Under the pieces are notes generated by a model. The model was not told where the DNA came from and made no database searches. It saw only the letters and a list, made by a program, of their open reading frames with translations. Positions 1 through 64,000 of a DNA stretch of 64,000 nucleotides are shown piece by piece. The first letter of the stretch is position 1, and each line of letters starts with the position of its first letter. The stretch spans positions 1 to 64,000 of the forward strand of contig JAIOPP010000036.1 in NCBI GenBank assembly GCA_021413845.1, written 5' to 3'. Both the position numbers and the translations under genes were made by a program. This DNA is from Planctomycetia bacterium (GTDB lineage Bacteria > Planctomycetota > Planctomycetia > Pirellulales > PNKZ01).

Positions 1-2
1 TT

Positions 3-206
3 TTTGACGCTATTTTGCAGTTCGGCCACGACGAAGACTATTCGCCGCGTGTGACCGATGATTTCACCCCGACGGACGCTCCTGCCGGTTCCAATGCGAA
101 ATTGGATTGCTTGGCTCGGCGTATCGCTTTGGGCTTGCCGCTGTGGCACCCTGAAGATCGTTCGGATTACAGCGGCCTGACCGGCGCCGTTCGTCCGCGC
201 GAGTAG
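3..206 (+). CDS. C-terminal part of an unidentified protein (cut by window edge)
   Basis: An open frame enters from the left edge and ends at a TAG at 204-206, giving about 67 residues. There is no ATG near the edge and no ribosome binding site can be seen, so I read it as the end of a gene that starts outside the window rather than a small gene. The tail is hydrophilic and acidic and contains the stretch ARRIALGLPLWHPED. I do not recognise the family. A hairpin followed by T residues at 319-360 lies about 110 bases downstream and would suit it as a terminator. Confidence 0.5.
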   Translation, partial: FDAILQFGHDEDYSPRVTDDFTPTDAPAGSNAKLDCLARRIALGLPLWHPEDRSDYSGLTGAVRPRE

Positions 207-318
207 TGGTGACTGGCCCGACTCGGATGGATTTCGGTTAACGAATAGGTTCAGTTAAATCGTCGAGAGGCCGCCGTAGCGCCTGCCTCTTGCCGCTTGG
301 AATAGTGACGATATAAAG

Positions 319-360
319 CGAGCGATGGTCCGAATTTCGGATCATCGCTCGTATCGTTTT
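319..360 (+). terminator. Rho-independent terminator candidate
   Basis: A 14-bp stem (319-332 with 338-351, one G-T wobble) closes a 5-nt loop and is followed by TATCGTTTT on the plus strand. It would end the transcript of the gene that stops at 206. The opposite strand lacks a clear T run, so use by the convergent outer-membrane gene is less likely. Confidence 0.5.
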
Positions 361-416
361 AATAAGGCCGAGACTTGCAAGGCTTGATTCGGATTGCGCG
401 GATCTTGTTCGCCCGC

Positions 417-1448
417 CTACCACCAGCCGCGGCTCGGGTTCCAGGGCCAATAGTTCCGTTTGCGTCCGCCGCCGAAGCGGGCCTCGATGCCGGCCGTGAG
501 CGACCAGTTGTGCATCGTAGATTCCTGGCCGCTGGCGAAACCGATGTTGTCGACGAGGTCGACCCGCATGGCGATGCGCGTACTATGCCGATACTTCATT
601 CCGAAGCCGATCGGAAGTTGTAAAACCGTGGAATGATGCCGTACGGAAAGCGCGTCGGAGAAGTCGATGTCGAACAGGCCGGTGCCGATCAACGCGAATG
701 GCCGCCAGCGCGTATCGCCGGTGAAATACCACAGCCAGTCGATGTCGGCGTAAAAGATCGAAGCCGGAGACAGGCTCGTTCCTAGAAGCTGATCGACAAC
801 GCCGACGGACGCACCGCCGAGCCTGGTTTCGATGCCCCATTTGGGAGCGAAGTCCCAGCTGAAGCGGCCGCCGTAAGTAATGCCGGTGTCGCCGCCGACG
901 AGCCCAGGGATCGGATTGTCGAGCGCTAGTCCGCCGACGAAGTAGCTCATTGCATACGGGCGATTGAGCCAGCTTTCGTTCTGCAGCGGAAGCTGTCGCG
1001 GGCGATTGTCGATGTAGCTGCGCACCCGATCCGCATGTCGCTGCAAATGTCCGCCGGGCCCCGCGGCTCCATAAGAGCCGTCGTCGTACGGCGGAGCATC
1101 GCCGGGATATTCGGGGCCGAGCTCGTCGGAGTAAGGCTGCGCCGCAACCGCGCCGCGGCGCGAACTCGGACTGAACGGTTTCTCTTCGAGATCGTCGCCG
1201 AATCGAGGTGTTTGCGGCGGTTTCGGAGATAAGTCGGGGGCGTCGGCGGGCTCTAACGATGGAAGATCACTCGTCCGCTCGATGCCGCTCGAATTCGATT
1301 TCGCGACCAGCTTGAGCGAGGAGGATCGATCGTCGGCGGCTGCGAGTCCATTCGCCAAGAGGGCGAAGATCAGCAGCGTCGAAAGTCGCGCCGGTTGGAT
1401 CATGTGTCGAAAAAGGGGCGGCATGTGAGTCGAATCGAAGTCATTCAC
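417..1448 (-). CDS. Outer-membrane beta-barrel protein, exported
   Basis: A 343-residue protein read from a GTG at 1448 that has GGAG four bases upstream; in-frame ATGs at 1424 and 1403 are alternatives. A hydrophobic segment (LSTLLIFALLANGLAAADD, about residues 22-40) with an AxA-like end is a clear signal peptide. It is followed by a Pro/Ser/Asp-rich linker of about 100 residues. The C-terminal half (from about residue 165) has alternating aromatic/glycine strands such as ITYGGRFSWDF and WLWYFTGD, typical of a small OmpA/OmpW-type 8-strand barrel, and the protein ends in aromatic residues. Substrate and function are unknown. It is divergent from the pilus cluster, so it need not belong to it. 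Confidence 0.7.
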   Translation of the reverse strand: MNDFDSTHMPPLFRHMIQPARLSTLLIFALLANGLAAADDRSSSLKLVAKSNSSGIERTSDLPSLEPADAPDLSPKPPQTPRFGDDLEEKPFSPSSRRGAVAAQPYSDELGPEYPGDAPPYDDGSYGAAGPGGHLQRHADRVRSYIDNRPRQLPLQNESWLNRPYAMSYFVGGLALDNPIPGLVGGDTGITYGGRFSWDFAPKWGIETRLGGASVGVVDQLLGTSLSPASIFYADIDWLWYFTGDTRWRPFALIGTGLFDIDFSDALSVRHHSTVLQLPIGFGMKYRHSTRIAMRVDLVDNIGFASGQESTMHNWSLTAGIEARFGGGRKRNYWPWNPSRGWW

Positions 1449-1568
1449 TTCGCTCCGTCGGCAGGCACTCGCAAGTCGCCGGAGGGGCGGGGATTATGAC
1501 GAGAGTGGCTTGTTGCAGCAAGGTCGGTGCCGGAATCGAATGAATGGCCGGCAAACACGCCCGGTTCG

Positions 1569-1597
1569 TTGACAGCGTCAAAAGCCATCATTACGCT
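1569..1597 (+). promoter_or_regulatory. Weak sigma70-like promoter candidate for the pilus cluster
   Basis: A perfect TTGACA box (1569-1574) is followed after 17 bases by TACGCT (1592-1597), only three matches to the -10 consensus. It sits about 85 bases before the first pilB in the 232-base gap between divergent genes. It is offered only as the best match there. Confidence 0.25.
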
Positions 1598-1680
1598 AAG
1601 TTCGTTCGACCTCTCATCTTCGCATTTCGCGAACGCCCGGCTATTTCTCCCGCGTTGTCGCTTTTTCCCAGCGGACCTAT

Positions 1681-3369
1681 ATGCCCGATTTCATCGAAAT
1701 CCTTGTCCGCAACAAGCTGCTCGACGAGAAGAAAGTTGCCGAGGCCAAAAAAGCGGCTCGCAGCTCGAATACCAAGCTGAGCGATGCCATCGTGAAATTG
1801 GGGTTCTGCTCGGTCGAATTCGTGACCAAAGCGATAGCAAAATCTCAGGGGCTGGAGTACGTCAAACTCGAGGGAATCGAGGTTCCGCAGCAGGTCGTCT
1901 CGCTCGTTCCCGAGTCGTTTGCACGGGAACACGGAGTGCTAGCTCTGTCCGACGACGACGGCGTTCTCAAGGTCGTGATGGCGGATCCCGACGAATTGGA
2001 GACGATCGATAAGCTCCAGTTCATCCTGAATCGCAAGATTAAGGTGGCTCTGGCACCGAAAGAGACCATCGTTACGGCTGTGAACAAGCTCTACAACCGG
2101 GGCGATGAAACAGCCCGGATGATGCAGGAAGTTTCCGAGCAGGCGATCGATTTCAGCGAAGAGTCGGTCGGGCCGAACGACGAAGCGGTCGACGAAAATA
2201 GTGCGCCGGTGATTCGCCTTGTACAGATGATCATTACGGAGGCGGTAACGGCACGGGCTTCCGACATCCATGTGGAGCCATTTGAAGATCGAGTGCGGAT
2301 ACGCTACCGGATCGATGGGGTATTGAGCGAGCGCGATAGCATCCCCAAGCGATTGCTAGGTCCCGTACTTTCGCGGCTCAAAATTCTGGCAAAAATCGAC
2401 ATCGCAGAGCGCCGGCGTTGCCAAGACGGCCGGATTAAGGTCACGGTCGGAAAGAAGGATCTTGACCTTCGTGTCAGTGTCATGCCCACCAACCACGGCC
2501 AGTCGGTCGTGATGCGGTTGCTCGACAAAGACAACATCAAGGTCGGTCTTAAGCAACTGGGAATGTCGGAAGAAATCTTCCGGCAGGTGAACCAGCTGAT
2601 TCGCCGGCCGAACGGAATCATCCTCGTTACCGGTCCGACCGGCTCCGGCAAAACCACGACCCTTTATGCCGGTTTGAACGATTTGAACCGGCCGGATCGT
2701 AAGATCATTACGGCGGAAGATCCCGTAGAATACTACTTGCCCGGCATCAATCAGGTCGAGGTGAAGCACAGTATCGGGCTCGATTTCGCGCGCATTATTC
2801 GAGCTATGTTGCGCCAAGCGCCAAATGTGATTCTTGTGGGAGAGATGCGAGATTCTGAAACGGCAGAGATGGGAATCCAAGCTTCTCTAACTGGACACTT
2901 AGTTTTCAGTACGCTACATACGAACGATGCGCCTAGTGCTATTACGCGCATGATCGACATGGGCGTGCCCGCCTATCTGGTTGCCAGCAGCATTATTGCC
3001 ATCCTTGCTCAGCGTCTTGTTCGCAAGGTTTGCGAGAAATGCAAGTACCCTTATAGCCCCCCTGAAGCAGTGCTTGAACAAGCTGGGCTGACACCTGAGC
3101 AGGTGTCGAAGGCGCAGTTCATGAAGGGGAAAGGGTGCGCGCATTGCAACCGTCAGGGATACCGCGGTCGGGTGGGTATCTACGAGTTGAGGATGATGAC
3201 CGCGCGGGTTCGTGAGCTGGCGTTTCAAGGGACATCTTCGCAGCAATTGCGACGAACAGCCGTCTCGCAAGGGATGCATACCTTGTTTGAAGATGGGCTC
3301 AACAAGGCGATGCGTGGTCAAACGACTTTGGAAGAAGTCTTCCGAATCGCCAAGCGGGCAGAAGAGTAA
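1681..3369 (+). CDS. pilB: Type IV pilus / type II secretion assembly ATPase (PilB/GspE), copy 1
   Basis: A 562-residue hexameric motor ATPase expected to power pseudopilin polymerisation at the inner membrane. The N-terminal 150 residues form a GspE_N/MshEN-type domain. The ATPase domain has Walker A GPTGSGKTT (about 318-326), a Walker B-like segment ILVGEMRD (about 384-391), the TLHTND box and a four-cysteine zinc site (CEKC about 450, CAHC about 487). Length fits PilB (about 560-580). It starts the co-directional pil cluster and is followed by a gene-free 363-base stretch before pilT. From about 2800 to the end, codon choice is noticeably more A/T-rich than in the second pilB copy, which may mark a recombined segment. 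Confidence 0.95.
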   Translation: MPDFIEILVRNKLLDEKKVAEAKKAARSSNTKLSDAIVKLGFCSVEFVTKAIAKSQGLEYVKLEGIEVPQQVVSLVPESFAREHGVLALSDDDGVLKVVMADPDELETIDKLQFILNRKIKVALAPKETIVTAVNKLYNRGDETARMMQEVSEQAIDFSEESVGPNDEAVDENSAPVIRLVQMIITEAVTARASDIHVEPFEDRVRIRYRIDGVLSERDSIPKRLLGPVLSRLKILAKIDIAERRRCQDGRIKVTVGKKDLDLRVSVMPTNHGQSVVMRLLDKDNIKVGLKQLGMSEEIFRQVNQLIRRPNGIILVTGPTGSGKTTTLYAGLNDLNRPDRKIITAEDPVEYYLPGINQVEVKHSIGLDFARIIRAMLRQAPNVILVGEMRDSETAEMGIQASLTGHLVFSTLHTNDAPSAITRMIDMGVPAYLVASSIIAILAQRLVRKVCEKCKYPYSPPEAVLEQAGLTPEQVSKAQFMKGKGCAHCNRQGYRGRVGIYELRMMTARVRELAFQGTSSQQLRRTAVSQGMHTLFEDGLNKAMRGQTTLEEVFRIAKRAEE

Positions 3370-3732
3370 ATACCGCTACGGTGGGTGGATCGATCTTTGT
3401 AGCTATGGGGTCCAATGTTCGGTTCGTGATGGTCGAGAAATCAACTTCGATAGTCATGTCATAAACGCCTCCTTTTCAGTTGCGAATCTGAACGAATCGG
3501 TATGCACCGTTGGGACAAGCCGGTTCTGCAAATGGCCTCAAATCCTCGGCGGTCAGTTTTTTCCTTTCAATTTTTTGAGTTATCTCGGAAGGCTGCGAAT
3601 AATCCTCGTGCATAGGTCGGAGCCGGCTACTCCGCCCCCAACACATCTCACGCAGGTCATTCGACGGCGCTCCGGGTATTTCGGCTTCGGTTCTCGCATC
3701 CTCATACCTGGAAAGAGTAGGGACGGTTCGGC
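3370..3732 (+). other. Gene-free stretch inside the pil cluster
   Basis: 363 bases between pilB copy 1 and pilT. I see no convincing reading frame, RNA gene or strong hairpin; the composition is mixed, with T-rich runs near 3558-3575 and a purine-rich stretch (GGAAAGAG, about 3710-3717) before pilT that can serve as its ribosome binding site. It could hold a promoter for pilT and the genes after it, but no good -35/-10 pair stands out. Confidence 0.4.
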
Positions 3733-4824
3733 ATGGGCACGATTCTCATCGACAAATTGTTGCAGACCGTCGTCAATCAAGGGGCGAGCGATCTCCATAT
3801 CTCCGTAGGCCAACCGCCGGTCATTCGTTTGCATGGCCGGATGCGTCGTTTAGAGACGAAGTCGTTGACGGCCGACGACACCGTGGCGCTGATGAAGAGC
3901 ATCACGCCCGAGCGCTGCCAAACCGAGCTTCAGGAAGCGGGCGGTAGCGACTTCGGTTTCTCTTTCGGAACGCAAACTCGCTTTCGCGTTTCGATCTTCA
4001 AACAGCGCGGCTTTATCGGGATGGTGCTGCGGCAGATCCCGAATAAGTTTATGTCGATGGAAGACCTAGGGCTTCCGCCGGTCTGTAAAGACTTGATTAA
4101 TCGCCCTCGCGGTTTGTTTTTGGTGACCGGGCCGACCGGTTCCGGCAAGACGACCAGCCTCGCGAGCATGATCAATTGGCTCAACGAAAACACCGATCGC
4201 CACATCATTACGATCGAAGATCCGATCGAGTTTCAGCACGAACATAAGAAATCGACGGTCAATCAACGCGAAATCGGCGTCGATGTCGGTTCGTTCTCCG
4301 AGGCGATCCGCCGTGCTCTGCGGCAAGATCCCGACGTAATCCTCGTCGGTGAAATGCGCGACTTGGAAACGATCGAAGCGGCGATCACGGCCGCCGAAAC
4401 CGGCCACGTCGTGTTCGGCACGCTCCACACGACCGGTGCTCAAGGAACCGTCAACCGAATCATCGACGTGTTCCCGACCAATCAGCAGGAGCAGATCCGT
4501 ACTCAGCTTTCGACGGCGATCATCGGTGTGCTTTCGCAAACCTTGGTGCCGAAGATCGGCGGCGGCCGACGCGGCGCTTATGAAATGCTCGTCGTATCGC
4601 CGGGCATCGCGAACCTGATTCGTGAGAACAAAACGTTCCGCATCAACTCGGCGATCCAGACTGGTGCGAAGGTCGGAATGCGATTGATGGATGATTCGCT
4701 TTACAACCTGTGGCGAAAGGGAGACTGCACGAAGGAAGATGTTATCGAACGATCCGTGTATCCCGACGATCTAGCCGCTCGCATCACGAAAGCCGAGCGA
4801 GGCGTTTTCGACGACGAGGAATAA
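3733..4824 (+). CDS. pilT: Twitching-motility retraction ATPase PilT
   Basis: A 363-residue ATPase of PilT/PilU type, which drives pilus disassembly and retraction. The N-terminal PAS-like domain has the family start (GASDLHISVGQPP, about residues 18-30). The RecA-like domain carries Walker A GPTGSGKTT (about 133-141), Asp-box residues in TIEDPIEF, Walker B-like ILVGEMRD and the TLHTTGA His-box. It lacks the GspE zinc-cysteine motif and the MshEN domain, separating it from the PilB copies on either side. A retraction ATPase suggests the cluster makes a dynamic type IV pilus rather than only a secretion pseudopilus. The start ATG follows a GGAAAGAG purine stretch. Confidence 0.95.
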   Translation: MGTILIDKLLQTVVNQGASDLHISVGQPPVIRLHGRMRRLETKSLTADDTVALMKSITPERCQTELQEAGGSDFGFSFGTQTRFRVSIFKQRGFIGMVLRQIPNKFMSMEDLGLPPVCKDLINRPRGLFLVTGPTGSGKTTSLASMINWLNENTDRHIITIEDPIEFQHEHKKSTVNQREIGVDVGSFSEAIRRALRQDPDVILVGEMRDLETIEAAITAAETGHVVFGTLHTTGAQGTVNRIIDVFPTNQQEQIRTQLSTAIIGVLSQTLVPKIGGGRRGAYEMLVVSPGIANLIRENKTFRINSAIQTGAKVGMRLMDDSLYNLWRKGDCTKEDVIERSVYPDDLAARITKAERGVFDDEE

Positions 4825-4896
4825 GCAAACGCGAATTGAGCTACAGATGGTCCGCAAGACTCGAACTTCGATTAGTCCGTGTAAGAAGATTTGAAG

Positions 4897-6612
4897 ATGG
4901 CATTCAAACGAATCGGTCAGATTTTCGTCGACCGAAAATTCATGACTCGCGATCAGCTCGAGATGGTGCTCGAAGAGCAACGCTCGCGGCCGGGGGAATT
5001 GCTCGGCAAGATCGCCGAAGAAATGAATTTGATTACCGACGAGCAGCTTGTCGAAGCGCTCGCCGAACAGATGGGAATGCCCGCCGTTGCGCTGGGCGAA
5101 ATCACGATCCCGATCGAGGTTTTGGCGCACGTTACCGAACCGATGGCGACGTTGTACCGGATCATTCCGTTGAGCTTTCGCGACGGCGTTTTGACGATCG
5201 CGATGTGCGATCCGCAAAAGCTGCAGATTCTCGATGAGTTGCGCAATTTTCTCGGCTATGAAATGCGCGGCGTCGTGGCTTCGGAGCGAGAAATTCAGCA
5301 AGCCCTGACGCGTTATTATTCGACTGCGGAAAGCGTCGAAGACATCATCGGCGATCTCTCGGGCGACTCGGAACTGATGGCTGCGCTGGAAGGGGCAAGC
5401 CGCGAAGGGGCCTACGATCTGACGAAGTCGGAAGAGCTTGCCGATAGCGCGCCGGTTCGCAAGCTGCTCAACATGATCATGCTGTTGGCGATCAAGGATC
5501 GTGCGAGCGATTTGCACTTCGAGCCGTTTGAAGACGAATTCAAAGTCCGAATCAAAGCCGACGGCGTGCTCTATGAAATGGTGCCGCCGCCGAAGCACTT
5601 GGCATTCGCGATTACGACGCGCATTAAGGTGATGGCGAACCTCGATATTGCGGAGCGCCGGTTGCCGCAAGACGGACGCATCGAATTGACGATCGGCGGT
5701 CATCCCGTCGACTTGCGCGTGTCGGTGCTCCCGACGATGTTCGGCGAGAGCGTCGTTATGCGGGTACTCGATCGCTCGGCCGTGAAGCTCGACCTGGAAG
5801 GGGTCGGGATGTCGCCCGAGACATTGCGGAGCTTCCGTGAGGTGATCGAAAAGCCGAACGGCATCGTGCTCGTTACCGGTCCGACGGGATCGGGGAAGAC
5901 GACGACTCTTTATTCGGCGATCAGCGAGTTGAACGAAATCGCCGATAAGGTCATCACGACGGAAGACCCGATCGAATACGATATCGACGGCGTCATTCAG
6001 GTGCCGATCGATTCGACGATCGGAAACACCTTCGCCAATTGCCTCCGGGCGATTCTACGGCAAGATCCCGACATCATCCTCGTCGGTGAGATTCGCGATC
6101 CCGAGACCGCGGAAATCGCCGTGCAGGCTTCGCTGACCGGGCACATGGTGTTCAGCACTTTGCATACGAACGATGCCCCGAGCTCGGTGACGCGGTTGCG
6201 CGATATGGGTGTGCCGCCGTTCTTAATCACGGCGACGGTCGAAGCGATTTTGGCGCAGCGCTTGGTGCGGCGCGTTTGCCAAAAGTGCCGACACGAAGTG
6301 AAGGCGAGTATGGATTTGCTCGCTGAACTTCAACTTACGCCCGACGACATCATGGGAAAGAAATTCTATCGCGGCGTCGGGTGCGATGTCTGCAACGGCA
6401 CCGGTTACAAAGGACGGGTCGGGCTGTTCGAGTTGATGATCTTCAACGACGACCTGCGCGAAATGGTGATGCGCAATGCATCGACGGACGAATTGCGCGA
6501 CAAGGCTCGTAGTTACGGAATGGTAGCGCTTCGCGATGCCGGTTTGGAATTCGCATATCAAGGTTTAACGACGATCGAAGAGGTAGTGCGCGAAACGGTG
6601 CTTGAAGGTTAA
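4897..6612 (+). CDS. pilB: Type IV pilus / type II secretion assembly ATPase (PilB/GspE), copy 2
   Basis: A 571-residue paralogue of the ATPase at 1681-3369. I start it at the ATG at 4897 (MAFKRIGQIFVD), just after AAGAAG; a TTG six bases upstream is possible. N-terminal MshEN-type domain, then ATPase with Walker A GPTGSGKTT (about 327-335), ILVGEIRD, the TLHTND box and a zinc site formed by CQKC and CDVC near the C terminus. Codon use is uniformly G/C-rich, unlike the last third of copy 1. Two PilB-type motors around a PilT suggest either two alternative extension motors or a mixed motor; the sequence alone cannot decide. Confidence 0.95.
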   Translation: MAFKRIGQIFVDRKFMTRDQLEMVLEEQRSRPGELLGKIAEEMNLITDEQLVEALAEQMGMPAVALGEITIPIEVLAHVTEPMATLYRIIPLSFRDGVLTIAMCDPQKLQILDELRNFLGYEMRGVVASEREIQQALTRYYSTAESVEDIIGDLSGDSELMAALEGASREGAYDLTKSEELADSAPVRKLLNMIMLLAIKDRASDLHFEPFEDEFKVRIKADGVLYEMVPPPKHLAFAITTRIKVMANLDIAERRLPQDGRIELTIGGHPVDLRVSVLPTMFGESVVMRVLDRSAVKLDLEGVGMSPETLRSFREVIEKPNGIVLVTGPTGSGKTTTLYSAISELNEIADKVITTEDPIEYDIDGVIQVPIDSTIGNTFANCLRAILRQDPDIILVGEIRDPETAEIAVQASLTGHMVFSTLHTNDAPSSVTRLRDMGVPPFLITATVEAILAQRLVRRVCQKCRHEVKASMDLLAELQLTPDDIMGKKFYRGVGCDVCNGTGYKGRVGLFELMIFNDDLREMVMRNASTDELRDKARSYGMVALRDAGLEFAYQGLTTIEEVVRETVLEG

Positions 6613-6695
6613 GCGGCGCTTGCCTTCCGGCATGCGCCACCGAACGACATACATCGATTCTCGCTCGCGGTCTTCCAGTTATAAGGTTTACGACG

Positions 6696-8021
6696 ATGCC
6701 TACGTTCCAATTCGAGGCGATGGATCCGACCGGCAAAGAGATCAAGGATGTGATCGAAGCCGTGAACGAGGAGGAAGCCCAGGCGACGATTCGCCAAATG
6801 GGCTACTACGTCACGAAGATCTCGGCGAAGAAGGTCCGAAAAGGGGCCGCGAAGAAAAGCGATAAAGGAAAGAATCGCAGCTTCGTGATCGGTGGTGTGA
6901 AGTCGAAAGATCTCACGACGTTTACTCGCCAATTATCGATCTTGCAGGACGCCGGTTTGCCGATTCTGCGCAGCCTGAAAATCTTGGAGACTCAGTCGAA
7001 GCCCGGCAAGCTCAAGAATTCATTGATGGACGTTTGCGAAGATATCGAATCCGGGTCGACGTTGTCGGAATCGATGTCGAAGTGCCCAAAGGTGTTCGAT
7101 CGCTTGTACGTCAACATGATCAAAGCGGGAGAAGCGGGCGGTGCGTTGGAAGTGATCTTGCGCCGTCTGGCAGAGTTTCAAGAAAAGTCGCAATCGTTGA
7201 AGCGCAAAGTCAAAGGGGCGATGGTTTATCCGGTCGTCGTCGTGCTTGTGGCCGTCGGCATTTTGGTCTTTATCATGATCAAGATCGTGCCTGCGTTCGA
7301 GAAGATCTTCAAAGACTTCGATGCCGAACTTCCCGGCATGACGCAATTGCTCATCAACTTGTCGAACTGGGTAGCCAACTACTGGTTTCTCATACCGTTG
7401 TTTCCGATCTCGATCGTGTTGATGGTGAAGTTGATTTGTAAATTCAAAGCCGGCCGTATGGGCTGGCATTTATTTACCTTGAAGTTTCCGGTCTTCGGGC
7501 AGATCGTCGAAAAGAACATCGTCGCTCGCACGACGCGCACGTTGGGGACGTTGGTGTCCAGCGGCGTGCCGATTCTCGAGGCGCTCAATATCACGCGCGA
7601 AACGAGCGGCAACGCCGTATTCGAACAACTCTACGGCCGCGTTTACGACTCCATTCGCGAAGGAGAATCGATCGCCAAACCGATGCGCGATTACTCACGC
7701 ACGAAATTCAACATCATCGCCGCATTCTTTTGGGTTGCGTTCGTACCGGTCGTCGGCATCTTGATTTACATCATGCGGGCCACGCAGCGCATCATCGACG
7801 ATCTCGTGGTCAATATGATCGACGTCGGCGAAGAAACGGGCGAACTCGATAAGATGCTTTATAAAGTCGCCGACAACTACGACGAAGAGGTCGATGTATT
7901 GACGGAAAGCCTTGTCAGCTTGCTCGAGCCGTTGTTGATCGTGGTGTTGGGAGTCATGGTCGGCTTTATCGTGATCGCATTGTTCTTGCCGCTGGTCGCG
8001 CTGATTCAAAAGTTGAGTTAG
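6696..8021 (+). CDS. pilC: Inner-membrane platform protein PilC/GspF, with an extra membrane segment
   Basis: A 441-residue polytopic protein on which the ATPases act. N-terminal cytoplasmic region (about 1-65), then two T2SSF domains; the first is marked by LSILQDAGLPILRSLKIL and ends in a membrane helix at about 170-193, and the protein ends in a hydrophobic helix at about 410-433. In the second T2SSF domain, between the helix-rich start and the conserved VVNMIDVGEETGELD, there is an additional hydrophobic stretch IIAAFFWVAFVPVVGILIYI (about 333-352) that ordinary PilC/GspF lacks. It should add a membrane pass or re-entrant loop. Follows pilB copy 2 by 83 bases. Confidence 0.93.
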   Translation: MPTFQFEAMDPTGKEIKDVIEAVNEEEAQATIRQMGYYVTKISAKKVRKGAAKKSDKGKNRSFVIGGVKSKDLTTFTRQLSILQDAGLPILRSLKILETQSKPGKLKNSLMDVCEDIESGSTLSESMSKCPKVFDRLYVNMIKAGEAGGALEVILRRLAEFQEKSQSLKRKVKGAMVYPVVVVLVAVGILVFIMIKIVPAFEKIFKDFDAELPGMTQLLINLSNWVANYWFLIPLFPISIVLMVKLICKFKAGRMGWHLFTLKFPVFGQIVEKNIVARTTRTLGTLVSSGVPILEALNITRETSGNAVFEQLYGRVYDSIREGESIAKPMRDYSRTKFNIIAAFFWVAFVPVVGILIYIMRATQRIIDDLVVNMIDVGEETGELDKMLYKVADNYDEEVDVLTESLVSLLEPLLIVVLGVMVGFIVIALFLPLVALIQKLS

Positions 8022-8133
8022 TCACGGGATTCGATCGAGGGTTTGGTTCGGAAAACATTTCTCGTATTAGACGCGTTAGATTTCGGTCGTGCGACGATGT
8101 CCGCAGCGGTCGAGTTTTCAAGGAGATAGAGAC

Positions 8134-9327
8134 ATGGCGGCGCAGCAAAGTGAGTGGTTGGAAAACACAAGAATGCAAGTCGCGACCCAGAGGCGTCGCC
8201 GCGCCGCGAGCGGCTTCACGCTCGTCGAACTCCTCATGGTGATCGCCATTATCGGCACGCTGATGGCCATGCTCAGCGTGGCGGTGTGGAAAGTGCTCGA
8301 TTTTGCGAAGCAAGGCAGGATCATCGTCGAAATACAGCAGTTGCAATCGGCGATGCAAGCGTACAAGGAAAAGAGCATTCAATATCCTCCTTGCCTCGGC
8401 GAGGCGCAGGACACTACCGCCAATCTCAATATTAGAAAAGTGCATTTTATGCGGCATATTCAAGCCGCTTTCGCGAACGCCAACTACGGCCCGACCGCGG
8501 GTAACTTCGACACGCTTCGAAATCAAATCGCATCGACAGCTTTCGGCACCGGAACGCAGATCTACCGCTATAGAAAAGCAGTAGGAACTATCACGGCTCT
8601 CGATCTCAATACGTTGGACCAAGCCGAGGCACTTGTCTTTTGGCTCGGAGGAATGCCGACTCCCGTCGATGGGACTACCGGACTTCCTATCGTCGCGAAT
8701 CGGCTCTTCGGTTTTAACCGAGATCGAGATAACCCCTTCCGTCGCGATTCTACGGCGCAAGAACTGGTCGACGCGATGCGGTTTCGTACGGACTCGTTAT
8801 TCGACTTCGTGCAAGATCGCTTGATCGACAACGATGACGACGGGTGGTTGGAGTATTCACCGACGAGTTATCGCGACGGAGAGTATTCGGCCCCTTACGT
8901 GTACTTCGATGCTCCCACTTATGTAGCTTCGACGACCGCGCCGGGAGTTTTGCCTTTCAATATTCCCAATCTTACCGGCTATCCTCGTTCCGGCGAGTTG
9001 TTGGCAGCTACTTTCTCCAATAGATGGGGGATGGCCGTTCCCATGGCGGACGTGTATGTGTCGGGTACCAAAACCCCGATTCGATGGAAGCGTCCTGAGA
9101 GTTTTCAGATCATTGCTCCCGGAAAAGATGGAATGTATTCGACCCCGACGAATGTTACTTCCAATGACCTGTCGACATTGATGCGTATGCCTCTTTTTCC
9201 GTCAGGCGATACCTACTCGAAGGCGACTTCTTATACGGCGAAGACTTCGTATATGAACCAAGAGTTAGATAACCTGACGAACTTGGCGGATAGCACTTTA
9301 GACGAAGCTCGCCAGGCGGTGAGGTAA
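8134..9327 (+). CDS. Oversized type II secretion-type pseudopilin
   Basis: A 397-residue pseudopilin. I chose the ATG at 8134 because AAGGAG lies eight bases upstream; a GTG at 8089 is in frame. The leader ends at a prepilin peptidase site SG^FTLVELLMVIAIIGT (about 27-43) with Glu at +5, followed by the usual N-terminal helix. Classical GspG/H proteins have about 150-200 residues, so the soluble head here is about twice the normal size. It holds an aspartate-rich calcium-type loop DNDDDGWLEY near residue 232. First of five pseudopilins in the cluster; its stop is two bases before the next start, so they are cotranscribed. Confidence 0.9.
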   Translation: MAAQQSEWLENTRMQVATQRRRRAASGFTLVELLMVIAIIGTLMAMLSVAVWKVLDFAKQGRIIVEIQQLQSAMQAYKEKSIQYPPCLGEAQDTTANLNIRKVHFMRHIQAAFANANYGPTAGNFDTLRNQIASTAFGTGTQIYRYRKAVGTITALDLNTLDQAEALVFWLGGMPTPVDGTTGLPIVANRLFGFNRDRDNPFRRDSTAQELVDAMRFRTDSLFDFVQDRLIDNDDDGWLEYSPTSYRDGEYSAPYVYFDAPTYVASTTAPGVLPFNIPNLTGYPRSGELLAATFSNRWGMAVPMADVYVSGTKTPIRWKRPESFQIIAPGKDGMYSTPTNVTSNDLSTLMRMPLFPSGDTYSKATSYTAKTSYMNQELDNLTNLADSTLDEARQAVR

Positions 9328-9329
9328 CG

Positions 9330-10649
9330 ATGTTCGACTCTCGAAAAAGTCCGAAGCGTGAAAATCATCGGTATCGTGGCCGCCGCGGTTTCACGTTGAT
9401 TGAAATGCTCGTCGTGATCGCGATCATTGCGATTCTGACTTCGATTTTTCTTGGCGCGCTATCGTCGTCGGAGCGACTTGCGAAAGCTTCGCGCACGCGC
9501 GCTCTGATCCAAAAGCTGCATAACGTGATGATGTCCCGTTGGGATGCCTATCGCACGATACGATTGCCGATTTCATTGGAGTCCAACGGTGCCTCGGCGT
9601 CGGCAGGCTACGCGGGAAGCGAGTCGACTCGGTTTCGACAGGACATGGCTCGGCGCAAAATGCTCGCCCTGCGTGAACTGGTGCGAATGGAAATGCCGGA
9701 TCGATACGATGACATCCTCTTCGACTCGGCGAACTTCCCGGTGGTTTTGAAGTCGCCTTCGGGGGCGGCTATCCGTCCGTTCTTGTGGAGCGCTTATAAT
9801 CGTAAGATTCTTTCCGTGAAGGCAGGTTCGACCGATCCGACGGTTTCAGGCATGTCTTCCTCGCAATTCATCAAAATGCTTGCGGAGCGTTATCAGTCGG
9901 CCGAATGCTTGTACATGATCGTGACGCTCGGCGTCGAAGACTCCAGTACTTCGACGGAGCACTTTTCCGCGAAGGATATCGGAGACGCCGACAGCGACGG
10001 CATGTTCGAGTTCGTCGATGCTTGGGGTATCCCGATCGAATTCCTTCGCTGGGCGCCGGGCTTCATTTCACCGATGCAGCCGATGTACAGCTATCCGATA
10101 CCGGGTGCCGGTTCGTTCTTTGATGCTTCGAGCCAGCCTCGTGATCCCAGCAATCCCAACGCGGTGCTTAGTCATTGGAAGGTTCAGAACGAATACTTTA
10201 ACGATACGAACGCACCTGCCGGAGCACTTAGTCAGAGATGGGTAGTGATCGATCAAGACGACCCGTTCAACCCGATGCGCGTCGGTCCTACACCTGATAC
10301 GGTCGTTAACAAGGCATTAGTTAAATCGACTCGCTGGCAGCCGGGATATTCCGCGCCGGAACACGGTTTCATCCTCATTCCGCTGATCTATTCATGTGGG
10401 GGAGATTTCAAATCCGGAATCGACCATTGTTATGCGAGCGAAGGGTATACGCTCAAAACAAGTCCTACGGCAAGCTTAGGACCCATTAAAGACAGCGATC
10501 CTTACAATATCTACAAAAGCGCGACTGCGGACGGGAGTTTTCGCGGAACCAAGGTCGGCGGAGAACGTCTTGTCGTAGGCGAGGGGTACTACCCCGGGGA
10601 CGGAAATAGTCTTGATAACATTCACAATCAAGATATTGGATCGCGATGA
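9330..10649 (+). CDS. Oversized type II secretion-type pseudopilin
   Basis: A 439-residue pseudopilin starting at an ATG five bases after GAGG. The basic leader is cut before FTLIEMLVVIAIIAI (from about residue 22), with Glu at +5. The soluble part has a DADSDGMFEFVD loop (about 219-230) followed by AWGIPIEFLRW; a similar acidic loop exists in the preceding pseudopilin. The gene is wedged between its neighbours: two bases after the previous stop, and its TGA overlaps the start of the next gene in an ATGA. Role within the pseudopilus (major or minor subunit) cannot be assigned. Confidence 0.9.
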   Translation: MFDSRKSPKRENHRYRGRRGFTLIEMLVVIAIIAILTSIFLGALSSSERLAKASRTRALIQKLHNVMMSRWDAYRTIRLPISLESNGASASAGYAGSESTRFRQDMARRKMLALRELVRMEMPDRYDDILFDSANFPVVLKSPSGAAIRPFLWSAYNRKILSVKAGSTDPTVSGMSSSQFIKMLAERYQSAECLYMIVTLGVEDSSTSTEHFSAKDIGDADSDGMFEFVDAWGIPIEFLRWAPGFISPMQPMYSYPIPGAGSFFDASSQPRDPSNPNAVLSHWKVQNEYFNDTNAPAGALSQRWVVIDQDDPFNPMRVGPTPDTVVNKALVKSTRWQPGYSAPEHGFILIPLIYSCGGDFKSGIDHCYASEGYTLKTSPTASLGPIKDSDPYNIYKSATADGSFRGTKVGGERLVVGEGYYPGDGNSLDNIHNQDIGSR

Positions 10650-12082
10650 TGTACGAAGCTAGTTTGATTACGTTGCGAATCAAGCCTCAAGCCGGCCGCA
10701 AGCCCGCTGCGCAAATTCGATTACGGTCGGGTTTCACGTTGATGGAGCTGATGGTCGTTATCCTGATTCTACTTTCAGTGACGGCCGTTTCCATTCCCTT
10801 GGTGACTCCGGCATTGTCAGGTCGACAGGTGCGTGAAGGAGCTCGGATGGTGAGCACCTTTTTTAATGCGGCTCGCAATCGAGCGATCGAAACGGGCCGA
10901 CCGGCAGGCGTGTGGATCGAGCGAATGCCGAGCATGCGAGAAGCGGCCTCGACCATGTACTATGCCGAAATTCCCCCGCTCTATTCCGGCGACTTTCTTG
11001 ATTCTCAAGTCGAGCTGTTTAATGTCAACGGCACCCCAAACGGCGATGTGATAAGTGGCGCGCTCTTTAAGGGAGAGAGCACCGACCCTACTTGTAAAGA
11101 TTGTTGGAATATCGTGGTGCCTCGTGGTAGGACGACATTCAATTCCGACGCGTGGGCGAGTCCCGACCCTAAGGATCAGCAAATCGTTCGTCCGGGCGAT
11201 TTGATCCAGATCGAAGGGAGTGATCTGCGTATTCCATTGAAGTCGGTAAGAATTAATTTCGGCAGTACAAGCGTCAGTACTCAGACGACACACTTGTGGT
11301 GGTATCTCTATCGCGGACGAAATTGCAATGCCGGCCCTGACGGAACTTACTCCGATGAACGGCGCATCGGCGGAGAATGGGTGATCAATTGGTTCGATCG
11401 AGCTTATAGCGTCGGTAGAGATGTGGTTCGCTCTACCACGAACTTTCCGATGAACCCGGGCGTCACCGGCTTGAAGTATAAGATTTATCGACAGCCTGTG
11501 AAGCTTCAGGCCGGATCGGTGAAGTTGCCGGAAGGAATCGTCATCGATCTCGGTTTTTCGGCAATTACGAACGGCACCACCACCGACCCGGGAATCCCCT
11601 TTCATCCCCGCTCGGAGATTGCGTCTCCTTACTACGGAGCCGAGGCCGTCCCGCAAGATGAAACTCCGGTCATTCTCGTCTTTTCGCCCGGCGGTCATGT
11701 CGAACGGTTGTATTTTCGCATGAAGGAAAACAACGCCGGAACGACGAATCTTCAATGGGTGTGGGGTGGGAACGAACCGTTCGGTCAAATTCATTTTCTG
11801 ATCGGAAAACTAGAAAAGATCCTGAAGGATGAGTATTTCAGCTCGGGATATACCGCGACCGACAATTTCAACATTCAAGTAAAAAAGAACTGGCTCGACC
11901 TTGAGAACATTTGGGTAAACGTGAATCCGCAAACGGGATTTATTTCAACCAGCCTCATCGATGAATTGAATACTAATGCGTATTTCCTTAGTACGGACAA
12001 GACGGTCGGTGCATCGAATCCGGCGAATATCGCAGCCACGCGATCTAATGCGCGCTACGGTCGCGTCATAGGAGGAAATTAA
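10646..12082 (+). CDS. Oversized GspH-like pseudopilin
   Basis: A 478-residue pseudopilin whose ATG overlaps the previous stop (ATGA), implying translational coupling; a second ATG follows directly. The leader is longer (about 28 residues) and ends at SG^FTLMELMVVILILLS, Glu at +5. The region after the helix (GRQVREGARMVSTFFNAARN) resembles the GspH/FimT class, in which early residues pack as an alpha spine before a beta-rich head. The head is much larger than the roughly 170 residues of GspH. Third pseudopilin in the tandem. Confidence 0.88.
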   Translation: MMYEASLITLRIKPQAGRKPAAQIRLRSGFTLMELMVVILILLSVTAVSIPLVTPALSGRQVREGARMVSTFFNAARNRAIETGRPAGVWIERMPSMREAASTMYYAEIPPLYSGDFLDSQVELFNVNGTPNGDVISGALFKGESTDPTCKDCWNIVVPRGRTTFNSDAWASPDPKDQQIVRPGDLIQIEGSDLRIPLKSVRINFGSTSVSTQTTHLWWYLYRGRNCNAGPDGTYSDERRIGGEWVINWFDRAYSVGRDVVRSTTNFPMNPGVTGLKYKIYRQPVKLQAGSVKLPEGIVIDLGFSAITNGTTTDPGIPFHPRSEIASPYYGAEAVPQDETPVILVFSPGGHVERLYFRMKENNAGTTNLQWVWGGNEPFGQIHFLIGKLEKILKDEYFSSGYTATDNFNIQVKKNWLDLENIWVNVNPQTGFISTSLIDELNTNAYFLSTDKTVGASNPANIAATRSNARYGRVIGGN

Positions 12083-12084
12083 AG

Positions 12085-13539
12085 ATGACGACGGCCTTTC
12101 GAAATTCCGCTCGACCTCGTTTCAGTAGCGTACGCCGCGGGGTGACGTTGCTCGAAGTTCTGGTCGCGATGGGAGTCATGATCGTAGGTCTGTTGGGCAT
12201 GGCGGCGTTGATTCCTTTGGGCCGTATGGAGCTTGTCGAAGCGGAAAAGCTCGACAACGCTTCGACGGTCGGTCGTTGGGCATTTCGCGACGTGACCATT
12301 CGAGGATATCTCCAGCCGGAAAATTGGATCGATCCCGCGAACGGCGAGCCGGTTTTCGGCCCAGGAGGGGGTGGCTACGATCTTGTTTCCGGAAGCATTG
12401 CTCCGATGAGAAGCTTCAAAATCAAAGGCGCTCCCAACGCGACCGTTCCCCCGTATGCACCGATCGTCATAGATCCGCTAATGATTGCGCCGCGAAAACT
12501 CTCGACTGCGAACGATCAGAAGCAGCGGGAGATTTGCGGTCTCTTTCCATATAGCTTGAATTTGCCCGGCGCTACGGCGGGAATGCCGGAACTGGCTGGG
12601 TTGGTGCCGAAGATCGCCCGCGTTTCCTTGCGAGCATTTCCTTCCGACATAACGGCACTTCCGGCGGCCCGGACGAAGCTCATCATGAATAGCGATGTGG
12701 CGAGCCGTTTCTTTCGCTCGACCGATGATTTGAATTTCCAGGTTCCTCAAGATACCACGCGTCGCCCGATTCAAATCTATTCGCAAACGAGTTCGTCGGA
12801 CACTTCCTTTTACACCAACGACGGCTATACGACCGAAACGCAATTGACGTCGAGTGTCGCTGCTCGGCAGTTTACGGGAGCTTATAGTTGGTTTCTCGTT
12901 GCCGAGCCGAGCTTAGCGGAGTTTTATTCTTCCGCGCCTAATGCACCTGCCATGGGAGGCCCCAACGCGTCTGCCGTCGGTATCCGACAATTCCGGGTTT
13001 GGGTAGTAGTGTGTCATCAGCGAATTCTTAACCCCGTAGCCGAGCAGTCGTTCACGGACCCGCAGGGTATCAGCGAACGGCTTGTTTACGTGGACTTCAT
13101 CGATCGTAATACCGCACGCATCCGAGTGAATGGAATTACCGATGAAGCGGCTGCCGCTAATGCACTCAACGTAAAAGCGAACCAATGGATCGCCGTCGTA
13201 GGGCGTTATAAAGAGCCGCTACTGGGTGACGACAATCGCTATGTCATGGAATGGTATCGCGTAAGCGGCGCTGCCGAGCGACCGACGCTTCTCCCGGATT
13301 CGCAATCGCAATGGTATCGAGAGGTAACGCTCGTCGGTCGCGAGTTCTCCGGACTCGGGTTTTCCTTCCTCGATGAAGATACCGACACGACGTACCCGGA
13401 TCTTGCTACGACGTTGGCGGGCAACACGGGCGATGTTCCGCTAATGACCGGGTGGGGAATCATCGTGTCCGGGGTGCGAGGAGTTTACGAGAAGTCGATT
13501 TATCTGGATCGCCCCTCTATTTATTCGGTTCGGTACTAA
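12085..13539 (+). CDS. Oversized PilV/GspI-like pseudopilin
   Basis: A 484-residue pseudopilin with a very good ribosome binding site (GGAGGAAA, 12071-12078). Cleavage is expected in RRG^VTLLEVLVAMGVMIVG (about residue 19 on), Glu at +5; the LLEVLVAM signature is that of PilV/GspI minor pseudopilins. The C-terminal domain of over 440 residues has no family I recognise. Its start follows the previous stop by two bases. It lies directly before the giant GspK-like gene, in the same order I-K found in many secretion operons. Confidence 0.88.
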   Translation: MTTAFRNSARPRFSSVRRGVTLLEVLVAMGVMIVGLLGMAALIPLGRMELVEAEKLDNASTVGRWAFRDVTIRGYLQPENWIDPANGEPVFGPGGGGYDLVSGSIAPMRSFKIKGAPNATVPPYAPIVIDPLMIAPRKLSTANDQKQREICGLFPYSLNLPGATAGMPELAGLVPKIARVSLRAFPSDITALPAARTKLIMNSDVASRFFRSTDDLNFQVPQDTTRRPIQIYSQTSSSDTSFYTNDGYTTETQLTSSVAARQFTGAYSWFLVAEPSLAEFYSSAPNAPAMGGPNASAVGIRQFRVWVVVCHQRILNPVAEQSFTDPQGISERLVYVDFIDRNTARIRVNGITDEAAAANALNVKANQWIAVVGRYKEPLLGDDNRYVMEWYRVSGAAERPTLLPDSQSQWYREVTLVGREFSGLGFSFLDEDTDTTYPDLATTLAGNTGDVPLMTGWGIIVSGVRGVYEKSIYLDRPSIYSVRY

Positions 13540-13672
13540 ATGCTTTCGTATGCCGATCGATAAAGATCGCTTCCTCGATCGAACTTGCGGCTACTCCATG
13601 CATCAAACAAATAACGATCCCATGCCGACGATGCGTCATGCAGGCGACGCGAATTTGCGGAGAAATCAGGAT

Positions 13673-16600
13673 ATGAATCGCCATCGGAACTTGAACGCGT
13701 ACCGGAGGCCGATCGTGCGCAACCTGCGAAGCCCTTCAAAGGGCGTCATCTTGCTCGTCATGCTCGGGCTCCTCTCGATCTTTACGCTGGTCGCGGTGAC
13801 CTTCGTCGTGTCGTCCGGTCATGCGCGTCGGGGAGCTGCGGCGGCATCGCGCGTCGAGCAAGTGGGCGATCCCTATGATGTGCTTTTAAACCAAGCGATG
13901 TTGCAGATCGCCCGAGGTTCGAACCATCCGCAATCGGCGATCGGGCATCATGGTCTGTTGGAGGATATGTACGGCAACTCCGACGCCGTATCGGGTTGCG
14001 TATACTTCGACCCCGACAACGGCTCCGTCGGCACAAGCATCTATTCAGGAGCGCCAAAATCGTCGCAGCGTTCGCAGTACAACGTTTCTGTTTCGGGCGA
14101 AAACTATTCTCCGCCGATGTTGATCGAAATCGGTGCCGTCAGTTTTGGCTGGGATCGCGAGCCCGGAATCGCGCTCGTAGACGACAACGGTAATTCAGTA
14201 GTGGATGACGTCGCCGAGAAGTTTGGCGGTAGCGACGGTAGTGACGATTGCTTCCTCGGGATGACAAGAGCCCATCCCGCCACGATGGGAATTCCTTTTG
14301 GGTCTTGGAGCTTGAGCTCCATGCCGATTATCGACAACGTCGACAACTTTTACGCCGGCCGCGTCATTACTTTCGTGACCGGAGAATGCGCAGGCCAAAG
14401 TTCCTATATCGTGCGCTCTAAGATCGCAACGGACGCGGATACCCCTACTGATTTTCGCACGGTGCTCTTCGTCAGCCCTGTCGGTACCGGGCACCAGCCG
14501 CAAAACGGCGATCGCTTCGTGATCAACGGTCGCCCCTTTAACGGGGCTGGAATCGGTTACAACCCATATCAAGTGGGCTCGGACGGGAAGCTAACGAGGA
14601 AAACCAACAAGGCGCTGTTGCGCGCATTGGATATGCCCTATAGCCCTAATTACATTTCCACGGCGGGGTACGGCTTCGACGAACTTGCCGATGATGTCGA
14701 TCCGGAGCCGATTGCGATGTTGCCGAATCCTACGGATAGCGGAATTCGCGACTATCTGAATCGCTACGCTTCCATCGTCGATGCCGACGAGGACTACGAC
14801 GCACCTGATGAACAGAATATGTTGTTGTCGTACACCGTGGCGACTACAACCGGATATAAAACACTCTTTCCGTCGCTTCACCGTCCCGATCTCATTCGGT
14901 ATCACACGAATGAGCATCACATCACCGATCATCATGGTCCGCGGTGGCTGGATGTCGCTCCCTATATCCGACGTCGCTATATTCTGCGTCCCGATCCTTC
15001 CGACCATTTCGACTATGTACAAGACCCGAGCGGCGATGGTTGGACCCCAGGCGAACCCTATACGGATGTAAACAAGAATAGGCAATGGGACGCATTCACC
15101 GTCGATAGTGCGGGGAATGTGGGGCCGGAAGAGCCTTATGAAGATCTTCCGACGAAGAACCAAGCCTACGATGTCGGAGACCGGAGTTTCTTCAATACCG
15201 GTTTCGATGCGATGGACGGCCCTTGGGATATCGACAACGACGGCGACGGTATTCCGGATAGCATCTGGGTCGATCTTGGTTCACCCGTATCGACGACTCC
15301 CGAAGGTCGTTTCGTGAAGCCGCTTTACGCCATTATGGTGCGCGACCTCGACGGCCGCATCAACGTCAACGCGCATGGCTCGCCGAAGCACTATACGCAT
15401 ATTCATAACGACGTTTATAAAGCGGAAGGGGCGTATACTCCTAAGAATCGTCCTGGTTTGAGTTCCGGAACAGGGAAGATCGTATCCGAAGAGCGCGTTC
15501 GGATGGGCATGCATACCTACGCGCTGAATCAAGACAAGATTGCAGACACAATTCCGTCCGTTGTGATCGTAAAAACGCATTCCACCGGCGAAATCGATAC
15601 CGACTTTCATAAGATGAGTCCGCAGGATGTCACGTTTAACCTCAACAAGCTCTTCGCTTTGTCGTATTACGGCGATAAGCCTGGTTCCAACTCCGGTCTC
15701 GCCGCCAAGGCCGCGTACCTGTTCGACCCGAGTTCGATAGGCGCTACCAGCGCTTCCACGACTTTTGATTACAGCAAAATCATTCGGGGATTCGAACCCG
15801 CCGTCGGCCAAGGTTATTCCGTCGCCGATATCAATATGGCGCAAATTCTCCCTGAGCTTCCAGCGCTCGGAGGCTTATTGCTGCCGACCGGTGGGTTGTC
15901 GGGATCGGGGCCATTCTATCGCATCAATTCCTATCGTCAGTTGTTGGAAGGGCAAGGCGATCACTCCGGAGATTCGGCTCCGAAGTTGGGGCGCTATGGC
16001 GAAGGACATTTACTCCGGCCGGACGGAGCGATTCCGGCGAACGATCCTTCAGGTTATTACCCGGGACTGGGGCTCGTTCCTCGCGCCGGAACGACCGACG
16101 TATTTATCCCGCGTAGGGATTATTACTCCGCTTGGAATGCCGATACGACGGCACCTTATTATGTGTCCACGGGGGCCCTGGTTCTCGATAAAACCGGTTC
16201 CGCAGGTGCCACATTAGCATCGTCGTTTTATCCTACTTCTAAGCCTCCTTACCGTGGCGACGACGACTACCCGCCTCTTCCGTTTACCAGCGAACGGCTC
16301 CAGAACTCGGTGTCGAACGTGAATTTCGTCTTAGGCTCCTCGGGTCGCAATTCATTCCGGCAAAGCGGTGAAACGGATTTCTTCGGCGATTACGGAACAC
16401 CTGGCGATTTCGATTCCGACGGTTTCGTTGCGCTCGATATCATGGGGAATCCCGTTTATGAAAAGATGGGCACGTTGTATGAAGACGTCGATGCCCCGAC
16501 GGAAATCAATTTAAATCGGCGCTATTTCGCTCAGACCTATTACGGTGCTACGGCGAATGTTACTACCACTGCCGGAAGGCCCATCACTGCCGATATCGAT

Positions 16601-19600
16601 GCACAGTACACGCCGGCCGAATTGGAGAGGTTGCTTCGGTTTCGCGATTCAGCAGCCGCGTCTCTACCCACGCGTTTGGCGACTTATGTGAGTAACACCG
16701 CCGAATATAGTGCTCGTTCGCTTACTTCGGAGAGTTGGGATATTCCTTGCCCGCACATCGCGCCGACACCGGAACTTTCCGATGGTCTGCGGGTATTGGG
16801 TTTGCCGCTCAACAATCCGTCGCTGGGAGACCTGTTGCGAGCCCGGTTCTTCCTAGCCACCGGAAAAACAACCCTTTCCGATGGAGCAGCGTTTCAAATT
16901 CAATCGGCAAAGTTGGCGACGATGGCTATGCGCAGCTATCGGCTTGCCACCGCCGATATCGGCACAGCTCCTTATACGAGCGGACAGTTAACTCCCGAAG
17001 CGCGCAAGCGGTGGCAGACTCGTTTGTTGCAGCCTGATCTGGGAATGGGCTTGAGAATGGATTTGAATGCTCCCTTCGGAAACGGCAACGACGACGATAA
17101 AAACACGGTCGTCGATGAACCGAATGAAATTCCCGGAACCACCGGTTACAACGAACCGCTCATGGGGTCGTCGGGGTCGACTTACTTAAATTTCGACGGT
17201 AACCGCGACGGCAATTCTCTTCCTGTTCAATTCGGCGAAGAAGCGAGGCAGCAATACGCCAAAGAGTTGTATTGCTTGATGATGTTGCTCGTCGACCAAA
17301 ACTACGTCGAACCGTTGCCGACTTCGGTAAACTCCCTCGGATCGGGTCCTGGTGCCGAAAGCGACACTGTTGGGAGGCTACCGACCTTAAAGGAGCCGAA
17401 CAAAGTATTCCCCGGTCTCCCCGACAATAAGAAAACGCAGCGCTGGCTCTTTGCTCGCAAGATTGCGCAATGGGCCGTGAATGTCGTCGACTTCCGCGAT
17501 CGCGACGCAATCATGACTCCCTTTGAATTCGATGTCGATCCTTTTTTCGATAACGACTCCCCTTCTGACACCGGTACGTTAAACCTCATGCAACCCGTGA
17601 GTAACGGCACTTGGGATGTCGACGGTTATCTGATCAAGAAAACATCGACCGGTGCCGTCGATCTCGCCGGCGACCCAGACATCAACCAGCCTTGGCGCGG
17701 ATTGGTTTGGGGATGCGAATATCCCGATCTCATCCTCACGGAAACGATCGCATTCCATGATCGGCGCACTCAGAATCTGCGCGGAGACACGACCGCCGGC
17801 AGCAGCCTCAGCGGCTTGATCTTCTCGCCTAAGAACGAACTCTCCGATACTTCTCCCGCTACCGTGCCTCCGATCACGCCTACCCCCGACCCGCATTGGG
17901 ATCAGCGTCGCGTTCCTCAAGGGACCGCGATGTTCGAGCTTTTCGCCACCGGCAATCGACACAACGCGGCGCTTCCTCGGGAACTGTATACGCCCGTCGG
18001 CAATGACTTGAAGCTTGATTTGGGACGGCTAGCCGGCCCCCCCACGACCGGCCCGACCGGGAGCGGTACGTGGTATCCCGTCTGGCGCCTGGCGATCACA
18101 AAGTCGCACACTCGGGGTGCGACTGATCCACTCGATCCGAATCTGAGCGTTGCCGAGCGCATCCAACAGTGGCCCGCAACCTGTTCGCTCGAACTCAACG
18201 ATCCGGGCCTGTCACTTCTGAGCTCGACCACGTTCAACAATGTTTACAGTTTGCCGATGGCGATCGAGCGCGTCGTCCATTTCTCGACGAAAGACCCGAC
18301 CAAAGTCAACATCGGTGCTGTCGCCGGTCTCAATCTCATCTCGACGACGATCGAAGTCTTCGCTAATCAATCAACCAATGCGTTAAGCGCCTTGTTGAGT
18401 CCCGGCGATTATGCGGTCATCGGCCCTTATCGTGCGTCGGTAGGAGGGCCGAAAAATATCACGACGATCGGCCGGACGGAAAAAAGAATGGTGCAACTCG
18501 TCGGGGGTGCGCCTAAGGATGTCGACTACACTCAGCCGCATGCGATCATCGATCTGGGAGATTTCGCCGCCGGTCGACCATTTCTGGCAACGAGCGTTAA
18601 CGGGGTCGATGAGTATCCGATTACCGGGCTTTCCTCCGGCTTGGGTAATCTTGTTAAGGCCCCCTCCGGCACCGGCGCTGTTGATAATTCTGCGCTCACC
18701 GCAGCCGCGCTCTTGGATGCGCAACAGATTCGCCCGCCGTTGGGAATTGCCGTCGGTGCCAAGATCGTCAATCCCGCCGCACCTCCTCTCGTCTTGGTTG
18801 CCACGACGCGGACGGTGGGGCTGAACGTTTCTGAGCCTATCACAAGCAATGGTCCGAATTTTTATTATCCCCCTCCGAACGTCCTTCGCTCTGACGATTG
18901 GTTAACAAGTCTGACGACGACGGATCAGTATAGTCCCGTGCTGGACATACCGCTCGATATGGATTGGGACGGCAAAACTCCGATCGCCGCTACGAATATA
19001 AATCCTAATCTTCCGGTGGATGTTTCGGATCAAACGATTCTCAATTACAAGACGGTCTTCTTGCAACGACTCGCCAATCCCTTACTGGATTGGCATCAGT
19101 ATGAGAACCCGTACTTAACGGTCGATTGGATGCCGATCGATCTGACGATTTTTAACGGCGAGCCATACTTCTTCAAGACAGGTTCGACGACGTCGGAAGT
19201 CGCTGGAAATCTTAAGTATTATGGCGAGCCCGGCATATCGGAATTTCGAAACCTAGACGCAACGGGGAACGTTTCGAATGCGATTCGCTTCGGTTCGCGC
19301 CAGCGCGGCGCTCCTCGGTTTCCGGTTCGCGGGCTTTATTCGCTGTTCGATCTTTGGTCGCAACCGAATTGGTTGGATCAATCGCCGGAATTCGATACCC
19401 GTCCGCCGTCGACCGGTAAAGTGTCGAATAGTCCGACCACGATTGCCGGGACGACGACTCTCTATAGCGACTATTACGCCGTCGGTCCGGTGAAGTGGCA
19501 GGATCCGCTCGACCATACGTTGGGCTATCTCAATCTCGGCTACCATGTATTGCGCGACTTGCCGAAAGAACCTACTCAGTCGCTTCAATTGGTGCCGGTT

Positions 19601-21613
19601 CGCGAGCCGATTCGCAGGCCTATGGGCACGGCCGGACCGACGACCGGTTGGTACACGGTAGCGGACGTAACCAAGGAAAATGATCGCTATATCGGTGCTC
19701 CACGCCGGCCGTTTAATTGGTTGACCTGGAACAATCGACCGTTTGCGGGATCGATGGAGCTCATGCTCGTGCCCGCGACGAGCCAAGCGCGGCTGATGCA
19801 TGAGTATTCGATGCGTAAAACGATCACGCCGACCGTTCCGTATAGCGGCTCAACTACGGTGACTTCCGATGCCTATCCGGGTAGGCTTGCGCCGTTCGAT
19901 GGTCGTCGTGCGGCGAACCACTATATGCCGAGCATACCGGTGCAGGGAAATACCAACTGGTACGTCGGAACCGGTGCCGAGGCGGCAACCCGAACAGGAA
20001 GAAATGCCGTTGGTTATTCCGTCACGGCGCCGTTTGCGCATCTGCTGAATTTTTTCGAGTCGTCGAAGTCCGTCGTGAGTGATTCGGCCTTGCCTAATTC
20101 GCAACTAGCGGCGAATTACTACCGGTTATTCGAGTTCGTGACCGTTCCTTCGCGATTTTCCGGCACCAAGACGATGCACCTTGCGGGCTCGTCGGGTACG
20201 GGCCGCAACAATGCGATGACTCCGCGGAGCGGTAGCGTGTCGGCTCCGAATGGAGGCGACTACGAGCACTACGGCTGGCCGTTCACGGCACCTTTCAATT
20301 ACATTCCGCTCTACCGCGAGCCCGGGCGGATCAATATCAACACGATCATTCCTCTCACGGAGCGTGGAGTCTCGCCGGGAGGTACGCATCCGACTGAACG
20401 GACCAGCGACAACGGTGCGGCCATTTGGCGCTCGGTGACGAACGACTTCCATCCGAGCGTTCGTTGGCTAGTTGCGGTCGATGGAGCCGGCCAAAGCGGC
20501 GCCGCCGCCCTTCACTTCGACGCGTCGAATATTTATCGAGCCCGCGATATGGTTGGTGCGACGAAGTTTCAGCAACATAAATACTTTTTCAACCCCAGCG
20601 AAGATTACTCGGATAATTTTTACTCCGCGTTCGCGAGTATGTTCAGCGACAACCCCATTTACGACCCACGTGGGACGGACGGGGCGTTCGGCGCTGACGA
20701 TCCCAAAAGCACCAATAATCCCGTAACCGATAATAGAGACGATGCATTTAACGAACCGTTTGCGGATTTCGCCACGAGCTCAGGTAAATCGCGCCATGAT
20801 AAAAGCCGTATTTCTTTGTTCACGAACCCCTTCCGATCGTTTATGTCGGACTATTCCGATGTGATCCCAAGCGGGAATAAGCATCTCTCCTCGTCGGGAG
20901 ATTCGCTCTTGGCAGTCGATGCCACGCTCTTGCGGCGTCGCGATACGACGTGGTCGCCGTGGAACACGAACTGGATGCCGACTTCCGCCGATAGTAATAA
21001 TCCGACGGATGGCTTTGAAACAGCTTCTACGACGGGGCCTTCGAATAAGCTCTTTACTCCTGCGCAAATCGACCCGCGTTTCGACCCCATGTTTACCCTG
21101 AACTATCCGCGGCCGTTCCGGCAGCCGGGCCTTACCGGTCCGGCATGGTGGCAGCATTCGGGATATTCATCTCCGTTGATCGATGCGCGCTTGGGAGTCG
21201 ATACGACTTACGGCGGCACGGCCATCCCAACGATGCGGGTCAGAGATACCGACTATCGCAATACCGATCGAAGCCCGTTCTTTCGATACCAAATGTATAC
21301 GAAGCTTAGTAACACGGTTACGACTCGATCGAACGTATACGCGATCTGGGTTACCGTAGGCTATTTCGAGTGCGAACGGGTAAATCCGAACGGACCAACG
21401 CCTCCGGTGCAAACTAAATTCAGTAATGAATATAATCCGAAGCACCGCTATCCGGACGGTTTCCGCATCTTGAGAGAGATGGGAAGCGATAGCGGCGAAG
21501 TTCAGCGACATCGCTCATTCGCGATTTTGGATCGCACGATCCCGGTTGGATTTCTGCGTGGCGAGAATTTGAATGTCGAGCGAGCATTCATCGTCAAGCA
21601 TGTTCTCGACTAG
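13673..21613 (+). CDS. Giant GspK/PilX-like minor pseudopilin
   Basis: About 2646 residues if begun at the ATG at 13673, which has GGAG ten bases upstream; an in-frame ATG at 13550 would add 41 residues but lacks a binding site. The N terminus is a basic leader and helix KG^VILLVMLGLLSIFTLVAV with no Glu at +5, as is usual for GspK. The exported part carries GspK-like GRIN-N motifs (DGRINVNA near residue 560, GRININT near 2216), a related MDLNAPF near 1127, and repeated NLN..YYG segments near 651 and 943. Acidic loops DNDGDGIPDS (about 521) and a DEPN motif (about 1145) suggest calcium sites. Normal GspK has about 320 residues. It is reminiscent of Verru_Chthon cassette protein A. Confidence 0.82.
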   Translation: MNRHRNLNAYRRPIVRNLRSPSKGVILLVMLGLLSIFTLVAVTFVVSSGHARRGAAAASRVEQVGDPYDVLLNQAMLQIARGSNHPQSAIGHHGLLEDMYGNSDAVSGCVYFDPDNGSVGTSIYSGAPKSSQRSQYNVSVSGENYSPPMLIEIGAVSFGWDREPGIALVDDNGNSVVDDVAEKFGGSDGSDDCFLGMTRAHPATMGIPFGSWSLSSMPIIDNVDNFYAGRVITFVTGECAGQSSYIVRSKIATDADTPTDFRTVLFVSPVGTGHQPQNGDRFVINGRPFNGAGIGYNPYQVGSDGKLTRKTNKALLRALDMPYSPNYISTAGYGFDELADDVDPEPIAMLPNPTDSGIRDYLNRYASIVDADEDYDAPDEQNMLLSYTVATTTGYKTLFPSLHRPDLIRYHTNEHHITDHHGPRWLDVAPYIRRRYILRPDPSDHFDYVQDPSGDGWTPGEPYTDVNKNRQWDAFTVDSAGNVGPEEPYEDLPTKNQAYDVGDRSFFNTGFDAMDGPWDIDNDGDGIPDSIWVDLGSPVSTTPEGRFVKPLYAIMVRDLDGRINVNAHGSPKHYTHIHNDVYKAEGAYTPKNRPGLSSGTGKIVSEERVRMGMHTYALNQDKIADTIPSVVIVKTHSTGEIDTDFHKMSPQDVTFNLNKLFALSYYGDKPGSNSGLAAKAAYLFDPSSIGATSASTTFDYSKIIRGFEPAVGQGYSVADINMAQILPELPALGGLLLPTGGLSGSGPFYRINSYRQLLEGQGDHSGDSAPKLGRYGEGHLLRPDGAIPANDPSGYYPGLGLVPRAGTTDVFIPRRDYYSAWNADTTAPYYVSTGALVLDKTGSAGATLASSFYPTSKPPYRGDDDYPPLPFTSERLQNSVSNVNFVLGSSGRNSFRQSGETDFFGDYGTPGDFDSDGFVALDIMGNPVYEKMGTLYEDVDAPTEINLNRRYFAQTYYGATANVTTTAGRPITADIDAQYTPAELERLLRFRDSAAASLPTRLATYVSNTAEYSARSLTSESWDIPCPHIAPTPELSDGLRVLGLPLNNPSLGDLLRARFFLATGKTTLSDGAAFQIQSAKLATMAMRSYRLATADIGTAPYTSGQLTPEARKRWQTRLLQPDLGMGLRMDLNAPFGNGNDDDKNTVVDEPNEIPGTTGYNEPLMGSSGSTYLNFDGNRDGNSLPVQFGEEARQQYAKELYCLMMLLVDQNYVEPLPTSVNSLGSGPGAESDTVGRLPTLKEPNKVFPGLPDNKKTQRWLFARKIAQWAVNVVDFRDRDAIMTPFEFDVDPFFDNDSPSDTGTLNLMQPVSNGTWDVDGYLIKKTSTGAVDLAGDPDINQPWRGLVWGCEYPDLILTETIAFHDRRTQNLRGDTTAGSSLSGLIFSPKNELSDTSPATVPPITPTPDPHWDQRRVPQGTAMFELFATGNRHNAALPRELYTPVGNDLKLDLGRLAGPPTTGPTGSGTWYPVWRLAITKSHTRGATDPLDPNLSVAERIQQWPATCSLELNDPGLSLLSSTTFNNVYSLPMAIERVVHFSTKDPTKVNIGAVAGLNLISTTIEVFANQSTNALSALLSPGDYAVIGPYRASVGGPKNITTIGRTEKRMVQLVGGAPKDVDYTQPHAIIDLGDFAAGRPFLATSVNGVDEYPITGLSSGLGNLVKAPSGTGAVDNSALTAAALLDAQQIRPPLGIAVGAKIVNPAAPPLVLVATTRTVGLNVSEPITSNGPNFYYPPPNVLRSDDWLTSLTTTDQYSPVLDIPLDMDWDGKTPIAATNINPNLPVDVSDQTILNYKTVFLQRLANPLLDWHQYENPYLTVDWMPIDLTIFNGEPYFFKTGSTTSEVAGNLKYYGEPGISEFRNLDATGNVSNAIRFGSRQRGAPRFPVRGLYSLFDLWSQPNWLDQSPEFDTRPPSTGKVSNSPTTIAGTTTLYSDYYAVGPVKWQDPLDHTLGYLNLGYHVLRDLPKEPTQSLQLVPVREPIRRPMGTAGPTTGWYTVADVTKENDRYIGAPRRPFNWLTWNNRPFAGSMELMLVPATSQARLMHEYSMRKTITPTVPYSGSTTVTSDAYPGRLAPFDGRRAANHYMPSIPVQGNTNWYVGTGAEAATRTGRNAVGYSVTAPFAHLLNFFESSKSVVSDSALPNSQLAANYYRLFEFVTVPSRFSGTKTMHLAGSSGTGRNNAMTPRSGSVSAPNGGDYEHYGWPFTAPFNYIPLYREPGRININTIIPLTERGVSPGGTHPTERTSDNGAAIWRSVTNDFHPSVRWLVAVDGAGQSGAAALHFDASNIYRARDMVGATKFQQHKYFFNPSEDYSDNFYSAFASMFSDNPIYDPRGTDGAFGADDPKSTNNPVTDNRDDAFNEPFADFATSSGKSRHDKSRISLFTNPFRSFMSDYSDVIPSGNKHLSSSGDSLLAVDATLLRRRDTTWSPWNTNWMPTSADSNNPTDGFETASTTGPSNKLFTPAQIDPRFDPMFTLNYPRPFRQPGLTGPAWWQHSGYSSPLIDARLGVDTTYGGTAIPTMRVRDTDYRNTDRSPFFRYQMYTKLSNTVTTRSNVYAIWVTVGYFECERVNPNGPTPPVQTKFSNEYNPKHRYPDGFRILREMGSDSGEVQRHRSFAILDRTIPVGFLRGENLNVERAFIVKHVLD

Positions 21614-21678
21614 CGCATTCACGGAAATGAATACGCGTTGAGACCGTTCTCTAAGCCCGATATGAGTAAGGTACTTCG

Positions 21679-23565
21679 ATGAATAAAATATCCCGAGATG
21701 TCAATCACGATCGACGATGTTCATCGTGGGTTCGTCGTGCGCGGAACGGATTTACCTTATTGGAAGTCGTGGTCGCTTTGACGATCACTTTGATTTTGAT
21801 GGGGTTAGTCGTCGAGATTTTTTCCAAAATCGGAAAAGGGGTGAATAATAGTCGCGCCAATATGGAATTGAACGATCAGCTTCGTAATGCCAAGCATCGT
21901 CTGATTCAAGACTTGCGCGGTGTAACTGCCCCCATGACTCCGCCCTTGAGTCCGTATATGAATCACGGCTATTTCGAATATGTCGAAGGCCCTCGTTGTG
22001 CATCGACTCAAACCTATGCCGGTTCGTCGGGTGGGGACATCGGCGAAGAGCTTGGCACTGTCGGCACGAATGCGCACTACGTCAATTCCGTCATCGGCGA
22101 CTCCGACGATATTCTGATGTTTACGACACGAAGCGTCGACGACGAGCTATTTATCGGTCGTGGAGGAGCGAAAAACGGTCTCGGAATCGCCGCCACTTCT
22201 CGCTATGCCGAAGTGGCTTGGTTTTTACGGCGAGTAGGGTCGGAATTCGTGGTTTCGAAAACCAACGATGTTCATCCGGAGTTCTTCAATCTTCATCGTC
22301 GAGCTTGGCTGATCGTTCCCGGAGGGACCCCCTACGGAGGAACGACCTACGACCAAGTCGATCTTTCGATGCGGCCATCCGGTGGAAATTTCGATTCGAC
22401 CGATATGCCTCCGAACAGCAATATGATTACGAATAACTATAAAGACGCTCGCAAGATCGCTCCCTCCGCTCTCAATAATTCGCTCGGCGATCTGACACGT
22501 CGAGAATGCCGCTCGTTGCATCAACCATATATTTGGCCTTATGAGATGATGTATGTTCCCAATCTGGATGCGAGCAAAAACTTCTTGATTAATACCAGCT
22601 ATCAGGCTTGGGGGCGATATGCCCATCTTTCGTTGCCGACCATGGCAGAGCAATCCAACGGCACTTTTCCCGGTCCGGCTATGGAAAAGTCTTCTCCGAC
22701 GAGCACGGGCGTGGTCTATGTTCCCAAGAACTTCGTTACGGCCAACGCGGCTCCGGTCGGTATCGCATTTCCCGGCGCGATGACGACGACGAACGTACAT
22801 TCCCAACTTAGCGCCGGCACTCGCATCGGCGAAGACATCATTCTTACCAACGTCGTCAGCTTCGATGTGAAAGCATGGGATCCCGGTGCCCCTGTGTTCT
22901 CAGGTCTGCCGCCAACGAATAGTGACACATCGAACGTAATCACATCTCTCTTGGTTCCAGGTGATGGAGGTTATCCCGGTGCGGTGGATAAATTCAACGG
23001 TAATGCAAGTAACACCATTTATCAGCCGGTCGCCTTCGGAGCTTATGCCGATTTGAACTACATGGGAACGGACGCTTCTTATAGTTCGCCCGATTTTCTA
23101 GCGGTGGATCGTTACAATAAGTATTGCGTGAATTCGGGCAACGCATTGCGCACGATGGAAACGGGATCATCTTTTTCAGGAAGATTGCCTCGCCCTCATT
23201 ACGCTCATCCCGGAGAAGGGGCATTGGCCGGGTTGCCGAAGGTTATCGCTCTTGCTGCCGCAGCAGATTCTTCATTGCCGCGACCGTGCGTCTACGACAC
23301 ATGGTCGACGCACTATGATTTCGATGGACTTGACAACGACGGCGACGGAAGCATCGACGAACTGACGAATGGAGCGGATGACAATCTCAATGGCTTAATC
23401 GACGAGCCGAATGTCTACAGCAACGGCACTCTCAGCGGCGAACAAGATGCCCCGCCTCCATATCGCTCTTCGTTGCGCGGTATAAAGATTACGATTCGCG
23501 TGATGGAGCAAGAAAGCAAACAAGTGCGCGAAGTAACCATCGTTCAAGAGTTCATTCCGCTTTAA
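21679..23565 (+). CDS. Oversized GspJ-like pseudopilin
   Basis: A 628-residue pseudopilin, last gene of the cluster. The leader is cut before FTLLEVVVALTITLILMG (about residue 25 on), Glu at +5; LLEVVVAL is typical of GspJ/PilW. Classical GspJ has about 200 residues. Near the C terminus it has two acidic loops, DNDGDGSIDE (about 553) and ADDNLNGLIDEPN (about 565), before a final beta segment (RGIKITIRVMEQESK) like the end of GspJ. The DEPN motif is shared with the giant GspK-like neighbour, 65 bases upstream. Placement after K suggests a tip complex of I, J and K type subunits. Confidence 0.88.
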   Translation: MNKISRDVNHDRRCSSWVRRARNGFTLLEVVVALTITLILMGLVVEIFSKIGKGVNNSRANMELNDQLRNAKHRLIQDLRGVTAPMTPPLSPYMNHGYFEYVEGPRCASTQTYAGSSGGDIGEELGTVGTNAHYVNSVIGDSDDILMFTTRSVDDELFIGRGGAKNGLGIAATSRYAEVAWFLRRVGSEFVVSKTNDVHPEFFNLHRRAWLIVPGGTPYGGTTYDQVDLSMRPSGGNFDSTDMPPNSNMITNNYKDARKIAPSALNNSLGDLTRRECRSLHQPYIWPYEMMYVPNLDASKNFLINTSYQAWGRYAHLSLPTMAEQSNGTFPGPAMEKSSPTSTGVVYVPKNFVTANAAPVGIAFPGAMTTTNVHSQLSAGTRIGEDIILTNVVSFDVKAWDPGAPVFSGLPPTNSDTSNVITSLLVPGDGGYPGAVDKFNGNASNTIYQPVAFGAYADLNYMGTDASYSSPDFLAVDRYNKYCVNSGNALRTMETGSSFSGRLPRPHYAHPGEGALAGLPKVIALAAAADSSLPRPCVYDTWSTHYDFDGLDNDGDGSIDELTNGADDNLNGLIDEPNVYSNGTLSGEQDAPPPYRSSLRGIKITIRVMEQESKQVREVTIVQEFIPL

Positions 23566-23599
23566 TGAGACGGATCGATTCAAGTCGGCAGATGGACTT

Positions 23600-25975
23600 T
23601 TACGACTTGCCGTTCATCGCATGTCCGCGTTGCTCCAACGCCGATTTTAAGTCTCCCAACGCCGCCTCCAAATCGGCTTGCTCCGTCGCGCTAAGCGCTT
23701 GGCTACCGAAACGAACCCGATAGTAAGCATCGACGATCATCCGAGGAACTGCCGTAACGCTCTTCGATCCTGCATTGCTCGCGAGCTTGTCTCCGGCTGC
23801 CGCGGCGAATTCTCGCTGCGTCTGATTCCCGGGACGTCCGAAAGGGATACTTTGTAGCGCTTTTTCGAGCCGCACGTAAAAATCGACCTCGGGGCTCGAC
23901 ACAGCCCCCTTTCTATAAGTTCGTCCGGGTGGCGAAGTCGATTTTCGTCGGATGCGAATTTTGCGACCGTAGATGATCGCGAAGAGAACGAACAACGTGA
24001 TAAGACCCACGATTGCGCAATAGAGTCGGGCGTCGTCGAATGTCCTGTTCGAAGGATCGAGAAAATCTTTCGTCTCGACAAATCGTTTTTCCCAGGCGGC
24101 GCTGGAAGTGAGCGTCGACCACGATTCCGAAGCGGTCTCGATCAGCGGTTGATAAATCGATTCCTGTTGCAGCATGGAATCCATGCCCACGACGTAATTG
24201 TTCCATAAGTAGCCGATGTAATCGCTCATTTGGATCAATTCGAACCAGCGAGAATCCGTGGTTCCGCTTTGCTCGACGGAAGCGCTCGGCGTGCCGTCGA
24301 GTTGTAGCCAAGCACCGAATTTTTCTCCGTCTTGAATCAATGCGGCGCTGGTTAATCGTCCGGGCGGAACGTTGTCCGGCGGCAGATATGCTTCTACCCA
24401 GGAATGAGCATGCAGTTGTTGAAATTGATAAAAGCTTCCGACGACGTTGAATTCTCCTCCTCGATATCCCAGCACGACCCGAGCGGGAATATTTACGGAT
24501 CGCAACATCAGCGCGAGTGCTCCCGCAAAGTATTCGCAATGCCCTCGCGGACGATTCGTGATGAAGTCTTCCAACGGATCGATCTTTTTAGGGCGCTCTT
24601 CGGCAGATAGTGAATAAGAAAACCGGCCGGAGTCTCGCAGATAGGACTCTAAGCGTTTCGCTCGTTCGTAAACCTTTTCCGGAGGAACATCGGCGACGAT
24701 CGCGGCCGCCGTTTCTTTGAGCCCCCGTAGCGGATCTTCGTTTCCCGCTATGGGCAACTGCAGCAGGTCGGCATAGGCGCGCGTAAAGAATCGGGAGCTG
24801 ATATCGTGGGCCAATGGGACGATCGCGACTTGCTTGTGCAGCGAGAAGCCCGGCGTAATGAGTTCATATTGAAATCGCTTCGTTCGCAGGCTGTCTTGCC
24901 GGGATATTTGTCCTGTGACGGAGTTATGCAGCATCGATTTCAGGGCATCGTCGCGCGTCGTCGCATAGGCCGGTGCGCTGGAAAATAGTGTGTTCGACGA
25001 TAGCGGTTCGATCGTTACGATCTGTCGAACAAGTTCTCGGTCATAAGCCGGAGTTGCCGCATAGGTCGGAAGTCCCGGTTGCGTGAACGAGCGAATGGTG
25101 CTCCGCTCCCACCGGCCTTGGGAATAGCGCGAGACCGTGGTCCCGCGCATATAGAGATCGCCGTCGATCTGATAGGGTTGGTTCGTTCTCACATCGACGA
25201 AGCGTACTTGCATCACCATTTCCGGATCTTCGATAATCTCGCCGCTCCGAGCCAAATTGATTTCCGGTGAGAAGCCGACGGTTCGCTCGCCGACGATTCC
25301 GCCCGGAGACCAATTCGATTGTCCGACGCGCGGCACGGCGACGAAGAAGATCGCCGATAAGACGATCGTTCCTAGAACGATGCCGGTCATGCGGCCTGAG
25401 AAGTCGCCGCTTAATGTTCGGTTGGTTTGTTTGGACCCGAGATTCCCCGAGAATCCGTAGCCTCGTTTCCCGAGGAGCGTCTTCGCTTTTTCCGATTCCG
25501 CATCGAAGCGAATTTGTTCGCGATAAAAGTAGAAATAGCCGAGAAAAAACACACCACAAAACAAATACATCGTCAGCATCACGGCAAAGGTCACGCCCAT
25601 GTGCAAGGCCGCGGCCACGCACGTCTGCAGGAAGCTGACGAGCAGCAGCAGCCAATAGTTGCGAACCGTCTTGACGCGAAATTGCAACACGAACTGGAGA
25701 TATCCCAGGAGGTCGGCCATCACCAAGACTCGCCCCTCGGCGACTGTCGTGCGAAGTTGCCCGATGGCGATCGCCAGCATAAGCATCGCGGCGATATTGG
25801 AACCGACGGTATTGAGGCGGAACCACTTCTTAAGATCGCACAGCACCAGCGCGCCGACCGAAACGATCACGGCCGCGAAGGTGAGGGTGTAGTTCTCCTC
25901 ACCGATGCCGAGCATCGCCGTCCCCATGCAGGCGATCGCAGCGGCGACGATTTGTAATGAGCGTTCGACGTTCAT
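23600..25975 (-). CDS. Transglutaminase-like membrane protein (TgpA type)
   Basis: A 791-residue membrane protein. The ATG at 25975 overlaps the stop of the DUF58 gene (ATGA), so I prefer it over a more upstream codon. The N-terminal part has five or six membrane helices (DUF3488 type), a further helix near 210-230, then a periplasmic transglutaminase core with catalytic Cys in RGHCEYFAGALALML, His in LHAHSWVEAYLP and Asp in WLQLDGTP. A last helix (about 674-695) precedes a cytoplasmic DUF4129-like tail. Family role is uncertain; protease or peptide cross-linking activity is proposed. With DUF58 and MoxR it forms a three-gene unit common in many bacteria. Confidence 0.9.
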   Translation of the reverse strand: MNVERSLQIVAAAIACMGTAMLGIGEENYTLTFAAVIVSVGALVLCDLKKWFRLNTVGSNIAAMLMLAIAIGQLRTTVAEGRVLVMADLLGYLQFVLQFRVKTVRNYWLLLLVSFLQTCVAAALHMGVTFAVMLTMYLFCGVFFLGYFYFYREQIRFDAESEKAKTLLGKRGYGFSGNLGSKQTNRTLSGDFSGRMTGIVLGTIVLSAIFFVAVPRVGQSNWSPGGIVGERTVGFSPEINLARSGEIIEDPEMVMQVRFVDVRTNQPYQIDGDLYMRGTTVSRYSQGRWERSTIRSFTQPGLPTYAATPAYDRELVRQIVTIEPLSSNTLFSSAPAYATTRDDALKSMLHNSVTGQISRQDSLRTKRFQYELITPGFSLHKQVAIVPLAHDISSRFFTRAYADLLQLPIAGNEDPLRGLKETAAAIVADVPPEKVYERAKRLESYLRDSGRFSYSLSAEERPKKIDPLEDFITNRPRGHCEYFAGALALMLRSVNIPARVVLGYRGGEFNVVGSFYQFQQLHAHSWVEAYLPPDNVPPGRLTSAALIQDGEKFGAWLQLDGTPSASVEQSGTTDSRWFELIQMSDYIGYLWNNYVVGMDSMLQQESIYQPLIETASESWSTLTSSAAWEKRFVETKDFLDPSNRTFDDARLYCAIVGLITLFVLFAIIYGRKIRIRRKSTSPPGRTYRKGAVSSPEVDFYVRLEKALQSIPFGRPGNQTQREFAAAAGDKLASNAGSKSVTAVPRMIVDAYYRVRFGSQALSATEQADLEAALGDLKSALEQRGHAMNGKS

Positions 25976-27156
25976 GGGGCACCGGGATCGAATAATTCTC
26001 GCCACCGTGGTTCGACGGGAGACACCGAAGTGATTTTGTTTAGCGATGCTTGCGTTTCCGTTTGCTTTCCAAGCAGTGCGAATCGCTCATGGTCCATCAG
26101 GTCGTTTCGTCGGGTCGCCGCGATCACGACCCCGGCTCCGCGGTCCCCTTGTTCGGTTACGCCGATCAAGATTTTCGGTAGGCGATCTTCTCGAGTCGGT
26201 TCGGCCGCCGCCAGTAATTTAAGCCCCTCATGCAAAGCTTGTTGAGTCGACGTTGCTTGCAAGGTTCGTGGCGTCTTGCCGACGATTTCCAGCCGCAACT
26301 TCCGACTCGGCTCGCGACAGAGTTCATGTAAGACCGTCGCCGCGAATCGGATCACTTCTTCGACGCGATGTCGGTCCTCGGCGTTTGGGTTCTTGGGCTC
26401 CCATAGATCGACGATGAGCACCAATTCGCTCTGGCGTCGACGTTCGAATTGTCGAACGGTCAGGCTTTGTCGTCGGGCCGAGGTGCGCCAATGGATCCGG
26501 CCGCGGGAATCGCCGGCTCGCCATTCGCGTAGGCCGTAAAAATCGCCGTCGGCCGAGCCTTGGCTTCGCTGTCGGCCGTTCGGAGCGTCTCCGTCGGTCG
26601 CCAGCAAGCGATGCCACACCGGAGATAGCTTGCCGATGCTCGGCAAAACGACGAGTCGCTGCGGCTTATCGACCCGAATCATTGTGCGCAGCAGGCCGAG
26701 CGGAAATCGCGACGAAAGCTTCACGGGCTGGAAGTCGTATACGCCGCGAATGTTGAGGATGCCTTGATAACTCGATTTTCTCGATTCACCGGCGGGAACA
26801 TACGGGAAATATAAATCGGTTGCGATCGGCTTTTCGGAACCGGCACTTCGGCGCTGTAATTCGTCGCGGATCCAAACCGCGAAGCTGCCGCCGCGTCGCT
26901 TCTTGTTCGTGAGTTCCAGTTCGATGGAAAACGGCCGGCCGGCGAACACCGTTGGCGGAAGGTGCCTCGCGATCTCCAGGTCTTTTACGGCCTTGCGAAC
27001 CAATCGCCACGACAGCAGCAGCGGTCCGGCCATCACGCCGTACAAGATCATCAGCAGGTTGATTTGCCTAGTCACGGCCGCAGTAAGAACCACGCCCATC
27101 ACGAGGAGGTAGATCACCCCTTCGAAGGAAATCGACATGTGCTGTAGACGCCGCAT
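25972..27156 (-). CDS. DUF58 domain protein
   Basis: A 394-residue protein with two N-terminal membrane helices (about 12-50) and a C-terminal DUF58/VWA-like domain whose hallmark DFYGLREWRAGDSRGRIHWR (about 205-224) is present. After it comes a metal-site-like segment ELVLIVDLWEP. The domain is thought to interact with MoxR ATPases, but the biochemical function is not established. GAGG lies 11 bases before the ATG. It starts 25 bases after moxR and overlaps the transglutaminase gene by four bases, so the three are one operon. Confidence 0.9.
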   Translation of the reverse strand: MRRLQHMSISFEGVIYLLVMGVVLTAAVTRQINLLMILYGVMAGPLLLSWRLVRKAVKDLEIARHLPPTVFAGRPFSIELELTNKKRRGGSFAVWIRDELQRRSAGSEKPIATDLYFPYVPAGESRKSSYQGILNIRGVYDFQPVKLSSRFPLGLLRTMIRVDKPQRLVVLPSIGKLSPVWHRLLATDGDAPNGRQRSQGSADGDFYGLREWRAGDSRGRIHWRTSARRQSLTVRQFERRRQSELVLIVDLWEPKNPNAEDRHRVEEVIRFAATVLHELCREPSRKLRLEIVGKTPRTLQATSTQQALHEGLKLLAAAEPTREDRLPKILIGVTEQGDRGAGVVIAATRRNDLMDHERFALLGKQTETQASLNKITSVSPVEPRWRELFDPGAP

Positions 27157-27181
27157 CGATCATCGACCTCGGAACCGGAAG

Positions 27182-28123
27182 TCAGCGCGGTACGGTCGTT
27201 TCGCCCACGATTCGGCGCATGATACTTTCAAGATAATCACGACTGTTGCCGTGTTGAAAGCCTTTCGCAATGACACGGTGTGAAAGGACGGGCACTGCCA
27301 ATCCTTTCACGTCGTCGGGCACGACGTAGTTGCGCCCTTCGATAAAGGCAGACGCTTGAGCGGCCCGATACAGAGCGAGCGCGCCGCGCGTACTCACGCC
27401 GACGTTTAAGTCTTCGCAACTGCGAGTCGCTCCGACTAGGTCCAACAAATACTCATGGATCGAGTCTTCCACCGCGACCGTCCGAACCGCTTCCTGCATG
27501 CCGACGACCTGCTGGGTATCGACCACCGACTTCAACTCTTCGACCGGCTCGCCGCTCCGGTGGCTCGTCAGCACGCGCAGCTCGTCGCTCCGCTCGGGAT
27601 AGCCGACGCTGGTACGCAAGAGAAACCGATCGAGCTGGCTTTCCGGCAGGGGGTACGTTCCTTCGAACTCGAAGGGGTTCTGCGTCGCGATGACGAGAAA
27701 CGGCTTCGGCAACGGGTAGGTGTGTCCATCGGCCGACACTTGGTTGTCGCTCATCGCTTCGAGCAGTGCGCTTTGTGTTCGCGGCGTCGTCCGATTGATT
27801 TCGTCGGCGAGGACGATGTTGGCGAAGATCGGGCCGTGGCTGTAAAAGAATTCGTTCGTCTTACCGTTGAAAATGCTACTGCCGATAATGTCGCTCGGCA
27901 GCAAGTCCGGCGTGAATTGGATCCGGCAGAACCGTGCATCGACGCTCTTCGCCAGTGCTTTCCCGATCAGCGTCTTCCCGACGCCGGGGACGTCTTCGAG
28001 CAAAATATGCTCTCCTGCAAGCAAAGCGATGACGCACAGGCGTATCACCTCCCGTTTGCCGAGAACCACTCGTCCGATGTTTGCTTCCAACGAAAGAACT
28101 AGCTGATGCAGCTCAGGCGACAT
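27182..28123 (-). CDS. MoxR-family AAA+ ATPase
   Basis: A 313-residue MoxR ATPase, the usual length. Walker A is EDVPGVGKTLIGKAL (about 43-57), Walker B VLADEINRTTPRTQSALLEA (about 106-125), sensor 1 lies in VIATQNPFEFEGTYPLPESQ, and the lid domain follows. It is expected to act as a chaperone that remodels the DUF58/transglutaminase partners encoded next to it. AGGGAAG precedes the ATG. First gene of the minus-strand operon; a 243-base divergent region separates it from the toroid protein gene. Confidence 0.93.
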   Translation of the reverse strand: MSPELHQLVLSLEANIGRVVLGKREVIRLCVIALLAGEHILLEDVPGVGKTLIGKALAKSVDARFCRIQFTPDLLPSDIIGSSIFNGKTNEFFYSHGPIFANIVLADEINRTTPRTQSALLEAMSDNQVSADGHTYPLPKPFLVIATQNPFEFEGTYPLPESQLDRFLLRTSVGYPERSDELRVLTSHRSGEPVEELKSVVDTQQVVGMQEAVRTVAVEDSIHEYLLDLVGATRSCEDLNVGVSTRGALALYRAAQASAFIEGRNYVVPDDVKGLAVPVLSHRVIAKGFQHGNSRDYLESIMRRIVGETTVPR

Positions 28124-28366
28124 TCCGCTTCCCTAGGTGTGTGTCCATAGTATGTCGGCTGCCGCGGCTGATCTCGTTCGGCATCGGCGAACCAGGGGAA
28201 ATGCGTAGGGTTTCCCGGTCGTTCGCTCAGACTCGTTCAGTCTAACCAAATGCGGCTGCCGAACAACTCTAAGCCGCTTGCTAAGTCTATTTATTGCATA
28301 ACACTTGCTCGCCGCTGTAGACTGAATAGTGTTCGACACTTCCAGCCAATTCTCGGCAGCGATTTC

Positions 28367-30391
28367 ATGGCGTCGACGAGCGGTAGCGATTCGTCCGTAG
28401 ATCGGCGCATGATCGGCGACTCGTTCGCGCGATCGCAGCCGACGAACGTACCGCATGCCTCTCAAATTTGGCTCGACGGCGAAGTGCTTTCCTGCGCGTG
28501 TCCCGAGTGCGGCGCGCCGATGTCGATTCGGGTTTGGCTCAGCCTCGCCGAATGTCGGATGTGCGGCGCACAGGTCGAGCTTACGGAAGAGCAAGAGCGG
28601 CTTGCGCGGCAATTGTTAGCCGATCGTGAGTCGTCGAAGGGGCCTCTCCCACCGGCGGCTCGAACTAGCTTGCCGGTCTGGGCGAATCCCGTGGTTCGCG
28701 ATGCCCCTCAGCCGAACCTAAGACCGGTCGAGATTCTTGCGCCGCCGCCCGCGTCGCCGTCACCACCGGCGATGCCGAGTAAAGGTGCAACTCCGCCTCC
28801 TGTGCCGCGGCTCGTCCCGCCGGCGATCCCGAAGCCGCTCATTGCCGAAGTGGTCGACGCGCCCCCGCGGCTGTTGATTGCGCGACCGGCCGACGCTCTC
28901 CCGCTGCCGACACCGCCCGAAGAGGAGAAGCCGCGACTGTTCGGCCGAGGTTGGCTTCAGCACGCGATCGCCGCGCTCGTGAGCCTGATCGTGAACATGA
29001 TGTTCATCATTCTCTTGGGCCTATTCCAGTTTCAGTTTCCGGCGAAGCCCGACCTCGTGATTCTCGAGGTCGACATGAAGCCCGCCCCGGCCGGCGCAGT
29101 CGGGGGCGAAGTCTTTTTGAAGGCCCCTGCCAAACAACCGGCCGTCGCCGAACCGAAAACCAATGCGCCGCTTCAGCCCAATACGAGTGAGAAGCCGCAG
29201 ATGCTCGCAGCGGTAACGGCCATCGAGACGAAAGAGTTGATCGAGAAGCTGCGTCCGGCCATCGAGCCCGCACCGCTTCCTTTGCCGTCGTCGGCGTCGG
29301 GCGGAGGAAGCTTCGCCATCGGTACTTTGCTCGCCGGTCGCGACCAGAGCGTGCGCGCGAAAGTGCTGAATATCGAAGGGGGAACCGAGCGTACCGAGAT
29401 GGCCGTCGCGATGGGATTGAAGTGGATTGCCTCTCATCAGAATCGGGATGGAAGTTGGAGCCTCGATGGCTTTCCGACCGCGGGGGAATGCCGCGGCCGT
29501 TGCGAGCATATCGGTCTCTCCAGCGACACGGCGGGAACGGCCCTCGCGCTCCTGCCGTTTCTGGGGGCGGGGTTCACACATCGGGGCGAGCATGAGTATC
29601 GCGAAACCGTCGACAAGGGCCTCATGTGGCTGGTCTCGCACCAAGAAAAAGATGGCGACTTGCGAGGCCCAGGGGGCGGTCGCATGTATTCCCATGGTCA
29701 GGCGGCGATTGCGCTTTGTGAAGCGTATGCCTTGACGCACGATTCTAAATTGCGAGAGCCGGCTCAGAAGGCGATCGATTTCATCGTCAAGGCACAGCAC
29801 GCGCGCGGCGGTTGGCGCTATTCCCCGGGCGAGGCAGGCGACACCAGCGTCGTCGGCTGGCAGATTATGGCCTTGCGCAGTGCTCAAATGGCGAAGTTGA
29901 ACGTGCCCGACGCGGTCTTGAGAAAGAGCGACCTGTTTCTCGCGTCGGTACAAGCGAGCACATCGCAAGGACGGTTCTCGTACATGCCCGGCTCCCACAT
30001 TAGCGAAGTCATGACCGCCGAAGGCTTGCTCTGTCGATTGTACTCAGGCTGGAGAACGAATTTCCCGCCGCTCGTCAACGGCGTCGATTGGCTGCTGAAG
30101 AGCCATCTGCCGACCGCCGAGAACATCAACATGTATTACTGTTACTACGCCACGCAAGTCATGCATCACATCGGCGGCGATCGCTGGAAAAAGTGGAACG
30201 AGCGCACGCGCAAGGTGCTTGTGGAATTGCAAGCGACGGAAGGACACATGGCGGGAAGCTGGGCGCCGATGGAAATACACGACCGCGTCGGCGGACGGCT
30301 TTATATGACGGCGCTCGCGGTCTGTACTCTCGAGGTCTACTACCGGCACTTACCGCTGTATAAAAACGCGGTGACGATGCAAGGGAAATGA
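28367..30391 (+). CDS. Zinc-ribbon, membrane-anchored prenyltransferase/squalene-oxidase-repeat protein
   Basis: A 674-residue protein started at the ATG at 28367. A zinc ribbon (CACPECG and CRMCG, about 42-68) is followed by a long Pro-rich linker, one membrane helix (IVNMMFIILLGLFQFQFP, about 209-226), a variable region and a C-terminal alpha/alpha toroid with repeated GLKWIASHQNRDGSW-type units (from about 345). It lacks the DxDD motif of squalene-hopene cyclases, so the fold is probably used for binding or display rather than cyclisation. The orientation suggests a cytoplasmic zinc ribbon and a periplasmic toroid. It overlaps the next gene by four bases. Function unknown. Confidence 0.82.
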   Translation: MASTSGSDSSVDRRMIGDSFARSQPTNVPHASQIWLDGEVLSCACPECGAPMSIRVWLSLAECRMCGAQVELTEEQERLARQLLADRESSKGPLPPAARTSLPVWANPVVRDAPQPNLRPVEILAPPPASPSPPAMPSKGATPPPVPRLVPPAIPKPLIAEVVDAPPRLLIARPADALPLPTPPEEEKPRLFGRGWLQHAIAALVSLIVNMMFIILLGLFQFQFPAKPDLVILEVDMKPAPAGAVGGEVFLKAPAKQPAVAEPKTNAPLQPNTSEKPQMLAAVTAIETKELIEKLRPAIEPAPLPLPSSASGGGSFAIGTLLAGRDQSVRAKVLNIEGGTERTEMAVAMGLKWIASHQNRDGSWSLDGFPTAGECRGRCEHIGLSSDTAGTALALLPFLGAGFTHRGEHEYRETVDKGLMWLVSHQEKDGDLRGPGGGRMYSHGQAAIALCEAYALTHDSKLREPAQKAIDFIVKAQHARGGWRYSPGEAGDTSVVGWQIMALRSAQMAKLNVPDAVLRKSDLFLASVQASTSQGRFSYMPGSHISEVMTAEGLLCRLYSGWRTNFPPLVNGVDWLLKSHLPTAENINMYYCYYATQVMHHIGGDRWKKWNERTRKVLVELQATEGHMAGSWAPMEIHDRVGGRLYMTALAVCTLEVYYRHLPLYKNAVTMQGK

Positions 30392-31344
30392 GTGCCGCTC
30401 CGGAGCCGTCGCCGGAGGAGAAGTCTCTGTCGAGCATCGCGGCTCCGCATGCTCCGGTCTCGCCGTGGCGCGGTTGGATTCCGTTGTGGCTCCTATCGCT
30501 CGGCGTTGCGAGTTCGCCGCTGCTGCCGTTCGGCTATCCGACCGATCGGCCTCGCTGGGAGCTGGCGTGGCTCTACGTGTTCGCGTTCTTCGGCGCAATG
30601 AAGTGGCTCACGTGGCGTCGAACCACGGCTCCGGCGGCATCGCGGCTCCGTCACCTCGGATACTTGATTGCTTGGCCGGGGCTCGATGCTCCGACGTTCC
30701 TTAGGAGTACGGCTGCTCGCAACTCCGTCGTCGATCCGCGCGAAGGAGTCGTCGCGTTCGGCAAGATATTCTTAGGGGCGACGCTGTTTTGGGTAGCGGC
30801 TCGTTGCGTTCCGCCCGACTGGCCGATCGTGCAAAGCTGGGTCGGCCTCACGGGACTCGCGATCGGTCTGCTCGGCGGCTTTTTTCATTTGCTGAGTTGG
30901 CTTTGGCGCGCCGGCGGAATCGATGCCCAGCGTTTGATGATCGCGCCGCTGAGGTCGGTGAGCTTGGCGGAGTTTTGGGGGCGCCGGTGGAATACGGCCT
31001 TTCACGATTTCGTTCGTCGCTTCGTGTACCAGCCGATTGCGTTGCGCTTCGGCTCGCTGAGCGGCACCACCGGCGTGTTTCTCTTCAGCGGCGTATTGCA
31101 CGACGCGGTTCTTTCGCTTCCCGCCCAAGGCGGATACGGCCGACCGACTCTGTACTTTCTAATCCAACTCGTCGGGCTCGGCTGCGAACGCTCGTCCCTC
31201 GGACGACGGGTGCGCCTCGGCCATGGCTTGCGCGGTCGCATATTCACGGCGCTCGTCGTCGTCGGGCCCGTCGGGTTGTTGTTTCACCGGCCGTTCGTCG
31301 AGCACATCTGGTTGCCGTTCATGCAAGCCGCGGGTGCGTTATAG
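30388..31344 (+). CDS. MBOAT / wax-synthase-like membrane acyltransferase
   Basis: A 318-residue polytopic protein beginning in an ATGA overlap with the toroid gene. The conserved core has SLAEFWGRRWNTAFHDF (about 191-207) and the membrane histidine motif FSGVLHDAVLSLPAQGGYG (about 232-250), as in the MBOAT_2 / wax synthase group, where Asn and His are the catalytic pair. These enzymes transfer acyl groups to alcohols, sugars or glycans; the acceptor here is unknown. Coupling to the toroid protein suggests that the two work together on an envelope component, which is inference. Confidence 0.75.
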   Translation: MSAAPEPSPEEKSLSSIAAPHAPVSPWRGWIPLWLLSLGVASSPLLPFGYPTDRPRWELAWLYVFAFFGAMKWLTWRRTTAPAASRLRHLGYLIAWPGLDAPTFLRSTAARNSVVDPREGVVAFGKIFLGATLFWVAARCVPPDWPIVQSWVGLTGLAIGLLGGFFHLLSWLWRAGGIDAQRLMIAPLRSVSLAEFWGRRWNTAFHDFVRRFVYQPIALRFGSLSGTTGVFLFSGVLHDAVLSLPAQGGYGRPTLYFLIQLVGLGCERSSLGRRVRLGHGLRGRIFTALVVVGPVGLLFHRPFVEHIWLPFMQAAGAL

Positions 31345-31460
31345 CCTTGCGGGGCGGGGTTAAAAAACGGTTGATAATCCGCTCCGGAAGCTTGCGGCAG
31401 GGCGTGGCTCTTGCGATGCTGTCGGCATTCGGATCGTCTCACCGTCTTGGAGAATCACGC

Positions 31461-32912
31461 ATGGCCCGTTCTCGTTCCGCAAAGCAAACCTCGTCGCGTC
31501 CGTCGCGCCGCGACTTCTTGAAGACCTCGGCCGTCGTCGGCTCCGGATTCTTCATCGCCGATAGCTACGCTCAGGTTCCCTCGAAGTCGGCCAACGAACG
31601 GGTGCGTCTCGCGTGCATCGGCGTCGGCGGCAAAGGGGGCAGCGACACCGATCAAGCCGCCGACTTGTGCGATCTGGTTGCCTTGTGCGACTGCGACGAA
31701 AACACTTTAAACGGCAAGGCCAAAGCGCTCGCCACGAAAGACAAACGCTTCGCCGATGCCAAGCTCTACACCGACTACCGCAAGCTGTTCGACGAAGTCG
31801 GCAAGAGCATCGACGCCGTGACGATCAGCACGCCCGACCACACGCACGCCGGCCCGGCGATGCGCGCCTTGAAGTCGGGCATTCATACCTACGTGCAAAA
31901 GCCGTTGTCACACACGGTGTTCGAGGCTCGCATCATGCGCGAGACGGCCGCCGAGAAGAAACTCGTGACGCAGATGGGGAACCAAGGTTCCGCCGAGAAT
32001 GGTTTGCGCGAAGCGGTCGAGGTGATTCAATCGGGCGCGATCGGACCGGTGCGAGAAGCCCATATCTGGACGAACCGACCGATTTGGCCGCAAGCTCCCG
32101 ACGTCATGGCGCGACCGGACTACACCGACGAAATCCCTAAGACACTCGACTGGGAATCGTTCATCGGCCCGGCGCCGATGCGTCCGTATGTCGCTCGGTA
32201 TCGCAACACCGAAGGCCCGCTCAAAGGGAAGAACGTCTATCATTCGTTCGCTTGGCGGGGTTGGTTGGACTACGGCACCGGCGCGCTCGGCGACATGGGG
32301 TGCCACACCGCGAACATGACGTTCCGGGCCTTGAAGCTCGGTTCGCCGATCAGCGTCGAAGCGCAAGCGCTCGACGTCAACGGCGAGACGTTCCCAAGTG
32401 CATCGACCGTCACGTTTCAATTCCCGGCACGCGGCGACATGCCGGCCTGTAAGGTCGTGTGGTACGAAGGCAAAGTGAAAGATAAGGAAGGGAAGCTCGT
32501 CAAGAATCTGCCGACGCCGGAACTGCTCCAAGGCGAAACTCCGCCGGGAAGCGGATCGCTGTTGGTCGGCGATAAGGGAACGTTATATTCCCCGAACGAC
32601 TACGGTGCGGCCTACGTGCTCTATCCGAAAAAGGAATTCGTCGGATATCAAAAGCCATCGCCGACGATTCCGCGCAACGGCGGCGGCGACAAAGGGATGA
32701 AGCAAGAATGGGTTACTGCGATCCAAGGGGGCCCGGCCACTTACTCCGGTTTCGATGTGGCGGGCATGCTCACCGAGTTCATCTTGCTCGGCAACGTCGC
32801 CGTGCGCACCGGCAAGAAGCTCGAATGGGACGGCCCAGGCTGCAAGGTGACGAACTGTCCCGAGGCCGAGCAATATATCCGCAAGGAATATCGCAAGGGC
32901 TGGGAGTTGTAA
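31461..32912 (+). CDS. Tat-exported Gfo/Idh/MocA-family oxidoreductase
   Basis: A 483-residue NAD(P)-dependent dehydrogenase-like protein. I chose the ATG at 31461 because the Tat signal follows directly (SRRDFLKTSAVVGSGFFIA, about 21-39). The Rossmann fold starts at RLACIGVGGKGG (about 53) and the catalytic region has the EKP-like YVQKPLSHT. The DYGTGALGDMGCH segment and C-terminal insertions are those of planctomycete Gfo/Idh/MocA paralogues. Substrate unknown, probably a sugar or sugar derivative. It ends at a strong bidirectional terminator. Confidence 0.88.
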   Translation: MARSRSAKQTSSRPSRRDFLKTSAVVGSGFFIADSYAQVPSKSANERVRLACIGVGGKGGSDTDQAADLCDLVALCDCDENTLNGKAKALATKDKRFADAKLYTDYRKLFDEVGKSIDAVTISTPDHTHAGPAMRALKSGIHTYVQKPLSHTVFEARIMRETAAEKKLVTQMGNQGSAENGLREAVEVIQSGAIGPVREAHIWTNRPIWPQAPDVMARPDYTDEIPKTLDWESFIGPAPMRPYVARYRNTEGPLKGKNVYHSFAWRGWLDYGTGALGDMGCHTANMTFRALKLGSPISVEAQALDVNGETFPSASTVTFQFPARGDMPACKVVWYEGKVKDKEGKLVKNLPTPELLQGETPPGSGSLLVGDKGTLYSPNDYGAAYVLYPKKEFVGYQKPSPTIPRNGGGDKGMKQEWVTAIQGGPATYSGFDVAGMLTEFILLGNVAVRTGKKLEWDGPGCKVTNCPEAEQYIRKEYRKGWEL

Positions 32913-32946
32913 GCCACGATCGTCGATCGTTTCGCGACATCAATAA

Positions 32947-32990
32947 AAAGGGAGGAAGAGGCGAACTGCCGCTTCCTCCCTTTCTTTTTT
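32947..32990 (+). terminator. Strong rho-independent terminator, probably bidirectional
   Basis: Perfect 12-bp arms (32947-32958 with 32972-32983) around a 13-nt loop, then CTTTTTTT on the plus strand; the A-rich left side gives T residues on the minus strand too. It lies between the convergent oxidoreductase and glutathione peroxidase-like genes. Confidence 0.85.
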
Positions 32991-33011
32991 TACTAACGGA
33001 ACGCCGGGCGA

Positions 33012-33569
33012 TTACTTCTTCGCCAGTTCCTTTTCGATCGCCGCGATGACTTCCGGCGCGTCAGGGCTCACGCCCGTCTTGAAGCGAGCCACGACTTCGC
33101 CGTTGCGACCGATCAAGAACTTCTCGAAGTTCCAGCCGATCGGGCCGGGGAACTTCGATTCCTTCGTGATGTACGCATAGAGCGGGCAAATGCCGTCACC
33201 CTTGACGACGACCTTCGACAACATATCGAATTCGACGCCGTAGTTCGACTTGCAGAAGGTCGCGATCTCGGCATCGCTGCCCGGCTCTTGCGCGCCGAAC
33301 TCGTTGGCCGGCACCCCGACGACGGCGAGCCCTTCGCCGGCGTATTTCTTGTGCAAGGATTGGAGTTGTTCATATTGCGGAGTGGCGCCGCAAGCGCTGG
33401 CGACGTTCACCAGCAGCACGACCTTCCCTTGATATTGCGACAGCTTGACCGGCTTGCCGGTGAGCGACTTCATTTCGAAGTTGAGACTGGCAGGCACTTT
33501 GTCGGCTCCTTGAGCTGCTGCGGCAAGACAGGACAGCAAACAGACGGCGATGGAAAAGCGAAAAGACAT
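33012..33569 (-). CDS. Exported glutathione peroxidase-like thiol peroxidase
   Basis: A 185-residue protein started at the ATG at 33569, preceded by GGAG; a signal peptide (MSFRFSIAVCLLSCLAAAAQ) places it outside the cytoplasm. The peroxidatic Cys lies in NVASACGATPQY (about 59), a second Cys in ATFCKSNYGVEF is positioned like the resolving Cys of thioredoxin-dependent GPx enzymes, and the Trp/Asn pair is in GWNFEKFL. The usual NQF(G) glutamine of the catalytic tetrad is replaced: the sequence reads VPANEFGAQEPG. Likely reduces hydroperoxides with a thioredoxin-like donor. Confidence 0.9.
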   Translation of the reverse strand: MSFRFSIAVCLLSCLAAAAQGADKVPASLNFEMKSLTGKPVKLSQYQGKVVLLVNVASACGATPQYEQLQSLHKKYAGEGLAVVGVPANEFGAQEPGSDAEIATFCKSNYGVEFDMLSKVVVKGDGICPLYAYITKESKFPGPIGWNFEKFLIGRNGEVVARFKTGVSPDAPEVIAAIEKELAKK

Positions 33570-33680
33570 TCGTAAATACTCCGAGTCTAAGCGTGGAAGG
33601 AAACCCCGAGGCGGGACCGTTACGTTACTTGCTCCGGCATGGCGAATCAACACTCCGCGCGGAGTATCGGGACCGCATTA

Positions 33681-34691
33681 TCAAACCATTTCGCACGCCG
33701 TGAGCAGCGCCGTTTGCACGGCAAGATCATGGTCGAGCGAGTAGTCGGGCGTTTTCCTACCGGACGCAACGGCGACGAACTCCCGTAAATCACGGATCTG
33801 CAGCGTCGCTTGCGGAAGCGGGAGTCGTTCCCAAGTCGAGGCTCCGCGCGCGAGAATATCGAGCGGTTGCATGGCCTCGTTCGTGAGATGTCCGGACCCG
33901 AGATGCGGAATAATGAGCGCTCCCTCGGTGCCGTAAACTTCGACTCGTCGCTGATCGGGCGTGACTTCGAGCGCCGGAACTTCGACGATGCCGACGGCGC
34001 GCTCGAAGCCGAAGATCGCGGTGCCGGTGTCTATGAAATCATTTGTAGAGGCGGCACTTTGCGTCGGATGATAGTGCCCGACGATCGACTTTACTTCGCG
34101 CGGCGGACCGAGCAGCGCGCACATGAAGTCGATCAGATGCCCGGCCATCTCGAAGAAAATCCCGCCGCGATAGCGGCCGAGCGTAGCGACGTGCTCGTCG
34201 TAAAGTCGCAGGTCTTTCGGGAGCCGGCCGCGAAATTCGTAGATGTGCCCGAGGTCGCCGCGACGAGCGCGCTTGAGCATTTCTTCGACCGCCGACATGT
34301 AGCGAAAAAGATAGATCAGTTGCAGGTGCAAATTTTTGCGTCGCGCGAGTTCGTAAACATCTCGCATTTCGTCGAGCTTACAGCCGGCAGGCTTTTCCAG
34401 AAGCACAGGCAAGTTGCGCTCGAGCGCCATTCGCGCGTACGAAAGATTCTCGGAGATCATTCCCTCGACGACGACGCCGTCGAGCTGTTGATCGAGTAAG
34501 TCCGCCGGCCTCGCGAACACCCGCAGGCCCGGAAACAACGAACTCCATTCGATTCGCCGACGTTCGGAAACTACCGGATCGGGATCCCACACGCCGCATA
34601 GCTCGAACTCGTCCGGGTGCGCCGCGATTTGCTGCGCGAGCCCAGGAGCGTGAACATGCCACATGCCGAGCATCACTAGACGAAACGGCAT
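33681..34691 (-). CDS. Gfo/Idh/MocA-family oxidoreductase
   Basis: A 336-residue cytoplasmic dehydrogenase-like protein without signal peptide. The Rossmann start is unusual (FRLVMLGMWHVHAPGLAQQI), with GMWHVHAPG in place of a plain GxGxxG loop. The catalytic EKP is present in LLEKPAGCKLDE (about 96-107) and the second domain has GGIFFEMAGHLIDFM, where the histidine is the usual catalytic residue. Substrate unknown. It starts 35 bases after nadA and is probably cotranscribed with it. Confidence 0.87.
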   Translation of the reverse strand: MPFRLVMLGMWHVHAPGLAQQIAAHPDEFELCGVWDPDPVVSERRRIEWSSLFPGLRVFARPADLLDQQLDGVVVEGMISENLSYARMALERNLPVLLEKPAGCKLDEMRDVYELARRKNLHLQLIYLFRYMSAVEEMLKRARRGDLGHIYEFRGRLPKDLRLYDEHVATLGRYRGGIFFEMAGHLIDFMCALLGPPREVKSIVGHYHPTQSAASTNDFIDTGTAIFGFERAVGIVEVPALEVTPDQRRVEVYGTEGALIIPHLGSGHLTNEAMQPLDILARGASTWERLPLPQATLQIRDLREFVAVASGRKTPDYSLDHDLAVQTALLTACEMV

Positions 34692-34726
34692 GCAACGACC
34701 TGCTAAATCGAGATCGAGGAACGGAT

Positions 34727-35866
34727 TTACTTAACGTTGAGCATGCGCTCGAGCGCGGTCAGCGACCAGCGAGTCGTGGCGTCGTCGACCCGTACGATAT
34801 TCACCGGCGTACCGGCGGCGAGATTTTCCAAGCTCCAGCAAAGATGTGCTAAGTCGATGCGGTACATCGTGGCGCACATGCAGACGAACGGCGAGAGAAA
34901 ATAAATCTCTTGCTCGGGATGTTCTTGCTTGAGCCGATTGACGAGATGCAGTTCGGTGCCGATCACCCACTTCGTTCCCGGCGGTGCGGCTTCCACTTCT
35001 TTGATGATCTTTCCGGTCGAGCCGTAGACGTCGGCCATGGCGACGACCTCGCGCGGACACTCCGGATGCACTAGCACTTTGATGCCGGGATGCTTGGCGC
35101 GGAACAGGTCGACATGCTCCGGCTTGAACACGGCATGCACGCTACAGTGCCCTTGCCAAAGGAGAACCTTCGAGTTGCGGATCGCGTCGGCCGTATTGCC
35201 GCCGAGTTCTTCCGCATGCGGATTCCAGACCGGCATTCGCTCCAGCGGAATTCCCATCGCGAAAGCCGTGTTGCGGCCGAGATGCTGGTCGGGGAAGAAC
35301 AGGACGCGGCTGGTGCGTGCGAAGGCCCATTTCAAGACGGCCGCGGCATTGCTCGACGTGCAGACGATGCCCCCATGTTTGCCGCAAAACGCTTTCAGCG
35401 AGGCCGCCGAGTTGATGTAGGTGACGGGCGTGATGTCGCCGGTGTCGATCAACTCGCCGAGTTCTTCCCAAGCCGATTCGACTTGCTCGATGCCTGCCAT
35501 ATCGGCCATCGAGCAGCCGGCGGCCATGTCGGGCAACACGACCGGCACGCGCTCGCCGGCGCGCTCGGCAAGTCGCTCCGGGCGATTGACGAGCATGTCG
35601 GCGGTTTCGGCCATGAAGTGAACGCCGCAAAACGCGATCTGCCGGCAAGCGGTGTTCTCCGCCGCCATCTGGCTTAGCTGATAGCTATCGCCGGTGAGGT
35701 CGGCCAGCGCGATCACTTCGTCTTGCTGGTAGTGATGGCCGAGGATCAAGAGCTGTTTACCGAGGTCCGCCTTCACGGCGCGAATCCGCTCCGTGAGCGT
35801 CTCGTTGTCGAGCGACTTATACGGCTTCAGCTCGTAAGCGGGGGCCTCGGCGGCAGGTGCAGACAC
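34727..35866 (-). CDS. nadA: Quinolinate synthase NadA
   Basis: A 379-residue iron-sulphur enzyme that condenses iminoaspartate and dihydroxyacetone phosphate to quinolinate in de novo NAD synthesis. It begins at a GTG (35866) with GAGG ten bases upstream. The three cluster cysteines lie in IAFCGVHFMAETA (C80), GGIVCTSSNA and SPFVCMCATMYR. LGHHYQQDEV and the final NIVRVDD are family segments. Slightly longer than the usual 300-370 residues. No nadB or nadC is adjacent. A good -10 box lies about 70 bases upstream. Confidence 0.95.
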   Translation of the reverse strand: MSAPAAEAPAYELKPYKSLDNETLTERIRAVKADLGKQLLILGHHYQQDEVIALADLTGDSYQLSQMAAENTACRQIAFCGVHFMAETADMLVNRPERLAERAGERVPVVLPDMAAGCSMADMAGIEQVESAWEELGELIDTGDITPVTYINSAASLKAFCGKHGGIVCTSSNAAAVLKWAFARTSRVLFFPDQHLGRNTAFAMGIPLERMPVWNPHAEELGGNTADAIRNSKVLLWQGHCSVHAVFKPEHVDLFRAKHPGIKVLVHPECPREVVAMADVYGSTGKIIKEVEAAPPGTKWVIGTELHLVNRLKQEHPEQEIYFLSPFVCMCATMYRIDLAHLCWSLENLAAGTPVNIVRVDDATTRWSLTALERMLNVK

Positions 35867-36176
35867 TCGAAATGATCCTCAAGGGGGAGATGACGGCTCG
35901 CGAACTCGGTTCGCCGAGCGACCAACTTCACTCGTATTATAGTCTTCCATCGCCGGCGGGGCCGGCCGCTGCCGAAACGACGTAAATCCGGGGCTTTTTC
36001 CCGACTCTCTCGCCGCAGCAACTCGCCGCGGTACGCAAGCGGCGACGTTACCGACTTCGTTATCGGAAAATCCGGCGTCTTGAGCAAAGTCTGCCGCCTG
36101 CCGATCCGATGAACAACGATGACGGCTTCTCCGGCGCGTAGGTTCGCGATCGCTGCCGTTGCAGGCAGCAATAGCT
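35867..36176. other. Divergent intergenic region between nadA and the FliN-like gene
   Basis: 310 bases with no convincing gene. It holds a TATAAT box for the minus strand (35936-35941) and the GTG-proximal ribosome binding site of nadA. No clear promoter for the plus-strand gene can be named. Confidence 0.4.
35936..35941 (-). promoter_or_regulatory. Perfect -10 box upstream of nadA
   Basis: TATAAT on the minus strand, about 70 bases before the nadA start. No good -35 box is seen at the right distance, so an activator or a weak promoter would be needed. Confidence 0.35.
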
Positions 36177-36665
36177 ATGTCCGACGAAAATCTTCTGACC
36201 GAAGCGGATCTCGCGGCGCTCCAAGCGTCTGCCGTGGGAAGCGCCGTGCTTGATGAAGGAGTCCGAGTCTCCGCGGAAAAGCCGGCGGGGGTGCTGCGCG
36301 GCGACGACGCCGTTCGGGCCGTGGCGAAAGCGGCTGAAACGATTGAGGCGGAGACGCACCCCGCGCACGCAGCACCGGCTACGGCCGAGAGTCTTTCGAA
36401 CTACACCAAGAATCTCTTGCGGATTCGGGTGCCGGTGATGGTCACGTTGGCGCGAAAGAAACAGCGCGTGTCGAGCATCATCGAGCTGGGGCCCGGCACC
36501 ATCCTGCAGTTTCAAAAATCGTGCGAGCAACTGCTCGAGATCGAAGTCAACGGCCATGAGATCGGGCAAGGAGAAGCGGTCAAAGTCGGCGACAAGTTCG
36601 GCCTTCGCGTCTCGAATCTCACGCTGCCCGGCGAGCGGTTCAAAGCGATCGGCAAAGACGAATAG
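36177..36665 (+). CDS. Orphan FliN/FliM-type (SpoA domain) protein
   Basis: A 162-residue protein started at the ATG at 36177. The first 80 residues are acidic and Ala-rich. The C-terminal SpoA domain runs from LLRIRVPVMVTLARKKQRV (about 82) through GTILQFQKSCEQLLEIEVNG to GDKFGLRVSNL, closely following FliN of the flagellar switch C-ring. No flagellar or type III secretion gene is nearby, so it may serve a motor encoded elsewhere or another complex. It leads a plus-strand run with the amidotransferase, moeA and lnt. Confidence 0.85.
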   Translation: MSDENLLTEADLAALQASAVGSAVLDEGVRVSAEKPAGVLRGDDAVRAVAKAAETIEAETHPAHAAPATAESLSNYTKNLLRIRVPVMVTLARKKQRVSSIIELGPGTILQFQKSCEQLLEIEVNGHEIGQGEAVKVGDKFGLRVSNLTLPGERFKAIGKDE

Positions 36666-36811
36666 TGCCGCTCAGCGCCGGTAATTCGGCGCGCCGCCCC
36701 CTAGAAGCCGCGCCTCTCGCGGCGGTAAAATAGCTTTCGTTCACTGAACCGACGCGCATGCCAGGTGTCGTGTACATTGGCTCCCAGTACGATGCTCCGG
36801 CCGTGCCCGAC

Positions 36812-37393
36812 ATGATTCTTCTGATCGACAACTACGATTCGTTTACCTACAACCTCGTGCAACGGTTGGGGGAGATCGACGCTTCGCTCGAGCTCGAAGT
36901 GCATCGCAACGATCAGATCTCGCTCGATGAAATCGAACGGCGTAAACCGAGTCGCATCATTATTTCGCCGGGGCCCTGCACACCGACCGAAGCCGGAATT
37001 TCGTGCGACGTGATTCAACGGTTCTATCGCACGGTGCCGATCTTGGGCGTTTGTCTCGGTCATCAATCGATCGGCCATTCGTTCGGAGCCGACATCGTGC
37101 GCGCGAAGCGTTTGATGCACGGCAAGATCGACAAGATTTATCACGACGGTCGCGGGCTGTTCGAAGGGATCGAGAGCCCGATGCAAGCGACCCGTTATCA
37201 CAGCCTGGTGATTCAACCCGGCACATTGAGCGCTGAGTTTGAGGTCTGTGCTTGGGCCGATGGGCCTGACGGCGAACGGGAAATCATGGGGGTGCGGCAT
37301 AAGTCGTATCCTTTGCACGGCGTGCAATTCCATCCGGAAAGTTTTCTCACGCTGCGCGGCAATGAAATGCTCCGACGGTTTCTCACGCTCTAA
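36812..37393 (+). CDS. trpG: Anthranilate / aminodeoxychorismate synthase glutamine amidotransferase subunit
   Basis: A 193-residue class I glutamine amidotransferase that supplies ammonia to TrpE or PabB. I start at the ATG at 36812 (MILLIDNYDSFTYNLV), which matches family length; an ATG at 36758 is also in frame, and neither has a good ribosome binding site. Catalytic Cys is in GVCLGHQS (about 80), the His/Glu pair in GVQFHPESFLT (about 170-180), and the oxyanion strand in SPGPCTP. No chorismate-binding partner is adjacent, so trpG and pabA cannot be told apart and the subunit may serve both. Confidence 0.9.
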   Translation: MILLIDNYDSFTYNLVQRLGEIDASLELEVHRNDQISLDEIERRKPSRIIISPGPCTPTEAGISCDVIQRFYRTVPILGVCLGHQSIGHSFGADIVRAKRLMHGKIDKIYHDGRGLFEGIESPMQATRYHSLVIQPGTLSAEFEVCAWADGPDGEREIMGVRHKSYPLHGVQFHPESFLTLRGNEMLRRFLTL

Positions 37394-37436
37394 GCGCTCG
37401 AGAACGACGCGGCAGCGAAAGCTTGAGGAAGTCGCG

Positions 37437-38657
37437 ATGCTTACGGTTGCCGAAGCGTTGGAAGCGGTGCTCGCTCATGTCGCGATGGGGCCGCAGCGCC
37501 GCGTGCCGCTGGTTGAAGCGCTGGGACTAGTGTTGGCCGAAGACGTGGCGAGCGATATCGATTCGCCGCCCCACGATAAATCGGTCGTCGATGGCTATGC
37601 GATTCGCTTCGACGACCTTGTCGAAGGGCGGACCGAACTGCGCGTGCTCGAGGAAGTAACGGCCGGCCAAGTGCCGACGTGGCCGCTCGCCGCCAGCCAA
37701 GCGACTCGCATCATGACGGGAGCCCCGATTCCGGAAGGGGCCGATACCGTGGCGATGGTCGAACGCTCGACGCTCGTGGCTGCCGACACGGTGCGACTGG
37801 TGGATCCGAAGCTGACGCGCGGCCGCAATATCACGCGGCGCGGTTCGTCGATGCGCGTCGGCGATGTCGTGCTGCGGGCCGGCGCGACGATCCGAGCGAG
37901 CGAAATCGGCTTGCTGGCCGAAGTCGGCCGCGCGACGGTCGCCGTGGTCGCCGCTCCGCGCGTGGCGGTGCTTGCGACGGGGAACGAACTCGTCGCGCCG
38001 GACACTAAGCCTGGACCCAGCCAAATTCGCAACTCCAATGGTCCGATGTTGTGCGCGATGGTCGCCGCCGCCGGAGGCGTGCCCGTCGATCTCGGCGTCG
38101 GGCGCGATGATCGTGAAGAGCTGCGCCGCGCGATCTCGGCCGGCCTCGCGGCCGATATGTTGATTCTTTCGGGAGGTGTTTCCGCCGGGGTGTTGGATTT
38201 GGTGCCGGGCGTGTTGGCCGAGCTCGCTGTGCGCGAGGTCTTTCATAAGGTGAGCGTGAAGCCGGGGAAGCCGATCTGGTTCGGACTTTTCGAGGTCGAT
38301 GGTCGCGCGAAGCCGGTATTCGGCCTGCCGGGGAATCCGGTGAGCGGATTGGTTTGCTTCGAGTTGTTCGTCAAGCCGGCGTTGCGAAAGATCGAGGGCC
38401 GCGACATCGCTGCGCAGCGCACGCTCCGGGCTCGGCTTACGCAAGCGTTTCGGCATCAGGGGGAACGTCCGACTTATTGGCCGGCGGTTCGTAATTTGGT
38501 CGGCGCTGCGGAGGGCGTCGTCGAAGTCGCTCCGCTGCCTTGGCACGGCTCGGGAGATTTGCGTGGAGTCGTGCCGGCGGATTGTCTGGTCTGTTTTCCA
38601 TCGGGCGATAAGCAGTATGCCGTGGGAGACGAAGTCGAAGTCCTGCCGCTCGACTAA
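37437..38657 (+). CDS. moeA: Molybdopterin molybdenumtransferase MoeA
   Basis: A 406-residue enzyme that inserts molybdate into adenylated molybdopterin. The ATG at 37437 has GAGGAA seven bases upstream. Family signatures in order: DSPPHDKSVVDGYAIR (near 42), MTGAPIPEGADTVAMVE (near 92), ATGNELV (near 180), ILSGGVSAGVLD, KPGKPIWFG and GLPGNPVSG. The C-terminal domain IV is present. It follows the amidotransferase gene by 43 bases. No other molybdenum cofactor gene is in the window. Confidence 0.94.
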   Translation: MLTVAEALEAVLAHVAMGPQRRVPLVEALGLVLAEDVASDIDSPPHDKSVVDGYAIRFDDLVEGRTELRVLEEVTAGQVPTWPLAASQATRIMTGAPIPEGADTVAMVERSTLVAADTVRLVDPKLTRGRNITRRGSSMRVGDVVLRAGATIRASEIGLLAEVGRATVAVVAAPRVAVLATGNELVAPDTKPGPSQIRNSNGPMLCAMVAAAGGVPVDLGVGRDDREELRRAISAGLAADMLILSGGVSAGVLDLVPGVLAELAVREVFHKVSVKPGKPIWFGLFEVDGRAKPVFGLPGNPVSGLVCFELFVKPALRKIEGRDIAAQRTLRARLTQAFRHQGERPTYWPAVRNLVGAAEGVVEVAPLPWHGSGDLRGVVPADCLVCFPSGDKQYAVGDEVEVLPLD

Positions 38658-38720
38658 GGGGCAAGCCTAGCGGGCTTTCGGCATTTACTCGCTGCGCGCG
38701 GCGTCGTACTCTTGCGGGCT

Positions 38721-40388
38721 ATGAAACCCGCCGCCAAAAAAGAGCCGACCGAAAGCGTTCGCGAGGACGTCGTGAAGCAGTCGCGCCTGGCGAAGCTCGC
38801 GTCGGATGAGACGTTACGCGTCAGCTTGCTCGGGGCGGTCTTGATGTGGGCCGCGCTTCCTCCGCTCGGCATCGGCGCACTGGGTTGGATCGCTCCGGTC
38901 CCTTGGCTTTGGCTGGCGCGGCAGCGCGAAATGTCCGGCCGACACCCTTATCGGGCGTTGTGGTTTTCGAGCCTCGTCTTCTGGCTTGCCGCGACGCATT
39001 GGCTCCGGCTTCCGCATTGGGCGACGAGCTTCGGCTGGGTGGCGCTTTCCGTTTATCTGGCTTGCTATACGCCGCTTGTCGTGGCGCTGGCGCGGGTAGC
39101 TGAGCGGCGATTGGGCGTCGGCATCGTTCTGAGTGCGCCGATCTTGTGGACTGCCTGCGATCAAGCGCGCGCGTATGTCTTCACCGGCTTCAGCATGGCG
39201 AGCTTGTGCCATAGCCAGTATCGCTGGACGAGCATGATTCAAGCAGCGGATCTATGCGGCGAGTTCGGAGTGACGTTTCTCATGGTGCTCGTCGCGGCTG
39301 CGGTCGCGCGGGCCTTGCCGATGCGTGAGACGAAGGCCTCGTGGCACTGGCTCACGGTTGCCGTCGGTGTGATGGTATTGATGTTCGGCTATGGAGAATG
39401 GCGTCTCGGCGACGTCGCAGCGCGAACGAAGCCCGGCCCGAAGATTGCTCTGATCCAAGGTTCGATCGATACGGAATTCAAATACGATCCCGCGGCGCCG
39501 CCGAAAATTCACGAACACTACATGGACCTCTCGAAGCGGGCTGTGGCCGCGGAGCCCGACGTGCAATTGGTCGTTTGGCCGGAAACGATGTTTCCGTTTT
39601 CGACGTTGTCGTGGAGCGACGATGCGGAGCCGGGGCCCGACGATACTTGGCTGATGGAAGATGTGCGGAACGCCGGACCGATTTATCAAGAGTGGATCGC
39701 CTCGACGGCGGAAACGCTCCGCAAGCCGCTCTTGATCGGCATCGATGCGACACGCTTCGTCAAAGGCCGTGCCATGCGCTGGAACGCGGCACTCTATACC
39801 GATGCGCGTGGCAATGCCTTGGGACGGTACGACAAACGCCATCCCGTGCTGTTCGGCGAGTACACTCCGTTTGCGAAGACGCTGCCGTTTCTGTATGCGC
39901 TGACGCCATTGACCGGCGGCATCGAAGAAGGGGAACGGGCCGAGGCGTTCGACCTCGCCGGGACGAAGCTTGTGCCGAGTATCTGCTATGAAACCGTGTT
40001 GGCGAGATTGATCCGACGGCAAGTCATCGAACTGCGCGAGCGAGGGATCGAGCCCGACGTGTTGGTGAATGTGACGAACGACGGTTGGTATTGGGGCACG
40101 AGCGAGCTCGACATGCACATGATCTTCGGCGTGTTTCGAGCCGTCGAGTCGCGGAAGCCGCTGGTCATCGCCGCGAATACCGGTTTTTCGGCCCAGATCG
40201 ATGCCGATGGCCGGATCGTCCGGCAAGGGCCTCGCCGGGAAGCGGGGTTCATCAACGCGGCGGTGCTGCTCGATTTGCGGAGAAGTCCCTATCTGGCCTG
40301 GGGAGACTGGCTAGCGAACGGCTGCCTGATTTGCCTGGGGCTGGTCAGCGCGGTCGCGCTTTATTACCGAGGTAAGAAAACGGTTTGA
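38721..40388 (+). CDS. lnt: Apolipoprotein N-acyltransferase Lnt
   Basis: A 555-residue inner-membrane enzyme that adds the third acyl chain to lipoproteins. Six or so membrane helices fill residues 30-230, followed by the periplasmic nitrilase-like domain and a last helix. The catalytic triad is visible: Glu in VWPETMFPF (about 287), Lys in YDKRHPVLFGEYTPF (about 372) and Cys in PSICYETVL (about 421). AANTGFSAQID is a typical late motif. Start at the ATG at 38721. Its presence supports a diderm envelope with triacylated lipoproteins. Confidence 0.93.
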   Translation: MKPAAKKEPTESVREDVVKQSRLAKLASDETLRVSLLGAVLMWAALPPLGIGALGWIAPVPWLWLARQREMSGRHPYRALWFSSLVFWLAATHWLRLPHWATSFGWVALSVYLACYTPLVVALARVAERRLGVGIVLSAPILWTACDQARAYVFTGFSMASLCHSQYRWTSMIQAADLCGEFGVTFLMVLVAAAVARALPMRETKASWHWLTVAVGVMVLMFGYGEWRLGDVAARTKPGPKIALIQGSIDTEFKYDPAAPPKIHEHYMDLSKRAVAAEPDVQLVVWPETMFPFSTLSWSDDAEPGPDDTWLMEDVRNAGPIYQEWIASTAETLRKPLLIGIDATRFVKGRAMRWNAALYTDARGNALGRYDKRHPVLFGEYTPFAKTLPFLYALTPLTGGIEEGERAEAFDLAGTKLVPSICYETVLARLIRRQVIELRERGIEPDVLVNVTNDGWYWGTSELDMHMIFGVFRAVESRKPLVIAANTGFSAQIDADGRIVRQGPRREAGFINAAVLLDLRRSPYLAWGDWLANGCLICLGLVSAVALYYRGKKTV

Positions 40389-40738
40389 GCGGCAACATAC
40401 AGATTGAGGTCGGATCTTGCCGACAACTTAGGTAGCATCGCTCTAATCGCTCTATTTACCGCATCCTAAACGCCCTTCTTTCTCTAGCTTCGCGATTTTC
40501 CCGTCGATTTGTTGACTTGGCTCCCTGGGCGAAGTTATACTCAATGGACTTATCTTGCGATCTATCTTGTTTGATAGTAGTTGTTTGAGTCGTGCCGCAA
40601 AGGACGAATTTGCGGGTCGTAGCTAAAATAACGGCTACGATAGATTTCCCGTCCGTCGACACCGTTCGACGCCGAGCAAACTTTTGCATATCGCGATTTT
40701 TGCGCCGGTCCCTAAGTGCCTCGATCTGAGGATTTCCC
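40389..40738 (+). other. Gene-free region with promoter before the coiled-coil gene
   Basis: 350 bases after lnt. Besides the promoter at 40512-40541, it holds a leader of about 190 bases to the next start. The stretch is more A/T-rich than its flanks, and short inverted segments such as CGTAGCTAAAATAACGGCTACG (given here only by its ends, about 40618-40639) could fold in the leader. No reading frame with a binding site was seen. Confidence 0.4.
40512..40541 (+). promoter_or_regulatory. Sigma70-like promoter
   Basis: TTGACT (40512-40517), an 18-base spacer and TATACT (40536-40541), each five of six consensus matches. Start of transcription expected near 40548, about 190 bases before the coiled-coil protein gene. 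Confidence 0.55.
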
Positions 40739-41617
40739 ATGAATTTGTTCGGTAAGATTCTCGTCGCGCTCAACTTAGTGATGAGTCTCGTCTTTATGGG
40801 ATTCGCCGTTGCGGTCTATTCGACGCACCAGAATTGGCGCGAGGTCGTGCAGCGCGATCCGGCCGTCGCGACTCCTTCGCAACCGAAGGGGTTGATCTTC
40901 CAAGTCGAAGAGGCGCTGACCAAAAACTTAGCGTTGAACGAGCGGATCAAAGCGCTGACGAGCGAGATCGCGCAAGAACGTAAGTTGCGCGACAATCGCC
41001 TCGCGCTCTTGGAAACCGAAAAAGAAAAACTCAAGACGGAAGTCGCCGGGAAAACCGCGGAGATCGTCACGATCACCGAAGACAAGACGAAGACGACAGC
41101 CGCGATCGAAGCGTTGACGGCCGAAGTTGCTAAGAAGACCGCCGACAACGACGTGCTTGCGAAAGCGGTCGACGACGCGAAGTTCCAAGCCGAGAACTTC
41201 TATAAAGACGTCCTCGTACGCACGGACGAACTCGCCAAGCTCGGCGCCGAAATCGCGAAGGTGAAGAACCAAACGAAAGACGTCGTCGGCGAGAACACCC
41301 GGCTGAAGACCGTGCTGACGGCCTACCATATCGACCCGAACGCTCCGATCGCGAACACGCCGCCGAAGGTAGACGGCTATGTGAAAGCCGCGACGACCGA
41401 TGGCCTGGTGGAGATCTCGCTCGGTTCGGACGACGGCCTGTCGCGCGGCCACACGCTTGAAGTTTATCGACCCGGCCCGACGGCCGGTGCGACGAAGTAT
41501 CTCGGACGGATCGAGATTTTGCAGACCAAGGCCGACGTCTCCGTCGGGAAGGTCATTCCTCAGTTCCGCCGTGGCAATATCGAGAAAGACGACCGTGTCG
41601 CAACCCGATTTAATTAA
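40739..41617 (+). CDS. Membrane-anchored coiled-coil protein with C-terminal beta domain
   Basis: A 292-residue protein. A membrane helix or uncleaved signal anchor (ILVALNLVMSLVFMGFAVAV, about 7-26) is followed by a long coiled coil rich in Lys/Glu/Ala (about 55-200) and a C-terminal beta domain (YVKAATTDGLVEISLGSDDG to SVGKVIPQF, about 215-280). The beta domain pattern (function at a GSDDGL turn, then LEVYRPG and LGRIEIL) resembles the SH3-like end domains of FlgT and of MreC-like coiled-coil proteins. Function unknown. The next gene overlaps by 23 bases, pointing to a two-protein unit. Confidence 0.75.
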   Translation: MNLFGKILVALNLVMSLVFMGFAVAVYSTHQNWREVVQRDPAVATPSQPKGLIFQVEEALTKNLALNERIKALTSEIAQERKLRDNRLALLETEKEKLKTEVAGKTAEIVTITEDKTKTTAAIEALTAEVAKKTADNDVLAKAVDDAKFQAENFYKDVLVRTDELAKLGAEIAKVKNQTKDVVGENTRLKTVLTAYHIDPNAPIANTPPKVDGYVKAATTDGLVEISLGSDDGLSRGHTLEVYRPGPTAGATKYLGRIEILQTKADVSVGKVIPQFRRGNIEKDDRVATRFN

Positions 41618-42221
41618 CGCCGGCGGCATCTACGAAGATAAGCCGCGAAGCAACATCTACACCGCTCTGCTAGGCATCGCGTTCTTGTCGCTGTGCGTAG
41701 CCTCGACGTTGTTGTCGTTAGAATTGCAACACTACGACTACGACTACAAGGCCGAGCAAGCGAAGAAAGTCACCGTACCGACGGTCGCGCCTTCGAAGGT
41801 CGTTGCAGCTCCGGTGGAAGCCGAAGCGACTCCGGAAGCGACGCCAACGGCCACGCCGACCGCTACACCGTCGGGCACGGCGCCGATGGATCCTGACGCC
41901 GTACCGGCCACGCCGGCCGCGACACCTACCGCTACTGCGGCTGCTCCGACCGCCACCCCCTCGGCGACCCCAGCGGCCATGCCTGCGGCGACCCCTGCCG
42001 CTACGCCCGCGTCCACACCGGCCGCGACTCCTGCGGCCACGCCCGCGGCTACCCCGGCTGCGACGCCGGCCGCAACTCCCGCTGCCACGCCGGCGGCGAC
42101 CCCTGCGGCAACTCCGGCCGCCACCCCTGCGGCAACGCCCGCTGCAACTCCTGCGGCCACGCCCGCCGCGACTCCGACTGCCACCCCGACCGCAACTCCC
42201 ACTGCGACTCCTACGACGTAG
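41595..42221 (+). CDS. Membrane protein with ATPA tetrapeptide-repeat tail
   Basis: A 208-residue protein read from the GTG at 41595, preceded by GAGAAAG and overlapping the coiled-coil gene by 23 bases. A short cytoplasmic start (SQPDLINAGGIYEDKPRSN), one membrane helix (IYTALLGIAFLSLCVASTLL, about 21-40) and an acidic/Tyr stretch (HYDYDYKAEQ) lead into about 135 residues made almost only of Ala, Thr and Pro, largely ATPA repeats. Such a Pro/Thr tail is likely extended, possibly glycosylated, and could span or anchor to the envelope. Length of the repeat probably varies between strains. Confidence 0.72.
   Translation: MSQPDLINAGGIYEDKPRSNIYTALLGIAFLSLCVASTLLSLELQHYDYDYKAEQAKKVTVPTVAPSKVVAAPVEAEATPEATPTATPTATPSGTAPMDPDAVPATPAATPTATAAAPTATPSATPAAMPAATPAATPASTPAATPAATPAATPAATPAATPAATPAATPAATPAATPAATPAATPAATPAATPTATPTATPTATPTT
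41826..42218 (+). repeat. 12-bp coding repeat (Ala-Thr-Pro-Ala)
   Basis: Tandem 12-base units encoding ATPA/ATPT with shuffled synonymous codons, most regular between about 41985 and 42180. The lack of stops makes long artificial frames on the opposite strand. Confidence 0.85.
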
Positions 42222-42309
42222 TTTCGCAGGTTGCAATTAGGGACGGACGACGAGATGCATCGCGCAGCTGTTGAAGCCCGACGGCTTCGTCAGCGCGTGG
42301 CTCCCTTCG

Positions 42310-43209
42310 CTATTCTTCCGCGAAGTAGTCGGCATCGATCCGCTTGATCGTGCGTGTCGATTGCGGCGCGACGCCGACATCGTGTTCGATCATGAGCTCG
42401 GCGAGCAAGCCGCCGTCGATCAGCACGATCTTGGCCTCGAGCGACGTCGCGTACCGGATCGCGTCGCCGGTGAACGACGAGGTGGTAATGAAGACTCCCT
42501 TCTTGGAGCGATTGCCGGCCAGCGCGCCCATGAACTTCTGAATCTCGGGGCGCCCTACGGTTCCTTCCCAGCGTTTGGCTTGGATATAAATCAAGTCGAG
42601 CCCGAGCTTGTCTTCCTTGATGATCCCATCGATGCCGCCGTCGCCGCTCTTACCGAGGGCGCGACCGGCGTCTTGAAAGGAACCGCCGTAGCCCATTTTC
42701 AGTAGCAAATCGACGACAAGACGTTCGAAGAAGCCGGGAGTGCTTTGCGCTATCTGATCGAGTAATTCGCGGGCGAGATCATTTTCGAGTTCTTCGAACG
42801 CGCTATCGATTCGTTCTTCAGGCGTGAGGTTTCCCTGCTCGGCTTTGCTCGACGATGTCTTCCCTGGAGTCGAATTCCAGTTTTCCTTAAAGCCCGGAAT
42901 TTTGGTCAAATCCGCTATCGTTAGCGCTCGAGGCTTCGTTGCGAGAAACGCTTTTCCCTTCGGAGTGAGCTTCATCAGACCGTGCTGCGGGTAGTTCACC
43001 AACTCCGCCATCTTTAGATAAGTACGAGTCCAACCGACGCGATGCGCGATGACGCGTTGACCGGATGGAAAACGGAGCCGGCGCTCCGATTCCGAAAGGC
43101 CCACATGATTTTCAATATAGTCGACCGCTTCCTTAAGCGAATGCGCTTGTTCGTCTTTGAGGAACTCCAGCAACGGCAGGAGCAAGGCTTGATACGTCGG
43201 AATCGGCAT
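42310..43209 (-). CDS. mrr: Mrr-type restriction endonuclease
   Basis: A 299-residue protein with an N-terminal winged-helix Mrr_N domain (from YQALLLPLLEFLKD to FLATKP, about 6-90) and a C-terminal Mrr catalytic domain: FERLVVDLLLKMGYGG (about 165), the metal-binding GDGGIDGII and the core IYIQAKRW (D-QxK nuclease motif). Mrr enzymes cut DNA carrying methylated bases and need no partner methylase, consistent with none nearby. Length matches E. coli Mrr (304). Single gene, convergent with the ATPA-repeat gene. Confidence 0.9.
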   Translation of the reverse strand: MPIPTYQALLLPLLEFLKDEQAHSLKEAVDYIENHVGLSESERRLRFPSGQRVIAHRVGWTRTYLKMAELVNYPQHGLMKLTPKGKAFLATKPRALTIADLTKIPGFKENWNSTPGKTSSSKAEQGNLTPEERIDSAFEELENDLARELLDQIAQSTPGFFERLVVDLLLKMGYGGSFQDAGRALGKSGDGGIDGIIKEDKLGLDLIYIQAKRWEGTVGRPEIQKFMGALAGNRSKKGVFITTSSFTGDAIRYATSLEAKIVLIDGGLLAELMIEHDVGVAPQSTRTIKRIDADYFAEE

Positions 43210-43310
43210 AGGGTGGGCTCATCCGAAGCGGAAGGCGAGTGGGATGCGCCAATGTAACGAGCTGGAGCCTGGGCCGCACGTGAGTTAATTCAAACTGCCC
43301 TGATGCAACG

Positions 43311-43347
43311 AAAAACGGCGGGCCGGTTCTTGCGAACCGGCCCGCCG
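43311..43347 (-). terminator. Strong rho-independent terminator of the YTV gene
   Basis: Perfect 14-bp G/C-rich arms (43316-43329 with 43334-43347) with a 4-nt loop, followed by TTTTT on the minus strand (43311-43315). It lies about 60 bases after the YTV stop codon. Confidence 0.88.
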
Positions 43348-43408
43348 CCGCTTTTCCAGATCGATCTTCCGACTTACGATCCTCGGGGGAGAATCGTTAC
43401 TTCCAGAG

Positions 43409-45616
43409 TTACTCCGCTCCGCACGTGTCGCAGCAATTCGGCACCGGGCAGCAAACCGTGACCGGAACTTGTTTGCAGACGACTCGCGGGCAGCAGCGCG
43501 TCACCGTGTACGAGACTTGCTTCGGCACGCAACGCTTGACCATGATGGTCTTCGTCGCATGGACCGGCTTGCAGACCGTATACGGAACTTGCTTGCAGAC
43601 CTTCTCGCTGAGCATTTGGCAAGTCGTGTAGGGCACTTGCTTCGTGCAGCATTGCTTTTCCATCCGGCAGGTCGTGTAGCAGACCGTCTTGCAGCGTTGT
43701 TCGGTCGTCATGTGGCAGACCGTGTAGTTGCAAGTCCGAACGCGTTGCTCCGGCACCATCTTGCAGGTGGTGTAGCACACGTTCTTCACGCGTTGCTCCG
43801 GCACCATGCGGCAGACCGTATAGTTGCAGGTACGCATCCGTTGTTCCGGCACCATGCGGCAGGTCGTATAGGTGCAGGTCTTCGTCCGTTGTTCCGGCAC
43901 CATGCGACAGGTCGTGTAGGTGCAGGTCTTCACACGTTGCTCCGGCACCATCCGGCAGGTCGTGTACGAGCATTGCTTGGTCCGTTGCTCGGCAACCATG
44001 CGGCAGGTCGTATAGCAGCAGGTCTTCGTCCGTTGCTCGGCAACCATCTTGCAGACCTTGTAGGTGCAGGTCTTCACGCGTTGCTCCGACACCATCTTGC
44101 AGACGGTGTACGAGCATTGCTTCACGCGTTGCTCGGGCACCATGCGGCAGGTCGTGTAGGTGCAAGTCTTCGTCCGTTGTTCCGGCACCATCTTGCAGAC
44201 GGTGTAGGGGATGCGCTTCTCGCGGCATTCCTTGACCATCGTGCAAACCTTGTAGGTGCAGGTCTTCACGCATTGCTCCGGCACCATCTTGCAGACGGTG
44301 TAGGAGCATTGCTTCACGCAATTCTCGCGAACGTAGCGGACGCACGTGATTTGCTTCTCACGCGTTTCCGGAATCCAAACTTTCTTGCAGCAGCGAACCG
44401 GCGGGCACTGCACTTGGCACTTGCGAACGCAGCCCGGCTTGTAGACGCAGCGGCAGCAGCAAGGATCCCAAACCCAGCAGCCCGGGTCTTGGACGCACTT
44501 GGTAACGACCGGGCCCGGCTTTTCGCAGACCTGAGTTTCCCAGCGGCCGCAGCAGACCTGAACCGTCTTGGTTTCATGAACCGGCTTGCAAACGGTGTAG
44601 CAGATGTTCTTCGTGCGGGTCTCCATCACCGGCTTGCAGACCGTATAGCAAATGTTCTTCGTGCGAGTTTCCCAGACCGGCTTGCAGACCGTGTAGTGGC
44701 AAACTTTTTCGTGCGTCTCATAGACCGGCTTGCAGACCGTATAGCAAATGTCTTTCGAGTGGGTCTCGTAGACCGGCTTGCAAACGGTGTAGCAGATGTT
44801 CTTGGTATGGGTCTCATAGACCGGCTTGCAGACCGTGTAGCAGATGTCTTTGGAACGGGTCTCCCACACCGGCTTGCAGACGGTGTAGCAGATGTTCTTG
44901 GTGTGGGTCTCGTAGACCGGTTTGCAAACGGTATAGCAAATGTTCTTGGTATGGGTCTCGTAGACCGGTTTGCAAACGGTGTAGCAGATGTTCTTGGTGT
45001 GGGTCTCATAGACCGGCTTGCAGACCGTGTAGCAAATGTTCTTCGTGTGCGTCTGATAGACCGGCTTGCAGACGGTGTAGCAGATGTTGCGCGTGCGTGT
45101 TTCGTAGATCGGCTTGCAAACGGTGTAGCAGATCTGACGCGTGTGCGTTTGGTACACCGGCTTGCAGACCGTGTAGCAGACTTGGCGCGACTTCGTTTCA
45201 TAGACCGGTTTGCAGACCGTGTAGGTGATCTGCTTTTGGCAGGTCTGGTAGATCGGCTTGCAGATCGTGTAGTTCACCGTTCGGTAGTGGGTCTCATACA
45301 CCGGCTTGCACACCGTGTACTCGCAGTTCCGATAGCAAACTTCTTTGACGTAGCTCACGCAGTTGATCGTCTTCGGCTCGCAAACCGTTTCATAGACGGT
45401 CTTGCAGCAGGTGTACTGCCGCTGGTCGTAGACGACTTCTTTGCAAGTCTTCATGACCGTGTGGCACTGCTTCTTGCAACCGGCGTACTCCACCGGATCG
45501 CAACTTGCCGTGCAGGATTTGTACCGTGCCGCGCCACATAGGCCGGCCTCGGCTTTCCCGACGCTCAGCGCCGTTAATACGGCAATGAGGATCGGAATTC
45601 CCCGAATCGCTTTCAT
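43409..45616 (-). CDS. Giant cysteine-rich YTV-repeat envelope protein
   Basis: A 735-residue exported protein; the ATG at 45616 follows GGGGAGA and begins a signal peptide (MKAIRGIPILIAVLTALSVG). After a Cys-rich start come sixteen 16-residue units of the type YTVCKPVYETHTKNIC, an 83-residue Cys/Pro-rich centre (residues about 356-438), then sixteen units of the type YTTCRMVPEQRVKTCT, and a short Cys-rich end. Most units carry two cysteines, so dense disulphide cross-linking is likely. YTV proteins are known from planctomycete cell-wall preparations, where they are thought to build an insoluble protein layer. It is monocistronic with its own terminator. Confidence 0.92.
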   Translation of the reverse strand: MKAIRGIPILIAVLTALSVGKAEAGLCGAARYKSCTASCDPVEYAGCKKQCHTVMKTCKEVVYDQRQYTCCKTVYETVCEPKTINCVSYVKEVCYRNCEYTVCKPVYETHYRTVNYTICKPIYQTCQKQITYTVCKPVYETKSRQVCYTVCKPVYQTHTRQICYTVCKPIYETRTRNICYTVCKPVYQTHTKNICYTVCKPVYETHTKNICYTVCKPVYETHTKNICYTVCKPVYETHTKNICYTVCKPVWETRSKDICYTVCKPVYETHTKNICYTVCKPVYETHSKDICYTVCKPVYETHEKVCHYTVCKPVWETRTKNICYTVCKPVMETRTKNICYTVCKPVHETKTVQVCCGRWETQVCEKPGPVVTKCVQDPGCWVWDPCCCRCVYKPGCVRKCQVQCPPVRCCKKVWIPETREKQITCVRYVRENCVKQCSYTVCKMVPEQCVKTCTYKVCTMVKECREKRIPYTVCKMVPEQRTKTCTYTTCRMVPEQRVKQCSYTVCKMVSEQRVKTCTYKVCKMVAEQRTKTCCYTTCRMVAEQRTKQCSYTTCRMVPEQRVKTCTYTTCRMVPEQRTKTCTYTTCRMVPEQRMRTCNYTVCRMVPEQRVKNVCYTTCKMVPEQRVRTCNYTVCHMTTEQRCKTVCYTTCRMEKQCCTKQVPYTTCQMLSEKVCKQVPYTVCKPVHATKTIMVKRCVPKQVSYTVTRCCPRVVCKQVPVTVCCPVPNCCDTCGAE
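43535..44302 (-). repeat. Sixteen tandem 48-bp units (YT.C.MVPEQR type)
   Basis: 768 bases, exactly 16 x 48, coding for 16-residue units with the frame YT(T/V)C(R/K)MVPEQR.K.C. The last two or three units drift, and the final one returns to YTVCKPV as in the first array. Confidence 0.9.
44552..45319 (-). repeat. Sixteen tandem 48-bp units (YTVCKPV type)
   Basis: 768 bases, exactly 16 x 48, each coding for 16 residues with the frame YTVCKP..ET...(I/V)C. Units 7 to 9 are identical in protein, and several are near identical in DNA, suggesting recent slippage or recombination. Confidence 0.9.
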
Positions 45617-46261
45617 TGTTGGTGTCTCCCCGAAAAACATCGATCGATTGGAAAAGTCTGGAACGGCGATCTGGTTCGCCATAGCAATCTTCGTCCCTCA
45701 CAGACTTCGTGCGTTAGCTGATTTGCCTAGGCAATACTGCCTTTGCACGTCAACTATAGGAGCCAGTTAACGTATGCTCTCAATATTTCGACAATGCCGG
45801 CAGCGGAAGCATAGGTCCGGGTGGAATCGGCGGAGAAGCACGGTCGTCGGTGTTCTAAGGAGAAGGCCCGTAACGCCGATTGCGTCGGCTACGAAGAGCG
45901 CAGGCGACGAGTTGCTTACCCGCGAAACGATATGAGCAGCGGCTCATCGACGGTCCGGATCGAAGTGAACGATCGTCCGGATCGTGCCGGTTATGCGGCC
46001 GTGAAGCGGCATTCGAGCGGTTTACTTGCGGCTCACTGGCCTGCGAAAAACCGTATTCACTCTGCGCCCCGCCATTTTTTTTGACCGACCGTTTATCTCA
46101 ACCTAGGTATCTAAGACGAGTTTACCGATCCGTCGTTCGGGGTACTTCGAGACCGACGAGACGATTGTGGTAACTCGCCGAGATTTGGTTCGCACCATGT
46201 TTCGCATCCGATGATTCCGTTGCAAAACTTTTCGAGTACTTTATCTAAAGGAAGCCGCTCT
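45617..46261. other. Intergenic region between the YTV and pseudopilin genes
   Basis: 645 bases between divergent genes. It carries promoter-like boxes for the YTV gene (45748-45783), a poly-T run ending in TTGACC (46073-46086) that might be a -35 box for the pseudopilin without a good -10, and AAGGAAG just before 46262. Frames in 45820-46170 have no ribosome binding site or family resemblance, and I do not call a gene. Confidence 0.4.
45748..45783 (-). promoter_or_regulatory. Promoter candidates for the YTV gene
   Basis: On the minus strand TTGAGA (45783-45778), 19 bases, TATAGT (45758-45753). A second possible -35, TTGACG (45753-45748), overlaps the -10 but has only a poor partner. About 140 bases before the YTV start. 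Confidence 0.3.
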
Positions 46262-46705
46262 ATGTCGAAGGCAAAGAAGCAAGGGTTTACGCTGGTCGAA
46301 GTTCTGATCGTCGTCGTGATCATGGCCATTTTGGCCGCGACGATCATTCCGCAATTCTCGGACAGCACCAAAGACGCGAAGAACAACACCAGCAAGTTCA
46401 ATCTGCACACGATCCGTTCGCAGATCGAATTGTATAAATCGCAACACGACGGCAAGGTTCCGGCCGCGTTGAGCGATCTCACCGTGAAGACCAACACTGC
46501 CGGCACCATCGGCACGACGACTGCGTTCCCGTACGGTCCGTACTTGAGCACCCTGCCGGCCAACCCATTTACGGGCAGCAACACGGTTGCGGTCGCCGCC
46601 ACGAATCCTCCGACTGCCGCCACCGGTTCGACTACGGCCGGTTGGCTCTACCACGCTGCTTCGGGTAGCGTGTACATCGACAACACTGATTTGCTCACGC
46701 AATAA
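46262..46705 (+). CDS. GspG-like major pseudopilin
   Basis: A 147-residue pseudopilin with AAGGAAG eight bases before the ATG. The leader is short (MSKAKKQG) and cleavage is before FTLVEVLIVVVIMAILAAT with Glu at +5. The body has DAKNNTSKFNLHTIRSQIEL and LSTLPANPFTGS, the usual GspG/planctomycete layout. Its normal size, strong binding site, uniform codon use and private terminator contrast with the oversized pseudopilins at 8134-23565, so it is a good candidate for the abundant fibre subunit. This pairing with the distant cluster is inferred. Confidence 0.9.
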   Translation: MSKAKKQGFTLVEVLIVVVIMAILAATIIPQFSDSTKDAKNNTSKFNLHTIRSQIELYKSQHDGKVPAALSDLTVKTNTAGTIGTTTAFPYGPYLSTLPANPFTGSNTVAVAATNPPTAATGSTTAGWLYHAASGSVYIDNTDLLTQ

Positions 46706-46758
46706 CTCGGTTCGGACTTTCTCACCAAGTCCTCGCCGCTCGAAGTTTTCGCAACGGA

Positions 46759-46795
46759 CCCCTCGGACGAATTTCTCGTCCGAGGGGTTTTTGTT
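46759..46795 (+). terminator. Strong rho-independent terminator
   Basis: Perfect 12-bp stem (46759-46770 with 46776-46787), 5-nt loop, then TTTTTGTTG. It ends the single-gene pseudopilin transcript. Confidence 0.9.
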
Positions 46796-46913
46796 GCTAT
46801 CCGAGGTCGCTTCGCCTTCGATACGGGCTTGTGAATTCTCGATCGTTGCGATAAAAATCGTCGTAACCGTCTTTCCCACGAAGGGGATACGCTCTGTTTT
46901 TAGCGACAAGGTC

Positions 46914-47579
46914 ATGAGCGATTCGCAGTCCAAGTCGAACGCAGGCGAGCCGGAATCCACGGTGCCGAAAGCGGTCGTGAGTCGGCTGAGCCTGTATCTT
47001 CGTCAGCTTCAACAAGAAGTTCGCGACGGCCAGGCGACGATCAGCTCGAAAGAACTCGGCCAGCTACTCGGCTTCACCGACGCGCAAGTACGCAAAGACT
47101 TGGCCTATTTCGGCCATTTCGGCTATCCCGGCATCGGCTACCGCTGCGACGAACTCATCGCCGCGGTGAAGAAGATTCTCGGCACCGATCAACAGTGGCC
47201 CGTAGCATTGGTCGGCGTGGGCAACCTCGGCCGCGCGCTATTGGGCTATAAAGGTTTCTCGCAGCGCGGCTTCCGCATCGTCGCCGCATTCGATAGCGAT
47301 CCGGCGGCGATCGGCTCCGAGATCGAAGGGATTCCCGTTTACCATTTAGACAGCTTGCCGGAAGTGGCGAGAGAAAATAGAATACGCCTCGGAATGATCG
47401 CCGTGCCCGGTGCGTCCGCCCAAGCGGTGGCCGATCGGTTGACGGCGGTGGGAGTAGATGGAATTCTGAACTTTGCTCCGGTTACGATCACGTTGCCCGA
47501 CGGCGTCAGCCAAGTCGGCGTCGACCTCGCGATCGAACTGGAGCAGTTGACGTTTTCCGTCGTCAATCGAACCTCTTAA
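46914..47579 (+). CDS. rex: Redox-sensing transcriptional repressor Rex
   Basis: A 221-residue repressor that senses the NADH/NAD+ ratio. Start at the ATG at 46914 after AAGG. The N-terminal winged helix has VVSRLSLYLRQLQQEV and SSKELGQLLGFTDAQVRKDL (about 17-60), the Rossmann domain starts VALVGVGNLGRALLGY (about 97), and the C-terminal domain-swap helix is QVGVDLAIELEQLTFSV. Size and signatures match Rex of Gram-positive and planctomycete genomes. Targets cannot be read from the window; I saw no clear Rex operator (TTGTGAAN4TTCACAA type) nearby. Confidence 0.94.
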   Translation: MSDSQSKSNAGEPESTVPKAVVSRLSLYLRQLQQEVRDGQATISSKELGQLLGFTDAQVRKDLAYFGHFGYPGIGYRCDELIAAVKKILGTDQQWPVALVGVGNLGRALLGYKGFSQRGFRIVAAFDSDPAAIGSEIEGIPVYHLDSLPEVARENRIRLGMIAVPGASAQAVADRLTAVGVDGILNFAPVTITLPDGVSQVGVDLAIELEQLTFSVVNRTS

Positions 47580-47672
47580 CCGAGGCCGATTCTCAAGAAG
47601 CGCCGAACTTCTTGCGTCCGAAGTCGCTCATAATGAGCGACGAACCTGGGAAAGCAACTTTCCAGCATGCGA

Positions 47673-47743
47673 TACCCGATGGTGTAACGGTAACACTGGA
47701 GATTTTGGCTCTCCCATTCTAGGTTCGAATCCTAGTCGGGTAG
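47673..47743 (+). tRNA. tRNA-Gln (UUG)
   Basis: 71-nt cloverleaf: acceptor stem TACCCGA/TCGGGTA, anticodon stem GGAGA/TCTCC with loop TTTTGGC (anticodon TTG), and a T arm around GGTTCGAATCC. CCA is not encoded. A T run follows directly. Confidence 0.95.
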
Positions 47744-47853
47744 TTTTTCATTCGCAGTTGCGGATCTGCCGTTTAAGACGCATATCCGGCTGTTTCTTCA
47801 TCGCCACGCGCGAATTGCGTGGCTCGAAAGCGTCTCTGCCGATGATCGGCGTG

Positions 47854-48087
47854 TTACGCGGCTCTTTTCGGGCGTCGGCCCTTTGAAAATTGAAGCCCGG
47901 CTTCGCGCGCGATCTTTAATAGCGTCGAGACGGAGACTTGCCGACCGGAAGCCTCGCGTGCGCCCCGTGCGCCATGGATGCGAATCAGCTCCAAAAGCCG
48001 ACTTCGTTCTTCCGGCAGAAAGGTCGGCGGTCGGCCTCGCTGTTTCCGTTCCCAACTCGGCTGCGCGGCTTGATCTTGTTGGGGCAT
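47854..48087 (-). CDS. Small helix-turn-helix-like protein
   Basis: A 77-residue basic protein (MPQQDQAAQPSWERKQRGRP...). After an AT-hook-like RGRPP it has PEERSRLLELIRIHGARGAR and then VSVSTLLKIAREAGLQF, which reads as a helix-turn-helix with a recognition helix. GGA lies about 13 bases before the ATG. It could be a small DNA-binding regulator, or the remnant of a resolvase/transposase-type DNA-binding part. It follows the barrel gene by 65 bases on the same strand. No close family is recognised. Confidence 0.6.
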   Translation of the reverse strand: MPQQDQAAQPSWERKQRGRPPTFLPEERSRLLELIRIHGARGAREASGRQVSVSTLLKIAREAGLQFSKGRRPKRAA

Positions 48088-48152
48088 CGATCGCAATTCC
48101 AGATACGAAATAAGAGCCGTCCGTTCGACCGATTCAGTGGAATCCGTGCCCT

Positions 48153-49049
48153 TTACCAGCGCCAGCAGAAGCCGGTTCCTCCGAAAAAGTCGTCTGCCGC
48201 CTGATTTAACCCCACTCCGGCGTGAATATCGATTTGCACGTTCGGCATGAGGAAGATGTGAACGCCGGCGTGTTCGTAGTATTGAGTCGCGGCGGCCAGC
48301 GCACCGTTCGGCCAGATGAGCACGAACTCGTTGAACAACATCAATCGTTCGCACAAGTCGTACTCGAAATTGAACGTCTGAAAGACTTCGGTGTAGTAGT
48401 GATCGAGACCGAAATCGCCGCGGCGATTGACGTTCGTATTCGCTTCCAACTCCAGCTTCTCGGTCACCATCCAGGCATACACGAAGTTCATGCCCGGCAA
48501 AACTTGGCCGGAAGTAAAGTTCGGGTGCCCACTCGGCACGCGCATCTGCGGAAACACCGTCAGCTCCGGCAGAATGCCCGATTGCTTCGTCAGCGCGACC
48601 TTCGCCCCGAGGTAGATGTCGTCGCTGCCCCCCATGGTCAAGCTCTGCCCGGTGAGCGTCTCCTTCTCGACGAAGTAGTTGTATCCCAAGCGAAACTCGA
48701 ACCACTCGCGAAACATGCCGACGCGCAATAACGTCTCCGGAAAGGAATGCGTTTGGACGCGTGTTCCACCTTGGTCGTCGCGGTAGTAGGTGTAACCGGT
48801 CTCGACTTGCACGCGGCCGAGCCCGACGGTCGTGGCCGCTTCGGCGAAGTGCGGCCGATCGGTGATGATGCGAGGATTCGGATCTTCCGGTTCTTCTTCA
48901 TGGGGCACACCGCTCCATTCCAGCAGCGTCTTAGGATAGGAGCGTCCCGCCACGGCGAAGTAATCGAGAGGATCCGCAGCTGCCAAGCTCGGTGTCGACA
49001 GAAGTGCCGACAGCGACAGAACAAGCAGAGAATTATGGAGGTTTTTCAT
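48153..49049 (-). CDS. Outer-membrane barrel protein (phenol_MetA_deg / transporter-like)
   Basis: A 298-residue exported protein started at the ATG at 49049, with a signal peptide (NLHNSLLVLSLSALLSTPSL). The mature part starts with RIITDRPHFAEAATTVGLGR and continues with alternating amphipathic strands (VETGYTYYRD, FEFRLGYNYFVE, LFPQMRVPSGHPN type) up to a terminal aromatic, TGFCWRW. This is the pattern of PF13557-type outer-membrane proteins, often annotated just as transporter. Function unknown. Confidence 0.78.
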   Translation of the reverse strand: MKNLHNSLLVLSLSALLSTPSLAAADPLDYFAVAGRSYPKTLLEWSGVPHEEEPEDPNPRIITDRPHFAEAATTVGLGRVQVETGYTYYRDDQGGTRVQTHSFPETLLRVGMFREWFEFRLGYNYFVEKETLTGQSLTMGGSDDIYLGAKVALTKQSGILPELTVFPQMRVPSGHPNFTSGQVLPGMNFVYAWMVTEKLELEANTNVNRRGDFGLDHYYTEVFQTFNFEYDLCERLMLFNEFVLIWPNGALAAATQYYEHAGVHIFLMPNVQIDIHAGVGLNQAADDFFGGTGFCWRW

Positions 49050-49169
49050 AGGTGCAATCTTCGCGCTGGCGTGCTGCGGTTGGGAGGCGGAAAACAGCAT
49101 GCAGGAATCGACTAGTACGAACTGATGGTTAATTTATCGACAGATTTTATGACTAAGGGGAGCTAAAAA

Positions 49170-49195
49170 AAGATTTTTGGGCAATCAAAAATCTT
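49170..49195 (-). terminator. A/T-rich hairpin with T run
   Basis: Perfect 10-bp arms (49170-49179 with 49186-49195), 6-nt loop; on the minus strand it is followed by TTTTT. It lies about 120 bases after the phosphohexomutase stop and may end that transcript. Low G/C of the stem makes this uncertain. Confidence 0.4.
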
Positions 49196-49315
49196 GAGGT
49201 TGCTAGCATCGGCTACTACTTGCTCATGCCGCGAAGATTCGGCAGCGACTTCATCGCGTTCACGGACGAACGCGTGGCTCAAGGACTGCAAACCGAGGCG
49301 TCTTTTGCCGCGGCA

Positions 49316-50680
49316 TTAGATGCGGCTCAAGACCTCGGCCGTCTCACGGCAGAGCCTGGCCGCTTCCTCTTCCGTAGGTGCCTCGGCGATCGCCCGCACG
49401 ACCGGTTCGGTGTTGCTTGCGCGAACTAGCAGCCAGCTCTTCGGCCAGTCGAGCCGGAGGCCGTCGAGTGTGTCCACCTCGGCATCGGAGAAGTGCTTTC
49501 GCAGTGCCGCCAAGCCCGGAGCGAGTTTCTCGGCCGGGAGCGTGATCTTCGTTTTCACGATCTCGTAGCGAGGCAATTCTGCTGCGAATCGGCTCAGCGA
49601 AAGTTGTCGCGAGGCCAGCGCATCCAGCATCAGCGCCATTCCGGCGAAGCTGTCCCGCACATAGCCGACGCGCGGATCAATGACTCCGCCGTTTCCTTCG
49701 CCGCCGTAAACGGCACTTCGCTTTTTCATTTCATCGACGACATTCGCTTCCCCCACCGCCGAGCGCGTGAACGTCGCACCATGTTTCGCGGCGATGTCTT
49801 CGATCATCCGACTCGTCGAGCAATTCGTCACCACGGCGCCGGCCGAGCCCGAGTCTCGTTTGAGCTTGGCAAGCACGTGCTCGGCGCAAAGGGCGGGCGT
49901 ATATTCCTCACCGATGTAGTTGCCCAGCTCATCGATGAGTGCCAGGCGATCGGCATCGGGATCCTGACAGAAGCCGATATCCGCCCGAGCTTCGACGACC
50001 TTCGCTGACACCCCGACCAAGTTCTCCGCCGTCGGTTCCGGCACATGCGCGAATTGCCCGTCGGGCGTGCCGCCGAGAATCGTCGTCGTGCAACCTAGTT
50101 CGTCCAGCAATCGCTTGCCCAGCACGCTACCCGAACCGTGGTTCGCATCGAGTAGCACGCGAAACTTCCTCGCCCGGATCGCCGCGACGTCGATCGTCGC
50201 CAGCACCGTTTGCAGATGTGCGGTGGTCGTGTCTTCCAGCACGACGACGTCGCCGAGTCGGTCGTGCGCGACCCAAGCCGGCTCAATGCCGCTTCGATAG
50301 CGCTCCAGCACGAGCAAGCCTGCGTTCGCGGGAGCGACGCGCCCTTCGCCGGTGAAGAGCTTGATGCCGTTATATGCCGGCGGGTTGTGGCTGGCGGAAA
50401 TCTGAATGCCGCCGGCGGCACGATGCGTGCGCACCAGGATACCGGTCGTCGGCGTGGCTGCGACTCCGCCGTCGAGGCAGCGTCGTCCGCAGGCCGCGAT
50501 CGCCGCTCGGATGGCGTCGCACAGCATCGGCCCGCTCGCGCGGCCATCGCGCGTCACGACGATCGGACCTTCCGGAAGCGTGCCGACAAACGCAGCGACG
50601 TAGCGCATCGCCGTCGCCGGCGAAAGGCTTTCACCGATGATTCCTCGCAGGCCGCTGACGCTGATGATCGGTTCCGGCAT
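49316..50680 (-). CDS. Phosphohexomutase (phosphoglucosamine / phosphomannomutase type)
   Basis: A 454-residue alpha-D-phosphohexomutase. It shows GLRGIIGESLSP at the N terminus, the phosphoserine loop ISASHNPPAYNGIK (about 94-107), the metal loop DPDADRLAL (about 238), the sugar-specificity loop GEGNGG (about 320) and the phosphate-binding RASNTEPVVR near the end. GlmM activity (glucosamine-6-P to -1-P) would feed, with GlmS at 59970, into peptidoglycan/LPS precursors, but phosphomannomutase cannot be excluded from the motifs. Well-formed promoter upstream. Confidence 0.9.
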   Translation of the reverse strand: MPEPIISVSGLRGIIGESLSPATAMRYVAAFVGTLPEGPIVVTRDGRASGPMLCDAIRAAIAACGRRCLDGGVAATPTTGILVRTHRAAGGIQISASHNPPAYNGIKLFTGEGRVAPANAGLLVLERYRSGIEPAWVAHDRLGDVVVLEDTTTAHLQTVLATIDVAAIRARKFRVLLDANHGSGSVLGKRLLDELGCTTTILGGTPDGQFAHVPEPTAENLVGVSAKVVEARADIGFCQDPDADRLALIDELGNYIGEEYTPALCAEHVLAKLKRDSGSAGAVVTNCSTSRMIEDIAAKHGATFTRSAVGEANVVDEMKKRSAVYGGEGNGGVIDPRVGYVRDSFAGMALMLDALASRQLSLSRFAAELPRYEIVKTKITLPAEKLAPGLAALRKHFSDAEVDTLDGLRLDWPKSWLLVRASNTEPVVRAIAEAPTEEEAARLCRETAEVLSRI

Positions 50681-50733
50681 CGTGATTTTCCGAAGGAAGT
50701 CGCAGGTGTTTAAAGTCGGAATCGCTCACGCGA

Positions 50734-50761
50734 AGTATACGAATCGGCCGCGGCATGTAAA
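50734..50761 (-). promoter_or_regulatory. Sigma70-like promoter of the phosphohexomutase gene
   Basis: On the minus strand TTTACA (50761-50756), 16 bases, TATACT (50739-50734); five of six matches in each box. Expected transcription start about 50 bases before the ATG at 50680. Confidence 0.5.
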
Positions 50762-50914
50762 CGCGAACCTCATGCCGACGCTCGGTCGCATGCCGCGGCA
50801 CACGTTTCCCGGTTTCGCTCGCCGATGCGTCGCCGGCCCTTTTCGCTTCCGCGATCATCGGCCACAATACCGACTTCTCTCACTCACGTCGCACGAGGAG
50901 GCTCGTCCTAGGCC

Positions 50915-52723
50915 ATGTCGCTCGATCTCAAGTCCCTGACGTCGCAAATTCAACAGTCCGTCGAAGCGGGCCGGCTTACGAAATCGGCCGCCGAAAACAT
51001 CCACGTGTGGCTGACGGAGCCCCGCTACGGTGAATATGCGGCCGAAGTTGCTTCGCATGTCGTGGCCGGCAAGTGGAAAGAACTCGACGACGCGTTTTGG
51101 ACGATCATCCCTTTCGGAACCGGCGGACGCCGCGGTCGAATGTATCCGATCGGTTCCAATGCGATCAACGACCGCACCATCGGCGAAAGCGCGCAAGGGC
51201 TCGCGAACTACGTGAAACGGCACATGGCTCCGGGCACGAAGCAAGCCTGCGCCATCGGCTACGACACGCGGCACCGCTCGCGTCAGTTCGCCGAACTTTG
51301 TGCCGAAGTGATGGTCGCGGCCGGCTTCCAGGTTTTCTTTCTTGATGGATATCGAAGCACGCCCGAGGTGTCGTTCACGGTTCGCTACAAGAACTGTGCG
51401 TGCGGTCTGATGGTGACGGCGAGCCACAATCCCCCGAGCGATAATGCCGTGAAGGCCTATTGGGCCGGCGGCGTGCAGGTGATCCCGCCGCACGACAAAG
51501 GGGTGATCGACGAAGTCATGGCTTGCACGAAGATCGAGCGCACTCCTTTCAAGGAAGCGCTCGCCGCCGGCACCGTCGTTTATTGCCAAGACGAAGTCGA
51601 CGCGGCCTATTTGCAAGCGGCGCATACGCAAAGTTTCGCCGGACCGCGCGAGCTCAAGATCATCTACTCGCCGCTGCACGGCGTCGGCGCAGCGACGATC
51701 ATGCCGCTCTTAGATCGAGACGGTTTCAAAAACGTCGAGTTGTTCGCACCTCAGGCCGAGCCCGACGGCGACTTCCCGAATGTGCCGGGCCATGTCTCGA
51801 ATCCGGAGAATCCGGCGGTCTTCGATTCGATGATCGCGCGTGCGAAGGAGACCGGCGCCGAGTTTATCCTTGCGACCGATCCCGACGCCGATCGAGTTGG
51901 CTGCGCCGCGCGAGTAAAGGCCGGCGGGGAATGGCGCACGTTTACCGGCAATCAGATCGGCGCACTGCTGACCGATTACGTGCTCGAACGTCGCAAAGGG
52001 GCCGGCTCGTTGTCACCGAAACACTATGTCGTAAAGACGCTCGTCACGACCGACATGGTTCGCCGCATCGCGGATAGCTACGGAGTCCGTACGATCGGCG
52101 ATCTGCATGTCGGCTTCAAGTGGATCGGGCGGGCGATCGATCTCGAAGGCCCCGCCGAATTCGTGCTCGGTACGGAAGAGTCGCACGGTTATCTCACCGG
52201 CACGCACGCACGTGATAAAGACGCCAACGTCGCGGCCATGCTCTTGGCCGAGCTCGCCGCGCGCGTGAAGTCGGAAGGAAAGACGCTGCATGAGAAGCTC
52301 GACTCGCTCTATTGGCAACATGGTTGCCATGTCGAACGGCTTTACAACCAAAGCCTGCCCGGCAGCGAAGGAATGGCGAAGACGCGCAAGCTCATGGAGA
52401 CCTTGCGAACTACGCCTCCGGCCACGCTCGGGGGCTTGAAAGTGCGGCAGGCGCGCGACTATCTTAATCTCACGATCAAGACTCCGTCCGGCACGTCGAA
52501 ACCCCTCGTCGCGGAAAAGGGAGATATGATCGTGCTCGATTTCGCCGACGAAGGAAACTTCGTCGCCGTTCGCCCGTCGGGCACGGAGCCGAAAGTGAAA
52601 TACTATATGTTCGCGTATGAACCGGCCGAGCAGTTGGCGAATTTAGAAGTCGCGAAGCAAGAGCTCACGGAGCGATTGATCCGCATCGAAAAGGATTTCC
52701 AAGCAATCGCCGCCTCGCTTTGA
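50915..52723 (+). CDS. Phosphoglucomutase/phosphomannomutase, long (PGM2-like) type
   Basis: A 602-residue phosphohexomutase, about 150 residues longer than the enzyme encoded divergently next to it. The N-terminal FGTGGRRGRMYPIGSNAIND (about 67-86), phosphoserine loop VTASHNPPSDNAVK (about 167-180), metal loop DPDADRVG (about 322), GTEESHGYL (about 423) and RPSGTEPKVKYY (about 550) are all present, as in bacterial phosphoglucomutases of the PGM2/PgcA kind. Likely interconverts glucose-1-P and glucose-6-P for glycogen or sugar-nucleotide synthesis. Ends at a strong terminator. Confidence 0.92.
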   Translation: MSLDLKSLTSQIQQSVEAGRLTKSAAENIHVWLTEPRYGEYAAEVASHVVAGKWKELDDAFWTIIPFGTGGRRGRMYPIGSNAINDRTIGESAQGLANYVKRHMAPGTKQACAIGYDTRHRSRQFAELCAEVMVAAGFQVFFLDGYRSTPEVSFTVRYKNCACGLMVTASHNPPSDNAVKAYWAGGVQVIPPHDKGVIDEVMACTKIERTPFKEALAAGTVVYCQDEVDAAYLQAAHTQSFAGPRELKIIYSPLHGVGAATIMPLLDRDGFKNVELFAPQAEPDGDFPNVPGHVSNPENPAVFDSMIARAKETGAEFILATDPDADRVGCAARVKAGGEWRTFTGNQIGALLTDYVLERRKGAGSLSPKHYVVKTLVTTDMVRRIADSYGVRTIGDLHVGFKWIGRAIDLEGPAEFVLGTEESHGYLTGTHARDKDANVAAMLLAELAARVKSEGKTLHEKLDSLYWQHGCHVERLYNQSLPGSEGMAKTRKLMETLRTTPPATLGGLKVRQARDYLNLTIKTPSGTSKPLVAEKGDMIVLDFADEGNFVAVRPSGTEPKVKYYMFAYEPAEQLANLEVAKQELTERLIRIEKDFQAIAASL

Positions 52724-52745
52724 TTATCGAGCGCTTAAGCAATGA

Positions 52746-52790
52746 AAAAGGGAGCGGAAAGCCTCGGCTTTCCGCTCCCTTTTCTTATCG
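52746..52790 (+). terminator. Strong rho-independent terminator, bidirectional
   Basis: Arms of up to 18 bp (52746-52763 with 52766-52783; the innermost bases form the loop), A-run on the left and TTTTCTT on the right. It separates the convergent phosphoglucomutase and sugar-isomerase-like genes. Confidence 0.88.
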
Positions 52791-52808
52791 GCAGTACGCG
52801 CAGCGCGT

Positions 52809-53660
52809 TTAGCCTTGCTGAACTTTCTTCGCCGAAGCTCGCGCCACGGCGAGGCATTCCTTAATGTCGGCGATCGGATCTTTCGGGTTCTCTTCGTACT
52901 CGAGCGACAGCGCTCCGTCGGCCGGGAACTTCACCTCGCGCAAAGCGACGAAGGTTTGATCGACGTTCATGTGCCCCTTGCCGAGGATCACCCCCTTGGT
53001 CTTGTCCTGCATGTCGGCGAAGTCCTTGAGATGCACGCCGTAGAGCCGGCCCTTGAGGGCGCGGATCACGTCTTCCGGCTTCTCGCCCGAGCGGATGTAG
53101 TGGCCCAAGTCGGCACAAGCGCCGATCCGTTCGTCGTGCTTTTCGATCGCATGCAAGACGTCGGTCACTTTGTTGTAGCGATGCGTCGGGCCGTGGTTGT
53201 GGATCGCCACGCGAATGTCGAACTCCTTGACCAGCGAGTCGAGATTCTCGAACGAATCGGGATCGGGATCGGCCGTGATGTTGCGGATGCCGGCGGCCTT
53301 GGCGAACTGGAACAACTTCTTGTTCTTTTCGTAGTCCTTCGTCAGCCGGTTCACGCCGTGCGCCGAGATCACTTGGCCGTATCCTTCGAGCTTCTCCTTG
53401 AGCGCCGCGATTTGCTCTGCGGTGCTGTCCGGGCTGAACATGCCGCCGAAGAATTCGATGTCGCGAACTTCGAGATCGTGGCAATGTTGCAACGCATTGT
53501 CGAGGGCGTAGCCGCGGAGCGAGTAGATCTGCAACCCGACTTCGAAGCCCTCGAAGTCGGCAGCTTGTAGCACGCGCGACATGAACGAAGAGGCGGCCAA
53601 TCCGCCCGCAGCGACCGCCGCAGTTTTCAGAAAGCTTCGACGTGGGACGTTCCGCGACAT
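52809..53660 (-). CDS. Tat-exported sugar phosphate isomerase/epimerase-like protein
   Basis: A 283-residue TIM-barrel protein of the xylose isomerase-like (AP endonuclease 2) family. A Tat signal (VPRRSFLKTAAVAAGGLAA) ends near residue 33. The barrel shows VGLQIYSLRGYALD, DIEFFGGMF, ISAHGVN, AIHNHGP, CADLGHYIRSGE and LSLEYEENP, including the Glu/Asp/His residues that bind metal. Substrate unknown, probably a sugar or cyclitol derivative. Similar exported proteins are abundant in planctomycetes alongside Gfo/Idh/MocA proteins. Confidence 0.88.
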   Translation of the reverse strand: MSRNVPRRSFLKTAAVAAGGLAASSFMSRVLQAADFEGFEVGLQIYSLRGYALDNALQHCHDLEVRDIEFFGGMFSPDSTAEQIAALKEKLEGYGQVISAHGVNRLTKDYEKNKKLFQFAKAAGIRNITADPDPDSFENLDSLVKEFDIRVAIHNHGPTHRYNKVTDVLHAIEKHDERIGACADLGHYIRSGEKPEDVIRALKGRLYGVHLKDFADMQDKTKGVILGKGHMNVDQTFVALREVKFPADGALSLEYEENPKDPIADIKECLAVARASAKKVQQG

Positions 53661-54340
53661 AAGGACGACTCCGAGTGCAAGAGAAATGGACTGCTGGGAT
53701 GCAGCGAATGATTGGAGAACTTACGAATCGGCTGCGGAATCGCAGCCGACCGGCCGATCGTGCCTGAAAGCCGAATCGGAAAGTTTCCCTATACTAACGC
53801 GCCAAGATCGCATCCGCCGGCCGCGCAGGTCGAGGAATTGCGGTACGCTAGAGATCGCGATTCCGCGCGGCGGGCTTCAACACGGCGGGATGCAACGGGC
53901 CGACGCGGCGGTGCTGCCGACGGCGCTCGAAGCGCTGTGGCGCAGCGGAAAGAAGGGGATTGCGGCGAGGCCGTCATGCCCGGCCGATCCGGGGCACTAC
54001 CCTTGCGGGCGTGGGGCCGTGATCAGGTCGAGCGAGAGAAGAGCCAAAACGCCCATTCCGAAAAACAATACGGCCGACATCGTTAATCCTTAGCCCCCGC
54101 GGGCGGTAATCCATTCGTCGAAACAGCGGCAAATCACACTGAGCATTCCGCTTTCGACTTCTCGTTAGGTATGTTGCCGTCGTGAAGACGAGCGTCACAC
54201 CTATTTAGCAACTTCCGAATAATCTAGAAGTGCTAGCACTCGAAGCCGGTGAAACCCGAGCGAACTCGCCTTCCGAAACCTCTCTCCGATAAAAACCGCA
54301 TATCCGTTGCAGCCGGTCTTTCTCGGAGCAGTCGGATAGA
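53661..54340. other. Long intergenic region with a possible small gene
   Basis: 680 bases between divergent genes. Apart from the small minus-strand frame at 53997-54080 I see no gene. The part from about 54160 to 54240 is A/T-richer (TATTTAGCAACTTCCGAATA) and may hold the uvrC promoter, but no good box pair was found. Longer frames through 53700-54100 lack binding sites and family resemblance. Confidence 0.4.
53997..54080 (-). CDS. Possible 27-residue membrane peptide
   Basis: A short frame, MSAVLFFGMGVLALLSLDLI followed by TAPRPQG, preceded by a good ribosome binding site (AAGGA, about seven bases before the ATG). The peptide is one hydrophobic helix with a short polar end, like many small regulatory membrane proteins. 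No sequence family is recognised (it is about the size of KdpF but not clearly similar, and no kdp gene is near). It might also be chance, since only 27 codons are involved. Confidence 0.35.
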   Translation of the reverse strand: MSAVLFFGMGVLALLSLDLITAPRPQG

Positions 54341-55936
54341 ATGCGCTATATCCTCACAACACGCAAGTACAGCCCTAACAGTTTTTTCGAGGGAATCGTG
54401 GTTGACGACGGTCCGATCGAAGGGGAGCCGAAAAAGAAAAAAACTCGCGGTAGCCGCGCGTCGGATCCGGCAGCCCAACTCTCCGCAGAAACACCGGCCG
54501 AAGAAGCCGTGATCGCCGACGATGTGACGTTGCCGAAGCCTGAAGAACAAGCCACGGCCGACGCGGTTGATTCCGAGACTGTCGATCCCGAAACGAAGTC
54601 CGTGATCCTCGAATTCGGCCTAGGATACGGCCGCGCAGCCGCACGCGTGAAGGAGTTTCCGCACAAGCCGGGGGTCTATCTGATGAAGGATAGCACCGGT
54701 CGGGTCATCTACATCGGCAAAGCGAAAGACCTACGGAATCGGGCTTCGAGCTACTTCCTCAAGGTCGCCGCCGTCGAACGTCGGACGGCGGAACTAGTCC
54801 GCGAAATCTGCGACATCGACTACATCGAGTGCGACAGCGAAGTCGATGCGCTCTTGGCCGAGTCGCGGTTGATCAAAGACATTCAACCGAAATTCAATCA
54901 AGACCTGAAAGACGACAAGTCGTTTCCGTATCTCGAAATCTTCGTGCGCGAAGACTTTCCTCGCGTCGAATTCACGCGCGAGCCGCAAGACCGCGGCACG
55001 AAGCTTTACGGGCCGTTCGCCTCGGCCGGAAGCTTGCGCGGCGCGATCGCCGTGCTGCAAAAAGTCTTCAAGTTCCGCACCTGCTCGCTCGATATCGCGG
55101 CCGACGACGATCGTTGGCGTTGGTTTCGGCCCTGCCTCTTGGCGAGCATCGATCAATGCACCGCGCCATGCAACATGCGGATCTCGAAAGAGGAATATCG
55201 CAAAGACATCGACCGGCTCCGGATGTTCTTAGACGGCAATAAGAAGAAGCTTTTGACGGAAATGCGGGCTGAAATGGCCGTAGCGGCGAAAGGCTTGTTG
55301 TTCGAGAAAGCCGGCCGCTTGCGCGATGAGATCCGCATGCTGGAAACTCTTGACGACCGGGGCGAGCTCGATACGCATGAGCAGCCCGAGGTGTTCTTCA
55401 TCGATCCGAAGAAGGGGCTCGCCGGATTGAAGAAGGTGCTCGGCATGGACAAAACTCCGCGGACGATCGAAGGAGTGGATATCGCACACTTGCAGGGAGG
55501 AGAGACGGTCGCTTCGCTCGTGCAATTCATCGACGGCCTGCCGTTCAAGCCGGGCTACAAGCGCTACAAGATCCGAAGCGTGACCGGCATCGACGACTTC
55601 GCGAGCATCCATGAAGTCGTCGCTCGGCGCTTCAAGCGGCTCGAAGACGAAGGAGGATTGTTTCCCGATATCTTGCTCATCGACGGCGGCAAGGGACAAC
55701 TCAACGCCGGCCTCGCGGCGTTTCGCGCGCTCGACATCACGCCGCCGACGATCATCTCGCTCGCGAAGCGCGAAGAGGAGATTTACATTCCCGGCGCCGA
55801 CGAGCCGCTCAGGCTCAGTCGACATGCCTACGCGCTACGGCTCTTGCAATACGTGCGCGATGAGGCGCATCGGTTCGCGCAGCATTATCATCACATGCTG
55901 CGCCGCAAAACGACCTTCGGCGACGACACGAAGTAG
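54341..55936 (+). CDS. uvrC: Excinuclease subunit UvrC lacking the C-terminal HhH region
   Basis: A 531-residue nucleotide-excision-repair nuclease. After an N-terminal, low-complexity extension of about 100 residues (acidic, with PKKKKTRGSR) comes the GIY-YIG domain (KPGVYLMKDSTGRVIYIGKA, about 109-128), a Cys-containing linker (SIDQCTAPCN), the UVR-like helix segment and the RNase H-like C-terminal nuclease (GVDIAHLQGGETVASLVQF, LLIDGGKGQLNAGLAA). The frame stops just after the RDEAHRFAQHYHHMLRRK segment, where ordinary UvrC (about 600 residues) continues into a helix-hairpin-helix pair. A whole DNA-binding module is therefore missing. Confidence 0.9.
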   Translation: MRYILTTRKYSPNSFFEGIVVDDGPIEGEPKKKKTRGSRASDPAAQLSAETPAEEAVIADDVTLPKPEEQATADAVDSETVDPETKSVILEFGLGYGRAAARVKEFPHKPGVYLMKDSTGRVIYIGKAKDLRNRASSYFLKVAAVERRTAELVREICDIDYIECDSEVDALLAESRLIKDIQPKFNQDLKDDKSFPYLEIFVREDFPRVEFTREPQDRGTKLYGPFASAGSLRGAIAVLQKVFKFRTCSLDIAADDDRWRWFRPCLLASIDQCTAPCNMRISKEEYRKDIDRLRMFLDGNKKKLLTEMRAEMAVAAKGLLFEKAGRLRDEIRMLETLDDRGELDTHEQPEVFFIDPKKGLAGLKKVLGMDKTPRTIEGVDIAHLQGGETVASLVQFIDGLPFKPGYKRYKIRSVTGIDDFASIHEVVARRFKRLEDEGGLFPDILLIDGGKGQLNAGLAAFRALDITPPTIISLAKREEEIYIPGADEPLRLSRHAYALRLLQYVRDEAHRFAQHYHHMLRRKTTFGDDTK

Positions 55937-56286
55937 CACTGCAAAGTAGCGGCGCATGCGCTCGCTTGAATTGTGCTTCTTCGTTCGCTTCGGCAGCTTG
56001 TGAAGTGGCCCGACCACAGGCTTTCGTGCAGTCTTCCGATGCGCGCAAAAGGCCACGATTTCGGACTTTTTTCCCAGCGAAGCTTGCAATAACGAGATCC
56101 GCCGATATGATCTGAATCCGTGGGAAACTTGCCCATGCAGTTTCGGTAAGCTGAGACTGTGTGGTTTTAGAGCCCATTGCTCTTAGGCAGTTCGGAAACG
56201 GAGTTCCGCAATAAACCGTCGACTCGGTTGCCGTAAGGCATCCGGCTCGACGATGACGGGCGCTTCGATCTCGAGTACGTCGACCC
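55937..56286 (+). other. Gene-free region before mraZ
   Basis: 350 bases after uvrC. Contains the promoter candidate at 56084-56111 and a leader of about 170 bases with the small inverted pair GAGC..GCTC (56171-56184). No repeat of MraZ boxes (GTGGGA-type triplets) was recognised, although GTGGGA does occur at 56119-56124. Confidence 0.4.
56084..56111 (+). promoter_or_regulatory. Sigma70-like promoter candidate for mraZ
   Basis: TTGCAA (56084-56089), 16 bases, TATGAT (56106-56111). About 175 bases before the mraZ start; a single GTGGGA (56119-56124) just downstream resembles one half of a MraZ binding box. Confidence 0.4.
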
Positions 56287-56775
56287 ATGGCCGCTTCGGC
56301 AGCAGACTTGATCCTCGGAGAATTTTCCCGCACGCTCGATGAGCGCTTTCGCGTGGCGGTGCCGAGCGAAATGGTCGCGCTGTTGGGAGCGACGGATGGT
56401 CGCTGTGTGCTCGCGAAAGAACGGCCCGGGTGTCTCAGCCTTTGGGAAGCGAAGGCTTGGACCGAACGCATGCAGGCCGGCGTCGAATTGATTCGGGCCA
56501 AGATGCGGGCAGGGAAGTTGGATGGGCGCTCGTCGCAAGTGCAAGTGCTCGGGCGCTTGCTTTCGACCCGACATGCCGAAGTGCAACTCGGCGATCGAGG
56601 GCGTTTGTTGGTGCCCGACGGTTTCCGCGGCTTTCTTAAAGCCGTGGGAGGAGGAGAAGTGATGCTCGTCGGCGCCGGCGTCTGTATCGAGATTTGGCAT
56701 CCGCCGTCGTGGCTCGATTATCTCGAACGGCGCATGCCTCGCTTCCGAAAACTATTCGATCAACTCGCCGATTGA
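56287..56775 (+). CDS. mraZ: MraZ-like transcriptional regulator (orphan)
   Basis: A 162-residue protein with two AbrB-like MraZ repeats: GEFSRTLDERFRVAVPSEM (about 11-29) and LSTRHAEVQLGDRGRLLVPD (about 93-112). In most bacteria MraZ is the first gene of the division and cell wall cluster and represses it. Here no mraW, fts or mur gene follows; its neighbours are uvrC and pyrG. The first repeat has DERFR in place of the more usual D.KGR. Planctomycetes lack FtsZ, so this regulator must have a changed target set, which is inference. Confidence 0.88.
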   Translation: MAASAADLILGEFSRTLDERFRVAVPSEMVALLGATDGRCVLAKERPGCLSLWEAKAWTERMQAGVELIRAKMRAGKLDGRSSQVQVLGRLLSTRHAEVQLGDRGRLLVPDGFRGFLKAVGGGEVMLVGAGVCIEIWHPPSWLDYLERRMPRFRKLFDQLAD

Positions 56776-56971
56776 TTTTTGGCCGATTGATTTTTGATTG
56801 TGCGATCCGCAATCGGTTTTTAACACGTTTACGATATCCGGCTCGGTGCGGAGGGTTTGCTCTTCGTTTTGCTCCCGTTGTCACCCGGTGCAGCTTGGCG
56901 AATCCAGGGATTGGAAAATTGGCTAGGACGGCCTCAGAGTCTCCTCCCCCGAGCCGGATACTTTTTCAAGC

Positions 56972-57051
56972 AGTGGTCGGTGGTCAGTTGTCAGTGATCA
57001 GATAGGAAGTTCGCTTCCCAAGCTGAACACTGAACACCGGCCACTGACCAC
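56972..57051. repeat. 80-nt imperfect cruciform, planctomycete-type intergenic element
   Basis: Arms of 30 bases (56972-57001 with 57022-57051) match at 24 of 30 positions and contain the reiterated GGTCAGT/TGTCAGTG motif. The 20-base loop folds again: GGAAG, TTCG, CTTCC (57006-57019), a five-pair stem with a UUCG-type tetraloop. It lies in the 288-base gap between the convergent mraZ and pyrG genes, just after the pyrG stop. Only one copy occurs in this window. Confidence 0.75.
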
Positions 57052-57063
57052 TTCCCGCAGCAC

Positions 57064-58719
57064 TCAATCGATGATCGTTTGCGTTTCCAGTTCTTTGCCG
57101 CGTGGGTCGCCGCCGCGGCTGTTGCGGCGTTGAATCGCCGCCGCGATGAAGTCGCGGAACAGCGGGTGTGCGGCGATCGGCTTGCTCTTGAATTCCGGAT
57201 GGAATTGCACGGCCAAGAACCACGGATGGGCCGGGTATTCCAAAATTTCGACGAGCGCTCCGTCGGGGCTTTTGCCCGTGAAACGGAGCCCGTGTGCCTC
57301 AAATTGCTGACGGTAAACGTTGTTGAACTCGTAGCGATGGCGATGGCGCTCGGTGATTTGCGCCGCGCCGTAAGCCGCTTCGGCCTTGCTGCCGGCTTCG
57401 AGCATGGCGGGCTGCGCGCCGAGACGCATCGTGCCTCCCATGTCGGTAATCGTCTTTTGTTCGTTGAGCAAGCAAATCACGGGATGCTTGGTGTCTTTGC
57501 TGAACTCGGTCGAGTGTGCTCCTTCGAGACCGATCACGTTACGGGCGAATTCGATCGCGGCGCATTGCATGCCGAGGCAGATGCCGAAAAACGGGATGTC
57601 GCGCATCCGCGCAAAGCGAATCGCCTCGATCTTTCCTTCGATCCCGCGCTCGCCGAAGCCGCCGGGAATGAGAATGCCGTCGTAGCCCGACAGGAGGCGT
57701 TCGGGCCCTTCGCGTTCGACTTCTTCCGCCTGAATCCGTTGGATGCGCACTTGCGCGTGGTTGGCGATGCCGGCATGGTCGAGCGATTCGTAGATCGATT
57801 TATACGCGTCGCGATGCTCGGCGTATTTGCCGACGACGGCGATGCTGATCTCTTCGCGCGGATTGCGCAAGCGATGCAGTAGCTCTTTCCACTGGTCGAG
57901 CTTCAATCGACCGGCTGGCAGGTTCAGCCGTTTGCAGATCAACTCGTCGAGTTTGTTTTCGACCAAGCTGAACGGCACTTCGTAGATCGAGAAGTCTTTG
58001 TCTTTCTCTTCGATCACGGCTTCGAGCGGCAGATTGCAGAACAGCGCGATCTTTTCGCGGTCTTCGCGGCTGATCGTCCGCTCGGTGCGGCAAATCAGCA
58101 CGTCGGGCTGGATGCCGATCTCGCGCATCTGGCCGACCGAGTGCTGCGTCGGCTTGGTCTTCAATTCGCCGGCCGCTTTGAGATACGGAACCAGCGTGAG
58201 ATGGATGTAGAGGCAATTCTCTTTGCCGATATCAAGCGAATATTGCCGGATCGCTTCGAGAAACGGCAGGCTTTCGATATCGCCGACCGTGCCGCCGATC
58301 TCGGTGATGACGACATCGACGTCGTCGGCCGCGAGCTTCGCCACGCACGACTTGATCTCGTTCGTGATATGCGGAATGACCTGCACGGTCTTGCCGAGGA
58401 ACTCGCCGCGCCGTTCCTTATTAATGACCGAAAGATAGATCTGACCGGTCGTGTAGTTCGAGTCGCGCGTGAGGGGGCCGTTCGTGAAGCGCTCGTAGTG
58501 GCCGAGATCGAGGTCGGTCTCGCTCCCGTCGTCGAGCACATAGACTTCCCCGTGCTGATAGGGGCTCATCGTGCCGGGATCGACGTTGATATAAGGGTCG
58601 AACTTTTGCAAGCGAACCCGTAGGCCGCGCTGCTCGAGCAGCATGCCGACCGACGCGCTGGTCAATCCTTTTCCCAACGAACTGACGACGCCGCCGGTTA
58701 CGAAAATATGTTTCGTCAT
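57064..58719 (-). CDS. pyrG: CTP synthase PyrG
   Basis: A 551-residue enzyme that makes CTP from UTP, ATP and glutamine. The ATG at 58719 ([19 protein letters not shown]) is the family start and follows AAGGGG; upstream in-frame codons only add an unconserved piece. The synthetase domain covers about 1-270 and the glutamine amidotransferase domain the rest, with nucleophile Cys in FGICLGMQC (about 388) and His/Glu in [12 protein letters not shown] (about 524). It lies 180 bases after kdsB on the same strand, a pairing in which PyrG supplies the CTP that KdsB uses. Confidence 0.97.
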
Positions 58720-58898
58720 GCGATTATCGGCCCCTTGCGTTTCGGCTTCTGGGTAAAAGCCGATTCTATCAGCTAGCGGAACTTCCGCCATGAGGCCCAC
58801 GGCGCTTCGACGGAAACACTGTTAGCCGCAATACTTCGGAAGTTTTACGGCGAGTTTCACTCGCCGCAAGCCAGGCCATTCGCTTAAGGCCTGTCGCG

Positions 58899-59651
58899 TT
58901 AGGCTCGGCCGGCGCGCGCCACGAACGCCGCGTAGTCGGCCGGGGTATCGATGCCGCGCGTCGGTTCGTCGACGACCCCCACGCCGATTTCGTAGCCCGC
59001 TTCCAGGACTCGGAGCTGTTCGAGCTTCTCGATCTGCTCGAATCGCGACGGGGGAAGCGCCGCGATTTGCATTAAGAACTCACGCCGATAGGCATAGAGC
59101 CCGATGTGTTGCAGGAACGGCGCAGGCTCGGCTGCCAGGAGCGCATCGTCCCATTCGCGCGGATGCGGCACGACGCTCCGGCTGAAATAAAGCGCGCGGC
59201 CGCGCCGGTCGCACACGACCTTCACGACCGCCGGATTTTCCAGCATGGCCCGAGTCCGAATCGGAGTCGCCAGGGTCGACATCACGAGCGATGGATCGCG
59301 CTCTAAGATTTCGATCGCCAGATCGATCGAGCTCCCCGCGATCTCCGGTTCATCCCCTTGCACGTTGACGATAATCTCGACGTCGTCCGGGAGTTGCCGT
59401 GCCACCTCGGCCACGCGATCGGTGCCGCTGGCGCAATCGACGCTCGTCATCTGCGCAAGGCCGGCAAACGCGACGACCTCGCGCCGAATCTCTTCCGCGT
59501 CGGTCGCCACACAGTAGCCCGACGGGCGTCGTGCTCGTCGCGCCGATTCATAAGTGTGTTGAATCAGCGACTTGCCGGTCTCGCGAAGCAGAAGCTTTTG
59601 CGGTAGCCGAGTCGAAGCCAACCGCGCGGGGATCACGACGAAAGATTTCAC
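58899..59651 (-). CDS. kdsB: 3-deoxy-manno-octulosonate cytidylyltransferase KdsB
   Basis: A 250-residue enzyme forming CMP-Kdo from CTP and Kdo for the lipopolysaccharide core. I start at a GTG (59651; VKSFVVIPARLASTRLPQKL) because AGGAG lies nine bases upstream and the length matches the usual 245-260 residues. Other signatures: YCVATDAEEI, SGTDRVAEVA, VNVQGDEPEI and QHIGLYAYRREFL. It shows that this organism makes Kdo-containing LPS. Upstream gene of the kdsB-pyrG pair, divergent from glmS. Confidence 0.95.
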   Translation of the reverse strand: MKSFVVIPARLASTRLPQKLLLRETGKSLIQHTYESARRARRPSGYCVATDAEEIRREVVAFAGLAQMTSVDCASGTDRVAEVARQLPDDVEIIVNVQGDEPEIAGSSIDLAIEILERDPSLVMSTLATPIRTRAMLENPAVVKVVCDRRGRALYFSRSVVPHPREWDDALLAAEPAPFLQHIGLYAYRREFLMQIAALPPSRFEQIEKLEQLRVLEAGYEIGVGVVDEPTRGIDTPADYAAFVARAGRA

Positions 59652-59969
59652 GAACCGGGCTCCTGAAGGGCAGAGGTATCGGCATCGAACCGCCACTCGT
59701 ATTTCGAGAGTGTCTCGTCGCACGGTGTCGATGCCCAATGTCGATGCATCGACGTTAGCTGGTGTAAGCGAGAAAATCCGCTTAATCCGAGGCAAAGCCG
59801 CGATTGTAGCCGTCGACAAGCAGCGGTCTACGGCATTTACCGCCGTTCGCGCGTCGACTGCCGGCATACGGTTCTCTAGCGGCGATTCCGCGGGTTTGAT
59901 ACAGTCCGCGGCCCAATCGGTACGTTGGGATCGGGAATTTATTTTCTACGTCGAGCAGTGAGGTCGATC
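59652..59969. other. Divergent region between kdsB and glmS
   Basis: 318 bases. The kdsB binding site (AGGAG) and a GAGG before glmS are visible. No glmS ribozyme core and no strong promoter pair could be recognised; a TTTGATACA stretch near 59895 is the only -10-like sequence. Confidence 0.4.
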
Positions 59970-61856
59970 ATGTGCGGCATCGTCGGATATGTAGGAAGTC
60001 GCGAGTGCATCGATTTTCTCGTGCATGGCTTGCGCCGGCTTGAGTATCGCGGTTACGACAGTTCCGGCGTGGTGACGCTCGGCGATGCGACTCCGCTGAC
60101 CGTCGTGAAGGCGGCCGGCCGCATCGACAAACTCGTCGCCAAGCTCGCGCAGACGCCGACCAACGGCACGACCGGCGTCGGGCACACGCGCTGGGCCACA
60201 CACGGTCCGGCGACCGACGTAAACGCGCATCCGCATCTCGGCGGCAACGGCATCGTGGCCGTCGTGCATAACGGCGTGATCGAAAACTTTCGACCGTTGA
60301 AGCAACGCCTCGAATCGCTCGGCTACTGCTTCCGTTCCGCGACCGATACGGAAGTGGTCGCGCATTTGGTCGCCGAACAACTCACGAAAGAATTGGCCGC
60401 GGAACCGATCGCGACGATCGAAGAGATGGCGGCGCGAAACTACGAACCGTTGGTCAACACGGTCCGTGCCGTCTTGTTGAAGTTGCATGGCACTTACGGG
60501 TTGGGCGTCGTGTTTCGCGATTTCCCCGGCGTGATCATCGCGGCGAAGCTCGGCAGCCCGCTCGTCGTCGGCGTCGGACAAGGCGAACACTTTCTCGCGA
60601 GCGATGCCTCGCCGCTCGTCGGGAGCACCGACAAGATCGTGTACCTCAACGATCACGAGATCGCCGTCGTCACGGCCGACTCGCTGCGCATTCTTCATCG
60701 CGACATGGGAGAGACGACGGCCGACGTTCGTACGCTCGACGTGCGCTCGAACGATGTCGACAAAGGGGACTTCGAGCATTTCATGCTCAAGGAGATCTTC
60801 GAGCAGCCCGACACCTTGCGCAACACGATGCGCGGACGACTCTGCGTCGACGAAGCGACGGCACATTTCGGCGGCCTGAATCTTACCGCCAAGGAACTTC
60901 GCTCGGTGAAGCGCATCGTGCTGACCGGTTGCGGCACCAGTTGGCATGCAGGACTCGTGGGTAAGTATCTGATCGAAGAACTGGCGCGCATTCCGGTCGA
61001 AGTGGAGTATGCGAGCGAGCTGCGGTATCGCAATCCGCCGCTCGACGACGGCACGCTCGTCTTCGCGATCACGCAGTCGGGCGAAACCGCCGACACGTTG
61101 GCCGCGATGCGCGAGATGAAGCGCATGGGACACATGACCTTGGCGATCTCGAACGTCGTCGGTAGCACGATCGCCCAGGAAGCGCACGGCGGTATCTATC
61201 TGCATGCGGGCCCCGAGATCGGCGTCGCTTCGACGAAGGCTTTTACTTCGCAATGCGCCGCGCTGACGATGCTCGCGCTCTACCTCGGACGGATGCGGCA
61301 CCTGAGCCATACGCAAGGTGCGCGGATCATCGAACAGTTGCAAGCCTTGCCCGAGCATGTTCGGCAAGCGCTCGAGACCGATGCCGCGATTCGTCGGATC
61401 GCCGCGAAGTATGTCGACTGCCGGACGTTCCTCTATCTCGGCAGGCAGTTCAACTTCCCGGCTGCTCTCGAAGGGGCCTTGAAGCTCAAGGAAATCAGCT
61501 ACATCCACGCCGAAGGTTATCCGGCCGCGGAGATGAAGCATGGCCCGATCGCGCTCGTCGATGCCGAGACTCCGAGCGTGTTCATCGTGCCGAAGGGTGC
61601 GCTGTTCGATAAAGTGATGTCGAACATGGAAGAAATAAAAGCCCGCGGCGGACCGGTGATTGCGATCACTTGTCCGGAGGGGGCGAGCGCCGTCGAATTG
61701 GCCGACGATGTGATCGAGATCCCGGCGGTTGCCGACTTCTTGCAGCCGATCGTTTCGGCGATTCCGCTCCAGCTTTTGGCGTACCACATCGCGGTTCTCC
61801 GCGGCTGCGACGTCGACAAGCCCCGCAACCTCGCGAAGAGCGTGACTGTCGAGTAG
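59970..61856 (+). CDS. glmS: Glutamine-fructose-6-phosphate aminotransferase GlmS
   Basis: A 628-residue enzyme making glucosamine-6-phosphate, the entry to UDP-GlcNAc for peptidoglycan and LPS. The ATG at 59970 is set by the N-terminal nucleophile Cys1 (MCGIVGYVGSRECIDFLVHG) and by GAGG just upstream. The glutaminase domain ends near residue 245; two SIS sugar-isomerase domains follow, with TGCGTSWHAGLVGKYLIE, SQSGETADTLAA-like and ALEGALKLKEISYIHAE, and the protein ends in the conserved KPRNLAKSVTVE. No riboswitch is evident. Divergent from kdsB-pyrG, so three sugar-nucleotide genes share one locus. Confidence 0.97.
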   Translation: MCGIVGYVGSRECIDFLVHGLRRLEYRGYDSSGVVTLGDATPLTVVKAAGRIDKLVAKLAQTPTNGTTGVGHTRWATHGPATDVNAHPHLGGNGIVAVVHNGVIENFRPLKQRLESLGYCFRSATDTEVVAHLVAEQLTKELAAEPIATIEEMAARNYEPLVNTVRAVLLKLHGTYGLGVVFRDFPGVIIAAKLGSPLVVGVGQGEHFLASDASPLVGSTDKIVYLNDHEIAVVTADSLRILHRDMGETTADVRTLDVRSNDVDKGDFEHFMLKEIFEQPDTLRNTMRGRLCVDEATAHFGGLNLTAKELRSVKRIVLTGCGTSWHAGLVGKYLIEELARIPVEVEYASELRYRNPPLDDGTLVFAITQSGETADTLAAMREMKRMGHMTLAISNVVGSTIAQEAHGGIYLHAGPEIGVASTKAFTSQCAALTMLALYLGRMRHLSHTQGARIIEQLQALPEHVRQALETDAAIRRIAAKYVDCRTFLYLGRQFNFPAALEGALKLKEISYIHAEGYPAAEMKHGPIALVDAETPSVFIVPKGALFDKVMSNMEEIKARGGPVIAITCPEGASAVELADDVIEIPAVADFLQPIVSAIPLQLLAYHIAVLRGCDVDKPRNLAKSVTVE

Positions 61857-61890
61857 CTCTTCGAGAGGCGGGCGAATCGACCTCGGGCGC

Positions 61891-61918
61891 TTGAGCAAAC
61901 CACACGATCTGCCATACT
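61891..61918 (+). promoter_or_regulatory. Promoter candidate for the tRNA gene
   Basis: TTGAGC (61891-61896), 16 bases, CATACT (61913-61918); four matches in each box. About 45 bases before the mature tRNA end, a usual distance. Confidence 0.35.
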
Positions 61919-61964
61919 AACGGCTCGATCGGCGACGGCCTCTATAAACGCCGCCGATCCATCA

Positions 61965-62037
<73 letters not shown>

Positions 62038-62042
62038 TCAAG

Positions 62043-62085
62043 AAAACCCTCGTATTCTTTGGTGGATACGGGGGTTTTCGTTTTT
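62043..62085 (+). terminator. Rho-independent terminator after the tRNA
   Basis: 13-bp arms (62043-62055 with 62066-62078, one wobble) with AAAA/TTTT ends, then CGTTTTT. It follows the tRNA by six bases. Confidence 0.8.
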
Positions 62086-62363
62086 CACGGCTGAAGCGTC
62101 GTTGGCCGTTGAGGCGTGTCGGACGCGAGGCATCGCAGGGCCGCAACGGAATTTGCGGGAGGCGGTGAACTTCCTCGGCGCCGGTATGCAATTTCCATTC
62201 ATACCGACATGGAGTCGTCCTGGTTCACCAGACTTCGCCGCAGGCGCGGGCAATGCATGGAGTTTAACGATTGTAGCAATTGTATGGATTCTCCGGGCTT
62301 CGCCAGCCGATGTGGTCCCTGTCGGTCATGGTTGTTGAATGTTCATACAAGGCGGGGCTATTG
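62086..62363 (+). other. Leader region of the Lpg1974-like gene
   Basis: 278 bases between terminator and next start. GGCGGGG about ten bases before 62364 serves as ribosome binding site. An in-frame ATG at 62280 is possible but its extra 28 residues look unlike a signal peptide. Nothing else is seen. Confidence 0.4.
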
Positions 62364-63623
62364 ATGTTGATTCGATTGGGCAGGTCGGTACTTTGCACGG
62401 CTGCGTTGTTCCTCTGGGGGGCGATCTCGGGTCCTGCGGCATCGAACGCTCAGGAGCAGCCAGTGGAAACTCCGGCTGCTGTAGCCCTGCCCAGTCCAAC
62501 CCCGTCCGTCGAGGCCCCAGCCGTTGAAACACCGCCGGTTGACGTCCTGCCGATGCTCCCGGACCCGACGTATGCTGCACCGTCGCGCGTCGGAGTTCCA
62601 TTGTCGGTCTACGTGCCGAACCTAAATCCCGGCTGGGAATTCACTGCCGGCGCGTTGTTGATGAAGCCGAGTGCCGACAACCTGGGCTTCGCGACCATCA
62701 CGACGTTTCTGCCACTGCAGAATCCGCAGTGGGCCGTGCAGTCGCTGGATCCGGGGTATCAGCCCGGCTTCAATGTGGGAGCCCGATATGTGATGCCCGG
62801 TTCCGGCACCGACTTCCGGATGAATTGGGACCACCTCCGCACGAGCGACTCCCGGTCCGTGGCGGTCGGCAATCCGAACACGCAATGGATTTCTCCGTTC
62901 AGTCAGACCGGGCCGTCTACGTCGGAGGCTCCGAACAACGTCGGGATCTTCCACTTCAAGTCGGCCGATGGGCAAGTCGACTTCGGCTATGACATGGCTA
63001 ACTTCGATCTGGGACAGACCGTGAACGTCGGACCGCATTCCCAGTTTCGGATCTTTGCGGGCTTGTCGTACACACGACTGAAGGAGCGCTTGGTCTCGAG
63101 ATTTTATAACAACCCGAACATCAACCCGGTGCTTCCGGTCGTTGCGATTCCCGACCCGACGCTGCAGTACATCTCGCTCGATAATACGTCGACTTATTCG
63201 GGCGTGGGACCGCGCCTCGGCCTGAGCACGGACTACCGACTGTTTCGAGGGCTCAGCTTCATCGGCGAACTAAGCGGCTCGATTTTCGCGGGCCGGATGC
63301 AGCCCGCTCAATACAAATTCGCGGGCGTTTTCCAGAGTCGAACCGACAATGAGCAGATCGCCGGCGATGCCGTGACCCAGGTCGTGTACGGCGGCGATGC
63401 GAAAGTGGGGCTCGGCTACAAGCGCCCCGTGCTCAACGGTTCGATCTTGAATGTCGAATCGGGGTTCAGGGCCGCGATGTTCATCAACCCGTTCTCCACG
63501 TACGAGACAAGCACTAATGTCTTGCCTCTCGATATCGGTTCACTTTCGACCAACAGCATGCGGCATACGACGAGCAACTTCATGCTCAGCGGCTTTTACT
63601 GGAACTGCAGTTTGCAGTGGTGA
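62364..63623 (+). CDS. Legionella-OMP-like (Lpg1974 family) pore protein
   Basis: A 419-residue exported protein started at the ATG at 62364, with signal peptide (LIRLGRSVLCTAALFLWGAI). A Pro/Ala/Glu-rich spacer of about 40 residues comes before the barrel, which begins NPGWEFTAGALLMKPSADNL (about 94-113), the usual opening of Legionella major outer-membrane protein relatives, and includes QVDFGYDMANFDLGQ, FRIFAGLSYTRLKE, GVGPRLGLSTDYRL and NVESGFRAAMFINPF. It ends in an aromatic residue. Such proteins are numerous in planctomycetes. Function probably porin-like. Confidence 0.85.
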   Translation: MLIRLGRSVLCTAALFLWGAISGPAASNAQEQPVETPAAVALPSPTPSVEAPAVETPPVDVLPMLPDPTYAAPSRVGVPLSVYVPNLNPGWEFTAGALLMKPSADNLGFATITTFLPLQNPQWAVQSLDPGYQPGFNVGARYVMPGSGTDFRMNWDHLRTSDSRSVAVGNPNTQWISPFSQTGPSTSEAPNNVGIFHFKSADGQVDFGYDMANFDLGQTVNVGPHSQFRIFAGLSYTRLKERLVSRFYNNPNINPVLPVVAIPDPTLQYISLDNTSTYSGVGPRLGLSTDYRLFRGLSFIGELSGSIFAGRMQPAQYKFAGVFQSRTDNEQIAGDAVTQVVYGGDAKVGLGYKRPVLNGSILNVESGFRAAMFINPFSTYETSTNVLPLDIGSLSTNSMRHTTSNFMLSGFYWNCSLQW

Positions 63624-63736
63624 CCGGCATGGTATTGTCTCTCGTTTCGATGCCGACCACGACCGACGAACGATCGCCCGCGAAACCGGCGCTGAGGCGT
63701 GTTCGTCGCCACGCATCGTAGCGGCGTCGTGGTTAG

Positions 63737-64000
63737 CTATTTCCCTTCTTTCTTCTCGGTCGAGGCTGGAGCGATACCTGCTTTGGCGGCGTCGGCGGCT
63801 TTCTTTTTGGCTTCTTCGTTCATCATCAAAAACGGATTGGGCTTGAGCTCGATCTTCTTGACCGTTTGCAGATAGTCGAGCACGCTCGCCGATTGATCCC
63901 CGCCGACTTGCGCATGAAAGTGCAGCGAGAAGCCATGCGGTCCTTTCACGTCGATCAGCTTCGGCTGGTGCGTGATGAGCGTGCGGATCACATCCACTTG
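63737..64000 (-). CDS. C-terminal part of an ankyrin-repeat-like protein (cut by window edge)
   Basis: The frame stays open to the right edge and ends at 63737; about 87 residues are visible. The stretch TLITHQPKLIDVKGPHGFSL and SASVLDYLQT has ankyrin character, with KGPHGFSLHFHAQ in the place of GPHGxTPLHxAA. The tail is charged (NEEAKKKAADAAKAG, ending EKKEGK). No start codon with a binding site can be seen, so the gene most likely begins outside the window. Function unknown. Confidence 0.55.
   Translation of the reverse strand, partial: QVDVIRTLITHQPKLIDVKGPHGFSLHFHAQVGGDQSASVLDYLQTVKKIELKPNPFLMMNEEAKKKAADAAKAGIAPASTEKKEGK

Follow-up and report, generated by a model that had tools for sequence, protein, structure and literature searches.

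The gene described here lies in a window of 64,000 nt (positions 1 to 64,000 of contig JAIOPP010000036.1, from a Planctomycetia bacterium of the order Pirellulales). It likely encodes a GspK-type minor pseudopilin (K) of a type IV filament machine, derived from an ordinary GspK ancestor by in-frame insertions and placed, presumably, as a cap with a binding role at the tip of the filament. K-type and modular minor pilins are already known; this one is enlarged by multiple insertions and belongs to a family near-universal in its class. The gene and its N-terminal signal are:

13673..21613, + strand: gene for the giant, a probable K-type minor pseudopilin; 2,646 aa when read from the favoured ATG
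13673..13834, + strand: class III leader (MNRH...SPSKG) and hydrophobic helix VILLVMLGLL, without Glu at +5; the helix matches the GspK profile (E 5.5e-6)

A single open frame runs from 13550 to 21613 on the + strand, 2,687 codons if counted from its first ATG. The ATG at 13673 appears to be the better start, since a Shine-Dalgarno-like sequence (GGAG/AGGAT) lies just 5' of it. Residue numbers given below are nonetheless those of the full-length frame (from 13550), about 42 higher than those of the first-pass annotation. That annotation was right about the size (about 2,650 residues, 2,646 from its start at 13673), which is no artefact, homologues being similarly large. It was also right about the motifs (GRINVN at aa 602, GRININ at 2259, RMDLNAPF at 1169, and NLN..YYG at about 693 and 985) and about the lack of Glu at +5 of the helix. 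The predicted cut after SKG leaves V at that position, and all 56 aligned giants have V, I, L, G or A there, never E; Glu5 is present in all five of the other prepilins in the cassette. The protein is acidic, with 0.3% Cys, and DxDxDG loops are enriched 9-fold relative to shuffled sequence, a pattern of extracellular proteins and fitting for one stabilised by calcium.

The giant is part of a cassette whose genes, from the PilB at 1681 to the J at 21679, are all on its strand:

1681..3369, + strand: PilB/GspE-type assembly ATPase (T2SSE, E 3.5e-132)
3733..4824, + strand: PilT retraction ATPase (TIGR01420, 445 bits, above its cut-off)
4891..6612, + strand: second PilB/GspE-type ATPase
6696..8021, + strand: PilC/GspF platform protein (T2SSF, E 2.2e-61)
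8089..9327, + strand: G-type pseudopilin, 412 aa, GFTLVE
9330..10649, + strand: second G/H-like pseudopilin (G2), 439 aa, GFTLIE
10646..12082, + strand: H-type pseudopilin, 478 aa (NCBIfam gspH, under cut-off)
12085..13539, + strand: I/PilV-type pseudopilin, 484 aa
21679..23565, + strand: J-type pseudopilin, 628 aa, GFTLLE (by prepilin motif and gene order)

G, G2, H and I lie directly upstream of the giant and J adjoins it on the other side, which places it among genes for G, H, I and J pseudopilins, as expected of a GspK. The upstream order G-G2-H-I is kept in most relatives. PilT is flanked by the two PilB/GspE-type ATPases (1681-6612). The five other pseudopilins are themselves oversized (412-628 aa, as compared to about 125-200 aa for GspG-J of E. 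coli K-12), and the whole pseudopilin set may therefore be enlarged.

A set of G, H, I, K and J pseudopilins is common to type II secretion systems (T2SS) and type IV pili (T4P). The giant might therefore be the K pseudopilin of a T2SS-like secretion system, its inserts serving to recruit or gate secreted substrates with no extracellular adhesion, and ordinary GspK does already have an alpha domain without known adhesive role (PMC8179133). This is unlikely, given that the cassette includes the PilT retraction ATPase and that the same genome has a GspK of standard type near a secretin, on contig C75. The latter protein (L229, C75:127387-127992) is a separate GspK, about 510 aa long, that contains three NxN motifs. 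Since it shares its contig with a secretin, the genome appears to have a separate T2SS, and the giant is probably not the K of the general one. Searches of the whole genome placed neither a secretin nor PilM on the contig of the giant. That the cassette has no secretin counts against reading the giant as the K of a type IV filament machine.

If the giant is an enlarged K, then the landmarks of GspK should be recognisable within it. Five can be placed, with inserts between them:

13997..15304, + strand: insert 1, helix to first NxN motif; 542 aa from cut to motif, 302-602 in 56 giants, about 100-145 in GspK
15305..15385, + strand: GspK landmark 1, GRFVKPLYAIMVRDLDGRINVNAHG (= GspK first NLN motif)
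15386..17455, + strand: insert 2, including the RMDLNAPFGNGNDDDKNTVVDEP acidic block; 707 aa here, about 35 in GspK
17456..17533, + strand: GspK landmark 2, ARKIAQWAVNVVDFRDRD (= GspK DWIDxDD helix); in the landmark chain in two of four settings
17528..19345, + strand: main part of insert 3, predicted all-beta module; for its compact form (L122 aa 655-1015) the model is confident, and no known fold matches it
19709..19798, + strand: GspK landmark 3, WNNRPFAGSMELMLVP (= GspK NGPF..ELLLV)
19799..20290, + strand: insert 4; 194 aa here, about 26-66 in most GspK
20291..20356, + strand: GspK landmark 4, PLYREPGRININT (= GspK second NxN motif)
20357..21265, + strand: insert 5; 330 aa here, 106-452 in 56 giants
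21266..21610, + strand: GspK landmark 5 and C-terminus, RSPFFRYQ...TTRSNVYAIWVTVGYFE...RHRSFAILDRTIPVGF; best conserved block

The C-terminal block (A2) has a mean column identity of 49%. Among the 56 giants, the distance from the first NxN motif to DFRD is 317-784 aa (about 35 in GspK), from DFRD to ELLLV 444-985 aa (about 37 in GspK), from ELLLV to the second NxN motif 92-223 aa (mostly 26-66 in GspK), and from there to the C-terminal strand 106-452 aa, the GspK lengths having been read off motif positions. All five intervals are longer than in GspK, and the extra length seems best explained by insertion into each of them.

The correspondence of the landmarks was assessed with a GspK profile built from 15 GspK sequences of the phylum plus that of E. 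coli K-12 (a search of plasmids for further GspK sequences gave mostly E. coli plasmids, which were left out). The hhalign E-values quoted are those of single comparisons. When this profile is compared to that of the giants, the helix is significant (E 5.5e-6), and beyond it lie sub-threshold matches to the first NxN motif, ELLLV, the second NxN motif and the C-terminus, all in GspK order. The aligned pairs (giant/GspK) are DLDGRxNxN/DESAKLNLN, NRPF..ELLLVP/NGPL..ELLLVQ, GRININ/GRININ and TTRSNVYAIW/TAAGHVYRAQ. I judged the order of matches by chaining them, leaving out the helix, under four settings, with 500 block-shuffled GspK profiles as the null. Of the 500 shuffles, 0-1 did as well as the observed chain or better in three settings, and 18 did so in the strictest. 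The DFRDAD/DWLDDD pair is part of the chain under two settings of the four. By themselves, the direct comparison and the chaining provide modest evidence of kinship.

A stronger indication comes from an intermediate, L193, a protein of 947 aa from the same phylum but outside the class, encoded in a cassette with the canonical order H-I-J-K. L193 matches the profile of the giants at the C-terminus (E 1e-9) and at the first GRLN region (E 3.6e-8), and it matches the GspK profile at the helix (E 1.3e-7), the C-terminus (6.3e-7) and the second motif (1.2e-4). The NCBI GspK model recognises it as well (E 3e-10). The landmarks (NLN1, DWxDxD, ELLLV, NxN2 and the C-terminal strand) thus occur in GspK order, single matches remaining sub-threshold except by way of L193. 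The same NCBI model matches at least 20 other open reading frames of the phylum longer than 1,000 aa, mostly at positions 1-110. The curated GspK/T2SSK models (NF037980, PF03934) match neither the window protein nor 24 members of its family, and they give sub-cut-off matches in relatives within the phylum. Several PF03934 hits in relatives are presumably to helix-hairpin-helix domains of other proteins. One apparent giant above the GspK cut-off (G129:C309, 1,516 aa) was not counted, as it is really a GspK of ordinary size that ends an over-long frame.

It might be argued that the giant is an unrelated surface protein that acquired a K-like class III signal helix, its NxN motifs being coincidental. 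The helix alone is clearly significant in the direct profile comparison, and neither a PDB fold nor a domain model matches the protein. This explanation is nonetheless improbable, since it accounts neither for GspK-ordered landmarks beyond chance, nor for an intermediate that matches both profiles at the C-terminus and the second motif, nor for the position in the operon. The first-pass annotation had proposed a GspK scaffold enlarged by insertion, and that proposal is upheld by the operon position proper to K, the missing Glu5, the five collinear landmarks and the 947-aa bridge.

The same annotation saw the recurring motifs as signs of internal duplication, in which case a GspK core would have grown by copying GspK modules, with GRIN-N as the mark of each repeat. 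The positions of GRIN-N at 602 and 2259, with the related RMDLN at 1169, invite the idea, but it is already largely refuted, and I consider it very improbable. Comparison of profiles with themselves gives no off-diagonal match better than E 0.27 for a compact member and 0.35 for the window protein, the two GRIN-N regions compared as profiles reach only E 0.49, and a Blast of the giant against itself, even at E 100, yields the full-length diagonal only. Moreover, ordinary GspK carries both NxN motifs once each (in E. coli K-12, CFNLN at 102 and INLNM at 215). The two GRIN-N motifs of the giant, by this comparison, are taken as GspK's own two motifs, one copy of each, and with no repeats at the profile level, internal duplication is unsupported. 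RMDLN belongs to a conserved acidic loop block. The pair of NLN..YYG segments looks like chance, since the first of them falls in a region missing from about three quarters of the homologues.

The structure of a compact member, L122 (aa 161-1360), was predicted by AlphaFold2 from 54 sequences, with a pLDDT of 70 and a pTM of 0.80. Searching the PDB with this model by Foldseek gave nothing significant. Third in rank (E 3.6) comes a chain of 295 residues from the XcpGHIJK pseudopilus, presumably the K subunit to judge by its length, and the match is suggestive only. For a pilin beta sheet interrupted by an inserted domain, as in GspK, this is the best pseudopilus hit. The main part of insert 3 modelled alone (361 aa, L122 aa 655-1015) is predicted to consist nearly entirely of strands (pLDDT 78.8, pTM 0.83) and has no match in the PDB or BFVD, nor in any family. 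Nor did the PDB yield a credible hit to a profile of the entire family or to one of the C-terminus. A lamin-tail-like domain, proposed for insert 3 from the pattern ELYNP..PVWRL..PGxYAVxGP, was dropped, having neither a Pfam nor a Foldseek match. Three giant K-like proteins from other planctomycete classes (L194, L197 and L236) have a possible LamG/concanavalin-like stretch (Laminin_G_3 at E 0.06 in L197), and the inserted or added modules may therefore differ by lineage.

Homologues of the giant are found in 37 of 40 genomes of the order Pirellulales and, with a profile of nine compact members, in 96 of 99 genomes of the class (main open reading frames of 1,369-3,082 aa). The gene is single-copy in nearly every class genome sampled and usually adjoins G, H, I and J pseudopilin genes. 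Beyond the class, this profile still matches weakly in 14 of the genomes sampled from the phylum. With a profile of the C-terminus, 213 loci come up in GTDB genomes; nearly all of the 80 listed belong to Pirellulales or other Planctomycetes. A Pfam/NCBIfam search of 24 members gave no credible match to a model anywhere, and a scan of genome contigs with the whole protein confirmed nothing. Being class-wide and without a Pfam or NCBIfam model, the family is old, conserved and unnamed, neither an assembly fault nor a one-off fusion. The range of sizes and cassette layouts in Planctomycetota points to an enlargement of K that is likewise old.

How the giant might function can be pictured by analogy with known filaments, where the minor pilins H, I, J and K together make up the tip complex from which assembly starts, the subunit without Glu5 being its cap (PMC10191384). 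The machine would comprise two PilB-type ATPases, PilT, PilC, the pseudopilins G, G2, H, I and J, and the giant K. An ordinary GspK would have received in-frame insertions in all five intervals between the helix, NxN1, DWxDxD, ELLLV, NxN2 and the C-terminal strands. After cleavage behind SPSKG by the prepilin peptidase, K, lacking Glu5, would take its place at the tip beside H, I and J and prime assembly of the filament, with the inserts projecting as binding or sensing modules. PilB would extend the filament and PilT pull it back together with the inserts on display. Location at the tip, binding or display (and with it a ligand), and retraction are all drawn from this analogy. What the data themselves show are the features of the sequence, how widely it occurs, the landmark order and the lack of repeats. 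Precedents exist for parts of the scheme: the alpha domain of GspK is inserted within its beta sheet, modular pilins bear adhesive modules (both PMC8179133), and PilC of S. sanguinis bears a lectin module (PMC9934059).

The giant resembles known GspK (NF037980, PF03934; 3ci0_K, 5vtm_X) in its Glu5-less helix, operon position, five ordered landmarks and C-terminal strands. It differs in being about 5-9 times longer, with insertions in all five intervals, in being missed by the curated models, and in having no recognisable helix-hairpin-helix after the second motif. Modular type IV pilins (PilB and PilC of S. sanguinis, PMC8179133, PMC9934059; ComZ) also combine a pilin with extra modules and are thought to sit at the filament tip, but their additions are C-terminal, whereas those of the giant lie inside the pilin fold at several points and contain no named domain. 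The census of modular pilins was based on the IPR012902 helix signature, and the most extreme case it names is a protein of 860 residues (PMC8179133). A census of that type would presumably miss the giant, since the Pfam N_methyl model does not match its helix. With the PilC/PilY1 tip adhesin (PF05567) the giant shares its proposed role, that of a large effector at the filament tip. PilC/PilY1 is not a pilin, and PF05567 is unmatched in 40 relatives, a control being equally silent. It is conceivable, though somewhat doubtful, that the near-universal giant K pilins of Planctomycetota replace PilY1 as the tip effector of T4P and that their inserts include beta folds absent from solved structures.

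With a K of 1,400-3,000 residues there are two possibilities: the tip complex can accommodate a very bulky cap, or the tip of the filament serves these bacteria as a main surface tool. The giant is a concrete candidate for surface attachment or sensing by Planctomycetia, and its inserts may be candidates for folds not seen before. No domain model exists for the family, and a core split by inserts is hard to detect by signature searches.

A likeness to Verru_Chthon cassette protein A (TIGR02600, 1,296 positions), raised in the first-pass annotation, is a weak lead. That protein is likewise large, has a K-like helix and, as the family name implies, belongs to a pseudopilin cassette, but the model is about half the length of the giant and does not match the window protein. 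Two relatives in the phylum do give matches to it, one N-terminal (E 2.4e-7) and the other, a marginal one, close to the C-terminus (E 0.04). In the literature available outside subscription, no paper was found on Verru_Chthon or TIGR02600, and Planctomycet and GspK were found together only in PMC8179133.

Directly downstream of the cassette (23600-28123, - strand) are genes for a MoxR-type ATPase, a DUF58-like protein and a transglutaminase-like protein, as named from their translations alone. Farther on (43412-45682, - strand) the window encodes a very repetitive protein of 757 aa with 19 YTV repeats (PF07639, E 5e-232).
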